DNA of 64,000 bases, from the NCBI RefSeq assembly GCF_964204645.1, contig NC_134034.1, positions 3,318,072 through 3,382,071 on the forward strand, read 5' to 3'. This document shows positions 1 through 64,000 of the stretch, in pieces. The translations under genes and the position numbers were made by a program. The first letter of the stretch is position 1; each line of letters starts with the position of its first letter. This DNA is from Tubulanus polymorphus (taxonomy: Eukaryota; Nemertea; Palaeonemertea; Tubulaniformes; Tubulanidae). The notes beneath the pieces were generated by a model that was not told the origin of the DNA, searched no databases, and saw only the letters and a program-made list of their open reading frames with translations.

Positions 1-493
1 GTTCATTTTCGTTCTATAGTCAATCAAACGACCAGTCTCACTACTTACAACCAATTCTAGACTATAAATTCATGACTGCGCTACTGTGCCCAAATGTATG
101 TGACCGCCAATGTAACACCACGAAATTGCCAGCCTGTCTTCATATTGGAAAAATCCTATAATCATTACCTCCCTATTCTACACGTGGATTACTTGGAAAT
201 ATAGGCGCGTCTTGTAGAACATACTTATTAGACTTTGAGCAATGTAAATAATCTACTTAGCAATATTGTCTTCAATCGATTTGGACACAAAAAAAACTTC
301 CGTATTTCTACATCAATAAATAATGGCTGGGTGTATATCAACTACGTGTCGTACTATAGAACGAAGGGTTCTTGAAGGAATTTTACCAAGTTCTTCGATT
401 CCGTAAACAAGAAATTCTGTGAATTAGCCTGACCACCCGTAACTATATATCTTAACTTCGATTTCCAATTCCAAAAACAAACCCGCTCAAGTT
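1..493. other. Intergenic, no feature seen
   Basis: AT-rich single-copy-looking DNA. I see no reading frame, repeat or RNA that I can support here. Confidence 0.4.
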
Positions 494-940
494 TCATTTC
501 CGACAGGCGGGTTTGTAAAGAGACACGCCAGATATAAAATCAAACCAGCCGATAAAATGAACTCGAGGGATAATCATCCCTGCGTATTTCAAGTTAAAAT
601 AGATGAAAAATCCGATAGCATAGATATTTGTCTTCGAAAACCGAGAACCGAATGACTTAATGCGGAAAGGAACAAACAAACATAGACAACCCACAATCAA
701 AAGAGAGAATCGAAAGACGGTTTTGACGGTTGCTTTGAGCCATTCAGAAATATCTTCTTTTTCTTTCGGCCCATAGCATTCGAGTTGGACCAGCGATCTT
801 AAAAAAAGTTTTATTCGATCGTTGGTTACATCGTTCGAAAAAACGTACCTTATATTAAGAATAGCCTGAGTTGATGTTGCTCCGTATTTTACAAACCCAG
901 AACAGAACCGACAGTCGGCAGTCTGGTGGTTTAGAATCAT
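494..940 (-). CDS. Orphan 148-codon ORF with two hydrophobic segments, possible last exon
   Basis: This is an open frame of 148 codons that I do not recognise. It encodes two hydrophobic stretches, one around residues 76-94 (FRFSLLIVGCLCLFVPFRI) and one around 105-125, and it ends in a Lys/Cys-rich tail. An in-frame stop lies just upstream of the first Met, so as a single exon it is complete. A splice acceptor-like CCACCAG lies a few codons after that Met, so it could instead be the 3' exon of a membrane protein truncated by the window edge. No neighbour supports either reading. It could also be a chance ORF. Confidence 0.25.
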   Translation of the reverse strand: MILNHQTADCRFCSGFVKYGATSTQAILNIRYVFSNDVTNDRIKLFLRSLVQLECYGPKEKEDISEWLKATVKTVFRFSLLIVGCLCLFVPFRIKSFGSRFSKTNIYAIGFFIYFNLKYAGMIIPRVHFIGWFDFISGVSLYKPACRK

Positions 941-1704
941 TTTTATTTAGGCGCGTATCAGGCCGCGGCACCTGCGTCACATCGGACTTTTCTTTTATTG
1001 CATATTCTAATATCCGCTATCAATACTTCCACTGTTTTCTAATCTACTCAAGTTTTTATCGACGTATCCCAGGCATTCTTCGTACGTATTGCGCGGCGGG
1101 TCTAGAAGGAGACTATATAAATATAGATTGATGCCTTAATCAATTTTTACTGAACGGACTATGCGACATCTGTTAGTGAAGTGTTCGAGTAGCGTGTTAC
1201 CATAAAATACGTCCAATATTGATAGAAAAAAATTAAGTTTGCAATAACATAAAATCCGCATCCTGGAGATTTAGCGAAACGAATATATCATACGTCATCC
1301 TTTATTTGTTACTTGAGGGTTCGAGGATTATACTAAAAAAAACAAGAAAACGTCTATCGAGTATTATACTAAAAAAGACAAAAAAGTCCAATATGGCCAG
1401 GGATAAAGCACGTTCGTATTAACATAAAATCTGCATCCCGGAGATTTAGCAATTCGTGGCAGAAATGAACTATAAAAACAAATCGCGTGTTTAGATTCAC
1501 TCGATCATTTCATTTGTAATATCTTTATTCGCGTATGAAATGAATTTCTATGTGAACTAATCCAGCGTCGATCTTAGCATCATCGTTATCACCGTCGTTA
1601 TAATTTTTTATAGATGATTATCCGTTATTTCATCTGGAAGCCTATATTCGCTCGCATACATAATATCAGACCGACTGCAGGTGTCTGCGTTTCATATGAT
1701 TAGC

Positions 1705-1790
1705 GTCATCAGTAGCTCGGTAGGATAAGGCGTAACACCATCAGTGCTGAATGACGAGAAGGTTCGAGTCCTACTAGTCCAAGAGCTAGC
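1705..1790 (+). repeat. tRNA-derived SINE head
   Basis: An A-box-like TAGCTCGGTAGG (1713-1724) is followed 36 bp later by a perfect B box, GGTTCGAGTCC (1761-1771), which is the internal polymerase III promoter layout. The flanks do not form an acceptor stem, so this is a SINE head rather than a tRNA gene. Confidence 0.55.
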
Positions 1791-2017
1791 TACGGGTTGT
1801 TTCTATCCATAAGACTTAGAAAGTATGTTTGGTCCAGCGGACAGGCATATTACTGAGTACTTTAACTGGCTCTAAGCCGGGGATGGGCCACCTGCAGCCT
1901 TTAAGATTTAGGGGTTTAGGGTGTGTGTATTTAACCGATTTTACTGACAAAATTTTCCGGGGGTAAATGGGTTCCAGCTAATTCCTAATGGCCAACGTGC
2001 GGGCAACCCTTCAAAGG

Positions 2018-2075
2018 CCGGCAGCCAGCCAGCCAGTCAGCCAGCCAGTCAGCCAACCAGCCAGCTAGTCAGTCC
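2018..2075. repeat. CAGC/CAGT tetranucleotide array
   Basis: About 14 degenerate 4-bp units alternate CAGC, CAGT and CAAC. Confidence 0.8.
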
Positions 2076-2795
2076 TCACAATTTCAAAACCATGCACTAA
2101 AAGCCTGATAAACCCTGTTTAGTGTTTCCGAGAGGCAATACACAGTCACTGAATTAATTTTCAGAGAAGACCTATTGAGTTTGAGAAGAAATCCAGCGTC
2201 GACGTCCTGAAGCATTAGTATTAGTATTAGTCCTGAAGCATTTGGCATCTCCCGCCGGTGTCCAACCTGCATCGCACTCACAAACTAAAAGCCAAAAAAG
2301 AAGTATTGGTGGTCGGGCATTTTCCCAAAATTGTATTCCTGTCAGCCTTCGGGCAATCGCATCCATCGATGATTTTAGAAAGCAGGTAAAATGCTTTCTT
2401 TTTAAGGGGGCATTTGATGACATGTAAAGCCCTCTGAGCACAGAATTGTTTTCATTCAAACATTCGTACGAAAAAAATTGTTTTCGCTCAACCAAATTTT
2501 TTGCCGGGATAAACAGTTTTTCATTTCAACAATAACATAGCTTTTGAACAAAAAAAGGATCTTTCAGGGGCTCCGCAGTAACTTAAAGCCGGACGTAGGT
2601 CGGCTTTGCGACGCGATGCGATCCACGCGTTGCATCGCAAGTTTCGGTGCAAGTCAGTTGCGGTACGATTGTCACCGATGTGTGCGACTAGTTTCTACCA
2701 GTCGCAAGAGCGCGTAGGTCGGTTGTGACGGTCGTGTCGCGTCGCAGAAAGTAGAACACGTGCGACTCCTTGTGACTGGCGTAGAATCCTGTTCA

Positions 2796-3146
2796 ACGCT
2801 GGATTTCGACAAAGCATTTGATAAGGCACAACATCAGCCATTACTTAACAGGCTATTAGGAAACAGTATATGGAAACGTCCTATTAGGAAACGTGCTATT
2901 TTACAATATTTTGTACTAATTCCTACTACTTTATATTGTTATTTAATTCGTAAATAAAACATTATTATTATTAAGTATCAATGATAGGTCGTTCAAATGG
3001 CTCAGCAGTTATCTCTGAACGAAAACTTTTAGCCGAAATCAACGGAACGCCTCATCTTGGGATAAGTCGGTCTAACTAGTGGAGTCACGCAAGGTAGTAT
3101 CCTAAGTCGTCTTCTGCTTAATGTCCTGACAAATGACATACACAGT
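2796..3146 (+). pseudogene. Dead non-LTR retrotransposon reverse transcriptase fragment
   Basis: Two separate blocks translate to hallmark motifs of LINE reverse transcriptases. At about 2799-2860 the frame reads LDFDKAFDKAQHQPLL, matching the catalytic-aspartate block usually seen as LDFSKAFDxVxHxxLL. At about 3070-3146 it reads TSGVTQGSILSRLL followed by NVLTNDIH, matching the SGVPQGSxLGPLLF-INDI block. The blocks are far too close together and are separated by AT-rich DNA with stops, and the YADD box is absent. This is therefore an internally deleted, inactive copy. The clade (CR1, Jockey or similar) cannot be told from so little. Confidence 0.75.
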
Positions 3147-5397
3147 AATCCAAAATATACCAGACCGAGTAAATTTCCAAAACGACCTTAACACGCCGTT
3201 CGACCAAAAAACTTAACGTTCCCACAAGAAAATCTTGTTCGAATGAAAACAATTCAGTTTGATCGAACAATAAACTTTTTGTTTGAACCATAACTTTTCT
3301 TCAAACAGGTGCGCGATTTGTAAGTCTTGATTTGCGAATGAATAGGATCTGTGTAAACTGTGCCCACGTGTTTTCTAACAATTCGATCTGAGTCGAAGAG
3401 CAGAAGATCGTAGCCGATTTACCATAGCCTTATCAAAATCCCAATGGCCGGGTCAAATTGGGAGAAAATCAGTACTGGCAATCATGATTAATTTTTTTAG
3501 GGAGTAGAAGGTGGATATTTTGAAGGCTAGAATAGCGGCTACGATTAATAAGAATTGAATTAGAATGATCTTTCGACGAATACGACCTGGCAGGGTGATT
3601 TCAATTATATTCGTAGAATCAAAAGAGCCGACAAATCAAAACATTATCGATGCTAGATCCACGCGACTTTGATGAAATATACTAGTATACCGTATCGCGG
3701 GATTCGTTCGGTATCTGAACGGTCATGGCTAGATATTGATTTCTGCCACGCGGTTGGAGTTAAGAAATTAGGTGGGTTTCTAGCCTAATATAGCGATACA
3801 GGTTGACCACCATCTCAGTCCAATCCACTTTTTAGCAAACTACTGTCGAGTCCTGAAGAGGCTGTGCGAATCAATTAAAAAGAAATGCATTGCCTTAAAA
3901 AATTCTATAGAAAAAGTGGACTCCCTGTGTCAAATGGGATGGGAGCGCCATCCAGGCCCTGGAATATAGAATCCTCAATAATGAAATCTCGATGTAAGGC
4001 TGTTGACTAGGTTGTCGCTCGTGCGAAGTTGTTTGTATCCTTGCGATCGATGCGAATAGAGCGATGTTTGTGCGAGCGAGTTGGTGTCAGCGCAAATGAT
4101 GTTAAGTAAAACATTGATCTACGAATGGTTGATGTTTTTTATAGAAATAAACTGGCCAGATTTGCGGGCTTCAGCTCACTCTGTCCTGACAACAAGGATA
4201 GACCTAACCTTCAATGGGAAGGCCGCAGGGGTTCGGACTATCGACACCAGCTGTTTATTGGCTGCACTTTCGCTAAGCCTCGTGCCGTGCCTTTTTGAGA
4301 GGCAGTTCTATTTCAAGAAAATAGACGCTTTTCAGTGATGAGGGCAAATGTTTTTCCCTGAAAAGGGCATTTACCTACTGAAAAAGGATAAATGTTAAAT
4401 ACGGATGATTTTTTCGATAACGTCAACTTCAACGACGTCTCAGTTTTAACTTTCATGACTTTAAATTCAATTTTTGGCACCTTTTGAATATATATCATTT
4501 GATGATGGATTACTTTTCATTTTCAAAAAAGAAATGAAAATTATATCGAAATTTCAAAATCTTGACCCGAATCTTTTCACACTGACTTTTTGAAGGGTAC
4601 TATGATGCGCGCATGAAAAAATGAGAAGTGATATTGAAATTTGACTCATTATTACAAAAAAAACTAATCTAGATGTATAATTTCGTCAAACGAGACTGCA
4701 TACATGTCTATTGTTTCTAAAATTTACAAAGATTTATTAAAAATCTGTTCAAATCATAAGCTTTTCAGGCAATAATTTATGTTTAATCGAGACGAGATCA
4801 ATGATTATCGATGATTGTATGATCAACAGGGCAAGTTGTTGCACGGATACTCAAATGAAAAACGACGTAAAAAAATCAGATTGATATAGTCTCACTTCGT
4901 TTCTACCTTCATCCGTTCCAGAGACATGAACGAAATGAGAAAATTCTTCTTTTTTGGGCTAACCGGAGAAAATAAATTCGACAATGCCGATCCAGTTAGC
5001 ACAAAAACTATGGCGCCTGTGAAAAAGCTGATCTACTCATAGCTGTCTGAAACAAAATTCAGCCGTGCTGTAGTGCGGTTGTGTACCGATTTTGTTTGTA
5101 CAGAAATCGAGTCGTTTGTTGTTGTTTTTTCTTGTGGAAATGTCTTAGAATTCATGCAATAAAGAATATTAAGAAACAAAGACAAGACGAGAGATAATTT
5201 TTGATTTAGTTTTGCATATATTTCCTGTTACTGCATGATATGAATACATAGTGGACAGTCGGAGAAGTTAATGCAAGTAAAACAAGATGAGCTCCATAGT
5301 GGAAATAACCCCAATGCACGTTTTAGATATCATCAATAAAGCTTGATGTGAAAAAAATTAAGAGTTGTAATATTTTTGCATGATCGACGTCTGATTC
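3147..5397. other. Intergenic, duplicated promoter remnant only
   Basis: Positions 3306-3405 match the DNA upstream of the CUB-like gene at 8191-8285 (shared GATTTGyAA, GGATCTGTGTAAAC, CCACGTGTTTT). They look like the 5' flank of a lost paralogue. The rest is AT-rich with no convincing gene; the small ORFs at 4081-4338 and 4313-4498 have no features. Confidence 0.45.
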
Positions 5398-8076
5398 CTA
5401 ACAATTGCAAACAGAAGTGAATCTGATTCTCAATTCCTTGTAATCGCCTTTGTTGAAGTAATAGCCGGAGTATTTGTAATCGACGTTCCATTGTTTAGCG
5501 GGAGATTTTGATCCCAGATCAGCGTCTGTGCCGTTTAAGTTGGTTAATTTGTGCTTGCCGATTAAAATGCTTATTTTGTCGTCGAGGGATCCGGCAATCC
5601 TTGGTCGTATCTTGGCGAAATAATCCGGGTAAATACTCACATGCTCGAACCAATAGTTTAGATTTATTGGAATATTACCGTACGGTGTATCAAGACTTTC
5701 AATCTCATAACGCAATTTCTGAAAAAAAAAACAGCCGCCGCAATAAGACCAGAACATGAAAATATGATTTTCTTCTTTTATTGTTCTGTTCATATGGGAT
5801 ACCTTTGCTGGGTTCTTCGGTCGAATCATCCAGCGACAAGTGAATCGATGCGCGTAAGTCGTTTCTTCTATAACTTTACGAGGCATTCTCAACGTATAAA
5901 CATCATCAACAAATATGATCAGTGGCTCTTCTTGGCAAACCGAATGTAACGCTGGTGCCGAACCTTTTTCAACGGAAAGTTTCCGATTATCTCTTTCAGA
6001 AATGTAAAGGAGTAATTCATTTTCAAATAGTCAATTACTAATATGTTACAAAACTCACCAACTAGAGTTAACAGTATGCTGAGCTCATATCCCTTCTTTC
6101 TAAAGAATGACAACTCATACGATGGTGGAAACTTGTTTAGTTTCTCGCGTACATCGTCTTTATTGCCGCAATATTTCGGTCCTTGATATCCCCGATACCT
6201 CCTTAAGGTGTCGTTGACAATCCCGATGTAATCCTTATGATTGCAGCTGATGTTACCGATTTTCTCAACATTAAACTTAATTGTCTGAATGAATGAAAAT
6301 GAAAACCAAAATGAAAATGTTCCATTGAAAATTGATGCGAATTCTAAAAAGTAGCTGTTGAAACACATACGTTATTTGGGTTGTTTGCTTTGAATTTCCA
6401 CTGAGTAGCTCTCGGAATTGTTGGGTATTTTGCAAATTCCAACTTGTATTCAGAGTCTACTTGAATCGGCCTGCCATTATTGTCCTCCGCTGAAATATCA
6501 TAATTTCGCAATTATATCAGATTTTCGCTGTTAATAAACGTTGTAGATTTAATTCTATTCAGATTGTTTAATCATCTACCCATTGAGTAGAAGATCATTT
6601 ATAGGAAATGGAAACATACTCATTTACCTATTGAGTAGAAGATCACCTTCACGATTCGTTTTTGTACATCTGCATCGTTTTCTGTGGGGTGTGTTGCGAA
6701 TTCGACAGCGAACTCGCGGGCACGTTTTTCACCGAAGTCGCCTTGACTTGCGCCAATTTGTCGTGGTAGATTCCCGCACTTTTTCTTTTTGTAGTAGCTG
6801 TATGGGTCGTAGGAAACCGACTCAATCTGAACGTAAGCAGCACACTCGCTATCGTACGGTGTATTGAACTGCAGTATTTTATAATGAATGATCTAAAATG
6901 GCAAAACAATTAAACTAATTGAATTAAATCAATTCAATGTCGAATGAATCACCGGGAGAACAAGGAGAATCGGAATGATTAAGCCACCCGTAAGTGAGCA
7001 ACTGTCAAACTTATCAAAATCGTGCTAAGTTAATGCTGCATACAGGTTTAAACGTTTCCGTTCGTCAGTATAATAAATAAGCATCGTCGTCGTCGTCATC
7101 ATCATTAGTTAAGCCTCAGACACACTGGGCGATTTTATGACCGATTTGATCGCCGACAGACCCGGACACACTGGGCGACTTTACCGGCGATTTCGTCGGG
7201 CGACGAAATCGCCCAGTGTGTCCGGGACTTTACATCAACAAGCGCCGCTGCGCCAAGGTGTTGTATTGCTCACGATCTGTAGTCATTTGTTCGCATAATC
7301 ACATAACCAGGTTTTACGGGGTCGTCCTCACGACCGTTCTGTTGGTCGCAAAGACTCCTGTAGTGCTTTACACGCGGGCGTTTCAGATGGTAGGCGCATC
7401 AAATGTCCCAGCCAAAGTTAGTCATCTTCTGGTTATGATTTCATATGCCCAGAAAAAATAGATTAAATCGAGCTGCAGAATGAAGTGCAGGAATAAAATG
7501 TTGTCTGACGGATGACAGCAAACGACAGATTGAAATTCTGATATGCAAATACACATCGACGGGCGTATAAAAATAAATGCACCAATAAATAATAATAATC
7601 ACACGTTCAGTTTCTGATTCTTTCATGTTTTGGTCAAATGTACATAAGATAAAATTGATCTCTTACTTGATTCGTATTGTCGGGTCTGATAATCCAGTAA
7701 CAGGACGCATTCTTCACAAAGTCAGAGGGGCCTAATTCTAGTTCAAATTTCCCTGACGAGGGGACCTCAACAACCCTCATGGGATCACACGCATCGATGG
7801 TGTTTAAACCTGAAACCGTTAAAAAAACCCAAGAAAGATTAATTTCAGTTCGTAGGTGCTTGCGTGAAACCTTTATGTTGATGACGATCGAATATGCACA
7901 AATTTGAAAAGGAATTTTGAAGATTCGACTATAATTCTTGAACCTGCCCACAAACGATATTACAGATTTTCCAATCGCAAGATACGATCAAAGTATCATC
8001 ACATCTGAAATTTCACTTATCACAATTTTTACTTACCAAAGATGAGAACGAGAAGCGCTATGTGACAGTTCACCAT
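5398..8076 (-). CDS. Secreted three-module CUB-like protein (7 exons, 412 aa)
   Basis: On the minus strand the exons are 8037-8076, 7667-7809, 6628-6868, 6371-6489, 6059-6284, 5803-5951 and 5398-5718. They sum to 1239 nt, all boundaries are GT-AG, and phase is kept throughout. Exon 1 encodes a signal peptide (MVNCHIALLVLIFG). The rest forms three CUB-like repeats. Each begins with a phase-1 exon that ends in phase 0 after a W-containing strand (CYWIIRPDNTNQ, QWKFKANNPNN, CRWMIRPKNPAK) and continues in a second exon. Cysteines include KYCG in module 2, and module 3 ends in VCNC. CUB domains are extracellular beta-sandwich binding modules, so an extracellular binding role is likely but the ligand is unknown. 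The modules are diverged, so a CUB-related fold is safer than a strict CUB assignment. Remnants near 3.3 and 11.1 kb indicate a former tandem family. Confidence 0.8.
7117..7235. repeat. GACACACTGGGCGA foldback element
   Basis: GACACACTGGGCGA occurs twice in direct orientation (near 7127 and 7172) and once inverted (near 7208). The inner pair forms a long hairpin around CGATTTCGTCGG. It sits in intron 2 of the CUB-like gene and is a MITE by structure. Confidence 0.6.
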
Positions 8077-11000
8077 CTTCAGACCAAGCAATCCACGCTG
8101 AAAATGACATTTGATTCGACTCTTAAATATACTGCCTATTCTAGCGTTGTTGTTTGATGATGATAAATAGTAGCTGGTTACGTCCGTTTATACAGGCGCG
8201 CGATTTGCAAACTTAGATTAGCGAATGAATCGGGATCTGTGTAAACACTGTGGCCACGTGTTTTTGTACATATTCCATGCGAGCCGACAAAAGATCCGCC
8301 TACATTTGCTTTGAAATCATACTCGAAACTAGAATTCTTCGATAAGCCCTATATCGAAATCCCAATTATTCGAAAAACAACGCACTACCGGCTTAAGGGT
8401 GAGATTTGGCTTGGATCCAATATAAGAAATCATGTAAATATAGCGGTTTCATCATTTTTAGGGTTTCTGCTGCGTTCGCAGAAACCCTCTTGTAATTCTG
8501 TTGATTATTATCATTATAAATTTTCCACTTTTCAGCCAAAGATTTTTCATAACATGTATCTCCTCTCAGATTCGACTACTAACAGCTAATAAACGTAATT
8601 TTCAATCATGACAGAAATATAACTCAGCGCCTGACCATTTCGAATTTGCGTATTTTAATTTATTATGAATGAATCCCGCATTATTATTCTTTAAAAAAAG
8701 AATAATAATGGGTCTAAACAGCAAATAAGAATGTCGCAAGAATCGTCATCCATCGTATATCCCGAAAAGCCTACAAATTACCGCACGACCTTGAGCTTCA
8801 AACTCAACCGTAAATCACGGATTCGGACATACAATTAGTCCCGATCCGTCATTTCCCACGAACGATAACTACAGCCGGTGCGCAATAAGTGTCTTATTAA
8901 GGAAACATGGCGGATGGTTGAAATAATTTGCGGCTTAAATTTATCGCGAGTTTTAGGACCTTAATGAATTTCACGAAACCATGATCCTTAAAATGAGTCA
9001 ATCGGTTAATTCTATTCGCAAATCAATTATCGTTGGCTACATTTCCTGAAGATTTCTGGCTCGATTCAACGTAATATGGACAGAAATGGTAGGAATTTCC
9101 ATACGGAATTTTACTTCCGCGTTCACTCGACGACTCAGATCGATGACAACGACAGCAGATTTTACGTAATTTAAGGTGAGAATCCGATAACCAGGGAATG
9201 TTTTACATATTAGTACATATGGTAGCAAATGAGTACTCGGTGAAGCAATGATCATTGTTGGCTAGCTACTTTACCTAGCTTTTTGGGGGGGGGGGTACAC
9301 CTCGAATAGGCCTTTAATGTAGTGTGTAGAGCCAGTGGAGAAATCCCAAGTTGTTAGTAAGGGGCTGCTTTACTCTTATGTGTACGACTATTTATTTTGG
9401 TCACTTTCTTTCCAGCTATTATTCGAGGAATGAACTGGTCACTACGGTCTTCAATTCATTTGCTGATTCTTGCAGCTGGTGGAAATAAATTCAAACCACA
9501 GTGTGCGAGTGTACGTTCCAAATCAAGCTTTTTCGTCATTGTCGTAACTTCAGCGCAACTGTCTCTGTTGCCATGATTACAATATTTGGATAAGTAATCA
9601 GTTATTATACTTTCTTTCACTCCTCTATGATATTATATAACCGAGTAATTATTATATTTGATTGCTTAATTACTGGTGGAAAGAGGTCAGATGGCATGAA
9701 AATCGACTGTGGCTGACTATTGGTGCGAGTAGATCAGGCGTCGATTTTTCAAAGAGTGTAGCCAACAAGCTTGTATCATCAGGGGGTATACAAATATCCG
9801 AAGATAAATGAAAACTTCACCTCGTTGATCGTCAGTTGATTTTGCTGTAATTTTTTCGCCTGGATAAATCAACACATCATTCAGTTCAAAATCTGTGTTC
9901 AGTATAGAATTTCTTTCAATAAAATGAAAATTTAATTGACTTATTTTTATGCATTAAAGATTGAAATTGAATGCATCTTAAAAACCAGAGAAATCAAATT
10001 CTGTGAAGTCAGTTAAGGTCTTTTGCTCGAATCAAGCCGAAGCTCAGATGGATAGAATTCAATTCCTCAATGTCCTATAATGCAGAGTGCGATAAAGTCT
10101 ACACACTGAAAAACTTTGGGCTGTGTTAGTATAATTTGGATAAGTTAGCAATATAATGACCGCCCTGGCCCGCTACATCTGAGACATATTTAGACTGTGT
10201 TGCTTCGATGCTTTGACAAACAGAGTTCTAAGGACAAGCTTCAAGATGGAAAATAACCCCACATATTACGTAGATAGAATATTGTGAAGAATGTAAAGAA
10301 AGAACGGGAAGAAATAAAGTGATCTAAAACGTCTGTTGTGACTCCCGCATTTTTACCAGATAGTCGAGTATCGCGGGGCACTCGTATCCACACCTGGTGT
10401 GATTCTCCAAGTTGTTTTTGTCTCTTGAGGCTATTAGTTGTGTCGAAAATATTTTTCGAAGGTGTGACTTCGATGTGCTTAACATTTTCTGTTTTATGTT
10501 AAGTTAATAATATCGAAACGTTGCATAACATATCGGCAATCTTCTAGCTGCCAATATGTTTGATCAGCTTCTTTGGCGTGCACACGTATTTGAGTTGCGG
10601 TGTCTGTTCTAAAACCATCATTGTCATTTCGAATACTCCTCCGCAACGCAAACTGTATACACAGCAGCGAGTCGAGCTACGAATATCAGTAATCGGTCCA
10701 TATATCCTTCTGTGGACGATCGATTGCTTATTATTTGTCCACGCGATCATCTCAACTTGGGATCATGTTTTTTATGTATACAGCTCCTATATTCGTCGCT
10801 TGAATCCTTTGCATAACAACTAGAAATTGTTTATGTTAACATTTGGAAAATTCCATTAAGAAAACAAGAGCAGCTTTTATAGTATCATCGGGTTTATCAA
10901 ACAGTTGGAGATTGATAAGATAAAACAGGATGAATTATTGCTATGATATAAACTCAGATAAAACATTAATTAATAATCTGTTTTTAAACTGTGTAGAAAT

Positions 11001-11080
11001 GAAAAACATTCGACCATTTCCAGTACACCATTCTTCGTTATTTGGTTCTCGTGTCCTGTATCCTAGCCAGTGAATGAAGT
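8077..11080. other. Intergenic, no gene supported
   Basis: The sequence is mostly AT-rich. It contains a perfect 11-bp-stem hairpin at 8459-8487 (AGGGTTTCTGC / GCAGAAACCCT) and a run of about ten G at 9283. The ORFs here are short and featureless. Confidence 0.4.
8120..8131 (-). promoter_or_regulatory. TATA-like box of the CUB-like gene
   Basis: Minus-strand TATATTTAAG lies about 45-55 bp upstream of the start codon at 8076. That is compatible with a short 5' leader if exon 1 is the first exon. It is a sequence match only. Confidence 0.35.
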
Positions 11081-11283
11081 GAATTTGATTTTCAATTCTT
11101 TATAAACGCCTTTGTTGAAATGATAGCCGGCGTATTGGTAATCGACGTTGCATTGTTCGGCGGGAGTTGTAGATCGAAGATCGGCGTCAGTGCCGTCTAA
11201 GTATCCTTTTACGCCGTTGAGGGATCCGGCAATCTTTGGTCGTCTTTTGGTGAAATAGTCCGGATATCAAAACCAGGCACTGA
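11081..11283 (-). pseudogene. 3'-end remnant of a second CUB-like gene
   Basis: The minus-strand translation aligns with the last exon of the CUB-like gene at 5398-5718. It shares YPDYF, IAGSL, DGTDADL, NVDY and GYY/GYHFNKG, and ends in its own stop. The frame is open over about 67 codons, but the homology stops abruptly at about 11283, with upstream codons deleted and no further exons recognisable beyond. It is a truncated paralogue. The conserved frame suggests fairly recent loss. Confidence 0.75.
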
Positions 11284-11779
11284 AATCCTTATAAACCCGG
11301 TTTAGTGTTTCCAGGAGGCAATACACAAAGAAGTCACGAAACGAGCCAGATTCTGTTAGACAAATTATTAAAGTACTGATGATTGTATGCGATGTTGGTC
11401 GAGATTTATTAGCTGTGTATATTATACAGTCGAATTTTATGAGCATTTATTTTCAGAGAAGACCTAAAGCTGTGGCCATATAAATATGGAGCCCGGAAGT
11501 TTAGGGTTTAAGATAATACAAGTCTATATAAAACTGGCCTCTGATGTTTAACACTCGGGCGTGACAGCCGCCAGTACACAGTAACTTACTAACCTGCGAT
11601 ATCAAAATGTATGACGTCACCGACAGCAGCATTAATTCCAAGGCTAGCAAATAATTCATCTGAAATGATTGACACAAGTAAATATTCTTCACTAACAATT
11701 ATTATACACTCTTGAATCCCGTTAATGCGTTTATTGCCATTGGATTGAATTGAAAATCTTTGATTTGCTTTGAATGCCA

Positions 11780-11870
11780 GCAGCTGCGCAGTGACTGAAT
11801 GGTGCAAGCCGCCCGTCACTCGTTTCGCCAATCGAGCGTCCAGGGTTCGAATCCCGGGTGGAGATAGAGT
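11780..11870 (+). repeat. tRNA-derived SINE head
   Basis: A perfect B box, GGTTCGAATCC (11844-11854), is followed by CGGGTGG. Upstream sequence is tRNA-like, but no complete cloverleaf can be drawn. Confidence 0.5.
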
Positions 11871-12499
11871 TTTTTGGTCGAAGGTTCTATGCTATGGTCT
11901 ATCTTCGCCTAGAAACATCGAACCCGACAGTAATGCTCGCGTGGCGCTCAGTGGGTTGAGGGTTCATGTATTTGAGAAAAATTTACAGCAATGTTGTTTG
12001 ATCGGCCATAGAACTAGGATTGTCTTAGGCCGGTATTATTAAGCCTACTCCGCTTGTTATTCTTGAAATTCGGTCGGGCACGGATAACACGAGTTTTAAA
12101 CAACCCACAAACTGTAGACATCTAGGTGAAGAGTCGTAATAAATGAAATACTGCGCATTAGGTCAAGCCTCCACTTGGGTGCAGTCAAATTAAACCTACT
12201 GCATGAAACTGGAAAGAGATGACAACCGACAAAGAGTCAAACTGAAATCATTAAAACCACTTTAGTTGTTACAAAACATTGTCAGTTTACTTACCTTGTT
12301 ACTCGATGCAGTCGCGATTGCCAACACTAAAAATGTGCCGCATTCAATCTATTTTTTAAACGTGTTCAAATAATGTGTGTTATCACCGTTTGAAATAATT
12401 GCCTTATTTACCATGATGAGATTACGACCTTAATCCCGTGCAAATTTGGATTAATGACGAGGTGCAAATGTGGAATTCGGTTTTTTATATTCATCCGTG

Positions 12500-12680
12500 C
12501 CACAGAGTGTGTGACTTTGGCGGATTCCACTTGTGGCAAGTGAGGATCCACCAGGGGTCACTAGGGTGGGCACGTCAACTACTGCGGCAATAGCGGATTT
12601 TGCTTGTGGCTAGTGAGGATCCATCGAGTGTCGCTAGTGTGCAGTAGGACATCAACTTCAGCGGTAACAGAGGATTCCAC
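12500..12680 (-). repeat. Two inverted monomers of the GGTGGATCCTCACTTGCCA repeat
   Basis: This is the reverse complement of the monomer seen many times in the citrate synthase introns (AAGTGAGGATCCACCAGGG, then AGTGAGGATCCATCGAGTG). Two units are visible. Confidence 0.65.
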
Positions 12681-12720
12681 ACACGCGCACGCACGTACGC
12701 ACGCACGCACGCACGCACTC
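12676..12720. repeat. ACGC tetranucleotide microsatellite
   Basis: A near-perfect run of ACGC units. Confidence 0.85.
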
Positions 12721-13608
12721 ACTCACGCGTTCTATTCTACCGGAATAAATCTACTCAGCACGCAGGACAAATTCTCACAGATACATGATCATATAGTGAT
12801 TTCCAAATCTCGATTTATCAAGTTAGATAGCCAACACGATTAAAGATGAAATCCAATCGGTGGCTCGCCATGAATCCAGTTTGATTGGAATAGTGTGTAC
12901 ACGAACCGAAACCGAGATTTTGAGAATGTTCTTCGTAATAAAAATCGAATTAGACATTAATAAAGATATGATGTTGAAATCGGCGCGAAAAATGTGTTTA
13001 TGCGAATGGAGAGTTTGGCAGTCGGTCGGGCACGTATATAGTTTTGAAAAAAAGTTATTTCACCCAAAATTTTGAAAAAGGGTTGGTAGGCAATTTTATT
13101 TCATTCTGAAAATAAATGTTTGAAATGGTGAAATATCGGGTCGGTTGGGCCCGAGAAACAGGGTTTTCTTTTGATGTGGCCTAACCGAACAGTGAATATA
13201 GACATGTTATCATCAGCATACGTCAACGACACACATTTTTGGAACTGATAACTCTTTACAAAAGACACTTCCGTTAAAAGTTGACACTGACCGAAATCGA
13301 GTCAATTTTGATTGAATTTTTTCCTTTTTTGATTTTCAATTTAATGAATTTTCGCGCACGGCGTTGCATTTTTATTTCGCGTTTTTTGGTGTGCTATTGG
13401 ACGACTATAGGTCCTTTATTCATCATTCGACTAATGGTGAAAATGGAATGAAATGGTTTCCAGTCAGACCTCGTTACGGGAAATCGAAAAATAAACTTCG
13501 TTTTGTCCGATACTTCGTTGCACGAGTTGAAGCCGGGTACTACATCGAACGGCGGAAAGACACTGGACTGTCATCGGTCATTGCGGAGTTTCGCTGACTA
13601 TAAAACCA

Positions 13609-13721
13609 GGGGCCAGTTTTATAGACTGGTATTAACTTTAACCCGGGGCTAACTCAATTGAAAATGATTTAAGTAAGCCCCGGATTAAAGGTTATAACAG
13701 TCAACAATAAAACCGGCCCTG
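13609..13721. repeat. GGGCC-ended foldback MITE, single-unit form
   Basis: The terminal inverted repeats are GGCCAGTTTTATAGACTGG and its imperfect complement (CAGTCAACAATAAAACCGGCC). The core contains TTTAACCCGGGGCTAA...AAGCCCCGGATTAAAG. It is the same family as the three-unit copy at 39860-40152. Confidence 0.75.
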
Positions 13722-13850
13722 GGCATAGGTAGAGCATTCATTCGATATAATTCAATTATTAAAGTTCATAAGTGAATTAGAGCGATAGAGGGTGAGTTAG
13801 GCGTGATAGAGGATGAGGGAGGCAGCAGTGAAGGTACCAGGCTGTTGAGG

Positions 13851-13856
13851 TTTATT
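13851..13856 (-). terminator. Poly(A) signal for the GPCR gene
   Basis: Minus-strand AATAAA lies about 130 bp downstream of the receptor stop codon. Confidence 0.5.
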
Positions 13857-13986
13857 GATTCCCGACACAGATTCGATGGTGTCAATTCAGATGTGAACAA
13901 AACGCGTTTAGGTCGTTTTAGATTTTGGTCTACGTATCTCCTCATCGAAAATGCATTTTTTAATGTTTCAATTTTCTGCTATCTAG

Positions 13987-15183
13987 TTATTCGTTTGAAA
14001 CCGATATGAATAGGCGGATGAATCGTTTTCGGAAAACCGGAATGGTCCCGACGTATATAAAAAAGTTGGTGCAGAAAACCGATTGCCGGAATATGAATAA
14101 CCATCTTTCTAGAAAGTACACTTCCCAAAGCTTCCAATACGTGTCCTCGTACTCGGGCCCCTTGCCGATAGCGTCGAAAATATCGCGTAGAAAACGATTG
14201 AAGTAAAACAAGAAACTACAAATCCTACACGGTATTACAAGCGCTATGAACGTGACAACGACGACGAGGAGAGTTTTACTGGCTGAAGATCGATGCCGAT
14301 CAGTTTTCCTCGTCGCTCTCACGTCAGATCTCTTATTACGTGTTACAGCAGTTATAACTGACAATACAACAATTAGAAAACATGGCAAAATCTCTTTTAT
14401 AAATGGATCGAGAAAACGAAACGTACGATTGACTAATGTAATTGACAACGGAGAATAGTAACAATGCCATTTGAGGATGGTTTCGTTGAATCTGATTCTC
14501 TTACGTTCGTCGAGACGAATATCGCTGTGCGAAATAATGTCTTGAACTCCTAAAATATAAGCCAATAACAACACGACGACAATCGCCAGTTTACGCCTCT
14601 GAACGGTGAAATGCTTCATATGAAAGAATGGAAAACTAATCGAAACAAATCGTTCGATAGCGATCACTAGAACCGTGTAGCTCGATACAGTAAGGGCTGG
14701 GCGGTAGAATAAGAACTCGTAGAAACACCACGGTATCAACCTATCGGGAAGATACTCGAAATAGTAATAGAAATAGTGAATATAGGGACAACGTTTTTTG
14801 ACGTCAGTTATGTACATGAACATGACGTCGCAATCGGTCAGTCCGATGTCGTAGAGGAAATACATCATCATCTGCGAATAATCGACGATTAAATGAAACA
14901 CGATGACAGTTTGATCGGTAACCGCGATAGCCATCAGATAGAGGAACGTGTAACGAACCGACTGACACATCCGACAATTTATCAGTAAAACCACGGTCAG
15001 GATATTAAAGAAATTTCCCGCAGGAAGAAGCAGCAAGATTCTGGTGTAATGGCTGCCGCTGTCGGTATACCGCAGGAATCTAAAGAACGCTCGTTCGAAA
15101 CGACGAATTGTAGGCGCATTAGCGACGGTTGGAGCGAAACTATTCGCAGGTTCCAGCGAGGTAGCTACAATCGACTGATTCAT
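13987..15183 (-). CDS. Rhodopsin-class 7TM receptor, peptide-receptor-like, intronless (398 aa)
   Basis: This is a plasma-membrane G-protein-coupled receptor. Seven hydrophobic helices can be followed. TM1 has LLLPAGNFFNILTVVLLI with the conserved Asn. TM2 has YLMAIAVTDQTVIVFHLIV with the conserved Asp. TM3 ends in IAIERF where many receptors have DRY. TM4 is RKLAIVVVLLLAYILGV, TM5 carries a conserved Pro (ILPCFLIVVLSVITAV), TM6 is LLVVVVTFIALVIPC, and TM7 is NFFIYVGTIPVFRKRF, the NPxxY region written as NFFIY. The ERF motif and this TM7 resemble FMRFamide-receptor-like and orphan invertebrate receptors. The exact ligand is unknown. The third intracellular loop is short and basic (RNKRSDVRATRKTDRHR). 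The gene is a single exon with its own poly(A) signal, and the start used is the first Met of the frame. Confidence 0.85.
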   Translation of the reverse strand: MNQSIVATSLEPANSFAPTVANAPTIRRFERAFFRFLRYTDSGSHYTRILLLLPAGNFFNILTVVLLINCRMCQSVRYTFLYLMAIAVTDQTVIVFHLIVDYSQMMMYFLYDIGLTDCDVMFMYITDVKKRCPYIHYFYYYFEYLPDRLIPWCFYEFLFYRPALTVSSYTVLVIAIERFVSISFPFFHMKHFTVQRRKLAIVVVLLLAYILGVQDIISHSDIRLDERKRIRFNETILKWHCYYSPLSITLVNRTFRFLDPFIKEILPCFLIVVLSVITAVTRNKRSDVRATRKTDRHRSSASKTLLVVVVTFIALVIPCRICSFLFYFNRFLRDIFDAIGKGPEYEDTYWKLWEVYFLERWLFIFRQSVFCTNFFIYVGTIPVFRKRFIRLFISVSNE

Positions 15184-16890
15184 GTTATTATCAGAACGCG
15201 AGCGTCGCTGAATCTGACGTAGGACACGGCTGCTGCCGGGAAAGCGCGATATCTAAATCTCTGTATATTGCTGCGACACGCGTGGTAAGAATTGATGTTT
15301 TAGGAGGAATACAGAACTATGATTCGCGCAAATAGATGACACTGAAAAAATGCTAGATGTACTGCCAGTTGCTAGCGAATTGAACTGCAAGCATTTCCAG
15401 GTGTCTACAGTTACCCCTTACGTGGGAAATCATGGATCCAGGTGTCTACAGTGACGCTTGCAAAGATGAATATCACTCTACAACAAGAGTTTTACCTTCG
15501 ACACTGGCCTAAATAGGTATAGACCTTTCCAAGAAGAGGACCCACCGAAGCCTCGGGCGGATATCCCTCATAATGTATATATTCGTTGCGCGTAAGGTAA
15601 GGGGGTATAATATTGGTAACATTAAGATAACATCATTTTTCTAGAAATATATATCAATGCTGCAGTGCCAGAATGTTGATTGTGTACTTCGATTTAAGCA
15701 AAAATGTTTGTAAACTCGACCGCCGGTCACATATCTGTACTTCGATTTCCGATTTCAAAATCAAACCCCCTGTTTCGATCCTGGCAGGTGTGGTGGGTCT
15801 GTGAGGGACACTCAATCGAAAAATCAGACGAAATTTACCAACCGAATAAATAACAGGGACAATGACGAGAGAAATCCCACAATAATAATAACAAAGCCAA
15901 AATTGAAAAATTCTGTATCAGAATGATTGTGTTTGAGGAGCGACGTTTTGGCTAAAAACTGTTAGCCATCATCAGGTGTACTGAGACCAAAATAAAATAA
16001 CAGGATATTTATACATGAATATGACAAATGATAAACATTAAAGGATTAAGATTAAAGTAATTAAATGACAAAAACCGGAACAATAAGGAAGAAAACAAAG
16101 AAGGCAAACGACAAACTAAGGCGAAGTAATCAAAAAACAAATGCCCAGAGGGATCAAAGGCAGACAAACTAAGGGGTAATCAGACAAAAACAAAAGGCAA
16201 GAACATCAAAGGGATAATCAAGAACTGAGTGAGGGAGTGAGTTAGTAGAAGTGTCAAACGGAGAAAACAAGCTAACGGGATTAGAATAATAATAAAAATA
16301 ATAATTTTATTTTTTCCATTTTGAATTATAATAACCGTACAAAGTAATACAAATACCAAAATTCGAGATGGAGGGAAACATGAAGAAACCTGTTAAGGTT
16401 TATATGATATTCCTGCCACCCTCGTACACCCAATCACACTGTCTTTCACACCACATTCATACAGAAATTACTTAAGTGCCAGATGGCAGAGACTGGCAAA
16501 TATATAGATATAGATTAGAATAGAATAGATATAGAATAAAATAGATATTCATAGTCTAAACAGGGACAATCCCTATCTTTAGGTCAAAAAAGAAATGTTG
16601 AAAACTTTTCTATTTTGATTTAACCAGGTTCATATGAATGTTAATAATAGTAATATCTTCATTGTCAGAGAATATTCTCGTCAGTAAATCAGTAAACGCG
16701 ATTACATATCATGACCTGATTTGATAAACTATATTAATAAAGTGATCTGATATATTTTACTTTGTTCAGAAACTTTGATAAATTGATATAATATATTGAG
16801 GGGGTTTCTCATAAATTTGGCAACTTTCTATATGTACTGAGGGCAACATAGAATAACTTGGACTTCGTCCTCCATCTCATTTGAGATTAG
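15184..16890. other. Intergenic, Penelope-like debris and AT-rich DNA
   Basis: It contains a hammerhead-like motif near 15941-15976, an A-rich stretch (16040-16300) and several short AT microsatellites. No gene is supported. Confidence 0.45.
15941..15976 (-). ncRNA. Hammerhead-ribozyme-like motif, Penelope-type debris
   Basis: The minus strand reads CTGATGA, then a stem TGGCTAA / TTAGCCA, then AAACGTCG. The order is that of a hammerhead core (CUGANGA, stem II, GAAA), but the G of GAAA is replaced. Penelope-like elements are known to carry hammerheads of this kind. Stem III and the cleavage site are not evident, so this copy is probably inactive. Confidence 0.4.
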
Positions 16891-17289
16891 ACCTTCTCAA
16901 GAGTTAGTCTTCATACACCTGCACAGTCTGAGAAACTGTGTCACTTCATGTAACTCCCCCGTCTGAGTTCGTGGCCCACCTTGTTACGCCGGTCGGCAAA
17001 TACACCGAGATGGAATCGGCGGCAGCAGCCACAGACAATGAAAACACAACTCGTGGCATTTCGTGATACTTTACGTATCCTATTATTCGAGTACTAAACC
17101 GTACAACAAGTTGTCATGGAATGAACAGTCGACAGGTACCTGATCATATCGCGAATCAGACTGACCAGAGTACCACCTAGCGGCCAAAACACATTACAAT
17201 AGGTTAAACTTTATTCGCATATAAAATTACAAACCTTTATTTACATTTATATCTACGGAGTCCTAATGGATGAATGAAATGGTGTAATA

Positions 17290-17450
17290 TGAATATTTCT
17301 TTTTCGTGGGAACGAAATATAGTCGTTTCGTAGATTTTTTCGACGATTATGTTTTTCACGGGAACGAAATAACCTTTTCGTTGGAAAGAAATGATTTTCG
17401 CGGGAACGAAAAGATTTTCGTAGGAACGAAAAGATTATTTCGTGCTACGT
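17290..17450 (+). repeat. Degenerate GGGAACGAAAAGA minisatellite, left arm
   Basis: Units of about 20 bp contain GGGAACGAAA and TTTTCGTGG. It is mirrored in the right arm at about 33480-33630. Confidence 0.7.
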
Positions 17451-18553
17451 TTCGGGGAAAGTATAAATCTTTTCACCACGTCACTGTTGTGGAGATAGTT
17501 AGTAGTTTAGATAAATGTACGAAAGCTGGAGTTCATGGCCAGTGTTGTTATCGCCAGACAACCTGCGTTGATGCGTACGTCATACATAAACATAAATAGA
17601 GCTTATATAAATAAACAAGTCTGGAACTGACGTATGTGTCTACGTAGGTAAACCAAATATGGCGCGGCCATGAGCTCTGGTGAGTGCAAAAGGGTATTTA
17701 TAGATAATTGTGACGTGTGCAGATACGTCATCACCCATACATGGGTGGGAGGAATGTTGTGACGTATGAATACGTCACAATCCATGAATTCCAAGCCATG
17801 TGTGGAAGAGGGCCTGCACACGTTACTAAAGATAGAATAATATAAAAGGGTTTAAGAAAGCTTTAGAGAGAGGTTGGAGAGAAGAGGTTTTAGGGAGAGC
17901 TCCGGGGAATGATCTTGTATACATCTGGTAAGAGAAAATAAAAGAATAGATAACTTAAGAAATTGTTAAGTTATATCCGGGAGCCTTGTAAGAAAGTCAA
18001 GACCAAGGACTGTGATCCGGCCCAAGAGAGTGTCCCTCGCAACATCGTCGAGAGAAATCATTACCACAACACTGTTACATATACGCGACCACAACATCAC
18101 CTTCACGACTCAGTACACATACCTCTTTTTACGCGCATACTTATATCCTAATAGCCCCCTTAATCGCACAACGCTAAACTCTTAGGCAACGTCACGTATT
18201 TATTTTCTCAGAAAAGTCAACTTTTCAAGAGTGACGGCTCGGTATCCGACGTAGGCCTACTTTTTGTATCTGTACCTAGATACTGGGGTCTAACATATTT
18301 TAAACACCGGGCCCCTGTTTCGGTGTCCAAGTTTCCGCATCCATGTCAGTGCGCCCCGCACCCCGACCTGGGGCGCTGCGGGAAGATTTTTGGGGATGTA
18401 TGTTTTTCCGGACGCTCCCTCAAACGAAGTTTCAAAAACGAAAAGGAAATACTCATCGAATACGTAGCTCTTATTGTTCGTTTTGCGAGAAAGACACCGG
18501 CGATGACGAGCCAATAAGGAACTGAGATGCAACATATTCAACATTGTCCAATG

Positions 18554-18601
18554 TATCTACGAGCAATTATCTGAACATGTTCAGATAATTGCTCGTAGAT
18601 A
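18554..18601. repeat. Perfect 48-bp palindrome
   Basis: The two 24-bp halves are exact reverse complements centred at 18577/18578 and contain GAGCAATTATCTGAACA. It is flanked by direct repeats ATTGTCCAATGTA at 18543 and 18603. The right arm has unrelated sequence at the matching place. Confidence 0.9.
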
Positions 18602-18622
18602 TATTGTCCAATGTATAAACGA

Positions 18623-18863
18623 TATTCTAAAGAGGCACAGGTTCCGTTGATTGTTTACTCGGGTCGTCGCCGCCATTTTCCTGTAGTTTCGCTCGTCTGT
18701 AGAGCAATACCGAATGTTCTTTAAGCGCTACAAATGACGCTACGGCTAGTCCGATAATCAACGTGAAAAACACACCAGACATTTCGAAAAACGTCAACGG
18801 TTCAGTCTTCGATATTTCGTTTGACCAACCGTCGCGAACGTTACATGGAAACTGACGTTTCAT
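18623..18863 (-). pseudogene. Duplicated orphan last exon of the glutamate receptor
   Basis: This is a copy of receptor exon 11 (31574-31814), with the acceptor TTTTTTTCAG, the frame and the stop codon all intact. It encodes YMKRQFPCN through the last membrane helix to the C-terminus. Of the three differences I can count from the true exon, two are silent and one changes Ile789 to Lys inside the end of helix M4. No other receptor exons lie on the minus strand between here and 21.6 kb, so it cannot make a receptor on its own. It is either dead or a source for gene conversion or antisense transcription. Confidence 0.85.
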
Positions 18864-19477
18864 ATACCTGAAAAAAAGAATGAAAGGACTGAAGTCGAAC
18901 CGTTAGTTACTAAAAATCGAATTCAACGATTGTGACAAAATTCTTTTCCCTGATCCTGAACCTAATTCCACAGTTCGGAAACAAGATTGCTTGAGTTTTT
19001 ATACTCATACGAAATGAACAAAAATAGATTGAACTAGAGTGATTGGTTTTTCTTTAGAAAAGAACATACGTAATGTTACGTGTATCGAAACCGGTTTTTG
19101 CGTTAGACATAACGCACCATTCACCTGGAAGTGCCGCGTGTTACTCGCCGAACCAGCTGTTTGCGTTGTTTGCGCCGTTCCAATACGCAACATAAAACAT
19201 AGGTAGATATCCTCAAAACATAGCGCCGTTAGTCGTCTTTTTTGATGCTGGTTCCTATCGGATACACGGATATTCTTATCAAGGATAAGACGGTGGTTAA
19301 AACTGTGTGTAAACGATTAGCGATTCTGAGGTAAGAAATAGCACAATTTCGCCTTTAAATTACAGCGTGAATCATACGTAAACTGTTATACCATCGTCTG
19401 CGTGATATGTATGATTTTTTAATCGATACAAAATCAATTCTACGACCTGATTATGAATTTCAAGAATTCCCTTATCC

Positions 19478-19737
19478 CCCTCCCTCTATCTCTCTCTCTC
19501 TGTCTCATTCTCTCTCTTCCATTCATCGTCCCTTCATAATCTCTCTCCCTCTCCCTCTCCCTCTCCCTCTCCCTCTCCCTCTCCCTCTCCCTCCCCTCCC
19601 CCTCCCCCTCCCCTCCCCTCCCCCTCCCCCTCCCCTCCCCTCCCCTCCCTCTCCCTCTCTCCCTCTCCCTCTCCCTCCCTCCCTCCCTCCCTCTCTCCCT
19701 CCCTCCCTCCCTCCCTCCCTCTCTCTCTCTCTCGTCC
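19478..19737 (+). repeat. 260-bp polypyrimidine tract (CCCTCT)n
   Basis: An almost uninterrupted C/T strand is made of CTCCCT, CCCCTC and CCCT units. It is open in several frames only because it contains no purine-rich stops. A tract like this can form triplex DNA. Confidence 0.9.
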
Positions 19738-20539
19738 TCTATCATACCTCCAACCAACCTCTGATATCAGTACCTACCTCTTCCTCTCTCATCCCTCCGC
19801 CCATATCAGAATACCTCCCTTTCTCTAGCCTCCTTTCATACGTCCCTAGCTCTATCATACTTCCCTATCCCTTCCTCTCGCATTCGCTGTGCCATTTAAT
19901 GCGCTATGCCAGTAATTTAATCATATTGAATGAACGCTTTATGCCCTGGTTTTTAGTCAACAAAGCTTCGCAATGACTGACAACAGTCTGGTGTCTGTCT
20001 GGCTGCTAGTTCCCGGCTATATATAGCGTCTATATTAGGCTCTTCGCAGATCAAGGTACAGTTTTCATGTATGATATTTATATTCTAACGTCGTAAAGAT
20101 CGATAGTCACATTTACGCTCCAGTTTAAAGAACATGATGCGTCCATATGATATACACGGGTCCCGAAGTCGAAACTTATTAAAACTTCGAAAGTACTCTA
20201 GGGTTGTTCTTTATTGACTAGAACTCAGTGGATCTTTTAAACTGGACTTAAGTTATAAGACTATCGAACTGGCCCCAATTGATTTTAAGGCTGATCGAAA
20301 GGCCATCGAAATCTTTACCTAACTGATAATGTGCTCCATTTTCTGGAGTGAGTCAGTTGCAGTTTATGAGATACATTTCTAATCACTTCGGCAAATCTTT
20401 ATTATACCGCATCAAGAGCGTTAGCAGGATTTTCTTCTTTTCTTCGGGGGGGGGGGTACATTTTTTGAAAACGTTATTGAAAAATTAGCCTCGATTATAC
20501 GTAACGCTGTAGTAGCCTAACAATAAACACACCAGAAAA

Positions 20540-20927
20540 AAATGCCACCAGTGAAAATGACAGTAGGAAAAAATGCTACCGATGTTTTGATAAAATGCTA
20601 CAGATTATTTGCACACTTCATCTATCAACATTACATACAAGTCCGAAGTATAATTAATCATCTACTGATTATGAATTCAATTTTTTCAACTAGGAATAGA
20701 TAATTTTACAATTAGATAATTAAGTGTAATAAAACGAACATTCGTAACATACCACATAAAACAATTAAGGGATAAAAAGATTTAGAATATCAAACTAGAG
20801 AGCAATCAGATAGAAAGAGATCGTAAGATGATTGATAATCATCGTAGTTTAACTAAGATTTATGTATCGGAATAGCTTTATTTTTTCCTGGTGGCATTTT
20901 TCCTACTTTCCACTCATGTGGCATCGT
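20540..20927. repeat. ATGCCACC-AGTAGGAAAAA foldback element
   Basis: The left end (AAATGCCACCAGTG...AGTAGGAAAAAATGC) and the right end are imperfect reverse complements around an AT-rich interior. It is a MITE by structure. Confidence 0.55.
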
Positions 20928-21137
20928 GCGATTAGTACAGGGACCGCCCTAACTTAGTTGTGCAATCTGATAATCACACCCACGAGACGTTACAAACGAT
21001 TTCATAGTAAATAATCCATTTCATTCCATTTTCAATATTAGTCGAGCGATAAAACAGAATATGCGGCCGAGTAGCACTTTACACTTTTAAGCATCCATCG
21101 CCTGGTCTTTTGAGACATACGTACGTAGTCATATATA

Positions 21138-21538
21138 CGGAAGCGATAAGGGGCCTCGAGATGTCGCGTTCCAACTCGCCAAGTCGCCATATTTATGTCG
21201 ATATATCGCGTCAAGTCGACATGAATATGTCGACATATCGTGACGTTTTGACGACATATTTCGTTTTCACGACCATTTTCCTCGCGACAAGTCGACATAT
21301 TCATGACGACTTGAAACTCAGTCGTCATATCACTGGTGTCCTCATCTTACATTAAGACGTGTCTTCAAATGACGGCTTATCCCGTGGAAAATGGGCGAAA
21401 AAGCGAAATTTGTCGTGAAAACGTCACGATATGTCGCCATATTCATGTCGACTTGACGCGATATATCGCGATATATCGACATAATATGGCGACTTGTCGA
21501 GTTGGAACGCGACATCTCGAGGCCCCTTATCGCTTCCG
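21138..21538. mobile_element. CGGAAGCG MITE, copy 1 (TA flanks)
   Basis: A 401-bp element with long terminal inverted repeats beginning CGGAAGCGATAAGGGGCC, rich in TCGACATATCG palindromes and flanked by TA on both sides (21136-37 and 21539-40). The TA target suggests mobilisation by a Tc1/mariner-type transposase. It has no coding capacity. Its end lies only 116 bp upstream of the receptor start codon. Confidence 0.85.
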
Positions 21539-21654
21539 TACATATACACACTGTCACAGATGAAATGGGCATAATAAAACTCAATTAATGACTGTCATAT
21601 ATACGAAATGTATTTAACGCATTTCGTCCTGTTCTTTCGACAGAAGAAGAAGAA

Positions 21655-24600
21655 ATGGGAATGTTTCGTTACTCATCGATATGGGTAGTTCTATTCAGTT
21701 CCGGTTTTCTGATGACGGCCACCTCGGCGAAAACGATGCGAGTCGGTAAGTTTTTTAAAGCTTAGAAACCACATTAAATGTTTGATTCGAGTATTTTTCA
21801 TTGATATCGTAGACAACGACCGACAAAACTACGGAACTACTGAAGCGATAAGGGGCCTACTATGTCTAGTTTTCGCGTGCCGACTCAAAACGTCGCCATA
21901 ATTGTGTCGACATATCGTGACGTTTTGTACGGAAGCGATAAGGGGCCTCGAGATGTCGCTTTCCAACTCGACAAGTCGTCATATTTATGTCGATATATCG
22001 CGATATATCGCGTCAAGTCGACATGAATATGTCGATATATCGTGACGTTTTCACGACAAATTTCGCTTTTTGCCCATTTTCCACGGGACAAGCCGTCATT
22101 TGAAGACATGTCTAAATGCAAGATCAGGACACCAGTGATATGACGACTGAGTTGTAAGTCGTCATGAATATGTCGACTTGTCGCGAGGAAAGTGGTCGTG
22201 AAAACGAAATATGTCGTCAAAATGTCACGATATATCGACATATTCATGTCGACTTGACGCGATATATCGCGGTATGTCGACATAAATATGGCGACTTGTC
22301 GAGTTGGAACGCGACATCTCGAGGCCCCTTATCGCTTCCGTAGTTTTGACCACAAATTTTCCTTTGTCGTCATTTGACAAACGAAATGTAAGGCGAGGAC
22401 GCCAGAAATATGACGACTGAGTTTGTCGCGAGGAAAATGGTGGAGAAAACAAAATATGTCGTCAAAACGGCACAATACGCCGACATGATTATGTCGACTT
22501 GACGCGATATATCTCGATATGTCGACATGATCATGGTGGCTTATTGGGTTGCCACGCGACAGCTTAAGGCCCCTTATCGCTTCCGTTTATAAAACGCCTC
22601 GATTAATGCTGTTAAATCGATTTAACAAACGCATCTGATGTTGAATGTCTGTATGTCGATGGTGCAATAATGATATTTTCATAATATACTTTTTTCTGTT
22701 ATTGTGATATTGATGAGCTGTCAGAACGAGAGATTCCTCGGCTATCAGAAGAGTTTCAAATCAACTACGTACCCCAACAGCACCTATATTCCCAAATTCA
22801 GCCCGTCCTGTGGTACGGAAGCGATAAGGGATAAGGAGCGATAAGAAGCGATACTGTGGATCTCATTGCACAGGACTTTCCATGATCTATTACTATACAA
22901 GCTCCATAAAAAAATCCAAGTTTTTTCCAAAAGGCGCGTCGAATAAGTCATTTATAATGAATGTCCTTGACTTTCAGTCTGTATCGTCACCGATCATTTT
23001 CCGAATATGCAAGAACGAGTCGAGTATTTTTGGACCGCGATCGCGAGAGTTCAAGGTCAGGAATATAATGCGACCAAGCCGTCTATCGATTTTACATTCG
23101 TCGATGTCCGGTCAGAGATCAACGATGGAGTCGGTCTCAACGAAAAGCGTAAGTTCCATATTGGTATTTTATAAACATGCAGTGCTGTTTGATTCAGTAG
23201 TGTGCGGGCTACACTAGAAAGGCCGTAGTCCCGCCGTGGATCAATCCAATAGGGTTTCTATCTCGGGAAACCAAGAACCAAACGAGCAAGATATTTAGAT
23301 GAATAAAAATCTAATATCGATTTAGATGAATAAAAATCTAATATCTTCGATCACAACTGTGGCGAGTAAGGTCTCCGTGATAGTTCGTCAGGTGTCGCTA
23401 GTGGTTACTCGGTAGACCGCAATTCGAATCAGCCTTTCTTTTATACATGTATAAGTAAATCAATTATGAGTTAGATCTATACCAAACACTCAATAGGAAA
23501 GTCAATCTTTTTGAATTTTGAAGCCTCATTAAAATTTCAATGATAATAACATTCGTTAATATTAACGTTAAGTTAATGATGATAATTTAAACCCTAGAAG
23601 CCTAAAGCTTATAAACGGAATGAAATATGCTCATTCGCTCAAACGGCTCAAATGAATGAATGGGTTTTAAGATTTGATTTGAAAACAGATGGACTACATA
23701 TCCCAGGTATTTCTGATTACTTGGGCAGAGGCTGAATGCCCGGGATACCGCACAACTGGCCATAGTAGTGCATTTTAACTGTTTTAAAGAAGATACCCGC
23801 AGTGCTACTGTGGCAATCGAGGATTACGTATGGCAGGCGAGGATCCGCCAGGTGTCGCCAGTAGATAGTTGGTCGCCCGCGTTCGATTTCTGTTACATTT
23901 CAATTAAATTTGAATGAACTTTTCTCTTAAATGAATCATTTATTCATGAAAAATATACCGATCTGATTAGACGAATAAAAGTATTCTATATTTGGTGGGT
24001 GGCGCTGTAAGAATACATGGATTGGGGAGTCTAGAAAATCCAGTTTAAAGACCTACTGCTCATCACGCCATCTGGTGGGATAGCTAGTTTTGCGGGTTCC
24101 CCGTGTATTCTTATCATTTCCATTACTATAGCGTATCGGTGACGTGCTACCCGAATGGATCAAAAACAACCTACCGATTCTTGACTCATCGGAAGACGTT
24201 TTTGCGACATTGTTTAATGCGTCGAAAGGAATTTTCGTGTATTTTCAATAAATCAAGTTTTGATATTTTCAGTGAAAAAGGTACTGCAAGCAAACTACGA
24301 CGCCGCGATCGGACCGCCGGTAGAATATTTTCAAAGATACATAGGAACGGAATATTTCGTCGTTGGCGACGGGCTACAAGCTAAAGCGTGTCCGTCGTAC
24401 GATGGAGTACACAACGTTCTGCCGACTTTGGATCAAGCGATGAGTCTCGTTTTCCCTTTCATTAAATCTACAGAGGACAAGCTTTGTTATGATTTCATAA
24501 TCATCACGCATAATACAGGTATAATGATGGTATAATTGCTGATCTGCGTAACAAATGTGTCCCTGACAGATGCCTGCACTTCGACAGTAAAACGCCATAA

Positions 24601-27600
24601 ACTGCCCACTTTAGTATTTGTAAAGAGGAATGAAACTTTAAATTAGATTTTCTTAAGTTTTTTTTTATATTTTTTATTTATTTTTCAAAATTTTGGAAGT
24701 TCGAACCCCGTACATTACCGTAGTGTCCTCGGGCAAGACACTTATCCTCACCACCTCTCTCCACCCAGGAGTAAATGGGTACCTGGTCTGATAGATGACT
24801 CATGAGCCCCCAGTAGTTGCTCGGATGTTATCCCCCCCCCCCCCCCCAGAGAGAGGTGACTGATGCATAGAATAGAGTTATAGGCTAAGGTTATTTGAAC
24901 TGGACTCCGTTTGGGATACCTGCGCTATATTAATGACTAATATTATCATTATCATAATCATTATCATCATTATTATTATAATTATTATTATTATAATCAT
25001 TAAGAATAAAATTGAAGTCTAAGTTCAACCCATTGGGCATTTAAGGTGTTAACATGGTAAAATACCATCAACTGTCCACTAGTTTTTATAAAGATGAGAC
25101 CGGTAGAATTCAATTTCAAGTTCAAAGCGTCCAAAAGAAATTCCTAAGCAAAAACTGATGCCACAGAATAAAATCACATAAACAAAAACTGATAAATTAC
25201 ACACGTCAAATGTGTCGAAAGGTTGAATTACTATATGAACTGTACTGTAGTATCACTATGAGGCCACACAATCAATACCGGTAGCTTGTTTCTTATCAGT
25301 TTCATTTTTCTCATTAAAAGATAAATTTTCGTCACTTTTGGAATTTGGAATGAGGCTTTTCATTCCTCTCATTTTTTTTAAAGGGAGGTTAAAATAAAAA
25401 CCTCGTCACGATTCCAGGCACAGGCTGATGAGAAACAACGCGGGTATTTCTCTGCGTGGCCTAAAACCGTTGAACGGACGGATGTATCACGTTTCAGGTG
25501 AGCTCGACGATTTTCTCCACGCGTTCGTCTCGTACTCGGACCAGTTTCGCGGTTACGAGAAGCTCTGTTTCAAGTACTACCCGCTCGTCACGGGCTGGAC
25601 GAAAGGGGCGACGATGTATGAAAATATCGACCCTGAAACGTTCGATCAAGTGAAAACTGCGCGAACTTTCGGAGTGTCGCATATCATCGTATTCTCGAGA
25701 ATGCCCAACGCTTACCATCCGTTCGAGGCGGTAGGTATATGAGATATCTGAAATCCGGGATGGGTTGCAACATACTAACAAAAGCGAAGCCAGGATTTTG
25801 AAAGGGCCGTTCTTAGATTATAAAAAGGGGACTTTTGGCATGTTCTATATTTTTGAAAAGCAAGCACCGTAGTTGCGACTCCCGTCTGGGGGCCTCACCC
25901 AGAAAATCTATTAAAAACTATTCCCGAAGCATCTAGTGAATATTTTACTCACACTCAAACTTGGGGGTCATTGGCATCGTATTGGGTTCCAATTACTGAT
26001 ACTACGGTCAGGGCCCAGTTTCACAAAAAAGTTTAACTCTTTAATCGATTAAATTTCTTCATTAAAATTCAAATTCTTAAATCGATTTAGGCCTTAATCC
26101 TTTTTGTGAAACTGGGCCAAGGACATCCGTTTTGAAATGTTACAATTTGAATTAAAAGATTATTCTTAAATAAAATCATGAAGGGCATTTTCTGAAAAGG
26201 GGAGTTCGCTCGAACGGACGAACTCCCCCCTGGCTACGGGCCTGTATTGTTGAAAGCCCAGCTGTGTGATTTTCTTAGTGTGTGAATGTGCCGTTGTCCA
26301 TGCAGCCCGTTTGATACTTTTTCAGGCAACTAATTTTGACATGAACTCGTATCTTTATCGCTGGCTTTATCTGACATATGTGAGTACTGCTTCTTTGTAA
26401 ATAATGAAAATTATTCAACCTTTGATTCTTCTCGGAACATCACTTCGACGATTGAGTTATGCCTATATAGATTTTGTGGCTGTAAATAAAAATATGAATG
26501 CGCACTTCGTCGATGTGCAATACGTCATGAATATTGGGTTTTCAAAATAAGAATTGCGATGGGGTACCGGCACTCACACCAGATGGCGTAACAATAGATT
26601 CAGTTAAACCATGGACTCTAAAAACGAATTTCGTTAAAACGTAGTGACAACTAATACATTTTCAATGAACTTTGAACTGGATTTTAAGGCGCCCAAATGG
26701 AAATGTTTTCAAACAAGTCATGACATAGATATGAGATTAACGTTCCTTATGAGTTTATGTTATGGTTTGACTGAAAATTGACAAAAACAATAAAAAAAAA
26801 GTACATTCAAATTCAAAAGAAATGTAGAAGAAATTGAGGTGCGGTAACTGAGTTACTACTAGCGAACCTGGTGGATCCTCGCCTGCCATACGTTGAATCC
26901 TCGATTGCCACAGTAGCGGCGCGGATACCCCATTGTGAATACTGAAGCTGGCTAGACTGGTTGCCGGTCGATTCAATTCAATTGTATAATTCAAGTCAAA
27001 TGCGTACATGTGTTATTTTACCAAGGCGTCACTTAACTTTCAAGTTAATTTTCTTGTTTACGTATCTTTTAGGAAAACGTTCCTTACAAGTCTTTATCGG
27101 CGGCCCACGTCCCCCAAACGAACCCATCGCTGTCATTCCTCGATATGTTCAACGATAATCTAGTGAAGGCGTATAACCTGGCCGGATTACAAACGGACCA
27201 TAAGAGTCGGGATTTTGGATTGTTCGACACGATTCTTACTTTATATGAATTTGCCGGCAGACAAATAAGAAGAAAATCGGAAAAGTTTTTTGTATGCGAA
27301 AATTTCACTGTTCCATGTTATGATATATCGATCGAAAGATTCCGTCAAACAATTCCGTCAAATTACAGTTATCTTCAATGACAACCTTCTAATTCTCAGT
27401 GACTTCAATGATTCAGTAAAATTATAATTAGTTAGCAATGACGGCATTATCATTTCCAATTACTTCAACGATTTGGTAAAAATTATGGTTGACCATCTCA
27501 TACTCGCTGATTTCAGTAAAATTATGATTAGTAACTGATTTTCAATGAGATTAATCTGAGGTATTTCGATTCTAGGATGCTAAAGTCGAAGTTAATGGTT

Positions 27601-30600
27601 TCAGCGGACGATTTAGCTTCTCGCTGATGAACTGTCGCGAGGCGCCCGCCGTTAAATATTGCGAAACGGACGCGAATGAAAATAGAACTCAATGTGAAAT
27701 GACTGATTTAGAGGTAAGAAATGCTTTCCGACCAGTGCAGCAACGATTGATGATGGAAAGTTGGGGAAGACCAAAATTCCACTTTAGCCAAAGTTAACTT
27801 TTTTCTTTACGATTCAGGACCCAGTTCCACAGTTCTGAATTAAGTTCAACTCTAGGGTTAACTTAATTGAAAATCAGCTAACTTTAACTCAGAGTTAACT
27901 CTAACTCACAACTGTGGAACTGTTTCTAGTACGTTCATGACTACAATCAAAGCTCGTTATAACGCCAGTCCCGGGACCGTCAAAATGTTGGCGGTATAAC
28001 GAAATGACGATCGTGAGAGTTGAAATAGTATACACAACATGACTGTTAACCAAATCCAGAATTAGACATCAGTTGATCTTAATCTAGGAAAGGGTAAAAA
28101 ATGATACAGTAGATGTGTGATACTGCTAACCACATGACTGTATCGATTCTTAAACAAAAGACTAGAAACGTCGTTGACGAAAGATCGTTGGCGGTTTAAC
28201 GAATGATTTTACTATGAGTTTGAATAGGACTGTTCTAGGATTTCGTTGGCGTTGTGATGGAGGGTGAGAGGTGAAACAACAGGAGCTATTTACCTGTATA
28301 TGGTCAATGTTCTCCGTTTTCTTAATGATTTCGGTGGTTCTGTAAAGATCATTACTCTTGACATATTTTTCGTTTCTTTTTTCATAGTACATGGATTGGA
28401 ATGTACTCGACCAGGCAAACCCGATCAAAATTCTCCCAGATGATGGCGTGAAAGTATTTAGTGCTAACCTCGGGCGGATTCTGATAAGACTGGTTAGTAT
28501 TTGAATTCAAATTTTGACCCGGATATTCGAACACAACCTCCCAGACGCAGCTTTAAATAAGGCTTTTATAAAGCACCACGTTATATCATATCCTATCACA
28601 CACCACACCACACCACACCACACCACACCACACCACACCACACCACACCACACCACACCATATACTATCATATCATTTCATTTCATATTCATTTTCTGAA
28701 TAATTTACATGAATGTTTAAAGAATATGTTAGGCTTACAAAAGGAATGTAATTTATTTGTTTTACACACAGATGTAAAATAACAGCAGGGCAGCCAAAAA
28801 AAGAAAAGCTCGTAGTGGTATTAAGCACCCTAAATGGCAAAAAAGGAAAAACACACACACATATTCATTTAAGACAATTTGGTAATCTTTTTATATCACA
28901 CGACCCAAACATCTTAAGGAAGCTAGCAGTATTTAGCAAAAAAGGCACGTAGCGCTGTGCACACACGTCTTAATTGCGCGTGTAATGCTATGTACGAACT
29001 TTATAGAAGAAAAAACTGTTACTCTATATTGTAAATGTAACTGGAGTGGTACCTGCATTTGTATAACTGTATTATGAATCCTGTGCTCGAAAAAATTGTA
29101 TAATTTCTGGAGCAATAAATTAAATCTGAATCTGAATCTTCACACATAATAAATGCATAGCACACACACGCATACGTACACGATATCAGATTTTGAACAA
29201 TGTTCTCTTATTAGATTCATAGATAGAACCGAGATTTGTAGATAGTTTTAAGTTAAGATTTAAGGAATTCCGTTTATCGTCTTTATACAGCTGCCGCCGT
29301 TTTTTCTTTTGAACAGGAGCCACCGTTCTTTATCAGATCAGAAAGCGGCCACGTGAGCGGCATATTATTCGATTTACTCGAAATATACAAGATTTCTATC
29401 GACGTCGCGTTTGAATACTTTGAATATTCGTTAGGTGAAGATCTTTTGGATAGATTACAAGGTTTTGTGAGTATTTTCCCACGTCAAAACACCCGGTTTT
29501 GCGGCAGGTGAAATGCCACCAGAATCCGCTAGATGTCGCTTGGGTACGGGACGATATACCTTAAGTTCTTGTGTTTCTAAGTCTTTTCTATTTTGTACAT
29601 TTAAACATTTTAACATTTAAATACATAATTCAAGCAAAACAATATACCGGTACTGATAGCTATGGAATTAGGAGAAGCCCAATTGACTTTTAAACGGTCG
29701 TAATCCCTCGTCCTTACTCCCACCGTGGACATGGTTCCCTACCATGATAAGAATGTGGTCAACGTCTTACTAGTAAAAACGTCGTATTATCTTATCTTTC
29801 TTCAAAAATCGAACAGTAATTCTACAGCAATTCTAATTTTTAGGGGGAGGTTGCGGCTGGAGGCTTTTCCATCGATTTAGAACGGGAGACCATCGTCGAT
29901 TTCAGCGACCCGATCTATCCGGCGTCGCTGCACCTGGTATCGAAGCTGCCCGCAGTGGAAAAGAATCGCTGGCAATTTCTGAAACCGTTCGTCAGCACTT
30001 TATGGTTGGTCGTTCTGGCGACGATACTCGTCATAAGTATTTTGCTGTCGTTGTTGACGTTTATAGACTACACAACCGACACGATCTCGTTGGTGGACAG
30101 TTTCTACTTCACAGTGGCTCGACTCAGTAGCGGCAGTTCGGAGACTAATCCTAACGCCATTCCCAGTAGGATCCTCGTCGCCGTTGTAATGTTTTTCGGC
30201 ATGGCGCTGTCGGCAGCCTATACGGCCAATATGACGGCGTTCTTGAGACTGAGAGCCGATGACCAACCGATAACGAGTCTCAGCGAATTGATCGAAAGGG
30301 GCGAGGGGAATTTCGGCGTCATCGGTTACACCGAAGTTGCAAAAATATTGTCGAAATCGCAGAAATTTCCCGATATTATTGTTTGGAATATAATACGCCG
30401 AACAGGTAACGTACTGCCGGATTTAGAAACGGCCGTTGAAAGGATCGTCAACGAGAATTTCATACTGATCACCGACACGTTGACGGCGCGGTACGCGGTA
30501 GCGCAAAGATGTGATTTAATCGAGCACGAACTGAAGCAGTTGTACGGATTACGATTCGCGCTCGCTTTGCCGAAGGGTGCGTTAGTAAAACGACCGATCG

Positions 30601-31814
30601 ACGCATTGATCGCCAGCATAAGGGAAAGCGGTGAACAAAAGAAAGTGGAGGATAAGTAAGTTACTTCAGTAAAAACACTATCCGCTATCGGTTTAACATT
30701 ATTGGTGTTGATATTTTTTTCAACGTTCGAGAGTATCAATATAATCAATAATTGTTGCGAAATCCCCTACGTATAAGGAGCCTGATTCAATTTCTCGGAA
30801 AGATAATTTAGGGTTTTCTGCCAATTCGGTAAGAATACTTATTATTAATCCCATGCATAATCATTTTCATATATATTGTTTTTCACGCTTTTTTCGGTCG
30901 GTGAAATTCGCCTATCATTCCGACTACTGATCATCAAAGCATCGCAGAAATATAAAAATGTCCGACCGCGAAGAACCCTGTACGCAACACTGCCCTTCGA
31001 AGTAATTTCGCGAAAAAATGGCCGATTACACCGATTATAATGTACGAATGATCACGCGTATAAATAGCCCATTCCCTACATACTCTACAAAACTCAGACG
31101 ACATTGAGATTTCTCATTTACGAGTTTAAGAAAGAGGAAGTCTCCGAGTATATCCGAATGCGGGTATACAGAAAACCGGCCGCGTAATCGGTGCGTTGCA
31201 GCTACATTTTTTGGGATAATGATTCGTGCAGTAGTTGTGCATCTAGTTTCGTGAAGAATATAAAGCTAAAACGATTCGAATAGCTGTCATTATTGATAAC
31301 ATAAACGACACTAAATGTCAACTGAGCTGAACATTCGAGTTTTACTTGTCCTGAAACTTGAGCTGCGAGCTAGTTCCAATTCTTGCGAATTTGGGGAAAA
31401 CTCTAGTTGATTCTATTTTTGTTCATTTCGTATGAGTATAAAAACTCAAGCAATCATGTTTCCGAAATGTGGAATTGGGTTCAGGATCAGGGAAAAGAAT
31501 TTTGTCACAATCGTTGAATTCGATTTTTAGTAACTAACTGTTCGACTAACAGTCCTTTCGTTCTTTTTTTCAGGTATATGAAACGTCAGTTTCCATGTAA
31601 CGTTCGCGACGGTTGGTCAAACGAAATATCGAAGACTGAACCGTTGACGTTTTTCGAAATGTCTGGCGTGTTTTTCACGTTGATTATCGGACTAGCCGTA
31701 GCGTCATTTGTAGCGCTTATAGAACATTCGGTATTGCTGTACAGACGAGCGAAACTACAGGAAAATGGCGGCGACGACCCGAGTAAACAATCAACGGAAC
31801 CTGTGCCTCTTTAG
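21655..31814 (+). CDS. Ionotropic glutamate receptor, 11 exons, 819 aa
   Basis: The exons are 21655-21745, 22978-23148, 24273-24518, 25498-25730, 26326-26379, 27073-27291, 27576-27713, 28388-28492, 29317-29466, 29844-30655 and 31574-31814 (2460 nt, every phase consistent). In order the protein has a signal peptide, an amino-terminal domain (about 30-385, with VNGFSGRFSF), S1, M1 (about 518-541), a pore loop, M3 with AAYTANMTAFL (canonical SYTANLAAF), S2, and M4 (770-790). The ligand Arg is kept (R483 in LERETIVDFSDP). An Asp sits in FILITDTL as in NMDA/delta types, rather than the Glu of AMPA types. The pore Q/R/N position reads as Ser or Leu (ARLSSGS). It is a cation channel subunit gated by an amino acid. 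Its subfamily is uncertain: NMDA-like or a lineage-specific class. Confidence 0.9.
21840..22585. mobile_element. CGGAAGCG MITE, older copy interrupted by a younger one
   Basis: The ends TGAAGCGATAAGGGGCC and GGCCCCTTATCGCTTCCG belong to the same family, but with more mutations. The interior is split by copy 2. It lies in intron 1 of the receptor. Confidence 0.75.
21930..22340. mobile_element. CGGAAGCG MITE, copy 2, nested
   Basis: A 411-bp copy with near-perfect ends and TA on both sides (21928-29 and 22341-42). It has inserted into the older copy at the motif CGTTTTG-TA, with the interior inverted relative to copy 1. A stub of the same terminus (TACGGAAGCGATAAGGG) recurs at 22814. Confidence 0.85.
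24690..24850 (+). repeat. SINE-like segment with poly-C end
   Basis: A B-box-like AGTTCGAACCC (24698-24708) is followed by GGGCAAGACACTTATCC and CTCTCCACCCAGGAGTAAATG. This resembles conserved 3' parts of metazoan SINEs, from memory of the motif only. It lies in receptor intron 3 and ends near a C17 run. Confidence 0.5.
26012..26118. repeat. GGCCCAGTTTCAC foldback
   Basis: Terminal GGGCCCAGTTTCACAAAAA pairs with TTTTTGTGAAACTGGGCC around a TTAATCGATTAA-type core. It is a short MITE in receptor intron 4. Confidence 0.7.
27826..27928. repeat. CAGTTCCACAGTT foldback
   Basis: CCAGTTCCACAGTT is paired with AACTGTGGAACTG around AGTTAAC-rich palindromes, in receptor intron 7. It is related in style to the GGGCC-ended families. 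Confidence 0.65.
28598..28661 (+). repeat. CACAC/CACCA pentanucleotide microsatellite
   Basis: About twelve near-perfect 5-bp units (ACCAC). Confidence 0.9.
29020..29140 (+). repeat. Retroposon 3' tail with (GAATCT)n end
   Basis: AT-rich untranslated-type sequence with an AATAAATTAAA stretch ends in tandem TCTGAA units. This is how several LINE and SINE families terminate. It lies in receptor intron 8. Confidence 0.4.
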
Positions 31815-31962
31815 AATATCGTTTATACATTGGACAATGTGGCCAGGATTATCGATTGTATTCCCTTCATACAAGCGTGTGTCCGGATGTATTATTGTGA
31901 ATATGTTGCATCTCAGTTCCTTATTGGCTCGTCTTCGCCGGTGTCTTTTTGGTGAAACAAAC

Positions 31963-31968
31963 AATAAA
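31963..31968 (+). terminator. AATAAA created at a MITE insertion junction
   Basis: The hexamer begins in host DNA (AATAA, including the TAA target copy) and its last A is the first base of the MITE. It lies 149 bp after the receptor stop codon. The empty site in the left arm reads AATAAG. Use as a real poly(A) signal is inferred. Confidence 0.55.
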
Positions 31969-32432
31969 GCCTAGCGCACATCGACACTGCGATTGGAGAC
32001 AACTAGTTGCCAGGCAGTTTTCGGCGCATGAGAGCAACTGGCTGGATACAATCAGTTGCTCGAATTTGTCGATGTGAGCGAGCTTACGACTGGTTAGCGT
32101 CCATCTATCTCCAGTTCCACCCAGTTGCTCATGTTCTACTTTTGAGCAACTAGTTGTACTCAGTTGCTCTCATATCCGTCGATGTGAGCGCTCCATAATC
32201 AACAACACATGGTTGTAACTGACTAAAACAAAGCTATTTGTCACGTGACTTGTGATGCCCTCAAGAATATTTGCTAGACCACATCTCAGTTGCTGTCGAT
32301 GTGTGCGCTATGGACCTAGCGACCGGCATGAGCCACGCAGTTGCTGGTTTTTACTAAATTTTCGATGTGCGCGGGGTACTCGCTGACTAGCAACTAGTTG
32401 TCTCCAGTCGCTTTGTCGATGTGCGCTAGGCT
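31968..32432. mobile_element. PIF/Harbinger-like MITE with TAA target duplication
   Basis: The element is 465 bp with terminal repeats AGCCTAGCGCACATCGACA extending imperfectly over about 44 bp, plus internal CAACTAGTTG and CAGTTGCTC repeats. TAA flanks both ends (31965-67 and 32433-35). The left arm of the inverted duplication preserves the empty site with a single TAA. A 3-bp TWA-type duplication is characteristic of the PIF/Harbinger superfamily. Confidence 0.85.
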
Positions 32433-33479
32433 TAAGAGCTACGTATTCGATGTGTATTTCCTTTTCTTTTTTGTAACTTCGTTTTAGGGAGCGTCCGGAA
32501 AAACGTACAACCCCAAAAATCACCGAATCTTCCCGCAACGCCCCAGGTCGAGGTGCTGGGCGCACTGACATGGATGCGGATACTTGGACGCCGAAACAGG
32601 GGCCTGGTGTTTAAAATATGTTAGATCCCAGTATCTAGGTACAGATACGAAAATTAGGCCTACGTCGGATACCGAGCCGTCACTCTTGAAAAGTTGACTT
32701 TTCTGGGAAAATAAATACGTGACGTTGCCTAAGAGTTTAGCGTTGTGCGATTAAGGGGGCTATTAGGATATAAGTATGCGCGCAATAAGAGGTATGTGTA
32801 CTGAGTCTTGAAGGTGATGTTGTGGTCGCGTATATGTAATAGTGTTGTGGTAATGATTTCTCTCGACGATGTTGACGAGGAGGGACACTCTCTTGGGCCG
32901 GATCACAGTCCTTGGTCTTGACTTTCTTACTAGGCTCCCGGATGTAACTTAACAATTTCTTAAGTTATCTATTCGTTTATTTTCTCTTACCAGATGTATA
33001 CAAGATCATTCCCCGTAGCTCTCCCTAAAACCTCTTCTCTCCAGCCTCTCTCTAAAGCTTTCTTAAACCCTTTTATATTATTTTATATTTATTAACGTGT
33101 GCAGGCCCTCTTCCACACATGGCCTGGAATTCATGGATTGTGACGTATTCATACGTCACAACATTTTTTCCCATCCATGTATGGTGATGACGTATCTGCA
33201 CACGTCACAATTATCTATAAATACCCTTTTGCACTCACCAGATTTCATGGCCGCGCCATATTAGGTTTACATACGTAGAGACATACGTCAGTTCCAGACT
33301 TGTTTACTTGTATAACTTCTATTTATGTTTATGTATGACGTACGCATCAACGCAGGTTGTCTGGCAATAACAACACTGGCCATGAACTCCAGCTTCCGTA
33401 CATTTATCTAAACTACTAACTATCTCCACAACAGTGACGTGGTGAAAAGATTTATACTTTCCTCGAAACATAGTTCGTT

Positions 33480-33630
33480 CCCACGAAATAATCTTTTCGT
33501 TCCTACGTAAAATCTTTTCGTTCCCGCGAAAATCATTTCTTTCCAACGAAAAGGTTATTTCGTTCCCATGAAAAACAATTCATTCCGTCGAAAAAATCTA
33601 CGAAACGACTATATTTCGTTCCCACGAAAA
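33480..33630 (-). repeat. Degenerate GGGAACGAAAAGA minisatellite, right arm
   Basis: This is the reverse-complement counterpart of the array at 17290-17450, with several unit-level differences. Confidence 0.65.
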
Positions 33631-33850
33631 AGAAATATTCATATTACACCATTTCATTCATCCATTAGGACTCCGTAGATATAGATGTAAATAAAGGTTT
33701 TTAATTTTATATGCGAATAAAGTTTAACCCATTGTAATGTGTATTGGCCGCTAGGTGGTACTCTAGCCAGTCTGATTCGCGATATGATCTGGACGACCAG
33801 GTACTGTCGATTGTTCATTCCATGACGACTTGTTGTACGGTTTAGTACTC

Positions 33851-33852
<2 letters not shown>

Positions 33853-33882
<30 letters not shown>
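33853..33882. repeat. AT dinucleotide microsatellite
   Basis: About 15 AT units expanded in the right arm. The left arm has the unexpanded sequence at the equivalent place. Confidence 0.85.
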
Positions 33883-33884
<2 letters not shown>

Positions 33885-34059
33885 GTAAAGTATCGCGAAA
33901 TGCCACGAGTTGTGTTTTCATTGTCTGTGGCTGCTGCCACCGATTCCATCTCGGTGTATTTGCCGACCGGCGTAACAAGGTGGGCCACGATCTCAGACGG
34001 CGGGAGAGTTACATGAAGTGACACAGTTTCTCAGACTGTGCAGGTATGAAAGACTGACT

Positions 34060-34262
34060 CTTGAGAAGGTCGACACAGATTCAGATGTGGAATCAGATTC
34101 TGAGACTGAGGAGGGCCGGAACCCGGGAATCCGATGTAGACTGTTATAGGAAGAGCGAAGGGCAGGGCGCGGCAATTGATGAAAAAGTTCGAGATATAAA
34201 AAAGTCGTTCCCATGGCAACGCCATTGATTTTTATTTATGGAAAACGTGGATTTTTATAACG
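34060..34262 (+). pseudogene. Degenerate copy of the zinc-finger gene 3' end
   Basis: It translates as an acidic VDTDSDVESDSETEEG stretch. About 100 bp on come TGGCAACGCCAT and GGAAAACGTGGATTTTTAT, which parallel the acidic tail and the terminal TGGCAACACTAT...GGGAAAATATGGATTTTCAT of the zinc-finger gene at 37620-37690. Frames are broken. It looks like the tail of a lost neighbouring zinc-finger copy, lying just outside the right arm. Confidence 0.5.
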
Positions 34263-34966
34263 TTTAGCTACGAGAATATCCAAATCAGGCAGGGCATCCA
34301 TCTCTTAACGACATGTTAATCAAGTCTGGAAAATGGCAAAAGCGGGATGCCGGATCTTCACAATAACCTCCTTGAGATGGATATTTTGTACTTCTCCTGC
34401 CGCGACACGGATATTCCCCGCTTTGGTTCTTCACGGCCCGTCAAGGGGATTCAAGCTCACTTTAGTAAACCCACCGTTCCCCGAAGTGAACTCGGTTGAA
34501 GTTTGTCCGGTTCAGCGATACTGGATCGCCCCAGTCAAGCGAGCTGTTTGTACCGTTCAAATGTGTTTTTTTTCTCTCCTGTCATTTGTCAGTGTCTTTT
34601 TGTGTTTATATTTTATTGCCATGTCTGTCCCGTGTAAATTATACGGACACAATCTATAAATTTGGAATTGAATTGAATTGGTTTGGATACGGATGCCTTA
34701 TTTGGATCTTCTCGGAGCCACCCATTTCTCAGGCAATCAATAAACGATTTTTATTTCCTCTCCTCCGTAGCCATAAAATACATTTTCATCCGGATTATCC
34801 GGATTCATATCCGGACGTGATGGAGTCGGGCCCTATTGGTTATACATTATCATCAACCGCTAAAGTCAGAAAAGGTAAAAAAGGAAATATTCATAATTCA
34901 CCGCCGGCCACACACCGCGAGGCCCGAGCCAGTGACGTGGAGCCTGGCTATAGTATATAATTTGTG
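34263..34966. other. Intergenic, possible retroposon 3' end
   Basis: A T-rich stretch ends in GGAATTGAATTGAATTGG (34662-34680), typical of retroposon tails with short tandem ends. No gene is supported. Confidence 0.35.
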
Positions 34967-35078
34967 TCACAGGGACCTGACTATACTATATAAAAAGACT
35001 TTTAAAAAAGTCTTTTTATATATAGAACCTTGTACCTAGGATACTGGGGTCAAATTTTTTTTTGTCAGGTCCCTGTGA
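34967..35078. mobile_element. 112-bp foldback with inner hairpin
   Basis: The termini TCACAGGGACCTGAC and GTCAGGTCCCTGTGA are exact reverse complements. Inside is a hairpin, AAAAAGACTTTT / AAAAGTCTTTTT. It is a very small non-autonomous element. Confidence 0.8.
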
Positions 35079-35264
35079 TTTGTTTGTATATCGTCACATA
35101 TGCCTCTATCTTAGACTTAGTCTGATGAATACCAGTCGTTGTTACCGGTTCCTATTTGCCCTATCTGAGATTGTGTTTATTTTTCTTAGGTCCGTTATTA
35201 ACTAATTTTCGTACGAGCGCGATGAGTTTACCACAGAGCCAATCAACTGTCCACCAGGGGGCGA

Positions 35265-37697
35265 ATGATGTATATGGATTCAGACCTACAGCGGCACGTA
35301 TCGGTGGATCGACCCGATGAACATCAGTTTAAATGTGCTTACTGCGACGAAACTTTCCGTACGGAAGAAACGTTAAACGCGCACGAGTCCGCGCTGCATC
35401 TTAAAGTGCAGCGCGAGATCGGCGACCAGGGTTTCGGTTCGAACGCCAATCCATACCAGCGGACATCGGTCGCGCATCCCGCCCTACGTTCGTTTAAATG
35501 CGATCGCTGCGCGAAAATATTCATTTCGAAAGAAACGTTAGAAAAGCACGCGACACGCGTACACTCGAAGTCGCTCCAGTGCGCCGTCTGTCGGAAGCGT
35601 TTTACCGAAAAATCCTATTTGAAAAGCCATATGAAAATCGTACACGAAGGCGTCCGCGCGCATAAGTGTGAAATCTGTCGGCAGACGTTCGGACAAAAGA
35701 GCAATTTGATCGTACACGTTTCGGCCGTCCACCAGGGGGCGAAGCCGTACCGGTGCAAGATTTGTAAACGGAATTTCTATCGGAAATTAGCCCTGGATAA
35801 CCACGTAAGGAGCGTACACAACGGCGCGCGTCCGTTTAAATGTGACCGCTGCGATCAAACGTTTAGTTCAAAACGAAACCTGAATAAGCACGCGTCGGCC
35901 GTTCATTTAAAATTGAAACCGCACCGGTGCGCCATCTGCGAGAAACGTTTCGCGGCGGAACCGTCGTTGAAAAGGCATTTGAAGGTCGTGCACAGAGGCG
36001 ACCGGCCGCATAGATGCGAAACCTGTCAGCGGATGTTCGGATTTAAAAGCAGTCTAGATCGGCACATGGAATCCATCCACAAGGTAGTGACAACGCACGA
36101 GTGCGATATTTGCGAAAAGAGTTTCAAATCGAAGAAAAACCTGAAGATTCACGTAATCAACGCTCACGACGGCGTTGGTATTTCGAAATGTTATCACTGT
36201 GATAAAATTTTCCGTCACAAAAATGATTTGGACAAGCACACGTCGGCGGTTCATTTGAAATTGAAGCCGCACCGGTGTGCCATCTGTCAGAGAAGTTTCG
36301 CGTATGAATCGTCGTTGAAAAGGCACGCGCAGATTATGCACAGTCGCGATCGACCGAGCGAAAACGGTCAGCGGAAATTCGAACCGACGAGTAGTCTAGA
36401 ACGGCTCGCGATTTCCGTCCACCAGGGGGCGAAACAGTGCGAGGCGGAAGAGAGTACCAGTTCGATCAGTGGCGTACCGCGGCAGGAGATACTCGCGCAG
36501 TCGAACGGCAGTCGGCGTCCGTTTAAATGCGATCACCGCGATAAAACGTACAGTACAAAAAATAACTTGAGTAACCACACGTTTGGCGTTCACCCGAAAT
36601 TAAAGCCGCACCAGTGCGCCATCTGTCTGAAACGTTTCATAGTTAAATCGTATTTGAGGACGCATATCGAGATCGTACACGAAGGCGCTCGGCCGTACGC
36701 GTGTAAAATCTGCCGCCAGACGTTCGGAGAAAGGAGTAATTTGAATCGGCACGTTTCGGCCGTCCACCAGGGGGCGAAGCCGTACCGGTGCGAGATTTGC
36801 GAGAAGAATTTCTCGCTGAAATTAACGCTGAAGAAACACGTAAAGCGCGTACACGACGGCGCGCGTCCGTTCAAGTGCGACCGCTGCGACAAAACGTTCA
36901 ATTCGAAAGGCGAGTTAAACAAGCACACGTCGGCAGTCCATTTGAAATTAAGGCCGCACCAGTGCGCCATCTGTCGGAAGCATTTCGGACTAAAAGCGGA
37001 TATGACGAGACACGTGGAGAACGTGCATAAACGAGTGTGGCCCCATGAATGCGAAATCTGTCGGCAGAGCTTCGCGCGAGAGAGCTATTTGAATACGCAC
37101 ATGCTCGCAATTCATACTGCGGGCGACGTGTCCGATTGTAAAATGTGCGAGAAATCGTTCGGTAGCAAAGAGGATCTGACCGCACACATGTTTCGGGAAC
37201 ACCTTAAAGAGGGCGCCGCGCGGAGATTTTGGTGTACGTTCTGTTTGAAAAATTTCTCGCAAAAGGCTTCGCTGACTCGCCACGTGAAGAGCGCTCATCG
37301 GCTCGAAGATCGATCGGAGAAGGAGGTGAAGATGGTTTCTGAAACTGAGGAGGAGACAAAGAAGGTGACTACAGACGACTGTGAGGAAGAGGTGGAGCTG
37401 ACTGACGCAAAGACGGTTTCTGCGACTGGTGATGTGATGACCGACTCCGAGACCGACGAGCAGAAAAATGAGGTTAAGACCGATTCTGAGACGGATGTAG
37501 TGAATACCGACGCTAAGAAGGTCGTCGCAGATTCAGAGGTCGGATCAGATTCTGATCAGGAAACAACAACAGAATCTGAGGCAGACGACTTCGACGAGGA
37601 AGAAAATGAAAATGCAATTAGATATGACAAATCGTTTGCGTGGCAACACTATGCAGTATATTCTGGGAAAATATGGATTTTCATTGAACATGAATAA
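35265..37697 (+). CDS. C2H2 zinc-finger protein, 19 intact fingers plus 2 decayed (810 aa)
   Basis: This is probably a nuclear DNA-binding protein. C2H2 fingers run from about residue 23 to 690 at a period of 28-29 residues. Linkers are mostly HxGA(K/R)PxxC or HLKLKPHxC instead of the usual TGEKP. Fingers fall into recurring types (FKCDRCDKTF, HRCAICxKRF, ECEICRQxF, YRCKICKxNF), showing expansion by multi-finger duplication. Finger 12 has lost both Cys (ENGQRKFE) and finger 13 has lost its second Cys (CDHRDKTY). The C-terminal 120 residues are very acidic, rich in SETE and DSE repeats, possibly an activation or chromatin-interaction region. No KRAB, BTB or SCAN domain is visible. The frame is one exon. 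Upstream DNA holds a second short frame from 35222 with another VHQGA remnant. AATAAA overlaps the stop codon. Confidence 0.9.
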   Translation: MMYMDSDLQRHVSVDRPDEHQFKCAYCDETFRTEETLNAHESALHLKVQREIGDQGFGSNANPYQRTSVAHPALRSFKCDRCAKIFISKETLEKHATRVHSKSLQCAVCRKRFTEKSYLKSHMKIVHEGVRAHKCEICRQTFGQKSNLIVHVSAVHQGAKPYRCKICKRNFYRKLALDNHVRSVHNGARPFKCDRCDQTFSSKRNLNKHASAVHLKLKPHRCAICEKRFAAEPSLKRHLKVVHRGDRPHRCETCQRMFGFKSSLDRHMESIHKVVTTHECDICEKSFKSKKNLKIHVINAHDGVGISKCYHCDKIFRHKNDLDKHTSAVHLKLKPHRCAICQRSFAYESSLKRHAQIMHSRDRPSENGQRKFEPTSSLERLAISVHQGAKQCEAEESTSSISGVPRQEILAQSNGSRRPFKCDHRDKTYSTKNNLSNHTFGVHPKLKPHQCAICLKRFIVKSYLRTHIEIVHEGARPYACKICRQTFGERSNLNRHVSAVHQGAKPYRCEICEKNFSLKLTLKKHVKRVHDGARPFKCDRCDKTFNSKGELNKHTSAVHLKLRPHQCAICRKHFGLKADMTRHVENVHKRVWPHECEICRQSFARESYLNTHMLAIHTAGDVSDCKMCEKSFGSKEDLTAHMFREHLKEGAARRFWCTFCLKNFSQKASLTRHVKSAHRLEDRSEKEVKMVSETEEETKKVTTDDCEEEVELTDAKTVSATGDVMTDSETDEQKNEVKTDSETDVVNTDAKKVVADSEVGSDSDQETTTESEADDFDEEENENAIRYDKSFAWQHYAVYSGKIWIFIEHE

Positions 37698-38539
37698 AAA
37701 TATTAAAGTTTGTTCAAAGATTTTCACCAGGCAGCCGTGTTTCTTTTATAATTGTGATACACATATTTATTGATACCATAATAATCTGTAGTTGTGGCTT
37801 GGAGAATATTTTGTATAGATGTTTGCAAAAGTGGCTGAGTTGCAATATTTAATGAAATAAAAATGAATACTTTAAATTATTTAAAAAATGTTTTGCGTCG
37901 ATAGTAGTTCGAAGTGGGAACCAGACATTTTTCTGGACTAGAGGGTCGCATTGTTTTCTTCCATTTGATGGTGGTGAGTTAGGTTGATAAAGGCCAGTAT
38001 AACTAAGTAACCGCTGTTTCGCGGGCCGGTCGGTATTCAAAGGCAATCAGGGCCTGATAGGGCAATAAATCGAGACGTGAACCCCTTGTTGATTGAGAAA
38101 GGGTGAACTTTTTCATGCAGCTTTGCAATTTCGATCCCTTTCTAATACGTACACAGCATTGGACAACCCCTTCGCGGGCCCGGTCCGGCACAAAGATTCA
38201 CACATCAGCATTTATTGAAAAATAGAATCAGTATTTGAATATATATAGATATTACAGAGGTTCTAAATGGCATAATTCACTCAAGATTGGCTGTTGAAAA
38301 AAGATTTTCGCGTACAAATACACGAGTGGAAATACGCCTTTTCGCTACGCAGCATGTGAGGTTTGCATTTTAATCGGAGCCTTTGATGAGTTATGGTTCG
38401 ACGCGGCGTCGCGGGTCTCCGCGCGGGTGCTGTCCGCCAATACTTCAGATCGAAGATAAGAGCGCGGCAACCAGTCGAACCCAACAGATCCTCCTTCCGG
38501 TACACAGTCGGCGAGTCCCGTGCGCTAAACTGCGACAGA
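37698..38539. other. Intergenic / citrate synthase promoter region
   Basis: The spacing between the zinc-finger gene and citrate synthase is 842 bp. No TATA box is obvious near 38540, and the last 150 bp are GC-richer, as in a housekeeping promoter. Confidence 0.4.
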
Positions 38540-41500
38540 ATGGCACTGTTCAGAGCAATTACCAACCAAACTATCCATTCCAACAAGGTAAATACATCCG
38601 CTCTAGACAGCGCCGGTTCCGAATTATCGCGTTCGGACGGCTTTAGACGGTCAGATACGGAATTGAGCGCGTTTGAACGCCGGCAACTCTTGACCGCTGC
38701 CGGCTTGGAAGTACTCGTTCTCATCCGTCACGGTCACATTCATTATGCGGGTCAAGTTAAAACGATCATTGCTCATTTAAAATCGTTGAAATCAGAGTCT
38801 TATGTTTGACGTTGCGACCAATTCAAACCCGAACATTGAAAAACATTTTCAAATTGGCGACATTTTTGCTTGCTGTGCGTTTGTAAATTTCCTATGACCT
38901 TCTTGTCCTTCCTTCCAATAAGTCTATTTCAACCTGACTTGAGAGCATTCCGGGTGGCCTAGCTCACTAATTTTTGGTAGTACATACCCGTCTTAATAGG
39001 ACCAGAAAGGACTGGCAGTCGACCTAAATCATCATTTTTTAATCCATTTGAAACTCTGTTGAAGGATATCCAAAAATTCTTCACTGAAAGGGGTTAAATG
39101 AAGAGACGTGACTCCATGATTTGAAAGTTTAACAATATGTTTCTATGCCTACGTATAAAATTTCAGTTGGTAGGCATGGAGACATATTGTTAAACTTTCA
39201 CATCATGGAGTCTCTTTTCTCTCAGGAACCCCTCTCAATGCAGATTTTTTGGATATTCTTCAATACAGTTTGAAATGGATTAAAAAATGATGATTTAGGT
39301 CGACTACCAATGCATTCTGGTCCTGATAAGACTATTATCAGGTATGTACTACCAAAACTGACTGAGCTAGGCCACCCTTTATGCTCTCAAGTCAGGTTGA
39401 AATAGACATTAGTTCCTTGTCTTGTTTTGTAGAGGCAGAGGGAAGTAGAAATTCATTCTCCCCGCCAGGGATTCGAACCTGATGGCATCGAGATTGCCAC
39501 GGTACGAACTAGACCGAGTGCGCAGGTTAGATGATGTCATTACCAGCCAATCAGATATGCCGTTATATTTTAGCCCGGGTTTTCCCGTTTATAGTTCTTC
39601 CGTGAAATCTACCTCAGCGATTATACAACGAGCAATCTGATTGGTGCTGCAAGTTTTCATGCCGCAAAGATGCACATGTACCTGCGCACCCGGTCTAGTG
39701 TGGCAGGGGTTCGTGCTATGGCTGAGTGTAGCGATGTCATCAGGTTCGAATCCCTGCCAAGGGAGGATGGTAGAAATTTAGCTCGATGGATCTAGTGATT
39801 TTAGTTATTTTTGACATAGGCTTAAAGATATTTATTCAGTTTGATACACCAAAAACCTGGGCCCTGTATTATAGACTGGTTTAATCTTTTAGGCTACCCG
39901 GGGGCTAACTGGATTGAAAATGAATTCTTAGCCCGGGTTAAAGTTAATACCAGTCAATAAAACCAGCCCAAGTATTATCTTTAACCCGGGGGCTAACTCG
40001 ATTGAAAATGAATTGAGTAAGCCCCGGGTTAAAGATAATACCAGTCAATAAAACCAGCCCAAGTATTATCTTTAACCCGGGGGCTAACTCGATTGAAAAT
40101 GAATTGAGTTAACCCCGGGTTAAAGTTAATACCAGTCAATAAAACCGGGCCCTAATGATTAGAGTTAATTGAGTCATTTTTGTTTTCTGCAGGTGTTGTT
40201 ACCAGCGATAACCGCAGCGTCCAGATATATCAGCTCTGATACTTGCGTAAGTATTCCGTTCTTCGGCGGTATTCTTCGATTCTAAAACAATTGACACCCC
40301 CCCCCCCCCCCCCCCCCCGAATAAAATCCTTTTTGATTTGGATTAACGTCACCTAAATACTAAACTTAGAAATTCATTTGTATATTATTGAATATAGATT
40401 TATGAGATATAGAATTACTGATGTTGTGTGCAGATCAAAAGCTTTAAATCAGTCCTTGTGTAATTATGATTAGGCCTAACTTACCAAATTAAAGGAAACT
40501 TAATCAGTCCACTTATTAGTGCATTAGTCAACGTTGGCTGATTTATTGGAATTAGTTTTAGTGTTATTTTAGCCAATCAAAAACTTTAAAGCAGTCCTAG
40601 AGTAAATAGCTAGAATTAGTTCACTTTGTCTAATTTAATTTGATGTAAATATCTGTGTTACTTTAAGATTAAAAAGATTTAATTTGGGGGGGGGGCAATT
40701 GTCCTGACACCGGTATTCTTCACCGCGCCTCGTTTTGCCTTTTTGTGGAACTGGCCCCGAAGGTCTTAAAGGAATTAAAGCTGATTATCTCCTCAGTCGC
40801 GACGGTTTCGACTGGGCCTCGGGATAGATCCAGTTGACTCGGATATCGTTCGACCGACTAGCCTAAAATTGGCTGAAGCTGAAATGGGGCATCGAGAGCG
40901 AGGGTCTGGCGGTTAAAAGGGTATAATTCGGGGCCGGTAACTTGCGGGTAAACGTTAGATTCAGGTCGACTTGAGCCATTTGCTTTAAGGTAACCAGTCC
41001 AGATAAAGTGAAACGTAAAAGAGTTATCAGGGTGGCCACTCGTGTGGAATTCAGAGTTGCCACTTCTCCGGATTTCTCCGGTATTCCGGATTTAAAAAAA
41101 AAACAATTTCATTTCCGGATTTTCGGGAGAAGTCAAATAACTACAAAAGAAAACAGCGCGAAAAAAATAAAATCAATTCGGGATTCGACCCTAAACATCA
41201 AAACGTGACGGCTCTGTAGAGGGTTTGAAAAAGCCTTATTGTGCTGCCACGTAGTGGCAACAACCCCGCAGTACACGAATAAACCAAGATGACGCGACTA
41301 TCGAAATCGACTGACGCTTCGTTTGTTTTTGGCTCTGGTTTATGTATGAGGTGTATTTGACGGAACCAATCGCTAAAAATGATCTATATGCGGTAATGAA
41401 AGTGAGGCCTATAACGCGTATTGCGCCAGAACGCATCTCCTGGCGTTCTAATTTCAGACCCCCGACTTATTTTCCGGATTTTTAGCTTCACATAAGTGGC

Positions 41501-44500
41501 AACTCTGGGAAAATCAGGGACTTTGATTTTCGTTTCAAAAATCATAATATATTCAGGAAATTTTATGGAAAAATATCAAAATCATGGAAAAGTCGGGGAA
41601 AACTGTTTTTTATGCACGTCTAAAATGCATTGCATGCCTTTTCATTGCTGGCTAAAAATTCAGAATGAAATATAGGCCTTCCGTAGTTGAGACAACTTGG
41701 GTCATGGAATTCGGTGTTCAGGGAAAAGTAATGGATATAACAAAATCAGATAAAAGTGGCAACCCTGATTATGATTTTAACTAACTTGTATTGTAAGTTA
41801 CTGGCTTAACTGACATCTGGTGACCCGTTAGCAATTTGTATAATTTGTGTAAAATTTGTAAATCAATTCTAAACTGATTTCATTCTGGATGATGTTTGAA
41901 ATATTCCCAGTCTTAGGGTCGAGGAGAGATCTTTTACAAATTGTAATTGATTAGGGCTTTCCGCGAGTGAATTCGCTTTTCACGTTCTTGGTGGGATTCT
42001 CGCACCTGGTGTATCGCAGGGCTGCCAACTGTCTCTGATTTTCAGTATTTACTTTTGTTGTAACGTGATTGATTTGAACAGAAATATGAAAGGTGTTACT
42101 GAGTGTCTTACTGGTGATTACCGATTAATTTGAACAACAGAAATATGATAGATGTTTCTTTATAGTCTTATCGTCGATTACTGATTAATTTGAACAACAG
42201 AAATATGATAGGTGTTACTGAGGGTCTTACTGTTGATTAACAATTAATTAGGCCTATAAACAATTTCTTCAATATTTCAATGAAATGTTACTAAAAAGAA
42301 ATTCCATTTATAACTGATAGTACATCTTAGAGAGGTCGGCAGCCCCATGGATGTGACTGAGAAGTGAGCATTCATAAGTAGTCTTGTGAGAACCTGAAGA
42401 CTTTATTAGGCCTCTTAAAACGTGTTCGGTCAGTTTTGAAATGACCGTCGCGGTCAGTACAAGTATTATATAGTTTGCATAGATATATTGTGCCCTCCTG
42501 TTGCGGGATCAAAGACATGGACTTTAAGTGTCGTTATCAACGCTTAGTCCTTGTCTAATCTTTTGTGACCTGCCGTAAATAAGGTCGCGGGTTCACATTA
42601 AGCAGGAGTTGCCATTATGCACTTAAGTACACTCATTATGTAGTGGAAATATGTACAATTACATAGTGGAAATTTGTACAAAATACCCCTCTGGAACATT
42701 TGGGACCAATAAAGAAATTGAGCTAGTTTAAGCCCAACTCGCACACAAAACAGGGAATTAACAGAAACGCAGAAACAAACGTGTTTGATTTAACTATTAA
42801 AATTGTTTCTCAAACTATGTTCCAAAGAAATATGTCAATATGTGCCGAGAAGTTCTAGAACTCCTCGTTACTAGATATAGTCACTTGCAGATGACTAGAT
42901 AGTCATTTGAAAAATTGTGATTTGATAAAATTTAATCAACAGCCTAGCGCGCATCACTTCGCCGCGTCAAGTGTCCTAGTGCATGGAATGGCCAAGTGAT
43001 TAGTCATCCGTCAGTTATTGTTTGACAAATCATGATGTCAGAGCTGTAATTACGACATGTCTGATTCGGGCGCAATCCACCAAAAAATGTGTATTTTCGA
43101 GCGCCAAAAGTTTCGTACAGAGCTCATTGCTAAAGGCTTACGGCTGTAAAACGCGTGGTTCAAACAGTCTTGGCCTCTTTATTATAAAGAGGCCACTTGT
43201 GTATTAATATCTTTTTTCCCAAGGTGCTGATACTTTGTATAGAAAATACATAAAGAGTGCTCTTTATGTATTTTTGTTAGTATTCATAGACCGGTTTCGA
43301 GTTCGCTTATCTGGAATCCAATTTGTTGCCCACAGCCCTCGTTCACGTAGTTTAACTTATTGTCATTCGATATTGAAATGAAAACAAGTTTTCTGATGAT
43401 TAATAAAATGAGCTTTGATATTGAATAATTACTTTCAACTGACTCGCACGAAAGATGTTTTCCGATATGTGATAAAACTGTAAAGAGTTGAACGCGTCCT
43501 CAAACAATGAATACCATGTTACTTTTTATCTAGAGGTATTTTTTCGCTCGGCTTATGTCGGTCATACTTTAAGAAATGAGAAAGTACAAAGTACAAACTG
43601 ACTTAAACGCTGTTTGATCTGTTTTAACGTTTGACTTATGTGTCCTAGCACGAACTTTCATTGAAGAGCAAATATTTTTTTTTGTTGAAGTTTTACTCAA
43701 TATTGTTTGGTCATATAATTTAAAAGTGGCTGCCATGTATATTATGCTTGATTCATTTGAAGCTAGACAAAAAGGATTTTTTCCAACCCGCTGAGTGTCA
43801 TTCAAGATGTAGTAAGCAGCAGCTTTGAGGTTTCTTTTTCCCAAACCCGTTGAGCAGGGCATATTTCATTAAGGTTCAAGGAGGTAACCTCTTCCCCTCA
43901 ACCCAAGTTCCATTCGTGTTGTTTAATTAGCAAGTCTCTTCTTTCCCTTCAGCCAAATGAGCGTAGCTCGGGTTAAGCAGGCCCTAGATTTCTTTTTCAA
44001 TATTAACCCTTTCAGTGTTGGCTAATTAATACCCTATAGTGCTGAAGATTATTTGAAAATTCTGAAAAATTCCACCCTAGTGTGTTGAATAACGGGAATA
44101 GCATTATAGTGCGTCTACACCGCAGCGCAGTGTATCGTTACTTACTAATATTTCACTATGTTTGACAGGTGCTGCCATCTTTCAAGAGAAATAATAAGTA
44201 ATTACTAATTAAATCAACACACCGCAGTGCGGTGTACTAGCAAAATCCATCACTGATTTATACACCGCACAGCGGTGTAGACGCACTGAAAGGGTTAAAG
44301 GGCAGAAGAGAGAGACCAGAAAAGAATAAATCAGACGAGGAACTCCGCCGCCAGATCCGAATCTGTGAACCGTTGTTGGCGATAGAATTATTCTATCACA
44401 TGTCTTTCCAATGCTTTGTCTCCTTTTTTTCTGACAGGGCCTGAAAGGTGAGCTGAGCAACCTGATACCCGATCACCAGAAGAAGGTGAAAGAATTTCGA

Positions 44501-47500
44501 GCGAAGCATGGAGGTACGAAGATCGGTGACATCACCGTCGATATGGTACGTATACGTCAGTTAATAATTCATTACTGTATTGTAGACCCTGCAGAGCATC
44601 CTCACTTGCCACAAGTGGAATCTTCTATTTTCACAGGAGTAACTGATGTGAAAATAGAATTGTCCTCCTGCACACTAGTAACCACTGGTGGATCCTCACT
44701 TGCCAGAAGTGGAGTGCACTATTGCTGCAGTAGTCTTTACACTTCCCTGCTTGCCATTAGTGGAGTCCTCTGTTGCAGCATAGTTGATGTCCTACTGCAC
44801 ACTAGTGACACCTTGTGGATCCTCACTTGCCAGAAGTGTAGAGTCCTTAATTGCACTAGTTAATCTCCAACTAGTGATACCTGGTGGATCCTCACTTCTT
44901 GCCACAATGACAACACAAAAGCTGTATCATAAATATTTAAGACACTATACAGTGAGGTATCATTTTACAGTCTTCGTAATGTTAGACGTATTACAGAACA
45001 GCGTGTATGTTTTATCTAGATGTATCATGGTAGACTGTCTATTGTTTTAGATGTACTACGGTACGATATCTGTATTCTTAGATGTATTATTAGGGTACAA
45101 TTTTGATATTTTTAGATGTATTGCGGTAAGATGTTTGTATTTTTAGATGTATTACGGTAAGATGTATGTATTTTTAGATGTATTACGGTATGAATTTGGT
45201 ATTTTTCAGACGTACGGCGGCATGCGGGGAATGAAAGGTCTCGTCTGCGAGACGTCGGTCCTCGATCCCGAAGAGGGCATCCGTTTCCGCGGCTACAGCA
45301 TCCCCGAGTGTCAGCAGCTTCTGCCGAAAGCGGCTGACGGCGCCGAGCCGCTCCCCGAAGGTCTGTTCTGGCTACTGTGTACTGGCAAAGTGCCAACCGA
45401 CGAACAAGTGAAACTCGTTTCGCAGGTATAGTAGTGTTAACCCCCTACCATCAGTTCCCTATTTCAGCTAGCCGGTCATCGGACATTGTCCATCTATGCA
45501 ATGATCTGCTTTCATTTCATCCACATTTTCACTCTTTAACTACTTGATTAAACTCGTTTACGAACTATTCACATCATTTAGGTCAGATTAAAAAGGTGCG
45601 TTCACACAAAATTAATTAGACCGGTCTAAATTTGATTCAAATTGGATCAGACACAATAGATAAGCACTCGGCTTGGATAATTGACCCCTAAAATTTAGGT
45701 AAACATTCCCTAAGAAGAACCCTATAAAACGACCTAAAGTTCTGGAGTAACCAATCTGTAGGAAACATGTCGATACTGACTGTGCCCAAAGAGTGACGAC
45801 TTTCAAACACATTTAGCTTCACCCTTAACCCTTTCAGTGCTGACTAACCAATACCCTATAGTGCTGGAGATGATTCAGAAATTTTGAAAAATTCCGCCCT
45901 AGTGTGTTGAATAACGGGAATACCACTATAGTGCGTCTACACCGCGGCGCCGTGTACCGTTAGTTACTAATATTTCACTATGTTTGACAGGTGCTGCCAT
46001 CTTTCAATAGAGTTAAAAACTAATTACACCACTGCAGTGTACTAGCAAAATCCATCACTGATTTGTACACCGCACTGCGGTGTATACGCACTGAAAGGGT
46101 TAAAACAAGGCTTCTTCACGCTATGATATTCACAGTTCAATTGTCCGTTAGAAATCAAGCATAGTCGCACGTGAAGAATCCATGTTCTCGCTTTGCTCGT
46201 TTCTGTTAACGCTCTCATGTCGGTTCCCTATTTCACCCGGTCTGCTGGAAATCCTTCAATCTTTTGTTACTTTTTTTTTGCCAGGAATGGGCGTCGCGTG
46301 CGTCGATACCGCAGCACGTCGTGCAGATGTTGAACTCGTTCCCGAACAACATGCACCCGATGTCTCAGTTCAGCGCGGCGATCACCGCCTTGAACACCGA
46401 ATCGAAATTCGCGAAGGCCTACTCGGACGGAGTGTCGAAAGCGTCGTACTGGGAGGTAAGCAGCGCGTTGAGAAAGATATACAGATCTAAAGGAATCTTC
46501 GATTGCCACTGTTGTAACACTGGTGGAAGAGTCCCCAATCGCTGCCGTAGTAATAGATTTTACTAGCATCCTTGACAGCCAGTGGATTGAGGATTCCTCA
46601 ACTGCCACAGTAGCACTCGGAGTTCCTCAATTGCCATCCCCTGCCATGGTAGGATCTAGAATTGCCCCATTGCCGATCGACCAACTATTTTGTAGCAACA
46701 CCTAGTGGATCCGCACTTGACATAAGTGGAATCCTCTTGTATGCAGTAATTAACGTCCTTACTGCACACTAGCGACACTTGGTGGACCCTCACTTGCCAT
46801 AAGTGGAATCCTCTTGTATGGGGTAATTAACGCCCTACTGCACACTAGCGACACCAGGTGGATCCTCACTTGCCATGAGTAGAATTCTCAATTGCCACAA
46901 TATTTCATGTCTTAACTGTAATTTGCGACATGGGGTGGATCTTCAAGCACAAGTGAATCCTCTATTGCCGCGAATTTGATAATTAACTGCATCTGACTGG
47001 AATCCTCAATTGTGACAGTAGCTGTTGTCCTACTGCACAATAGCGACACCTGGTGGATCCTCACGTGACAGTTTATGTTGGAAACCTGTCGAGTCGTCAC
47101 TTTGAAACTAAAATGCTTGTGGCGGATTTACCTTTCAGTACGCATACGAAGACAGCATGGATCTGATCGCGAAACTGCCGACGATCGCCGCGTTGATCTA
47201 CCGTAATTTATACCGCGACGGTAAAGTGTGCGCGATCGACGACAACCTCGACTGGTCGGCGAACTTCGCCAAGATGCTCGGTTACGACAGCCCGATGTTT
47301 ACCGAACTGATGAGGCTTTACCTCACCATTCACAGGTACGTAAAACAAAAGATAGCTTTTCATAACGGCCAGGAGCTGCAGTTGCTTTAAAGTTGGTTAT
47401 AGATAACTGGCAGATGAATACGATAGTAACAATGAACTTTGAATTGTCATTACGTCGCTTATCCACTAGTTAACTACATTGTTGAGCAACTGGCTCCAGG

Positions 47501-50500
47501 GCCATTTGTGGGAGTCATGACTCGTGTTAAAATTGCTCTTTATTCATGAAGCTGGTCTTGAGTTCTTGGATTGGTCAAATGGAACTGAGATGGTCTATTC
47601 TAAGACTGGTTTTAAATCTAAGCCATGACCGCAACTGGTCTGCCTGACAGTTGGTTATTTTCAACGCTTCAACCAACCTTCTCTTGATGTTCAAATGTTC
47701 CAATAATGTCCACTTCGAATGAGTCTTCAAAAAGGAGCTACAATAACCTTGCCTTACTCTGACATAACCAACTTTCAACTGACTCGGACCGAAGGCGAAA
47801 GTGAATTCATTTTCCGATTGCCACGCTGCTATTGAGATAACAATTTCTAATTGCAGCGATCACGAGGGAGGTAACGTCAGCGCACACACCTGCCACCTGG
47901 TGGGCTCCGCATTGTCTGACCCGTATTTATCATTCGCTGCCGGTATGAACGGTTTAGCCGGACCACTTCACGGATTAGCCAATCAGGTAGGTCAAATCTT
48001 TTACTCGTTGGATTTTTATGAGGTTAAGCTTTAATCGTCTCGGATCCACTAGTTGGATCCTCTATTGTCGCAGTAGTTGATGTTCTATTGCATATTAGTG
48101 ACACCTGGTGGATCCTCATTTGCCACTAGTGGAATACTCTATTGCCACAGTAGTTGATGTCCTACAGCACACTGGCGACACCTAGTTGATCCTCATTTGC
48201 CACTAGTGGAATCTTCTATTGCAACATTTGTTGATGTCCTACTGCACACAAGAGACATCTGGTGGATCCTAACTTGCCATAAGTTGAACCATCCTTTGCT
48301 GCAGTAATTTATGTCCTAATGCACACTAGCGACACCTGTTGGATCCTCACAAGCTCCAATTGTAATTTTCTATTTCCACTTTAGTGTATACATGTACATT
48401 TGTAACAAGTATGTTGTAATATTTGTTTCTTTTTTGTTCGGGTTCTTTAGGAGGTGTTAGTTTGGTTGATGAAGGTTAAAGGGCTAGTCGGCGAAGTCAC
48501 CGATGAGACGATGAAAGAATTCATCTGGAAGACCCTGAAGAGTGGACAGGTTAGTAGCGATTCAGTATGCAGTTATACCTCGGGTCGTGGCTCATTGGGG
48601 CTGTAGGGTGTTTTTGGGTGTTGTAAGACTCCTCGCTAAATGAAGCTTGTTCTTCAAAAACATTGGATATGTCAGAATTTTCGGCACATGCATAAACCAA
48701 ATCACGCTAGCGTCACCTGGTGGATCCTCACTTTTCACAAGTTGAATCCTCTATTGCCACAGCAGTTGTTGTTGGAACTCTAGTGACACTTGGTGGAACC
48801 TAACTCAGAGTGGCCTGGAAATCCTCGAACACTCTAAATCTAGAAGATAACAGTGAAAACTTTGACAAATTTCACAAAAAACCTGAAAACTCAGATGGGA
48901 ATTCAGATAATGTTATTGACCACATTTTCCTAATCAATATGCAATTCAATGAGAAATGAGTAAGTCCATTATTAATCTATTACCACAGCAGTAGTTGATG
49001 TCCTACTGCACACTAACGACACCTAGTGGATCACAACTCGGAAGTGGAATCCTTTATACTGCCAGAGTTATGAGAATGGTGCTGCAACATCATCGATAAT
49101 CGTAAAAAAATCGATAATCGATACTTTTATCGATAATTCGATGTTTTAATCTCGTTACTGCAGGTAGTGCCGGGCTACGGGCACGCCGTGTTGCGTAAGA
49201 CCGACCCGCGGTACACGTGTCAACGCGAGTTCGCCCTGAAGCACCTGCCCGACGACCCGATGTTCAAGCTCGTGTCGACGATCTACAAACACGCGCCGAC
49301 CATCCTCACCGAACACGGCAAAGCGAAGAATCCGTGGCCGAACGTCGACGCCCACAGCGGCGTTCTACTTACCGTGAGTATTCCGCGGAGCTCTCCGCAA
49401 TTTCAGAGGGATCAGAAGCCACCGAGAACTAATAACCAAAGTATTCATCCGTCCCCTTATGACATCATCAAATCACCTGTTGGGGTCATGCGAATGGGTG
49501 AAAGTATTCATTAATCCCCTTATGACATCATCAAATTAGTTCGTGCGATATGGTGAAAGTATTCATCTATCCCCTTATGACATCATCAAATCACCTGCTG
49601 ATTTCATGCGAATGGGTCGAAAGTTTTCATCGATCCCCTTGTGACATCATCAAATTAGTTCGTGCGATATGGTGAAAGTATTCATCTATCCCCTTATGAC
49701 ATCATCAAATCACCTGCTGATTTCATGTGAATGGGTCGAAAGTTTTCATCGATCCCGTTATGACATCATCAAATTAGTTCGTGCGATATGGTGAAAGTAT
49801 CTATCCCCTTATGACATCATCAAATCACCTGCTGAGGTCATTTGAACGGGTGAAAGTATTCATCAATCCCCTTACGACATCAATCCCCCTATGACATCAT
49901 CAAATTAGTTCGTGCGATATGATGAAAGTATTCATCTATCCCCTTATGACATCATCAAATCACCTGCTGAGGTCATTTGAGCGGGTGAAAGTATTCATCT
50001 ATCCCCTATCGACATCATCAAATGTACTTAAAAAACGATATTTGACATTTTTAGTACACTTACAAACACTGATCATCAACATTTCATTTTAATCAGAAAA
50101 TGAACTATCAATACCGGACATTAGTCATTTTCAGTCGCGTCATACTCTGTGTTCAATACTTCACCCGAGATATTTTTAATCGAAAACGAACTGCAAATAC
50201 CAGACATAAAGACATCCTTCGATAATTTCCCGGTCCCGTAAAGTTCGTCGTAACGAGGTTCCGCTGTACATAAACATCCAACGCGGACATCGCTCAAGTC
50301 TGACACACATTTTTCCATCGATGCGACTCGAGAGCGAAGTTTTCGCCGCATTTTGTAATACGATTCTTCCTGTTTATTTTTTTTCAGTATTACGGAATGA
50401 CCGAGATGAACTACTACACGGTGCTGTTCGGCGTGTCGCGCGCGCTCGGCTGCCTGTCGTCGTTGATCTGGAGTCGCGCGCTCGGCTTCCCGATCGAACG

Positions 50501-50549
50501 CCCGAAGTCGATGAGCACCGACGGCCTGATGAAGTTCGTCAAGGCGTAA
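38540..50549 (+). CDS. CS: Citrate synthase, mitochondrial (10 exons, 464 aa)
   Basis: This enzyme condenses acetyl-CoA and oxaloacetate to citrate, the first TCA-cycle step, in the mitochondrial matrix. Exons are 38540-38587, 40193-40246, 44438-44545, 45210-45425, 46285-46455, 47139-47335, 47857-47986, 48451-48549, 49164-49373 and 50388-50549. They total 1395 nt, all in phase, giving 464 aa as in the pig precursor. Exons 1-2 encode a basic, acid-poor targeting peptide ([16 protein letters not shown], then [15 protein letters not shown]). The three catalytic residues are visible: His in [11 protein letters not shown], His in [14 protein letters not shown] and Asp in [10 protein letters not shown]. 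At the exon 9/10 junction the sequence reads LLTYYGM where pig has LLQYYGM. Introns are full of MITEs and tandem repeats. Confidence 0.97.
38922..39407. mobile_element. 486-bp foldback element in citrate synthase intron 1
   Basis: The left half from GTCTATTTCAACCTGACTTG and the right half ending CAAGTCAGGTTGAAATAGAC are near-complete reverse complements over about 200 bp each. They meet near 39160 around GTTTAACAATATG / CATATTGTTAAAC. It has no coding capacity. Confidence 0.85.
39440..39780. repeat. Inverted pair of tRNA-like SINE heads
   Basis: A minus-strand unit (B box at 39469-39479) and a plus-strand unit (GGTTCGAATCC at 39743-39753) share CCTGCGCAC-CGGTCTAG and ATCAGGTTCGAATCCCTG. Two related SINEs stand head to head, or they are the arms of a foldback carrying a SINE. 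Confidence 0.6.
39860..40152. repeat. GGGCC-ended MITE with three internal units of about 91 bp
   Basis: The outer ends GGGCCCTGTATTATAGACTG and CAGTCAATAAAACCGGGCCC are inverted repeats. Between them TTAACCCGGGGGCTAACT...AGCCCCGGGTTAAAG occurs nearly three times at a period of about 91 bp. It lies in intron 1, ending 40 bp before exon 2. Confidence 0.8.
40298..40318 (+). repeat. C21 homopolymer
   Basis: An uninterrupted C run in intron 2. Length is likely to vary or be misassembled. Confidence 0.85.
44007..44294. mobile_element. piggyBac-like MITE, copy A
   Basis: A 288-bp element, CCCTTTCAGTG...CACTGAAAGGG, with TTAA directly on both sides (44003-06 and 44295-98). Inside are ACACCGCACAGCGGTGTA-type palindromes. 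CCC/GGG ends plus TTAA target duplication are characteristic of the piggyBac superfamily. It lies in intron 2. Confidence 0.85.
44583..44905 (+). repeat. GGTGGATCCTCACTTGCCA array, intron 3
   Basis: Four or so degenerate monomers of about 80 bp, each with CTGCACACTAGTGACACC, GGTGGATCCTCACTTGCCA and AAGTGGAGTCCTCTATTGC-type blocks. Confidence 0.75.
45829..46099. mobile_element. piggyBac-like MITE, copy B
   Basis: A 271-bp copy in the same orientation as copy A, with TTAA at 45825-28 and 46100-03. It keeps the terminal CCCTTTCAGTG and the palindromes CACCGCACTGCGGTG. It lies in citrate synthase intron 4. Confidence 0.85.
46497..47064 (+). repeat. GGTGGATCCTCACTTGCCA array, intron 5
   Basis: Six or more degenerate monomers of the roughly 80-bp unit, ending 75 bp before exon 6. 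Confidence 0.75.
48035..48356 (+). repeat. GGTGGATCCTCACTTGCCA array, intron 7
   Basis: About four monomers in the same orientation as the arrays in the other introns. Confidence 0.75.
48711..49047 (+). repeat. GGTGGATCCTCACTTGCCA array, intron 8
   Basis: Three scattered monomers separated by AT-rich DNA. Confidence 0.6.
49440..50024 (+). repeat. Dimeric tandem repeat, about 119-bp period, intron 9
   Basis: CCCCTTATGACATCATCAAAT recurs about nine times at alternating spacings of about 63 and 56 bp. One half-unit continues CACCTGCTGATTTCATG, the other TTAGTTCGTGCGATATGG. This is a higher-order two-part repeat. Confidence 0.9.
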
Positions 50550-53500
50550 AATCGACCCGCGCCGCGACGGAAATCCGTTCATCGCGAAATCTTAGTTCCA
50601 CGTGTATTTCTTTCTTTTCTTTTTTTTTTCCTCGACGAATTCAGTTTTAACGCGTCGTCGTCGTTCCATTCCAATGTCGTTTACTTTTTTCTGCTCTTGT
50701 TTTTTCCTCCGAAATCTTAAAAAAAAAACAAATCTAAATTCGGTTAAAAAAATTTTCCTTGTTGCGGGCGACGTTAGTTTGACGGCATTTTTTCTCGAGA
50801 GAGAGAGAGACTCGTTCGTAAGTGCGCGTTCCCTTTTTTCGTTGTACGCCGCCATTTTTTGCTCTAAACCTTAAAACTGTAAACAAAAACTTGCATATCT
50901 GAAATGTATCGATTATCATTTGAATGTCAAGAAAAATTCTGTATTCTTGTCGCTTGTGGACAGTGAAGGGTTAACGGCCATTTTTCGACTTCTACGTTTT
51001 TCGTTAAAAAAAAATTACAATAAAACCTGTGCTGAATGTATCAGAATTGATCAGGATCCGTTTCTCGAAAAGCGGGTCTGATGTGTTTTAAAAGTCGTTG
51101 ATTCTCGTTAAAAAAATAATTTCGCCCCTTTTTGAAAACTTTTATTATTTCTGAACCGTCGTTTCCACTCGATATCTCGTCTACGTAATCGTGTTTGGTA
51201 ACCCCGACGTAGAACTTGAATTGAAACATTTAGTGTTGTCTATAAAACTAACTAAAACGCGTCGGGAACGGTTCTCGAAATCGGGATATAGAGAAAAATG
51301 TGCTAGCGAAATAACGAGAAGAAAAATTCTAGTGCCATGTTTTAAGAAAAAAAGGAGACAAAAATATTGTATATTCTTCCTAAACCGATGTTGTCATCGT
51401 CGTTATCGTTGTTGCTGTTGTTGTAAAGTAGTCTGTGTTTTTACCCTGTAGCGTAAACGATGTAATATCGCGAGCCTACGTGTATCCACGCTATCGATGG
51501 AGTCCGCGCACGCCTCTCCGGGTCTAGGAAGAGTATATAGTATTTTGTTTTTCTTCGCGAAATGCCCGGATAATAACGTTCGAGATATAAAAGCGCGTAT
51601 TGCGATTAAAAGGTAGTCGTTGAGGTTAGAACGTTGAATGAAGACTTCGTTTGTGTGTGTGTGTGTTTGAAATGTGCTAGAATTCGAAAAACTACATCAT
51701 CTCTCAGTGTTTATATATAGTTAATAAAATAGAATCGATAGAAAAAGAAACCCGAGCCTGAATTAGCGTTCGACGGAATGTGTTGTGTTTTGACAATAGA
51801 TTTTTAGGACGCCGCGATGCCAGTTACGTGAAAAAGTTAGCGCTTAAAACGGTTAAATTTGAAATGATTTTTTTCGATGAAAAGTGTAACCGATAGCCAA
51901 TTAAACCACAAATGTATTTTTAGATCTTGTGTGTAGCTGTACTCGAGATTAAGTTTCCACGAAAAAAAAGTTGAAACGGTTAAACTTTGAATTTGTAGTT
52001 TAGATGAAGTCAATGAGGACAACATTTCGAACTTAAGCTTAAACTTCTTCATGAAACGGCACCCAGGACCCGGTTAAACTGTTGCGGCGGTGTGAGTTAG
52101 ATTTGCAAAGCGAGAAAGATTTCATTATCGATTTACTATTAAACTCGCGGCTGTGGAACTAGGGCCCGTTAAATCAGTTACTCGATAATTGATTCTAGAC
52201 GCGGTGTGATGGTTAAAAAAAATAGTAACAACATTATTGAGAATAAAGTGATGGGCATAGACTCGGTTGGATAAGATAGCTGCCTCCCGAAATTACACCG
52301 AAGAGTCATCCTGAAAATATGACCGAAAAAATATCCGAGTCATTCGATGGTTGTTAATAGGGCGATTGAAAAGGCAGCCATCTTCTATAGAAAAGTCTGC
52401 CTAAATATTTGGACAAAATTTCTGATAAGTTTTCGCGCATTTGTAAGACTTGACCAAGATGTTGATATGTCCGCGGACGTTTTAGCGACCTGTCTACGAT
52501 CCGAACTTTAACCTTCGGGTTTAAATCGAAATGTTTCGAGGTCAAGTAATTTTCCATTCCTGGACATATCGTCGTCTGCCAGTAGAGAGAGAATGCCAGT
52601 TGCGCCACGTTCAGAGCTGCAGAACGATCGTATTCAAATTACGAGGGCCGAATATCGGATCTCGAGAAATATCACTTGCAATATATCTTCATCTGCGTAT
52701 AACTTCACCTTGCCGTTTCGCTACCTCGTTCTTACGTTGCAATAATTGACAACTGGCAATAAAAAATGCCCACGAGCGCCCTCTGATGACTAAGTGTTCT
52801 GCAGCTCGGAATGCGGCCACTTATTGTAACGATATTTTCTACTAATCGTTTGTATCGAAATAATGAATATATTAGTAATATTTATATTAGTGCTGTGTAT
52901 AGTGAGAAAGGCTTTCAGTGAAGAAAAAACTTGAATAAATATTAGTTACACGCAGTTCTGATCAGACTTGTGTTATTTTCTCTTTTCATTCAGTATGGGC
53001 CGCACTTTGTTCATTTCAACGTTTCGACTACATCCTAATAGTCGCCGTTAGGCCATTCCGCTCTTCCTAAGGCTAAAACATTGATACACCTACATGATTG
53101 TGTAACAGGCCCGTTAAAGCAGAGGTGGTTACTGGTTAGTGGTAACCCCCATTTGGCCGATCATGCCCTTTTCTGAGATGTACTTATTTGATTTAAACCC
53201 CTTTACTTCTTTACCTTGAGCACACTGCACGAAAGGGTACTTTAACATTGAGACAGGGCACCTCTCACAAAAGGGACATTAGAAGGCACCCTTTCCACAA
53301 AAGAAGGCACTTTCATTGACGCAAGAAGGCAGTTTCCATGCATAAGATGTAACCAGTAAGCGCCCTTTTATATCAAATAACCCCCACCCTCTAAATCCTG
53401 CCGCTACGGGCCTGTGTAAGCAAAAGTGCCTACAAATTGCAGTTTACGAAATGACTCGGCGGCCGGTTAGGAGAAACTAGGTATGATTTTCTTAGCCTTA

Positions 53501-54344
53501 TATATTTAGGTATTCCAGATGATATAGGGCCTGCTGGAGTCAAAACGATGAGAAATAATCTTCAAGCTCGAAGAGAACTTTCGGACTTATTGTCTTCTTG
53601 GGATTTTACCATCGTTTCAATACTGACATACATTGTAGCGTTTTATCAAGATTAGATATATAAATATATATATATACGGCTGATATGTATATGGTTATTT
53701 TGCTACGCTTATCTTGATATCATTGATACCATTAATCGGAAGTTGCACGTGAGCATTGTTCACGCGGCGGGAGACAGTCTAATGGAGGGGCTCGCATTAC
53801 GACACGTGTAATCGAACCAGCACCGCGGGTTTTCAGACCCTCGTAATTCACCGCATACAGGCACTCGCTATTCGAGACAAGTCTAACTTCGTGCATCTAG
53901 AAATACGCCGGGCTGTGGCAGGTATAGTCGATGATTCCTTGCTAGTGCGAATCAGAGAGAAAACGACGCCCGGATTTCTTACAAGATCTATACTCATGAT
54001 GATTTCTCAAATTCTAAGAAATGAGGAATGACAATCTCAGATAATGCAAATAAACATGAGTTAAACATAAGTCCAGATGTGTGGGAAGCTAATATTCTGC
54101 GCACGAAAGTGGCTTCAAAACGACCGATTTGTCGCACGCCATCTAGTGGGATAGGTGTTGGCACCTAGTACTCATTTACCTATGAAAAAAATCATATATA
54201 ATCATCCAGCCCCGGTCACGGGTTTAACTTAACACGGGTTACTCTCAACACCTAACTTTTATTGTGCAGTTTTTTTAAATAAGATATTCGAAGCAACAAG
54301 CATGTGAATTGCACTAATGATAAAAGGAACCACAATATTTAAAA
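50550..54344. other. Citrate synthase 3' flank and intergenic DNA
   Basis: Poly(A) signal candidates occur at about 51019 (CAATAAAACC) and 51722 (TAATAAAATAG). Homopolymer-rich 3'UTR-type sequence runs to about 51.8 kb. A CAGTTCCACAG-family foldback relic lies near 52075-52175. No further gene is convincing. Confidence 0.45.
54257..54262 (-). terminator. Poly(A) signal for the 715-aa gene
   Basis: Minus-strand AATAAA lies about 85 bp beyond the stop codon at 54345. Confidence 0.5.
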
Positions 54345-56492
54345 TCAGTTTCCGTCAAAAGTCACTTTCTTTTCTGCGTCCGGTTCCGGTTCATCCTTTA
54401 CCGCGGGGGCAAGGTCGCCCTTAATTACTGGCTCAACTGGAACCACGTGATACAAACCGAGTTTCACCTGTTCGTGACCGTACTTCCGGTCGCCGTAGCA
54501 GACGAACAGGTGATTTTTATCCCTTCCGGAAACCGCCGAATCGACCAGAAAACAATCCCAACTCTCGACTGTTATCGGTTCCGCCATGGTGCGCCGTAAG
54601 GGGTCGATCTCGACCGACCAAACTCGCGATTTCTCCAACGCGAGTCCGGATGATTTCAAAAGCGACCGGCTGGATTCGGCGACCGGATTCAAATGCAGCA
54701 AGGCATCGGTACCGTCCAGTGCGCCCTCTGGTGACGAGTGGGGACTAATGGGAACCTGATCGGCCGCCTTTTCTTTCGCCAACGAATGATCGAACGACGC
54801 TTTCACGCTCGCCAAATATTTGCTAAAACCCTTTTTCTCCGACGAGGAACTCGATTTTAGAAGCTCGTCTTCTTTAGCGATATTAGCGCCCCCTGCTCCC
54901 TCTTCGGACGCCAATGAAGACACGGATTTGAGCGTCGCCTCGGAACCTCCCGACGAAGTGGACAGTTCCAACTCGTAATCGACCGGCATTGTGTAACGCA
55001 TTTTCGGCTGGTCGCTCAGGTTGCTGTAGTTAACCTGCCACGCGCTTCCGAAAACAAAAATATTATTTTCGTCGAATTTACATATGGAATTGATGCACCT
55101 GGCGATCGGATTCGGCGACCAGTCGCGACGCGGCACCAGCGACCCCAAAAGCGCCGAGAAATCGATGATTTGCACGCATTCGACCAGTGCCGATGACTTT
55201 TCGAGGCCGTCGCGCGTCCCGAACATGAGCAGTTTATCGTCGGTAGCTACGATTACTTCGTCGCGTTGATTGGCGAATATAGCGCGCGCGATGCCGCCCT
55301 GGGTGGAGAAACTGACTTTTCCGTTGATGTCGATGAATTTCGTATTGGCGTGTTTGTGGAGGTCGTCGTCTTGAATTCGATTGGTCGTGAAACTGCTCAC
55401 CGGATACGAACAAACGACGCCGTCGCCCCCTATGAACAGCTTGTTACGATAGGCGAAGATGGCCACGATGCCTCCTTTGATGGCTACGTTATTTTCAGTA
55501 CCGGTGCAGGCCAGGGCCGTCCCGATCACTTTACCTTTGCTGTTGTAGTTGTCCATTTGGCGGTAACGCATGACGGTCGAGTCGAACGCGCGGTAAAAAT
55601 CCCCGACCGAGCTGTCGCGCGTGAAAATACCGATCCCCTTCCCGCGAACGGTGCGCCGGATATCGGCCATGACCTTATGCGCGCCCAGACGATCGTCGAA
55701 AAGCCTGACGGATTTATTCGTCGACACAAGCACGCCGCCGTCTTTCAAACCGGCCACGCTCTCGAGGCGGCCCCCGATTTGGTCGAGGTCATCGTCCGCT
55801 TTCGTGCGCAGATCGTCGAGACGAAATCGCGGCGGTTTCGGTCGCGTTTTGACCCCTTCGATTTCGTCGACCGCTTTCTTCTCGATGACCAACTGACCGA
55901 CCACGCTCGCGCGCGTGTTAGCGGTGGCGTTGTCGAATCTGACGTCGACAGTCGACCGCTCCAGATCCTCGGCCGCGTCCTCCAAACCCTCCAGACACAG
56001 ATACAAATGTTTCTCAGTATATTCCCTTAAATCGTCCAGCTCGATATTTTCGACTTTCACCTTATTCAGCATGTACTCCAGCAATCCTATTTTCACGATC
56101 GAATCTTGTACTTTGTGTTTGACCTTGTCGAACTTTTCCTCCAGGTCGGTTCGAACCCGGGACAGCTCGGTCATGTATTCGTCCTCGCAGGTATCGGTCA
56201 GTTGTCGGACCTCGTCCAGGGTTGATTTGATCTGGTACTCGACCGCACACAAACTGTCCGAATTCTCGGATAAAGAGCTATCCGCGTTGATCAGAATATC
56301 GGCCAGAATTTGTGTGTGGACGTTCAATTGCTCGAACGCTTTGTCGAGGTCGTTTTTGCCGCCACCAGCGCCATCTACGCCTGTTGATGCACCGTCCTTA
56401 TTCTCTATTTGATGAGGGCTACTGACGTCATCTTTCTTCTCGCTGTCATCGGCTTTGGGGCCATTTGTCGTCTGTGGTACTGCGGTTGCCAT
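54345..56492 (-). CDS. Uncharacterised 715-aa coiled-coil protein with beta-rich C-terminal region
   Basis: I do not recognise this family. The intronless frame is clearly coding, with a GC-rich third position and strong bias. Residues 1-45 are low-complexity acidic. About 50-200 form a heptad-like coiled coil (LDKAFEQLNVHTQILADIL through LCLEGLEDAAEDLERS). About 235-520 alternate short hydrophobic strands with loops (GGVLVSTNKSVRLFDDRLG, NKLFIGGDGVVCSYPV, DEVIVATDDKLLMFGTRDG, ENNIFVFGSAWQVNY), resembling beta-propeller blades. A Ser-rich linker (about 530-580) and a final strand-like segment (KNHLFVCYGDRKYG) precede an acidic tail. The layout recalls TRIM-type proteins without RING or B-box, which is an analogy only. 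The protein has no signal peptide or membrane segment, so it is likely cytosolic. Confidence 0.8.
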   Translation of the reverse strand: MATAVPQTTNGPKADDSEKKDDVSSPHQIENKDGASTGVDGAGGGKNDLDKAFEQLNVHTQILADILINADSSLSENSDSLCAVEYQIKSTLDEVRQLTDTCEDEYMTELSRVRTDLEEKFDKVKHKVQDSIVKIGLLEYMLNKVKVENIELDDLREYTEKHLYLCLEGLEDAAEDLERSTVDVRFDNATANTRASVVGQLVIEKKAVDEIEGVKTRPKPPRFRLDDLRTKADDDLDQIGGRLESVAGLKDGGVLVSTNKSVRLFDDRLGAHKVMADIRRTVRGKGIGIFTRDSSVGDFYRAFDSTVMRYRQMDNYNSKGKVIGTALACTGTENNVAIKGGIVAIFAYRNKLFIGGDGVVCSYPVSSFTTNRIQDDDLHKHANTKFIDINGKVSFSTQGGIARAIFANQRDEVIVATDDKLLMFGTRDGLEKSSALVECVQIIDFSALLGSLVPRRDWSPNPIARCINSICKFDENNIFVFGSAWQVNYSNLSDQPKMRYTMPVDYELELSTSSGGSEATLKSVSSLASEEGAGGANIAKEDELLKSSSSSEKKGFSKYLASVKASFDHSLAKEKAADQVPISPHSSPEGALDGTDALLHLNPVAESSRSLLKSSGLALEKSRVWSVEIDPLRRTMAEPITVESWDCFLVDSAVSGRDKNHLFVCYGDRKYGHEQVKLGLYHVVPVEPVIKGDLAPAVKDEPEPDAEKKVTFDGN

Positions 56493-59400
56493 GGTGAGTG
56501 GATCACCGTTCGTTTGGTGATTTCTGAAATTATAAACTGATTTTTATTATTTCTGAAAGTTGGTTTGATGCCATTTTGATGTCAATTACCGTGATCCCAA
56601 ATTCTACATTGCCAGAGACTAATCTCTAATTCGCTGTAGAATTTTACCAGTTCCAAGTGAAAAATCGAGTCGTTTTGTATATACTGTTTAGTCGGTAATT
56701 GACACCAACTCGGGGTAGAATTTCACAATCGCTGTAAGAGTATCTGTGATACCAGTGGGGTCGAACCATCCCGATTCAAATCGGTATGCATAGGCCTACG
56801 TAGGCCTACTACATATGTCAAGAAACTTGACGGGCCATATTGATGGCCTAGAATGTTACCACAGAATTTCACCTGACGCTTACCCCTCCCCCCTCCGGCT
56901 ATCATATATAGTTATACTTACCGCAATTCGTCGGTTTTAGTCGTCGATTTAGAATTGAAGATATTTTGGAAACGTTTCATCAGTTGTAGCAGTGAAATTT
57001 ACAAGCACGGCCTGAACCATACTGGAACATATATTATATACTATATATTATACAACAGCTCCCAGGGTATACATTTCATATATACATATACATATTATTT
57101 GAACTGTTTTGAATTGCTAATTTTTTGTGTCATTTACATTTATGCGCATTGATACTGAAAATAGACCGTACAGACACGCGCGGCATCTGAATAATACGAT
57201 AACATATGTGACGAAAGTTCAGTTCTATGATGATAGTATAAATTTTATTCTTCTAGGAGGGTTGTATGCAAGCAACAGCAACGCCATCTATCCAGAAAGC
57301 AGCGATAACGGGTTTTCTGCCTACAGCCTGCGAATGTTCATGTATCCCTTATATACTGGTCAGTCATGATTCGATTTTAGCAATGAATAGACGAATATAC
57401 TCATATGCTTTTTTGACTTCCTACGTCAATGACGTAACGATATAGATTTAGCTGCTTAGCAGAGATAACGGGTTTTCTGCAGCCTCACAAAGGTTCATTA
57501 ATAGGCCTAATAATAGTGATTTGATTAAAAAAACGACATATCAGTGACTTCCAACTTAAATGACTGAAATATCAATTAAAGCAAATGAGAAAAAAATCCC
57601 GAAAAAGAAACGGATTGGGACTCGCAAACTGCAACGGCCACTAGTTCGACCCAGGGGCACACTAACGAAAGTACCGACGTGCAATATTCACTTTATAGGT
57701 AATAAATAGATCAATCATGTTCTTAATGACTTCCAACTTCAATCACTGTACTTTTCGAAGCAACCTAGAAAAAAATATTCCGGAAAAATTTTGGGACCAG
57801 AAATATAAAAGACCCGTTGCCTTGAAGACGGTCGTCCTAACGCTGCACCAACCTCAATCGCTCTAGACCTGGCCGACGTGCACCCGCCGGCAATTGTTCA
57901 AAAACGATTCCTGACACTGACACTTCTCAAAGGATAATGTTCATATTATAGATGAAAGTTCTTTTGGTGTTCATTGGTTCGCGCTGCTTAGGTTTAGGAA
58001 CGCTCGGAAGCATTCGGCTTAAACAAGCGCATGCGCACGACACAAGGACACAAGGAAAAATAATACAGAATCATGTTTCTGGGCACTTATCTGTGTCGTG
58101 CGCGTTTACGAGAAACCAAACATGTTTTTTTTCTTTGTTTCCGTTTTTCCGGTGTCGTCTGCGTTGGGCTTGAAACCCCGATGGTTTTCTTGCTGTGAGC
58201 AATTGAGCGCGACCGGTTGAATAAAGCCGATACAGTGCTGCCATCTAACCGTTACTTGATGGTGTCAGGTGGTTTGAGGCGGTGTTTTGGCGGCAACGTG
58301 TCATTGTTGAGTTGCAGCTCGTTTAGGCAACAACTGCCGCGTAATAAGCGTTTCGTCTCGTTGCTGCAGGTGAGAGACTCTTAACAAATCTCTTTTTAAA
58401 TAATAAGACGTATCAATAAATTGTCTGCATTTTCTCTTCGTTTATATCAATGTTAAAGACAATAAATGCGTCGTATCGTACCACCAGGTGCGGTACTTGA
58501 CGAGCGTGGGGGTACTCCATTGCAATCATTTGTTGATATATGAGTTGTTGGTTTCTGTTGCTTACATATGGCCGAAGTGTGCATGCATGGCCGCCATTTT
58601 TGTCTCAGGTATACTCAAAAATACTATGCTCTTGTGTGGTAAGGCAAGTAGGCCTTAAGCACCGGAATTGAACTCGCAAAAACTTCGTACTTACGTGTTG
58701 CGTACCAATAAATTTGCAAGGAATTGATTATTGCTGAAATTATGTGTAAGATCTTGTTCAGAATCCCGTGGTGTTTTTGTAGATGTGGCGCTTTTTCGCC
58801 GCAGGGCTGGCGGAACCCGTGGCCGGGCCAATAATTTTGCCGATGATGATTTTTGATCTGATGGTTATTCGAGAACTTTAGCTAGGCCTGGTGCTCCCAT
58901 TCCTGAAAAAAGTAATCGTGATCTATGAAACAGCTGCGTCTAAAACATCATCGTCCGTAAAGCAAAGCGACTCTATCGCAAACCCCGAATCATGATACCG
59001 GAAAAGTATAGTCACAAATAGATACCGAACCCTCGAAATGGAACCATTAAAAACAAAATTATCCGGGGAAGACCTCCGATTTTTTTGCACGGTTAACGCC
59101 TCGTTGTATGAGCCGGGCCGATGATGCCTCCGCCGGTCCCGCGCCGTCGTTGAGGACCAACTTTTCAAAGTCAAAACTGAATTACAGCAGGAACCTTACT
59201 CAGCGAATCTGCTCAACGTAATTTTCGTCGCAAATTACGCGGGAGTCTACTCTCGCAACTCCAAATTCGTGAAAATCTCCGTATTCACACGTAATCTTTT
59301 CCGACAACACGATGTCCATCCAGTAAATTGTTTGTGTACAGTCTCACTACCCATAGCGCGGCGCCGGTCCATTCGTGACCCGTTTAAACTACCGAGAACG

Positions 59401-60747
59401 ATAAGCAAACTTTCAGTCCCTACTGTTAGTGAATGTGAAAAAAATCCTTACACCTAAACCGATCACGTCGCTGACGCTATAGGCGGAGTCGATTGTACGT
59501 TGGTAACGTAAGAGCTGTTTCGCAAAGATTGAAATTATGTATTTGTTTTCCTCGGCGCAATTATTTTTACTTTTTAGTGTCGCGAAGAGACATTGAAATA
59601 TTTGTTGGTTTTTGTCCGTGCCACACTGCGTTTTCCGACAGATTTTCCTCCAGGTACCAGTCTGCCAAGTTAGCTCGGGTCCGCTACCGGCCTCGCTAAA
59701 CAAACGACCTAAACACCCGGAGGAGAGTTTAATATCTATATATATAAATATTAGTTAATGAAATAATTTTTCCAAGAATCTACGGAGTCGGCGCTAAAAT
59801 ACAAACCATTAAAACAGATAGGAGTGGTTGCTACAGATATAGCGGCTTAAGGCCAGAACAATATTTACCTTTAACGAAACAGGAGATCCGATCCCGGGGC
59901 TATAATTTAGAAAAACTTGTCATATCCAAAGGGGATAATACATGTATAATGTTCGAAATGGTATTCGGCGATTTTCTTCACCGAAGTGCACCGGTTTTCT
60001 TTCACCGCAATCAAAAATGTGTTGGATTCAAAAGTCAACCTTGATTCGCCCTGCCTGCCGATGACTTCTCGTGAATCCAGTGACTCACGTGCAGGATGCG
60101 ACTGTCAACCGACCGTCCTAAAAGTCCCCACTTATTTTGGGGGGATGAATATCATTTTTTACTCGTCTGCCCGTACTTCCAGGAACCCAGCGCTAGATAC
60201 CGTACATCCCAGAGCGTTATTGGAGATTCCCCGATATTGTAAACTTGAATAATTTGTTCAAGTCAAATTGCCAAACCCTTAAAAAACTGGCGTTGTACAT
60301 ACGCAAATGTTTAATGCATTTCTAATGTTTGATGTTGCAATGTATATTGTAAAATAATTTTGTGCTTTGTGCAATTGTATAATTGTGGAGTAAATAAACT
60401 AATTGTAATTGTAATTGTAATTTTTGTAAGATATCTACCGTTCTGCCCTTGTCCAGTCATAGCCTTACTGGTGCGTAGGGTGTCTACTGTCAATTGTCCA
60501 GTCATCTATCGAGGATCTATTTATATGGAACAGTTTTTACGTAATGATGAGATATGTTTTGCAGATTTTTATTTCAGGCCTAACATCGGTAAATTTAAGC
60601 GAGCTGGACACGCGTTTCCCAAAACTATCAAACTGCTTATATTATATTGGTAAGTGCGTAGTATTATCATCTAGAAAAAACGTATCAAGATACTCCGATA
60701 CATCGATTGTTTGTGAAGAAAATCGTGACTTTTCATCCGTTGCGACT
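56493..60747. other. Intergenic, no gene supported
   Basis: Diverged repeats of GATAACGGGTTTTCTGC occur at 57306 and 57465. A possible non-coding first exon ends at GTTGCTGCAG followed by GTGAGA near 58371. A retroposon-like 3' tail ends in (AATTGT)n at about 60395-60422. Small ORFs on both strands at 58.9-59.7 kb have no recognisable features. Confidence 0.4.
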
Positions 60748-61004
60748 ATAGCATAGTATATTGTTATGGAATAGGTATTATGATACGTAAAATGAGTAGG
60801 CCCAAATTGTATTTATAAATCATATAGTGGTTGTCCCTAGGATTGCACAACTCTCTAATTCTAGTGTGTTCTTTCCTCGATAATAATAGAATTTCCTAGT
60901 TACTGACTATTGCTATTTCCGCCGTATGATTTATATTTACAATTTCCTAAGTACTCATTTTACGTATTGGAATACCTATTTCATAACGATATACTATATC
61001 TATG
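60748..61004. repeat. 257-bp foldback
   Basis: The arms CATAGTATATTGTTATGGAA...ACGTAAAATGAGTA and their imperfect reverse complement enclose about 90 bp. It ends about 200 bp upstream of the PAN/laminin-G gene. Confidence 0.7.
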
Positions 61005-61200
61005 AAAACGGCTTGTCTTTTACCTTTGTCTCCGTACTTGAATTCACTATTCATTGTTTTCCCCGGTAATTGTTTTGAATTACGCTAACTGGTTATTTCC
61101 TTTCTACAGCGTATTTTCAGATCAAAAACAGTTTTGACTGTCAATAAGAAACTGCCTGTTTTTGTCTTGAAAGTAGGCCATATATCTGTGAAGGCCTATA

Positions 61201-63416
61201 ATGAAAATAATTGTTTTTAGCTGGATCCGACGTCTAGAGGACAGGCACAACATGTTGGTGACGTTTCTTCTAACGTGGTTTGTAACGGTGAACGTTGCTT
61301 ACGGCGAAGATGTCGGGCAATCTGTGGTGCTTTTCAAACGACCGCCGAACTGCAAGAATAAGACACCGGGTTTCAACTCGCTGAACGAATTCAAAGAAAC
61401 CCGGCGATATTTGGAGTGCTTTAGACGGTGCGCGGCAGACGACCGCTGTCTGTCGGCCTTATACTCGAAAAAGAACCGGTTGTGCCGCCATTATTCGCGG
61501 ACTTCAGATTCGAAATGTACGGGACTCGAACCCACCGCGGACGACACGAAATTCTACGAGCGACGAACACGAACGGTAAACGCTCAGACTAACATCGATA
61601 AAACCAACTATAATTTCAAAGATCAAAAACGAGATTTATTTTCCACAACTGACGATGGTCTCCGTAGTGAGAAAGAGAGTCCAGATCGTCGTTCCTTTTT
61701 AATTCGTATCTCAATTATTGATAATTAGCCAGAAATGCCGTTTTTAATCTATAAAATTTGTAAAAATAATAATATCATTCATGATGATATTCAAATTTGT
61801 ATGAAGTGGAGGTTTTAATCTAATAATCTATTATTTACATCTAAATATTCGGGTTTTCTGCTGACACTGAATAACTTGCGTATACAATTCGAAACATTCT
61901 AACTCCTGTTAACCCGCGTAATAATTTGCTCAATAGGTCAACGAAAACGCAACAGATGTCAGTGACGGATGCCCAGGGATCTTAATTGGCAGAAACTGTG
62001 AATATGATAAAAATAGTAAGTATTGAAACTGACTTACAGATCACACGCGCCTGGTGCAACTTTTTTTCGTTATGTCGATTCAGCTGGATAAAATTCAGCT
62101 GGATTTGCGCATCGATTTGAAAAATTGTTATGTTAGTTGCACCTAAAAAACGGTTCCAAACATGGCGTAATCCGCGAGGCTGCAGCTACGGAATGAAAAC
62201 GGTTACGGTTATATTTCACTTATGATTGTCACTCACTCCACTTATATTCACTATTGACTTTGATAATTGCGACACCCCCCTCCGATCCGCCCCTCCCCTT
62301 CCCCACTTCTGATGGTGACTATTCGGATATAGTCGAAACGTTGGTTGGAATAGATTTATACCTTTTTTCCGTTATATCAGTGTGGGATTTTCTATACGCG
62401 GATTATTTTTTTCGGTAGGGGGGGGGGGGGAGTTCGCGTGGAGCACTACGCGCATTCATCTTAAAGCTCAATTCCACTTCCATGACTTGACTCCTCCCAT
62501 CCCCTCCAAGCAGGGCTGATCATGAAAACCCCGTGCAAAACATCCGTAATGAAAAACGGTCGCAAAATTGGTCCATATGGCAGAGATGTTTATGGCCCAG
62601 ACGGCAGAGATGCTTATACTCCAGACGGCAGAGATGTTTATGGTCCAGACGGCAGAGATGTTTGTGGTCCAGACGGCAGAGATGTTTGTGGTCCAGACGG
62701 CGGAGATGTTTATGGTCCAAACGGCAGAGATGTTAATGCTCTCATCGATTCTCTTTTCAGACGCATCTCAATACTTTCCGATGGATAACGTAGTTGCCGG
62801 TGACATTTGCATTGGCTCCAAACTCAACGCCACTACTTCTGACGTTAAAGTCGTTCCCGGAGCGTTCTCCGAATACGCCGTGCAAATCAAGAGCCTGGCT
62901 GGATACATCGATTTCGGATCAGTCAAAGAGCTGGGTTGTTTCGGGGGGGATTTCGAAGCGTGCGGCTCGGATGGGTTTACCCTGATGTTTTGGTTACGCA
63001 TGTTCGGAGGTACAGTCGACATTTATATGACAAATCGCGGCACAAATCCGCTAAGCTTCGGTTACTTGATGACACGCCAAAATGGTTACATAAAACTGGA
63101 TCTTCGGAGATGCGTAGACCACGGGCGCAGCGTCAGAACGAAGACCATATCCACCTCGACTCAGTTCAAGGTCGGATGGGTGCACGTGACCGTCACGTGG
63201 ACGATCTCCTCTTCGGTGAATATGTATATGAACGGTACTAAAGTACAGGTGGACGAGGATAAAGAATCGCAAAAGGAGTGTAAAATCGGCGCGGAGCATA
63301 ATTTGATGGTCGGTGTGGCTACCCCACTGGTAATTGACGAGCTACTGTTTTGGGAACTCGTAGATATGAATATGATTCGTAGTGTTTGGGATTATTATAA
63401 GTTACCGTACCAGTAA
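61201..63416 (+). CDS. Secreted PAN/apple plus laminin-G-like protein (3 exons, 369 aa)
   Basis: Exons are 61201-61575, 61937-62015 and 62761-63416 (1110 nt, in phase). The first Met is at 61201. An internal Met at residue 18 starts a better signal peptide (MLVTFLLTWFVTVNVAYG), so translation may begin at 61252. Next is a Cys-rich PAN/apple-type module (about 45-120) with CKNK, YLECFRRCAADDRCLSALY and CRHY. Exon 2 is a short linker with two Cys (DGCPG, NCEY). Exon 3 is a concanavalin-like/laminin-G-like jelly-roll of about 215 residues (DGFTLMFWLRM, VGWVHVTVTW, VNMYMNGTKVQV, IDELLFWELV). Both modules bind proteins or sugars outside the cell. Matrix, lectin-like or immune roles are possible and the ligand is unknown. 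Confidence 0.8.
62305..62352 (+). ncRNA. Hammerhead-ribozyme-like motif in Penelope-type debris
   Basis: CTGATGG (62309-62315) is followed by a stem GACTAT / ATAGTC and then GAAACGTTGG. The order of parts is that of a hammerhead core, with one change from CTGANGA. About 40 bp later comes CAGTGTGGGATTTTC, a sequence style common in Penelope-like element ends. It lies in intron 2 of the PAN/laminin-G gene. Confidence 0.45.
62569..62736 (+). repeat. 24-bp minisatellite beside a splice acceptor
   Basis: Seven units of GGTCCAGACGGCAGAGATGT-type sequence with little divergence end 25 bp before exon 3 of the PAN/laminin-G gene. The period is a multiple of three and the array is open in all three forward frames. 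Confidence 0.9.
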
Positions 63417-63600
63417 ACGTGACTATCGCGAGGTACACAATACGACGCTGCTGCGGCAATCGAGGATTCCGCTAATGGCAAACTATGAACCGCCGAGTAC
63501 ACTATGTAGATACTCAGTCCTCGTCGTGAAGTTTATTTATCTATTTAAAGTCGGCCTGCCAAGGGTCCAAAAATGGAATATTACGGCATTTTTTGTTAAA
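63417..63600. other. 3' flank of the PAN/laminin-G gene
   Basis: It contains a fragment of the GCAATCGAGGATTCC repeat near 63455. No clear AATAAA is seen before the MITE. Confidence 0.4.
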
Positions 63601-63602
63601 AC

Positions 63603-63889
63603 CCTTTCAGTGCGTCTACACCGCAGTGCGGTGTATAAATCAGTGATGGATTTTGCTAGTACACCGCACTGCGGTGTATTGATGTAATTAGTAATTTGTA
63701 ATTATATCTATTGAAAAATGGCAGCAAGTGTCAAACATAGTGAAATACTAGTAACTAACGATACACCGCACTGCGGTGTAGACGCACTATAGTGGTATTC
63801 CCATTGTTCAACACACTAGGGTGGAATTTTTTAGAATTTTCAAATTTTCTCCAGCACTATAGGGTATTAATTAGTCAGCACTGAAAGGG
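63603..63889. mobile_element. piggyBac-like MITE, copy C, reverse orientation
   Basis: A 287-bp copy with CCCTTTCAGTGCGTCTACAC at the left and CACTGAAAGGG at the right, flipped relative to copies A and B. The flanks are TTAAAA and TTTTAA, so the TTAA sits two bases outside the CCC/GGG. It carries three intact ACACCGCA(C/G)TGCGGTGTA palindromes. Confidence 0.8.
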
Positions 63890-64000
63890 TTTTAATGGTT
63901 GGCAGCATACATCAATCGATAGATTAGATCCGATAGTACATGAAAATGTCTGTTGCCACTCTGGGGTCCTGATTTTTTAACCTATAGGGGGCGCTGAAGT

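Follow-up and report, generated by a model that had tools for sequence, protein, structure and literature searches.

An inverted copy of the 3′ end of a predicted glutamate receptor gene adjoins the presumed promoter of that gene in Tubulanus polymorphus

The window, that is, the whole stretch of DNA analyzed here, covers 64,000 nucleotides of Tubulanus polymorphus (NC_134034.1, positions 3,318,072 to 3,382,071). It lies on a contig designated C10 below, in a genome of 267.8 Mb in 77 contigs, and is free of any N. Its main features are shown in Table 1. The central one is a receptor gene, and a tblastn search of the window with the 819-residue model placed all of its exons and found a second, left copy of the last one; the remaining matches had E values of at least 2.4. 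The predicted protein scored for Pfam Lig_chan over residues 521-780 (72.2 bits, cut-off 30.8, E 5.2e-20) and above the cut-off for SBP_bac_3; its amino-terminal domain was not recognized by Pfam. The PDB matches were mostly kainate and AMPA receptors, and the last exon could be aligned, weakly (E 0.003), with M4 of GluA2, with which it has VALIE in common. As judged from its predicted protein, the gene encodes an ionotropic glutamate receptor whose ligand-gated channel domain includes M4.

Table 1. Coordinates of the features of the locus, in positions of the window.
Feature	Position	Strand	Remarks
Left arm: inverted copy of the receptor last-intron end, last exon, and 3′ flank	16890-19040	-	
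Dispersed repeat of about 0.6 kb, in both arms	17483-18097 (right: 32820-33442)	.	LTR-like ends, by eye
Perfect 48-bp palindrome in the left arm, replacing a paralogue-like 3′UTR segment	18554-18601	.	
Orphan last-exon copy	18627-18867	-	241 bp; Ile to Lys in the M4 helix
Conserved receptor 5′ region (candidate promoter and 5′UTR exon)	19041-20101	+	Adjoins the left arm
Receptor coding region, 11 exons	21655-31814	+	819-aa model; spliced by hand, checked by tblastn
Receptor exons 1-6	21655-21745, 22978-23148, 24273-24518, 25498-25730, 26326-26379, 27073-27291	+	
Receptor exons 7-11	27576-27713, 28388-28492, 29317-29466, 29844-30655, 31574-31814	+	
Receptor last coding exon (M4 helix and C terminus)	31574-31814	+	241 bp
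Right arm: last-intron end, last exon in use, and 3′ flank	31400-34071	+	
465-bp insertion, right arm only	31968-32432	.	Matching inverted ends; TAA target duplication

Around coding exon 1 of the receptor, a repeat occurs in inverted copies (21125-21542, 21926-22353, and 22407-22591), the first pair being 93% identical over 429 columns. Downstream of the right arm, an 823-aa open frame (35226-37697, +) contains many C2H2-like zinc-finger motifs, as judged by eye. To the left of the left arm, an open frame at 13990-15252 (-) encodes a rhodopsin-type receptor (Pfam 7tm_1, E 9.9e-13). At least 98 other places in the genome match this gene (99 of 599 candidates were scored, and all 99 matched, itself included); many members of the family stand in tandem arrays, and several nearby on C10 carry an in-frame TGA. 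None of the rhodopsin-type copies among the matches listed was located just downstream of a glutamate-receptor paralogue.

The receptor belongs to a family with many copies in this genome. Channel exons with 79-100% identity were present at no fewer than eight places on C10 and C3, the window's own included, and more distant channel exons also occur. The search for the last exon revealed at least ten copies with 59-100% identity, plus two distant ones. Two of these ten lacked a listed channel exon of their own: the one in the left arm, and another at C10:3276942-3277127 (locus C10:3275442-3278627). The latter has no acceptor and shows a short deletion, and a LINE-like open frame, recognized by eye, lies upstream of it on the opposite strand. 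The neighboring paralogues C10:3291359 and C10:3285930 have a common in-frame TAG in the last exon, so that their C termini are shorter than that of the gene in the window; the acceptor of C10:3291359 is CAAG instead of CAGG.

The two arms were compared by BLAST (16000-20999 against 30000-35999). They matched in inverted orientation in two pieces, 16890-18473 with 34071-32433 (92.3% over 1643 columns) and 18471-19040 with 31967-31400 (90.5% over 576 columns). A third match, direct, short, and weak (about 120 columns, 70.8%), was left out of the analysis. Base-by-base alignment joined the two pieces into a single continuous inverted duplication, with 12,359 bp between the arms. The preliminary description, made from the letters of the window, had reported the last exon and its 3′ flank as present twice, inverted and about 12 kb apart, with three differences in 241 exon bases; both statements proved correct, the second one exactly (31574-31814 against 18867-18627). 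Its figure of 2.25 kb for the 3′ flank holds for the right arm (31815-34071) but not for the left, where the flank measures 1737 bp, because the right arm carries the 465-bp insertion and further small insertions. The sequence common to both arms begins on the inner side with some 174 bp from the end of the last receptor intron, continues through the last coding exon, and extends roughly 1.7 kb into the 3′ flank. As a background for such structures, one inverted pair of 300 bp or more was seen in 65 short loci (241,390 bases), a sample in which some loci overlap and from which 11 loci of the duplication region itself were omitted.

Outside the exon, the arms differed at 90 of 1846 aligned sites (4.9%, JC 0.050), a count that omits the 465-bp insertion and a replaced 3′UTR segment in which 35 of 59 sites differ. 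This segment, 59-60 bp long (31839-31897 on the right), is wholly different between the arms. The differences were clumped, with a variance/mean of 1.78 per 100 sites, and the longest identical run was 106 bp (permutation mean, 110.7). One end of the 465-bp insertion matches about 30 or more places in the genome, among the matches listed. At its left border, at 31968, the insertion creates an AATAAA (31963-31968) in the receptor 3′ region, where the left arm reads AATAAG. The 0.6-kb dispersed repeat is present in both arms and is therefore older than the duplication. By a vote of six other copies of the repeat, its 25 inter-arm differences comprise 10 that arose on the left, 14 that arose on the right, and one that is ambiguous; both arms have drifted. 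Chimeric reads can yield inverted copies, and a fold-back chimera or a misplaced haplotype would then explain the whole structure as an artefact of assembly. We consider this extremely improbable, in view of the 4.9% divergence, the insertion and the palindrome that are each private to one arm, the four distinct flanks, and the gap-free sequence.

The left exon copy retains its CAG acceptor, its frame, and its stop. When the window was searched by tblastn with the entire receptor model at E values up to 10, the left side yielded no other receptor exon, in agreement with the earlier account of an intact last exon without upstream exons. An alignment of the ten last-exon copies allowed us to polarize the three differences. 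At the codon that reads Ile on the right and Lys on the left, the paralogues carry ATA or GTA; thus, the Lys is new in the left copy, where it replaces the Ile of the VALIE motif in helix M4. The left copy has the base of the paralogues at site 31739; at site 31667 the paralogues carry T, G, or C, and the nearest two carry T. By the simplest reading, both synonymous changes therefore arose on the right. The right copy also resembles the paralogues in the 3′UTR where the left one has the palindrome, the 46-bp core of which gave no other reported match in the genome with up to three mismatches. The comparison with paralogues thus marks the left copy as the damaged one, and with a predicted Lys at a conserved helix position it does not look like a spare helix that is being maintained.

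The exon is less different between the arms than its surroundings are (3/241 against 90/1846, Fisher P 0.007), and on the left lineage it took one change where 3.9-5.9 were expected (P 0.10 to 0.019). These are the strongest numbers against a neutrally decaying left copy, and they leave room for constraint or for conversion. Gene conversion between the arms, suggested earlier for the last membrane helix, would keep the exon homogeneous and would account for the Fisher result. Against it, three or fewer exon differences have a probability of about 0.16 if only the right copy is constrained, and some stretch of 241 bp equally poor in differences appeared in 18.9% of permutations. The non-coding part of the arms also holds an identical run of similar length (98 bp), and in the exon neither the left-derived change to Lys nor the right-derived changes were homogenized. 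We regard conversion as unlikely. The intact left frame is unremarkable, since 31-83% of copies evolved neutrally in simulation kept an open frame, according to the indel rate assumed.

On its inner side, the left arm adjoins a region that is conserved upstream of receptor genes. When the 430 bases next to the inner edge of this arm were searched against the genome, the block 19045-19440 gave three matches among three candidates, namely itself and two sites upstream of paralogues. Identity was 66% over 396 bases at C10:4373028 and 72% over about 100 bases at C10:3302928, and both sites are oriented toward their genes as the block is toward the receptor. The two paralogues also have the donor-like GGTAAGAA that occurs at 19330 within this block, and the block would represent the promoter together with a 5′UTR exon. 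A second conserved block at 19870-20101 is partly repetitive, because about 80 bp of it also occur at 13531-13611. Between the two blocks, 19470-19740 is a long pyrimidine-rich simple repeat. The matches with the paralogues end at 19045-19049, just inside the left arm. Because the left arm adjoins this region, the arms would enclose a unit that runs from the presumed promoter to within the last intron. This juxtaposition, as read from the paralogue alignments, is what is new here.

Near the inner end of the left arm itself, 19006-19024 contains a 13-bp exact match, CATACGAAATGAA, to the upstream region of one paralogue (L059 1450-1469). It beat 200 of 200 shuffles; among 9116 background segments, 3, 233, and 88 scored as high under three scorings. 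This match may be due to chance or to an older link.

The position of the left arm also bears on its possible expression. Since the arm adjoins a candidate promoter and has kept an acceptor and a stop, divergent transcription, for example, might yield a short peptide with M4 from the left exon, or else a regulatory RNA or an antisense RNA such as the preliminary description had proposed; with no upstream receptor exon on that strand, we hold such a product to be very unlikely.

The same geometry raises the possibility of an invertible gene with two ends. Recombination between the arms would flip the unit from the promoter to the last intron, and the gene would be complete either way, with Ile or Lys in M4. 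An acceptor, an open last exon, and a stop are present in both arms; on the inner side, one arm stops just short of the conserved 5′ region and the other stops within the last intron; and the exon differs less than the flanks do. A human inversion between arms of 7 kb with 94% average identity has been described (PMC3961182), so divergence alone would not prevent inversion here. On the other side, the arms measure about 2.1 kb, with the longest identical run given above, the left 3′UTR is disrupted, the Lys falls in a conserved M4 motif, and a single orientation was seen in the one assembly. The positive evidence for an invertible gene is its geometry, and inversion of the whole gene by the arms, which the preliminary description had proposed, is feasible in geometry yet improbable.

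The best explanation in our judgement, with a probability of roughly 0.77, is a single inverted segmental duplication, which may be the scar of a small inversion by staggered breaks and which left an orphan exon that decays neutrally. A single past event would have produced an inverted copy of the 3′ end of the receptor, comprising the end of the last intron, the last exon, and about 1.7 kb of flank. The result would be two copies around the gene unit, the right one used by the gene and the left one directly upstream of the presumed promoter. The right copy would be under constraint, and the left one, devoid of upstream exons, would drift as an orphan terminal exon. In favor of this explanation, the arms are colinear across the intron, the exon, the 3′ flank, and the common dispersed repeat, and the genome holds a second partial copy of the last exon, the one at C10:3276942.

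Two routes could lead to this arrangement. In the first, a gene unit originally on the minus strand would have been inverted by staggered breaks, carrying along a copy of its last exon; such breaks would leave the segment at one breakpoint doubled and inverted, with a truncated copy of the gene at one of the two ends. In the second, a template switch during repair would have inserted an inverted copy of the segment upstream of a gene that lay on the plus strand. As expected of a staggered-break scar, the same segment stands inverted at both ends of the enclosed stretch, with a truncated copy at one end and the complete gene using the other. Both routes would fit equally well.

The flanks outside the arms were also compared with paralogous loci. 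About 600 bases of each, set against the upstream regions of two paralogues, gave scores like those of shuffled sequence (10 to 37 of 60 shuffles were as high). BLAST with three 10-kb stretches gave one match on the side of the left flank, between 15684-15855 and sequence 2.7 kb downstream of the C10:4.389 Mb paralogue. Its distance and its orientation are close to those predicted if the left flank were a native 3′ flank. The match is uninformative on the ancestral order, because the matching stretch is a dispersed repeat with at least 40 copies.

Other origins were considered and set aside. A processed (retro) copy would lack the intron and would stop at the poly(A) site, whereas the left arm has kept about 174 bp of intron sequence and continues for some 1.7 kb into the 3′ flank. 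A head-to-head pair of genes, the left of which has lost its body, is opposed by the lack of any left receptor exon and by the adjoining region, which is common to the 5′ regions of two paralogues; a pair in which the left body was deleted without a trace keeps a small probability. With regard to a foldback transposon or transposon ends, the scored candidates (40 of 206 and 40 of 349) included further copies of the internal 0.6-kb repeat, of the paralogous exons, and of the right-arm insertion but of no other part of the arms, which points against this origin.

Partial duplicates occur in expanding receptor families. The copy described here resembles them in that its genome contains eight or more paralogues, as well as a further last-exon copy for which no channel exon was listed; it differs from them in being inverted and in lying at the presumed promoter of its own parent. 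A literature search aimed at this case found nothing relevant. In Drosophila, inversion breakpoints made by staggered breaks carry inverted duplications and truncated gene copies (PMC5080602). D. subobscura O4, O8, and other inversions likewise have an inverted duplicated segment at the ends of the enclosed stretch, and a truncated copy gathers mutations while a functional one stands at the other end; in T. polymorphus, in contrast, the arms enclose a single gene unit of 12 kb and not a large segment of a chromosome. Among human inversions, PMC3961182 describes HsInv0389, with FLNA and EMD, where inverted arms likewise surround one or few genes, and three cases in which the exons in the two arms are identical, so that the exchange should not alter the mRNA. 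The arms found here are shorter than these and are not known to take part in an inversion polymorphism.

The duplication is real, ordinary in kind, and well preserved. It shows cleanly what a small inverted duplication leaves behind, namely a truncated terminal exon next to the parent gene, with paralogues that tell the decaying copy from the one in use. If both orientations were to exist in nature, the receptor would be a rare case of a gene that can reverse its reading direction and stay unbroken, and each flip would swap the M4 helix (Ile or Lys), the 3′UTR, and the genomic neighborhood.
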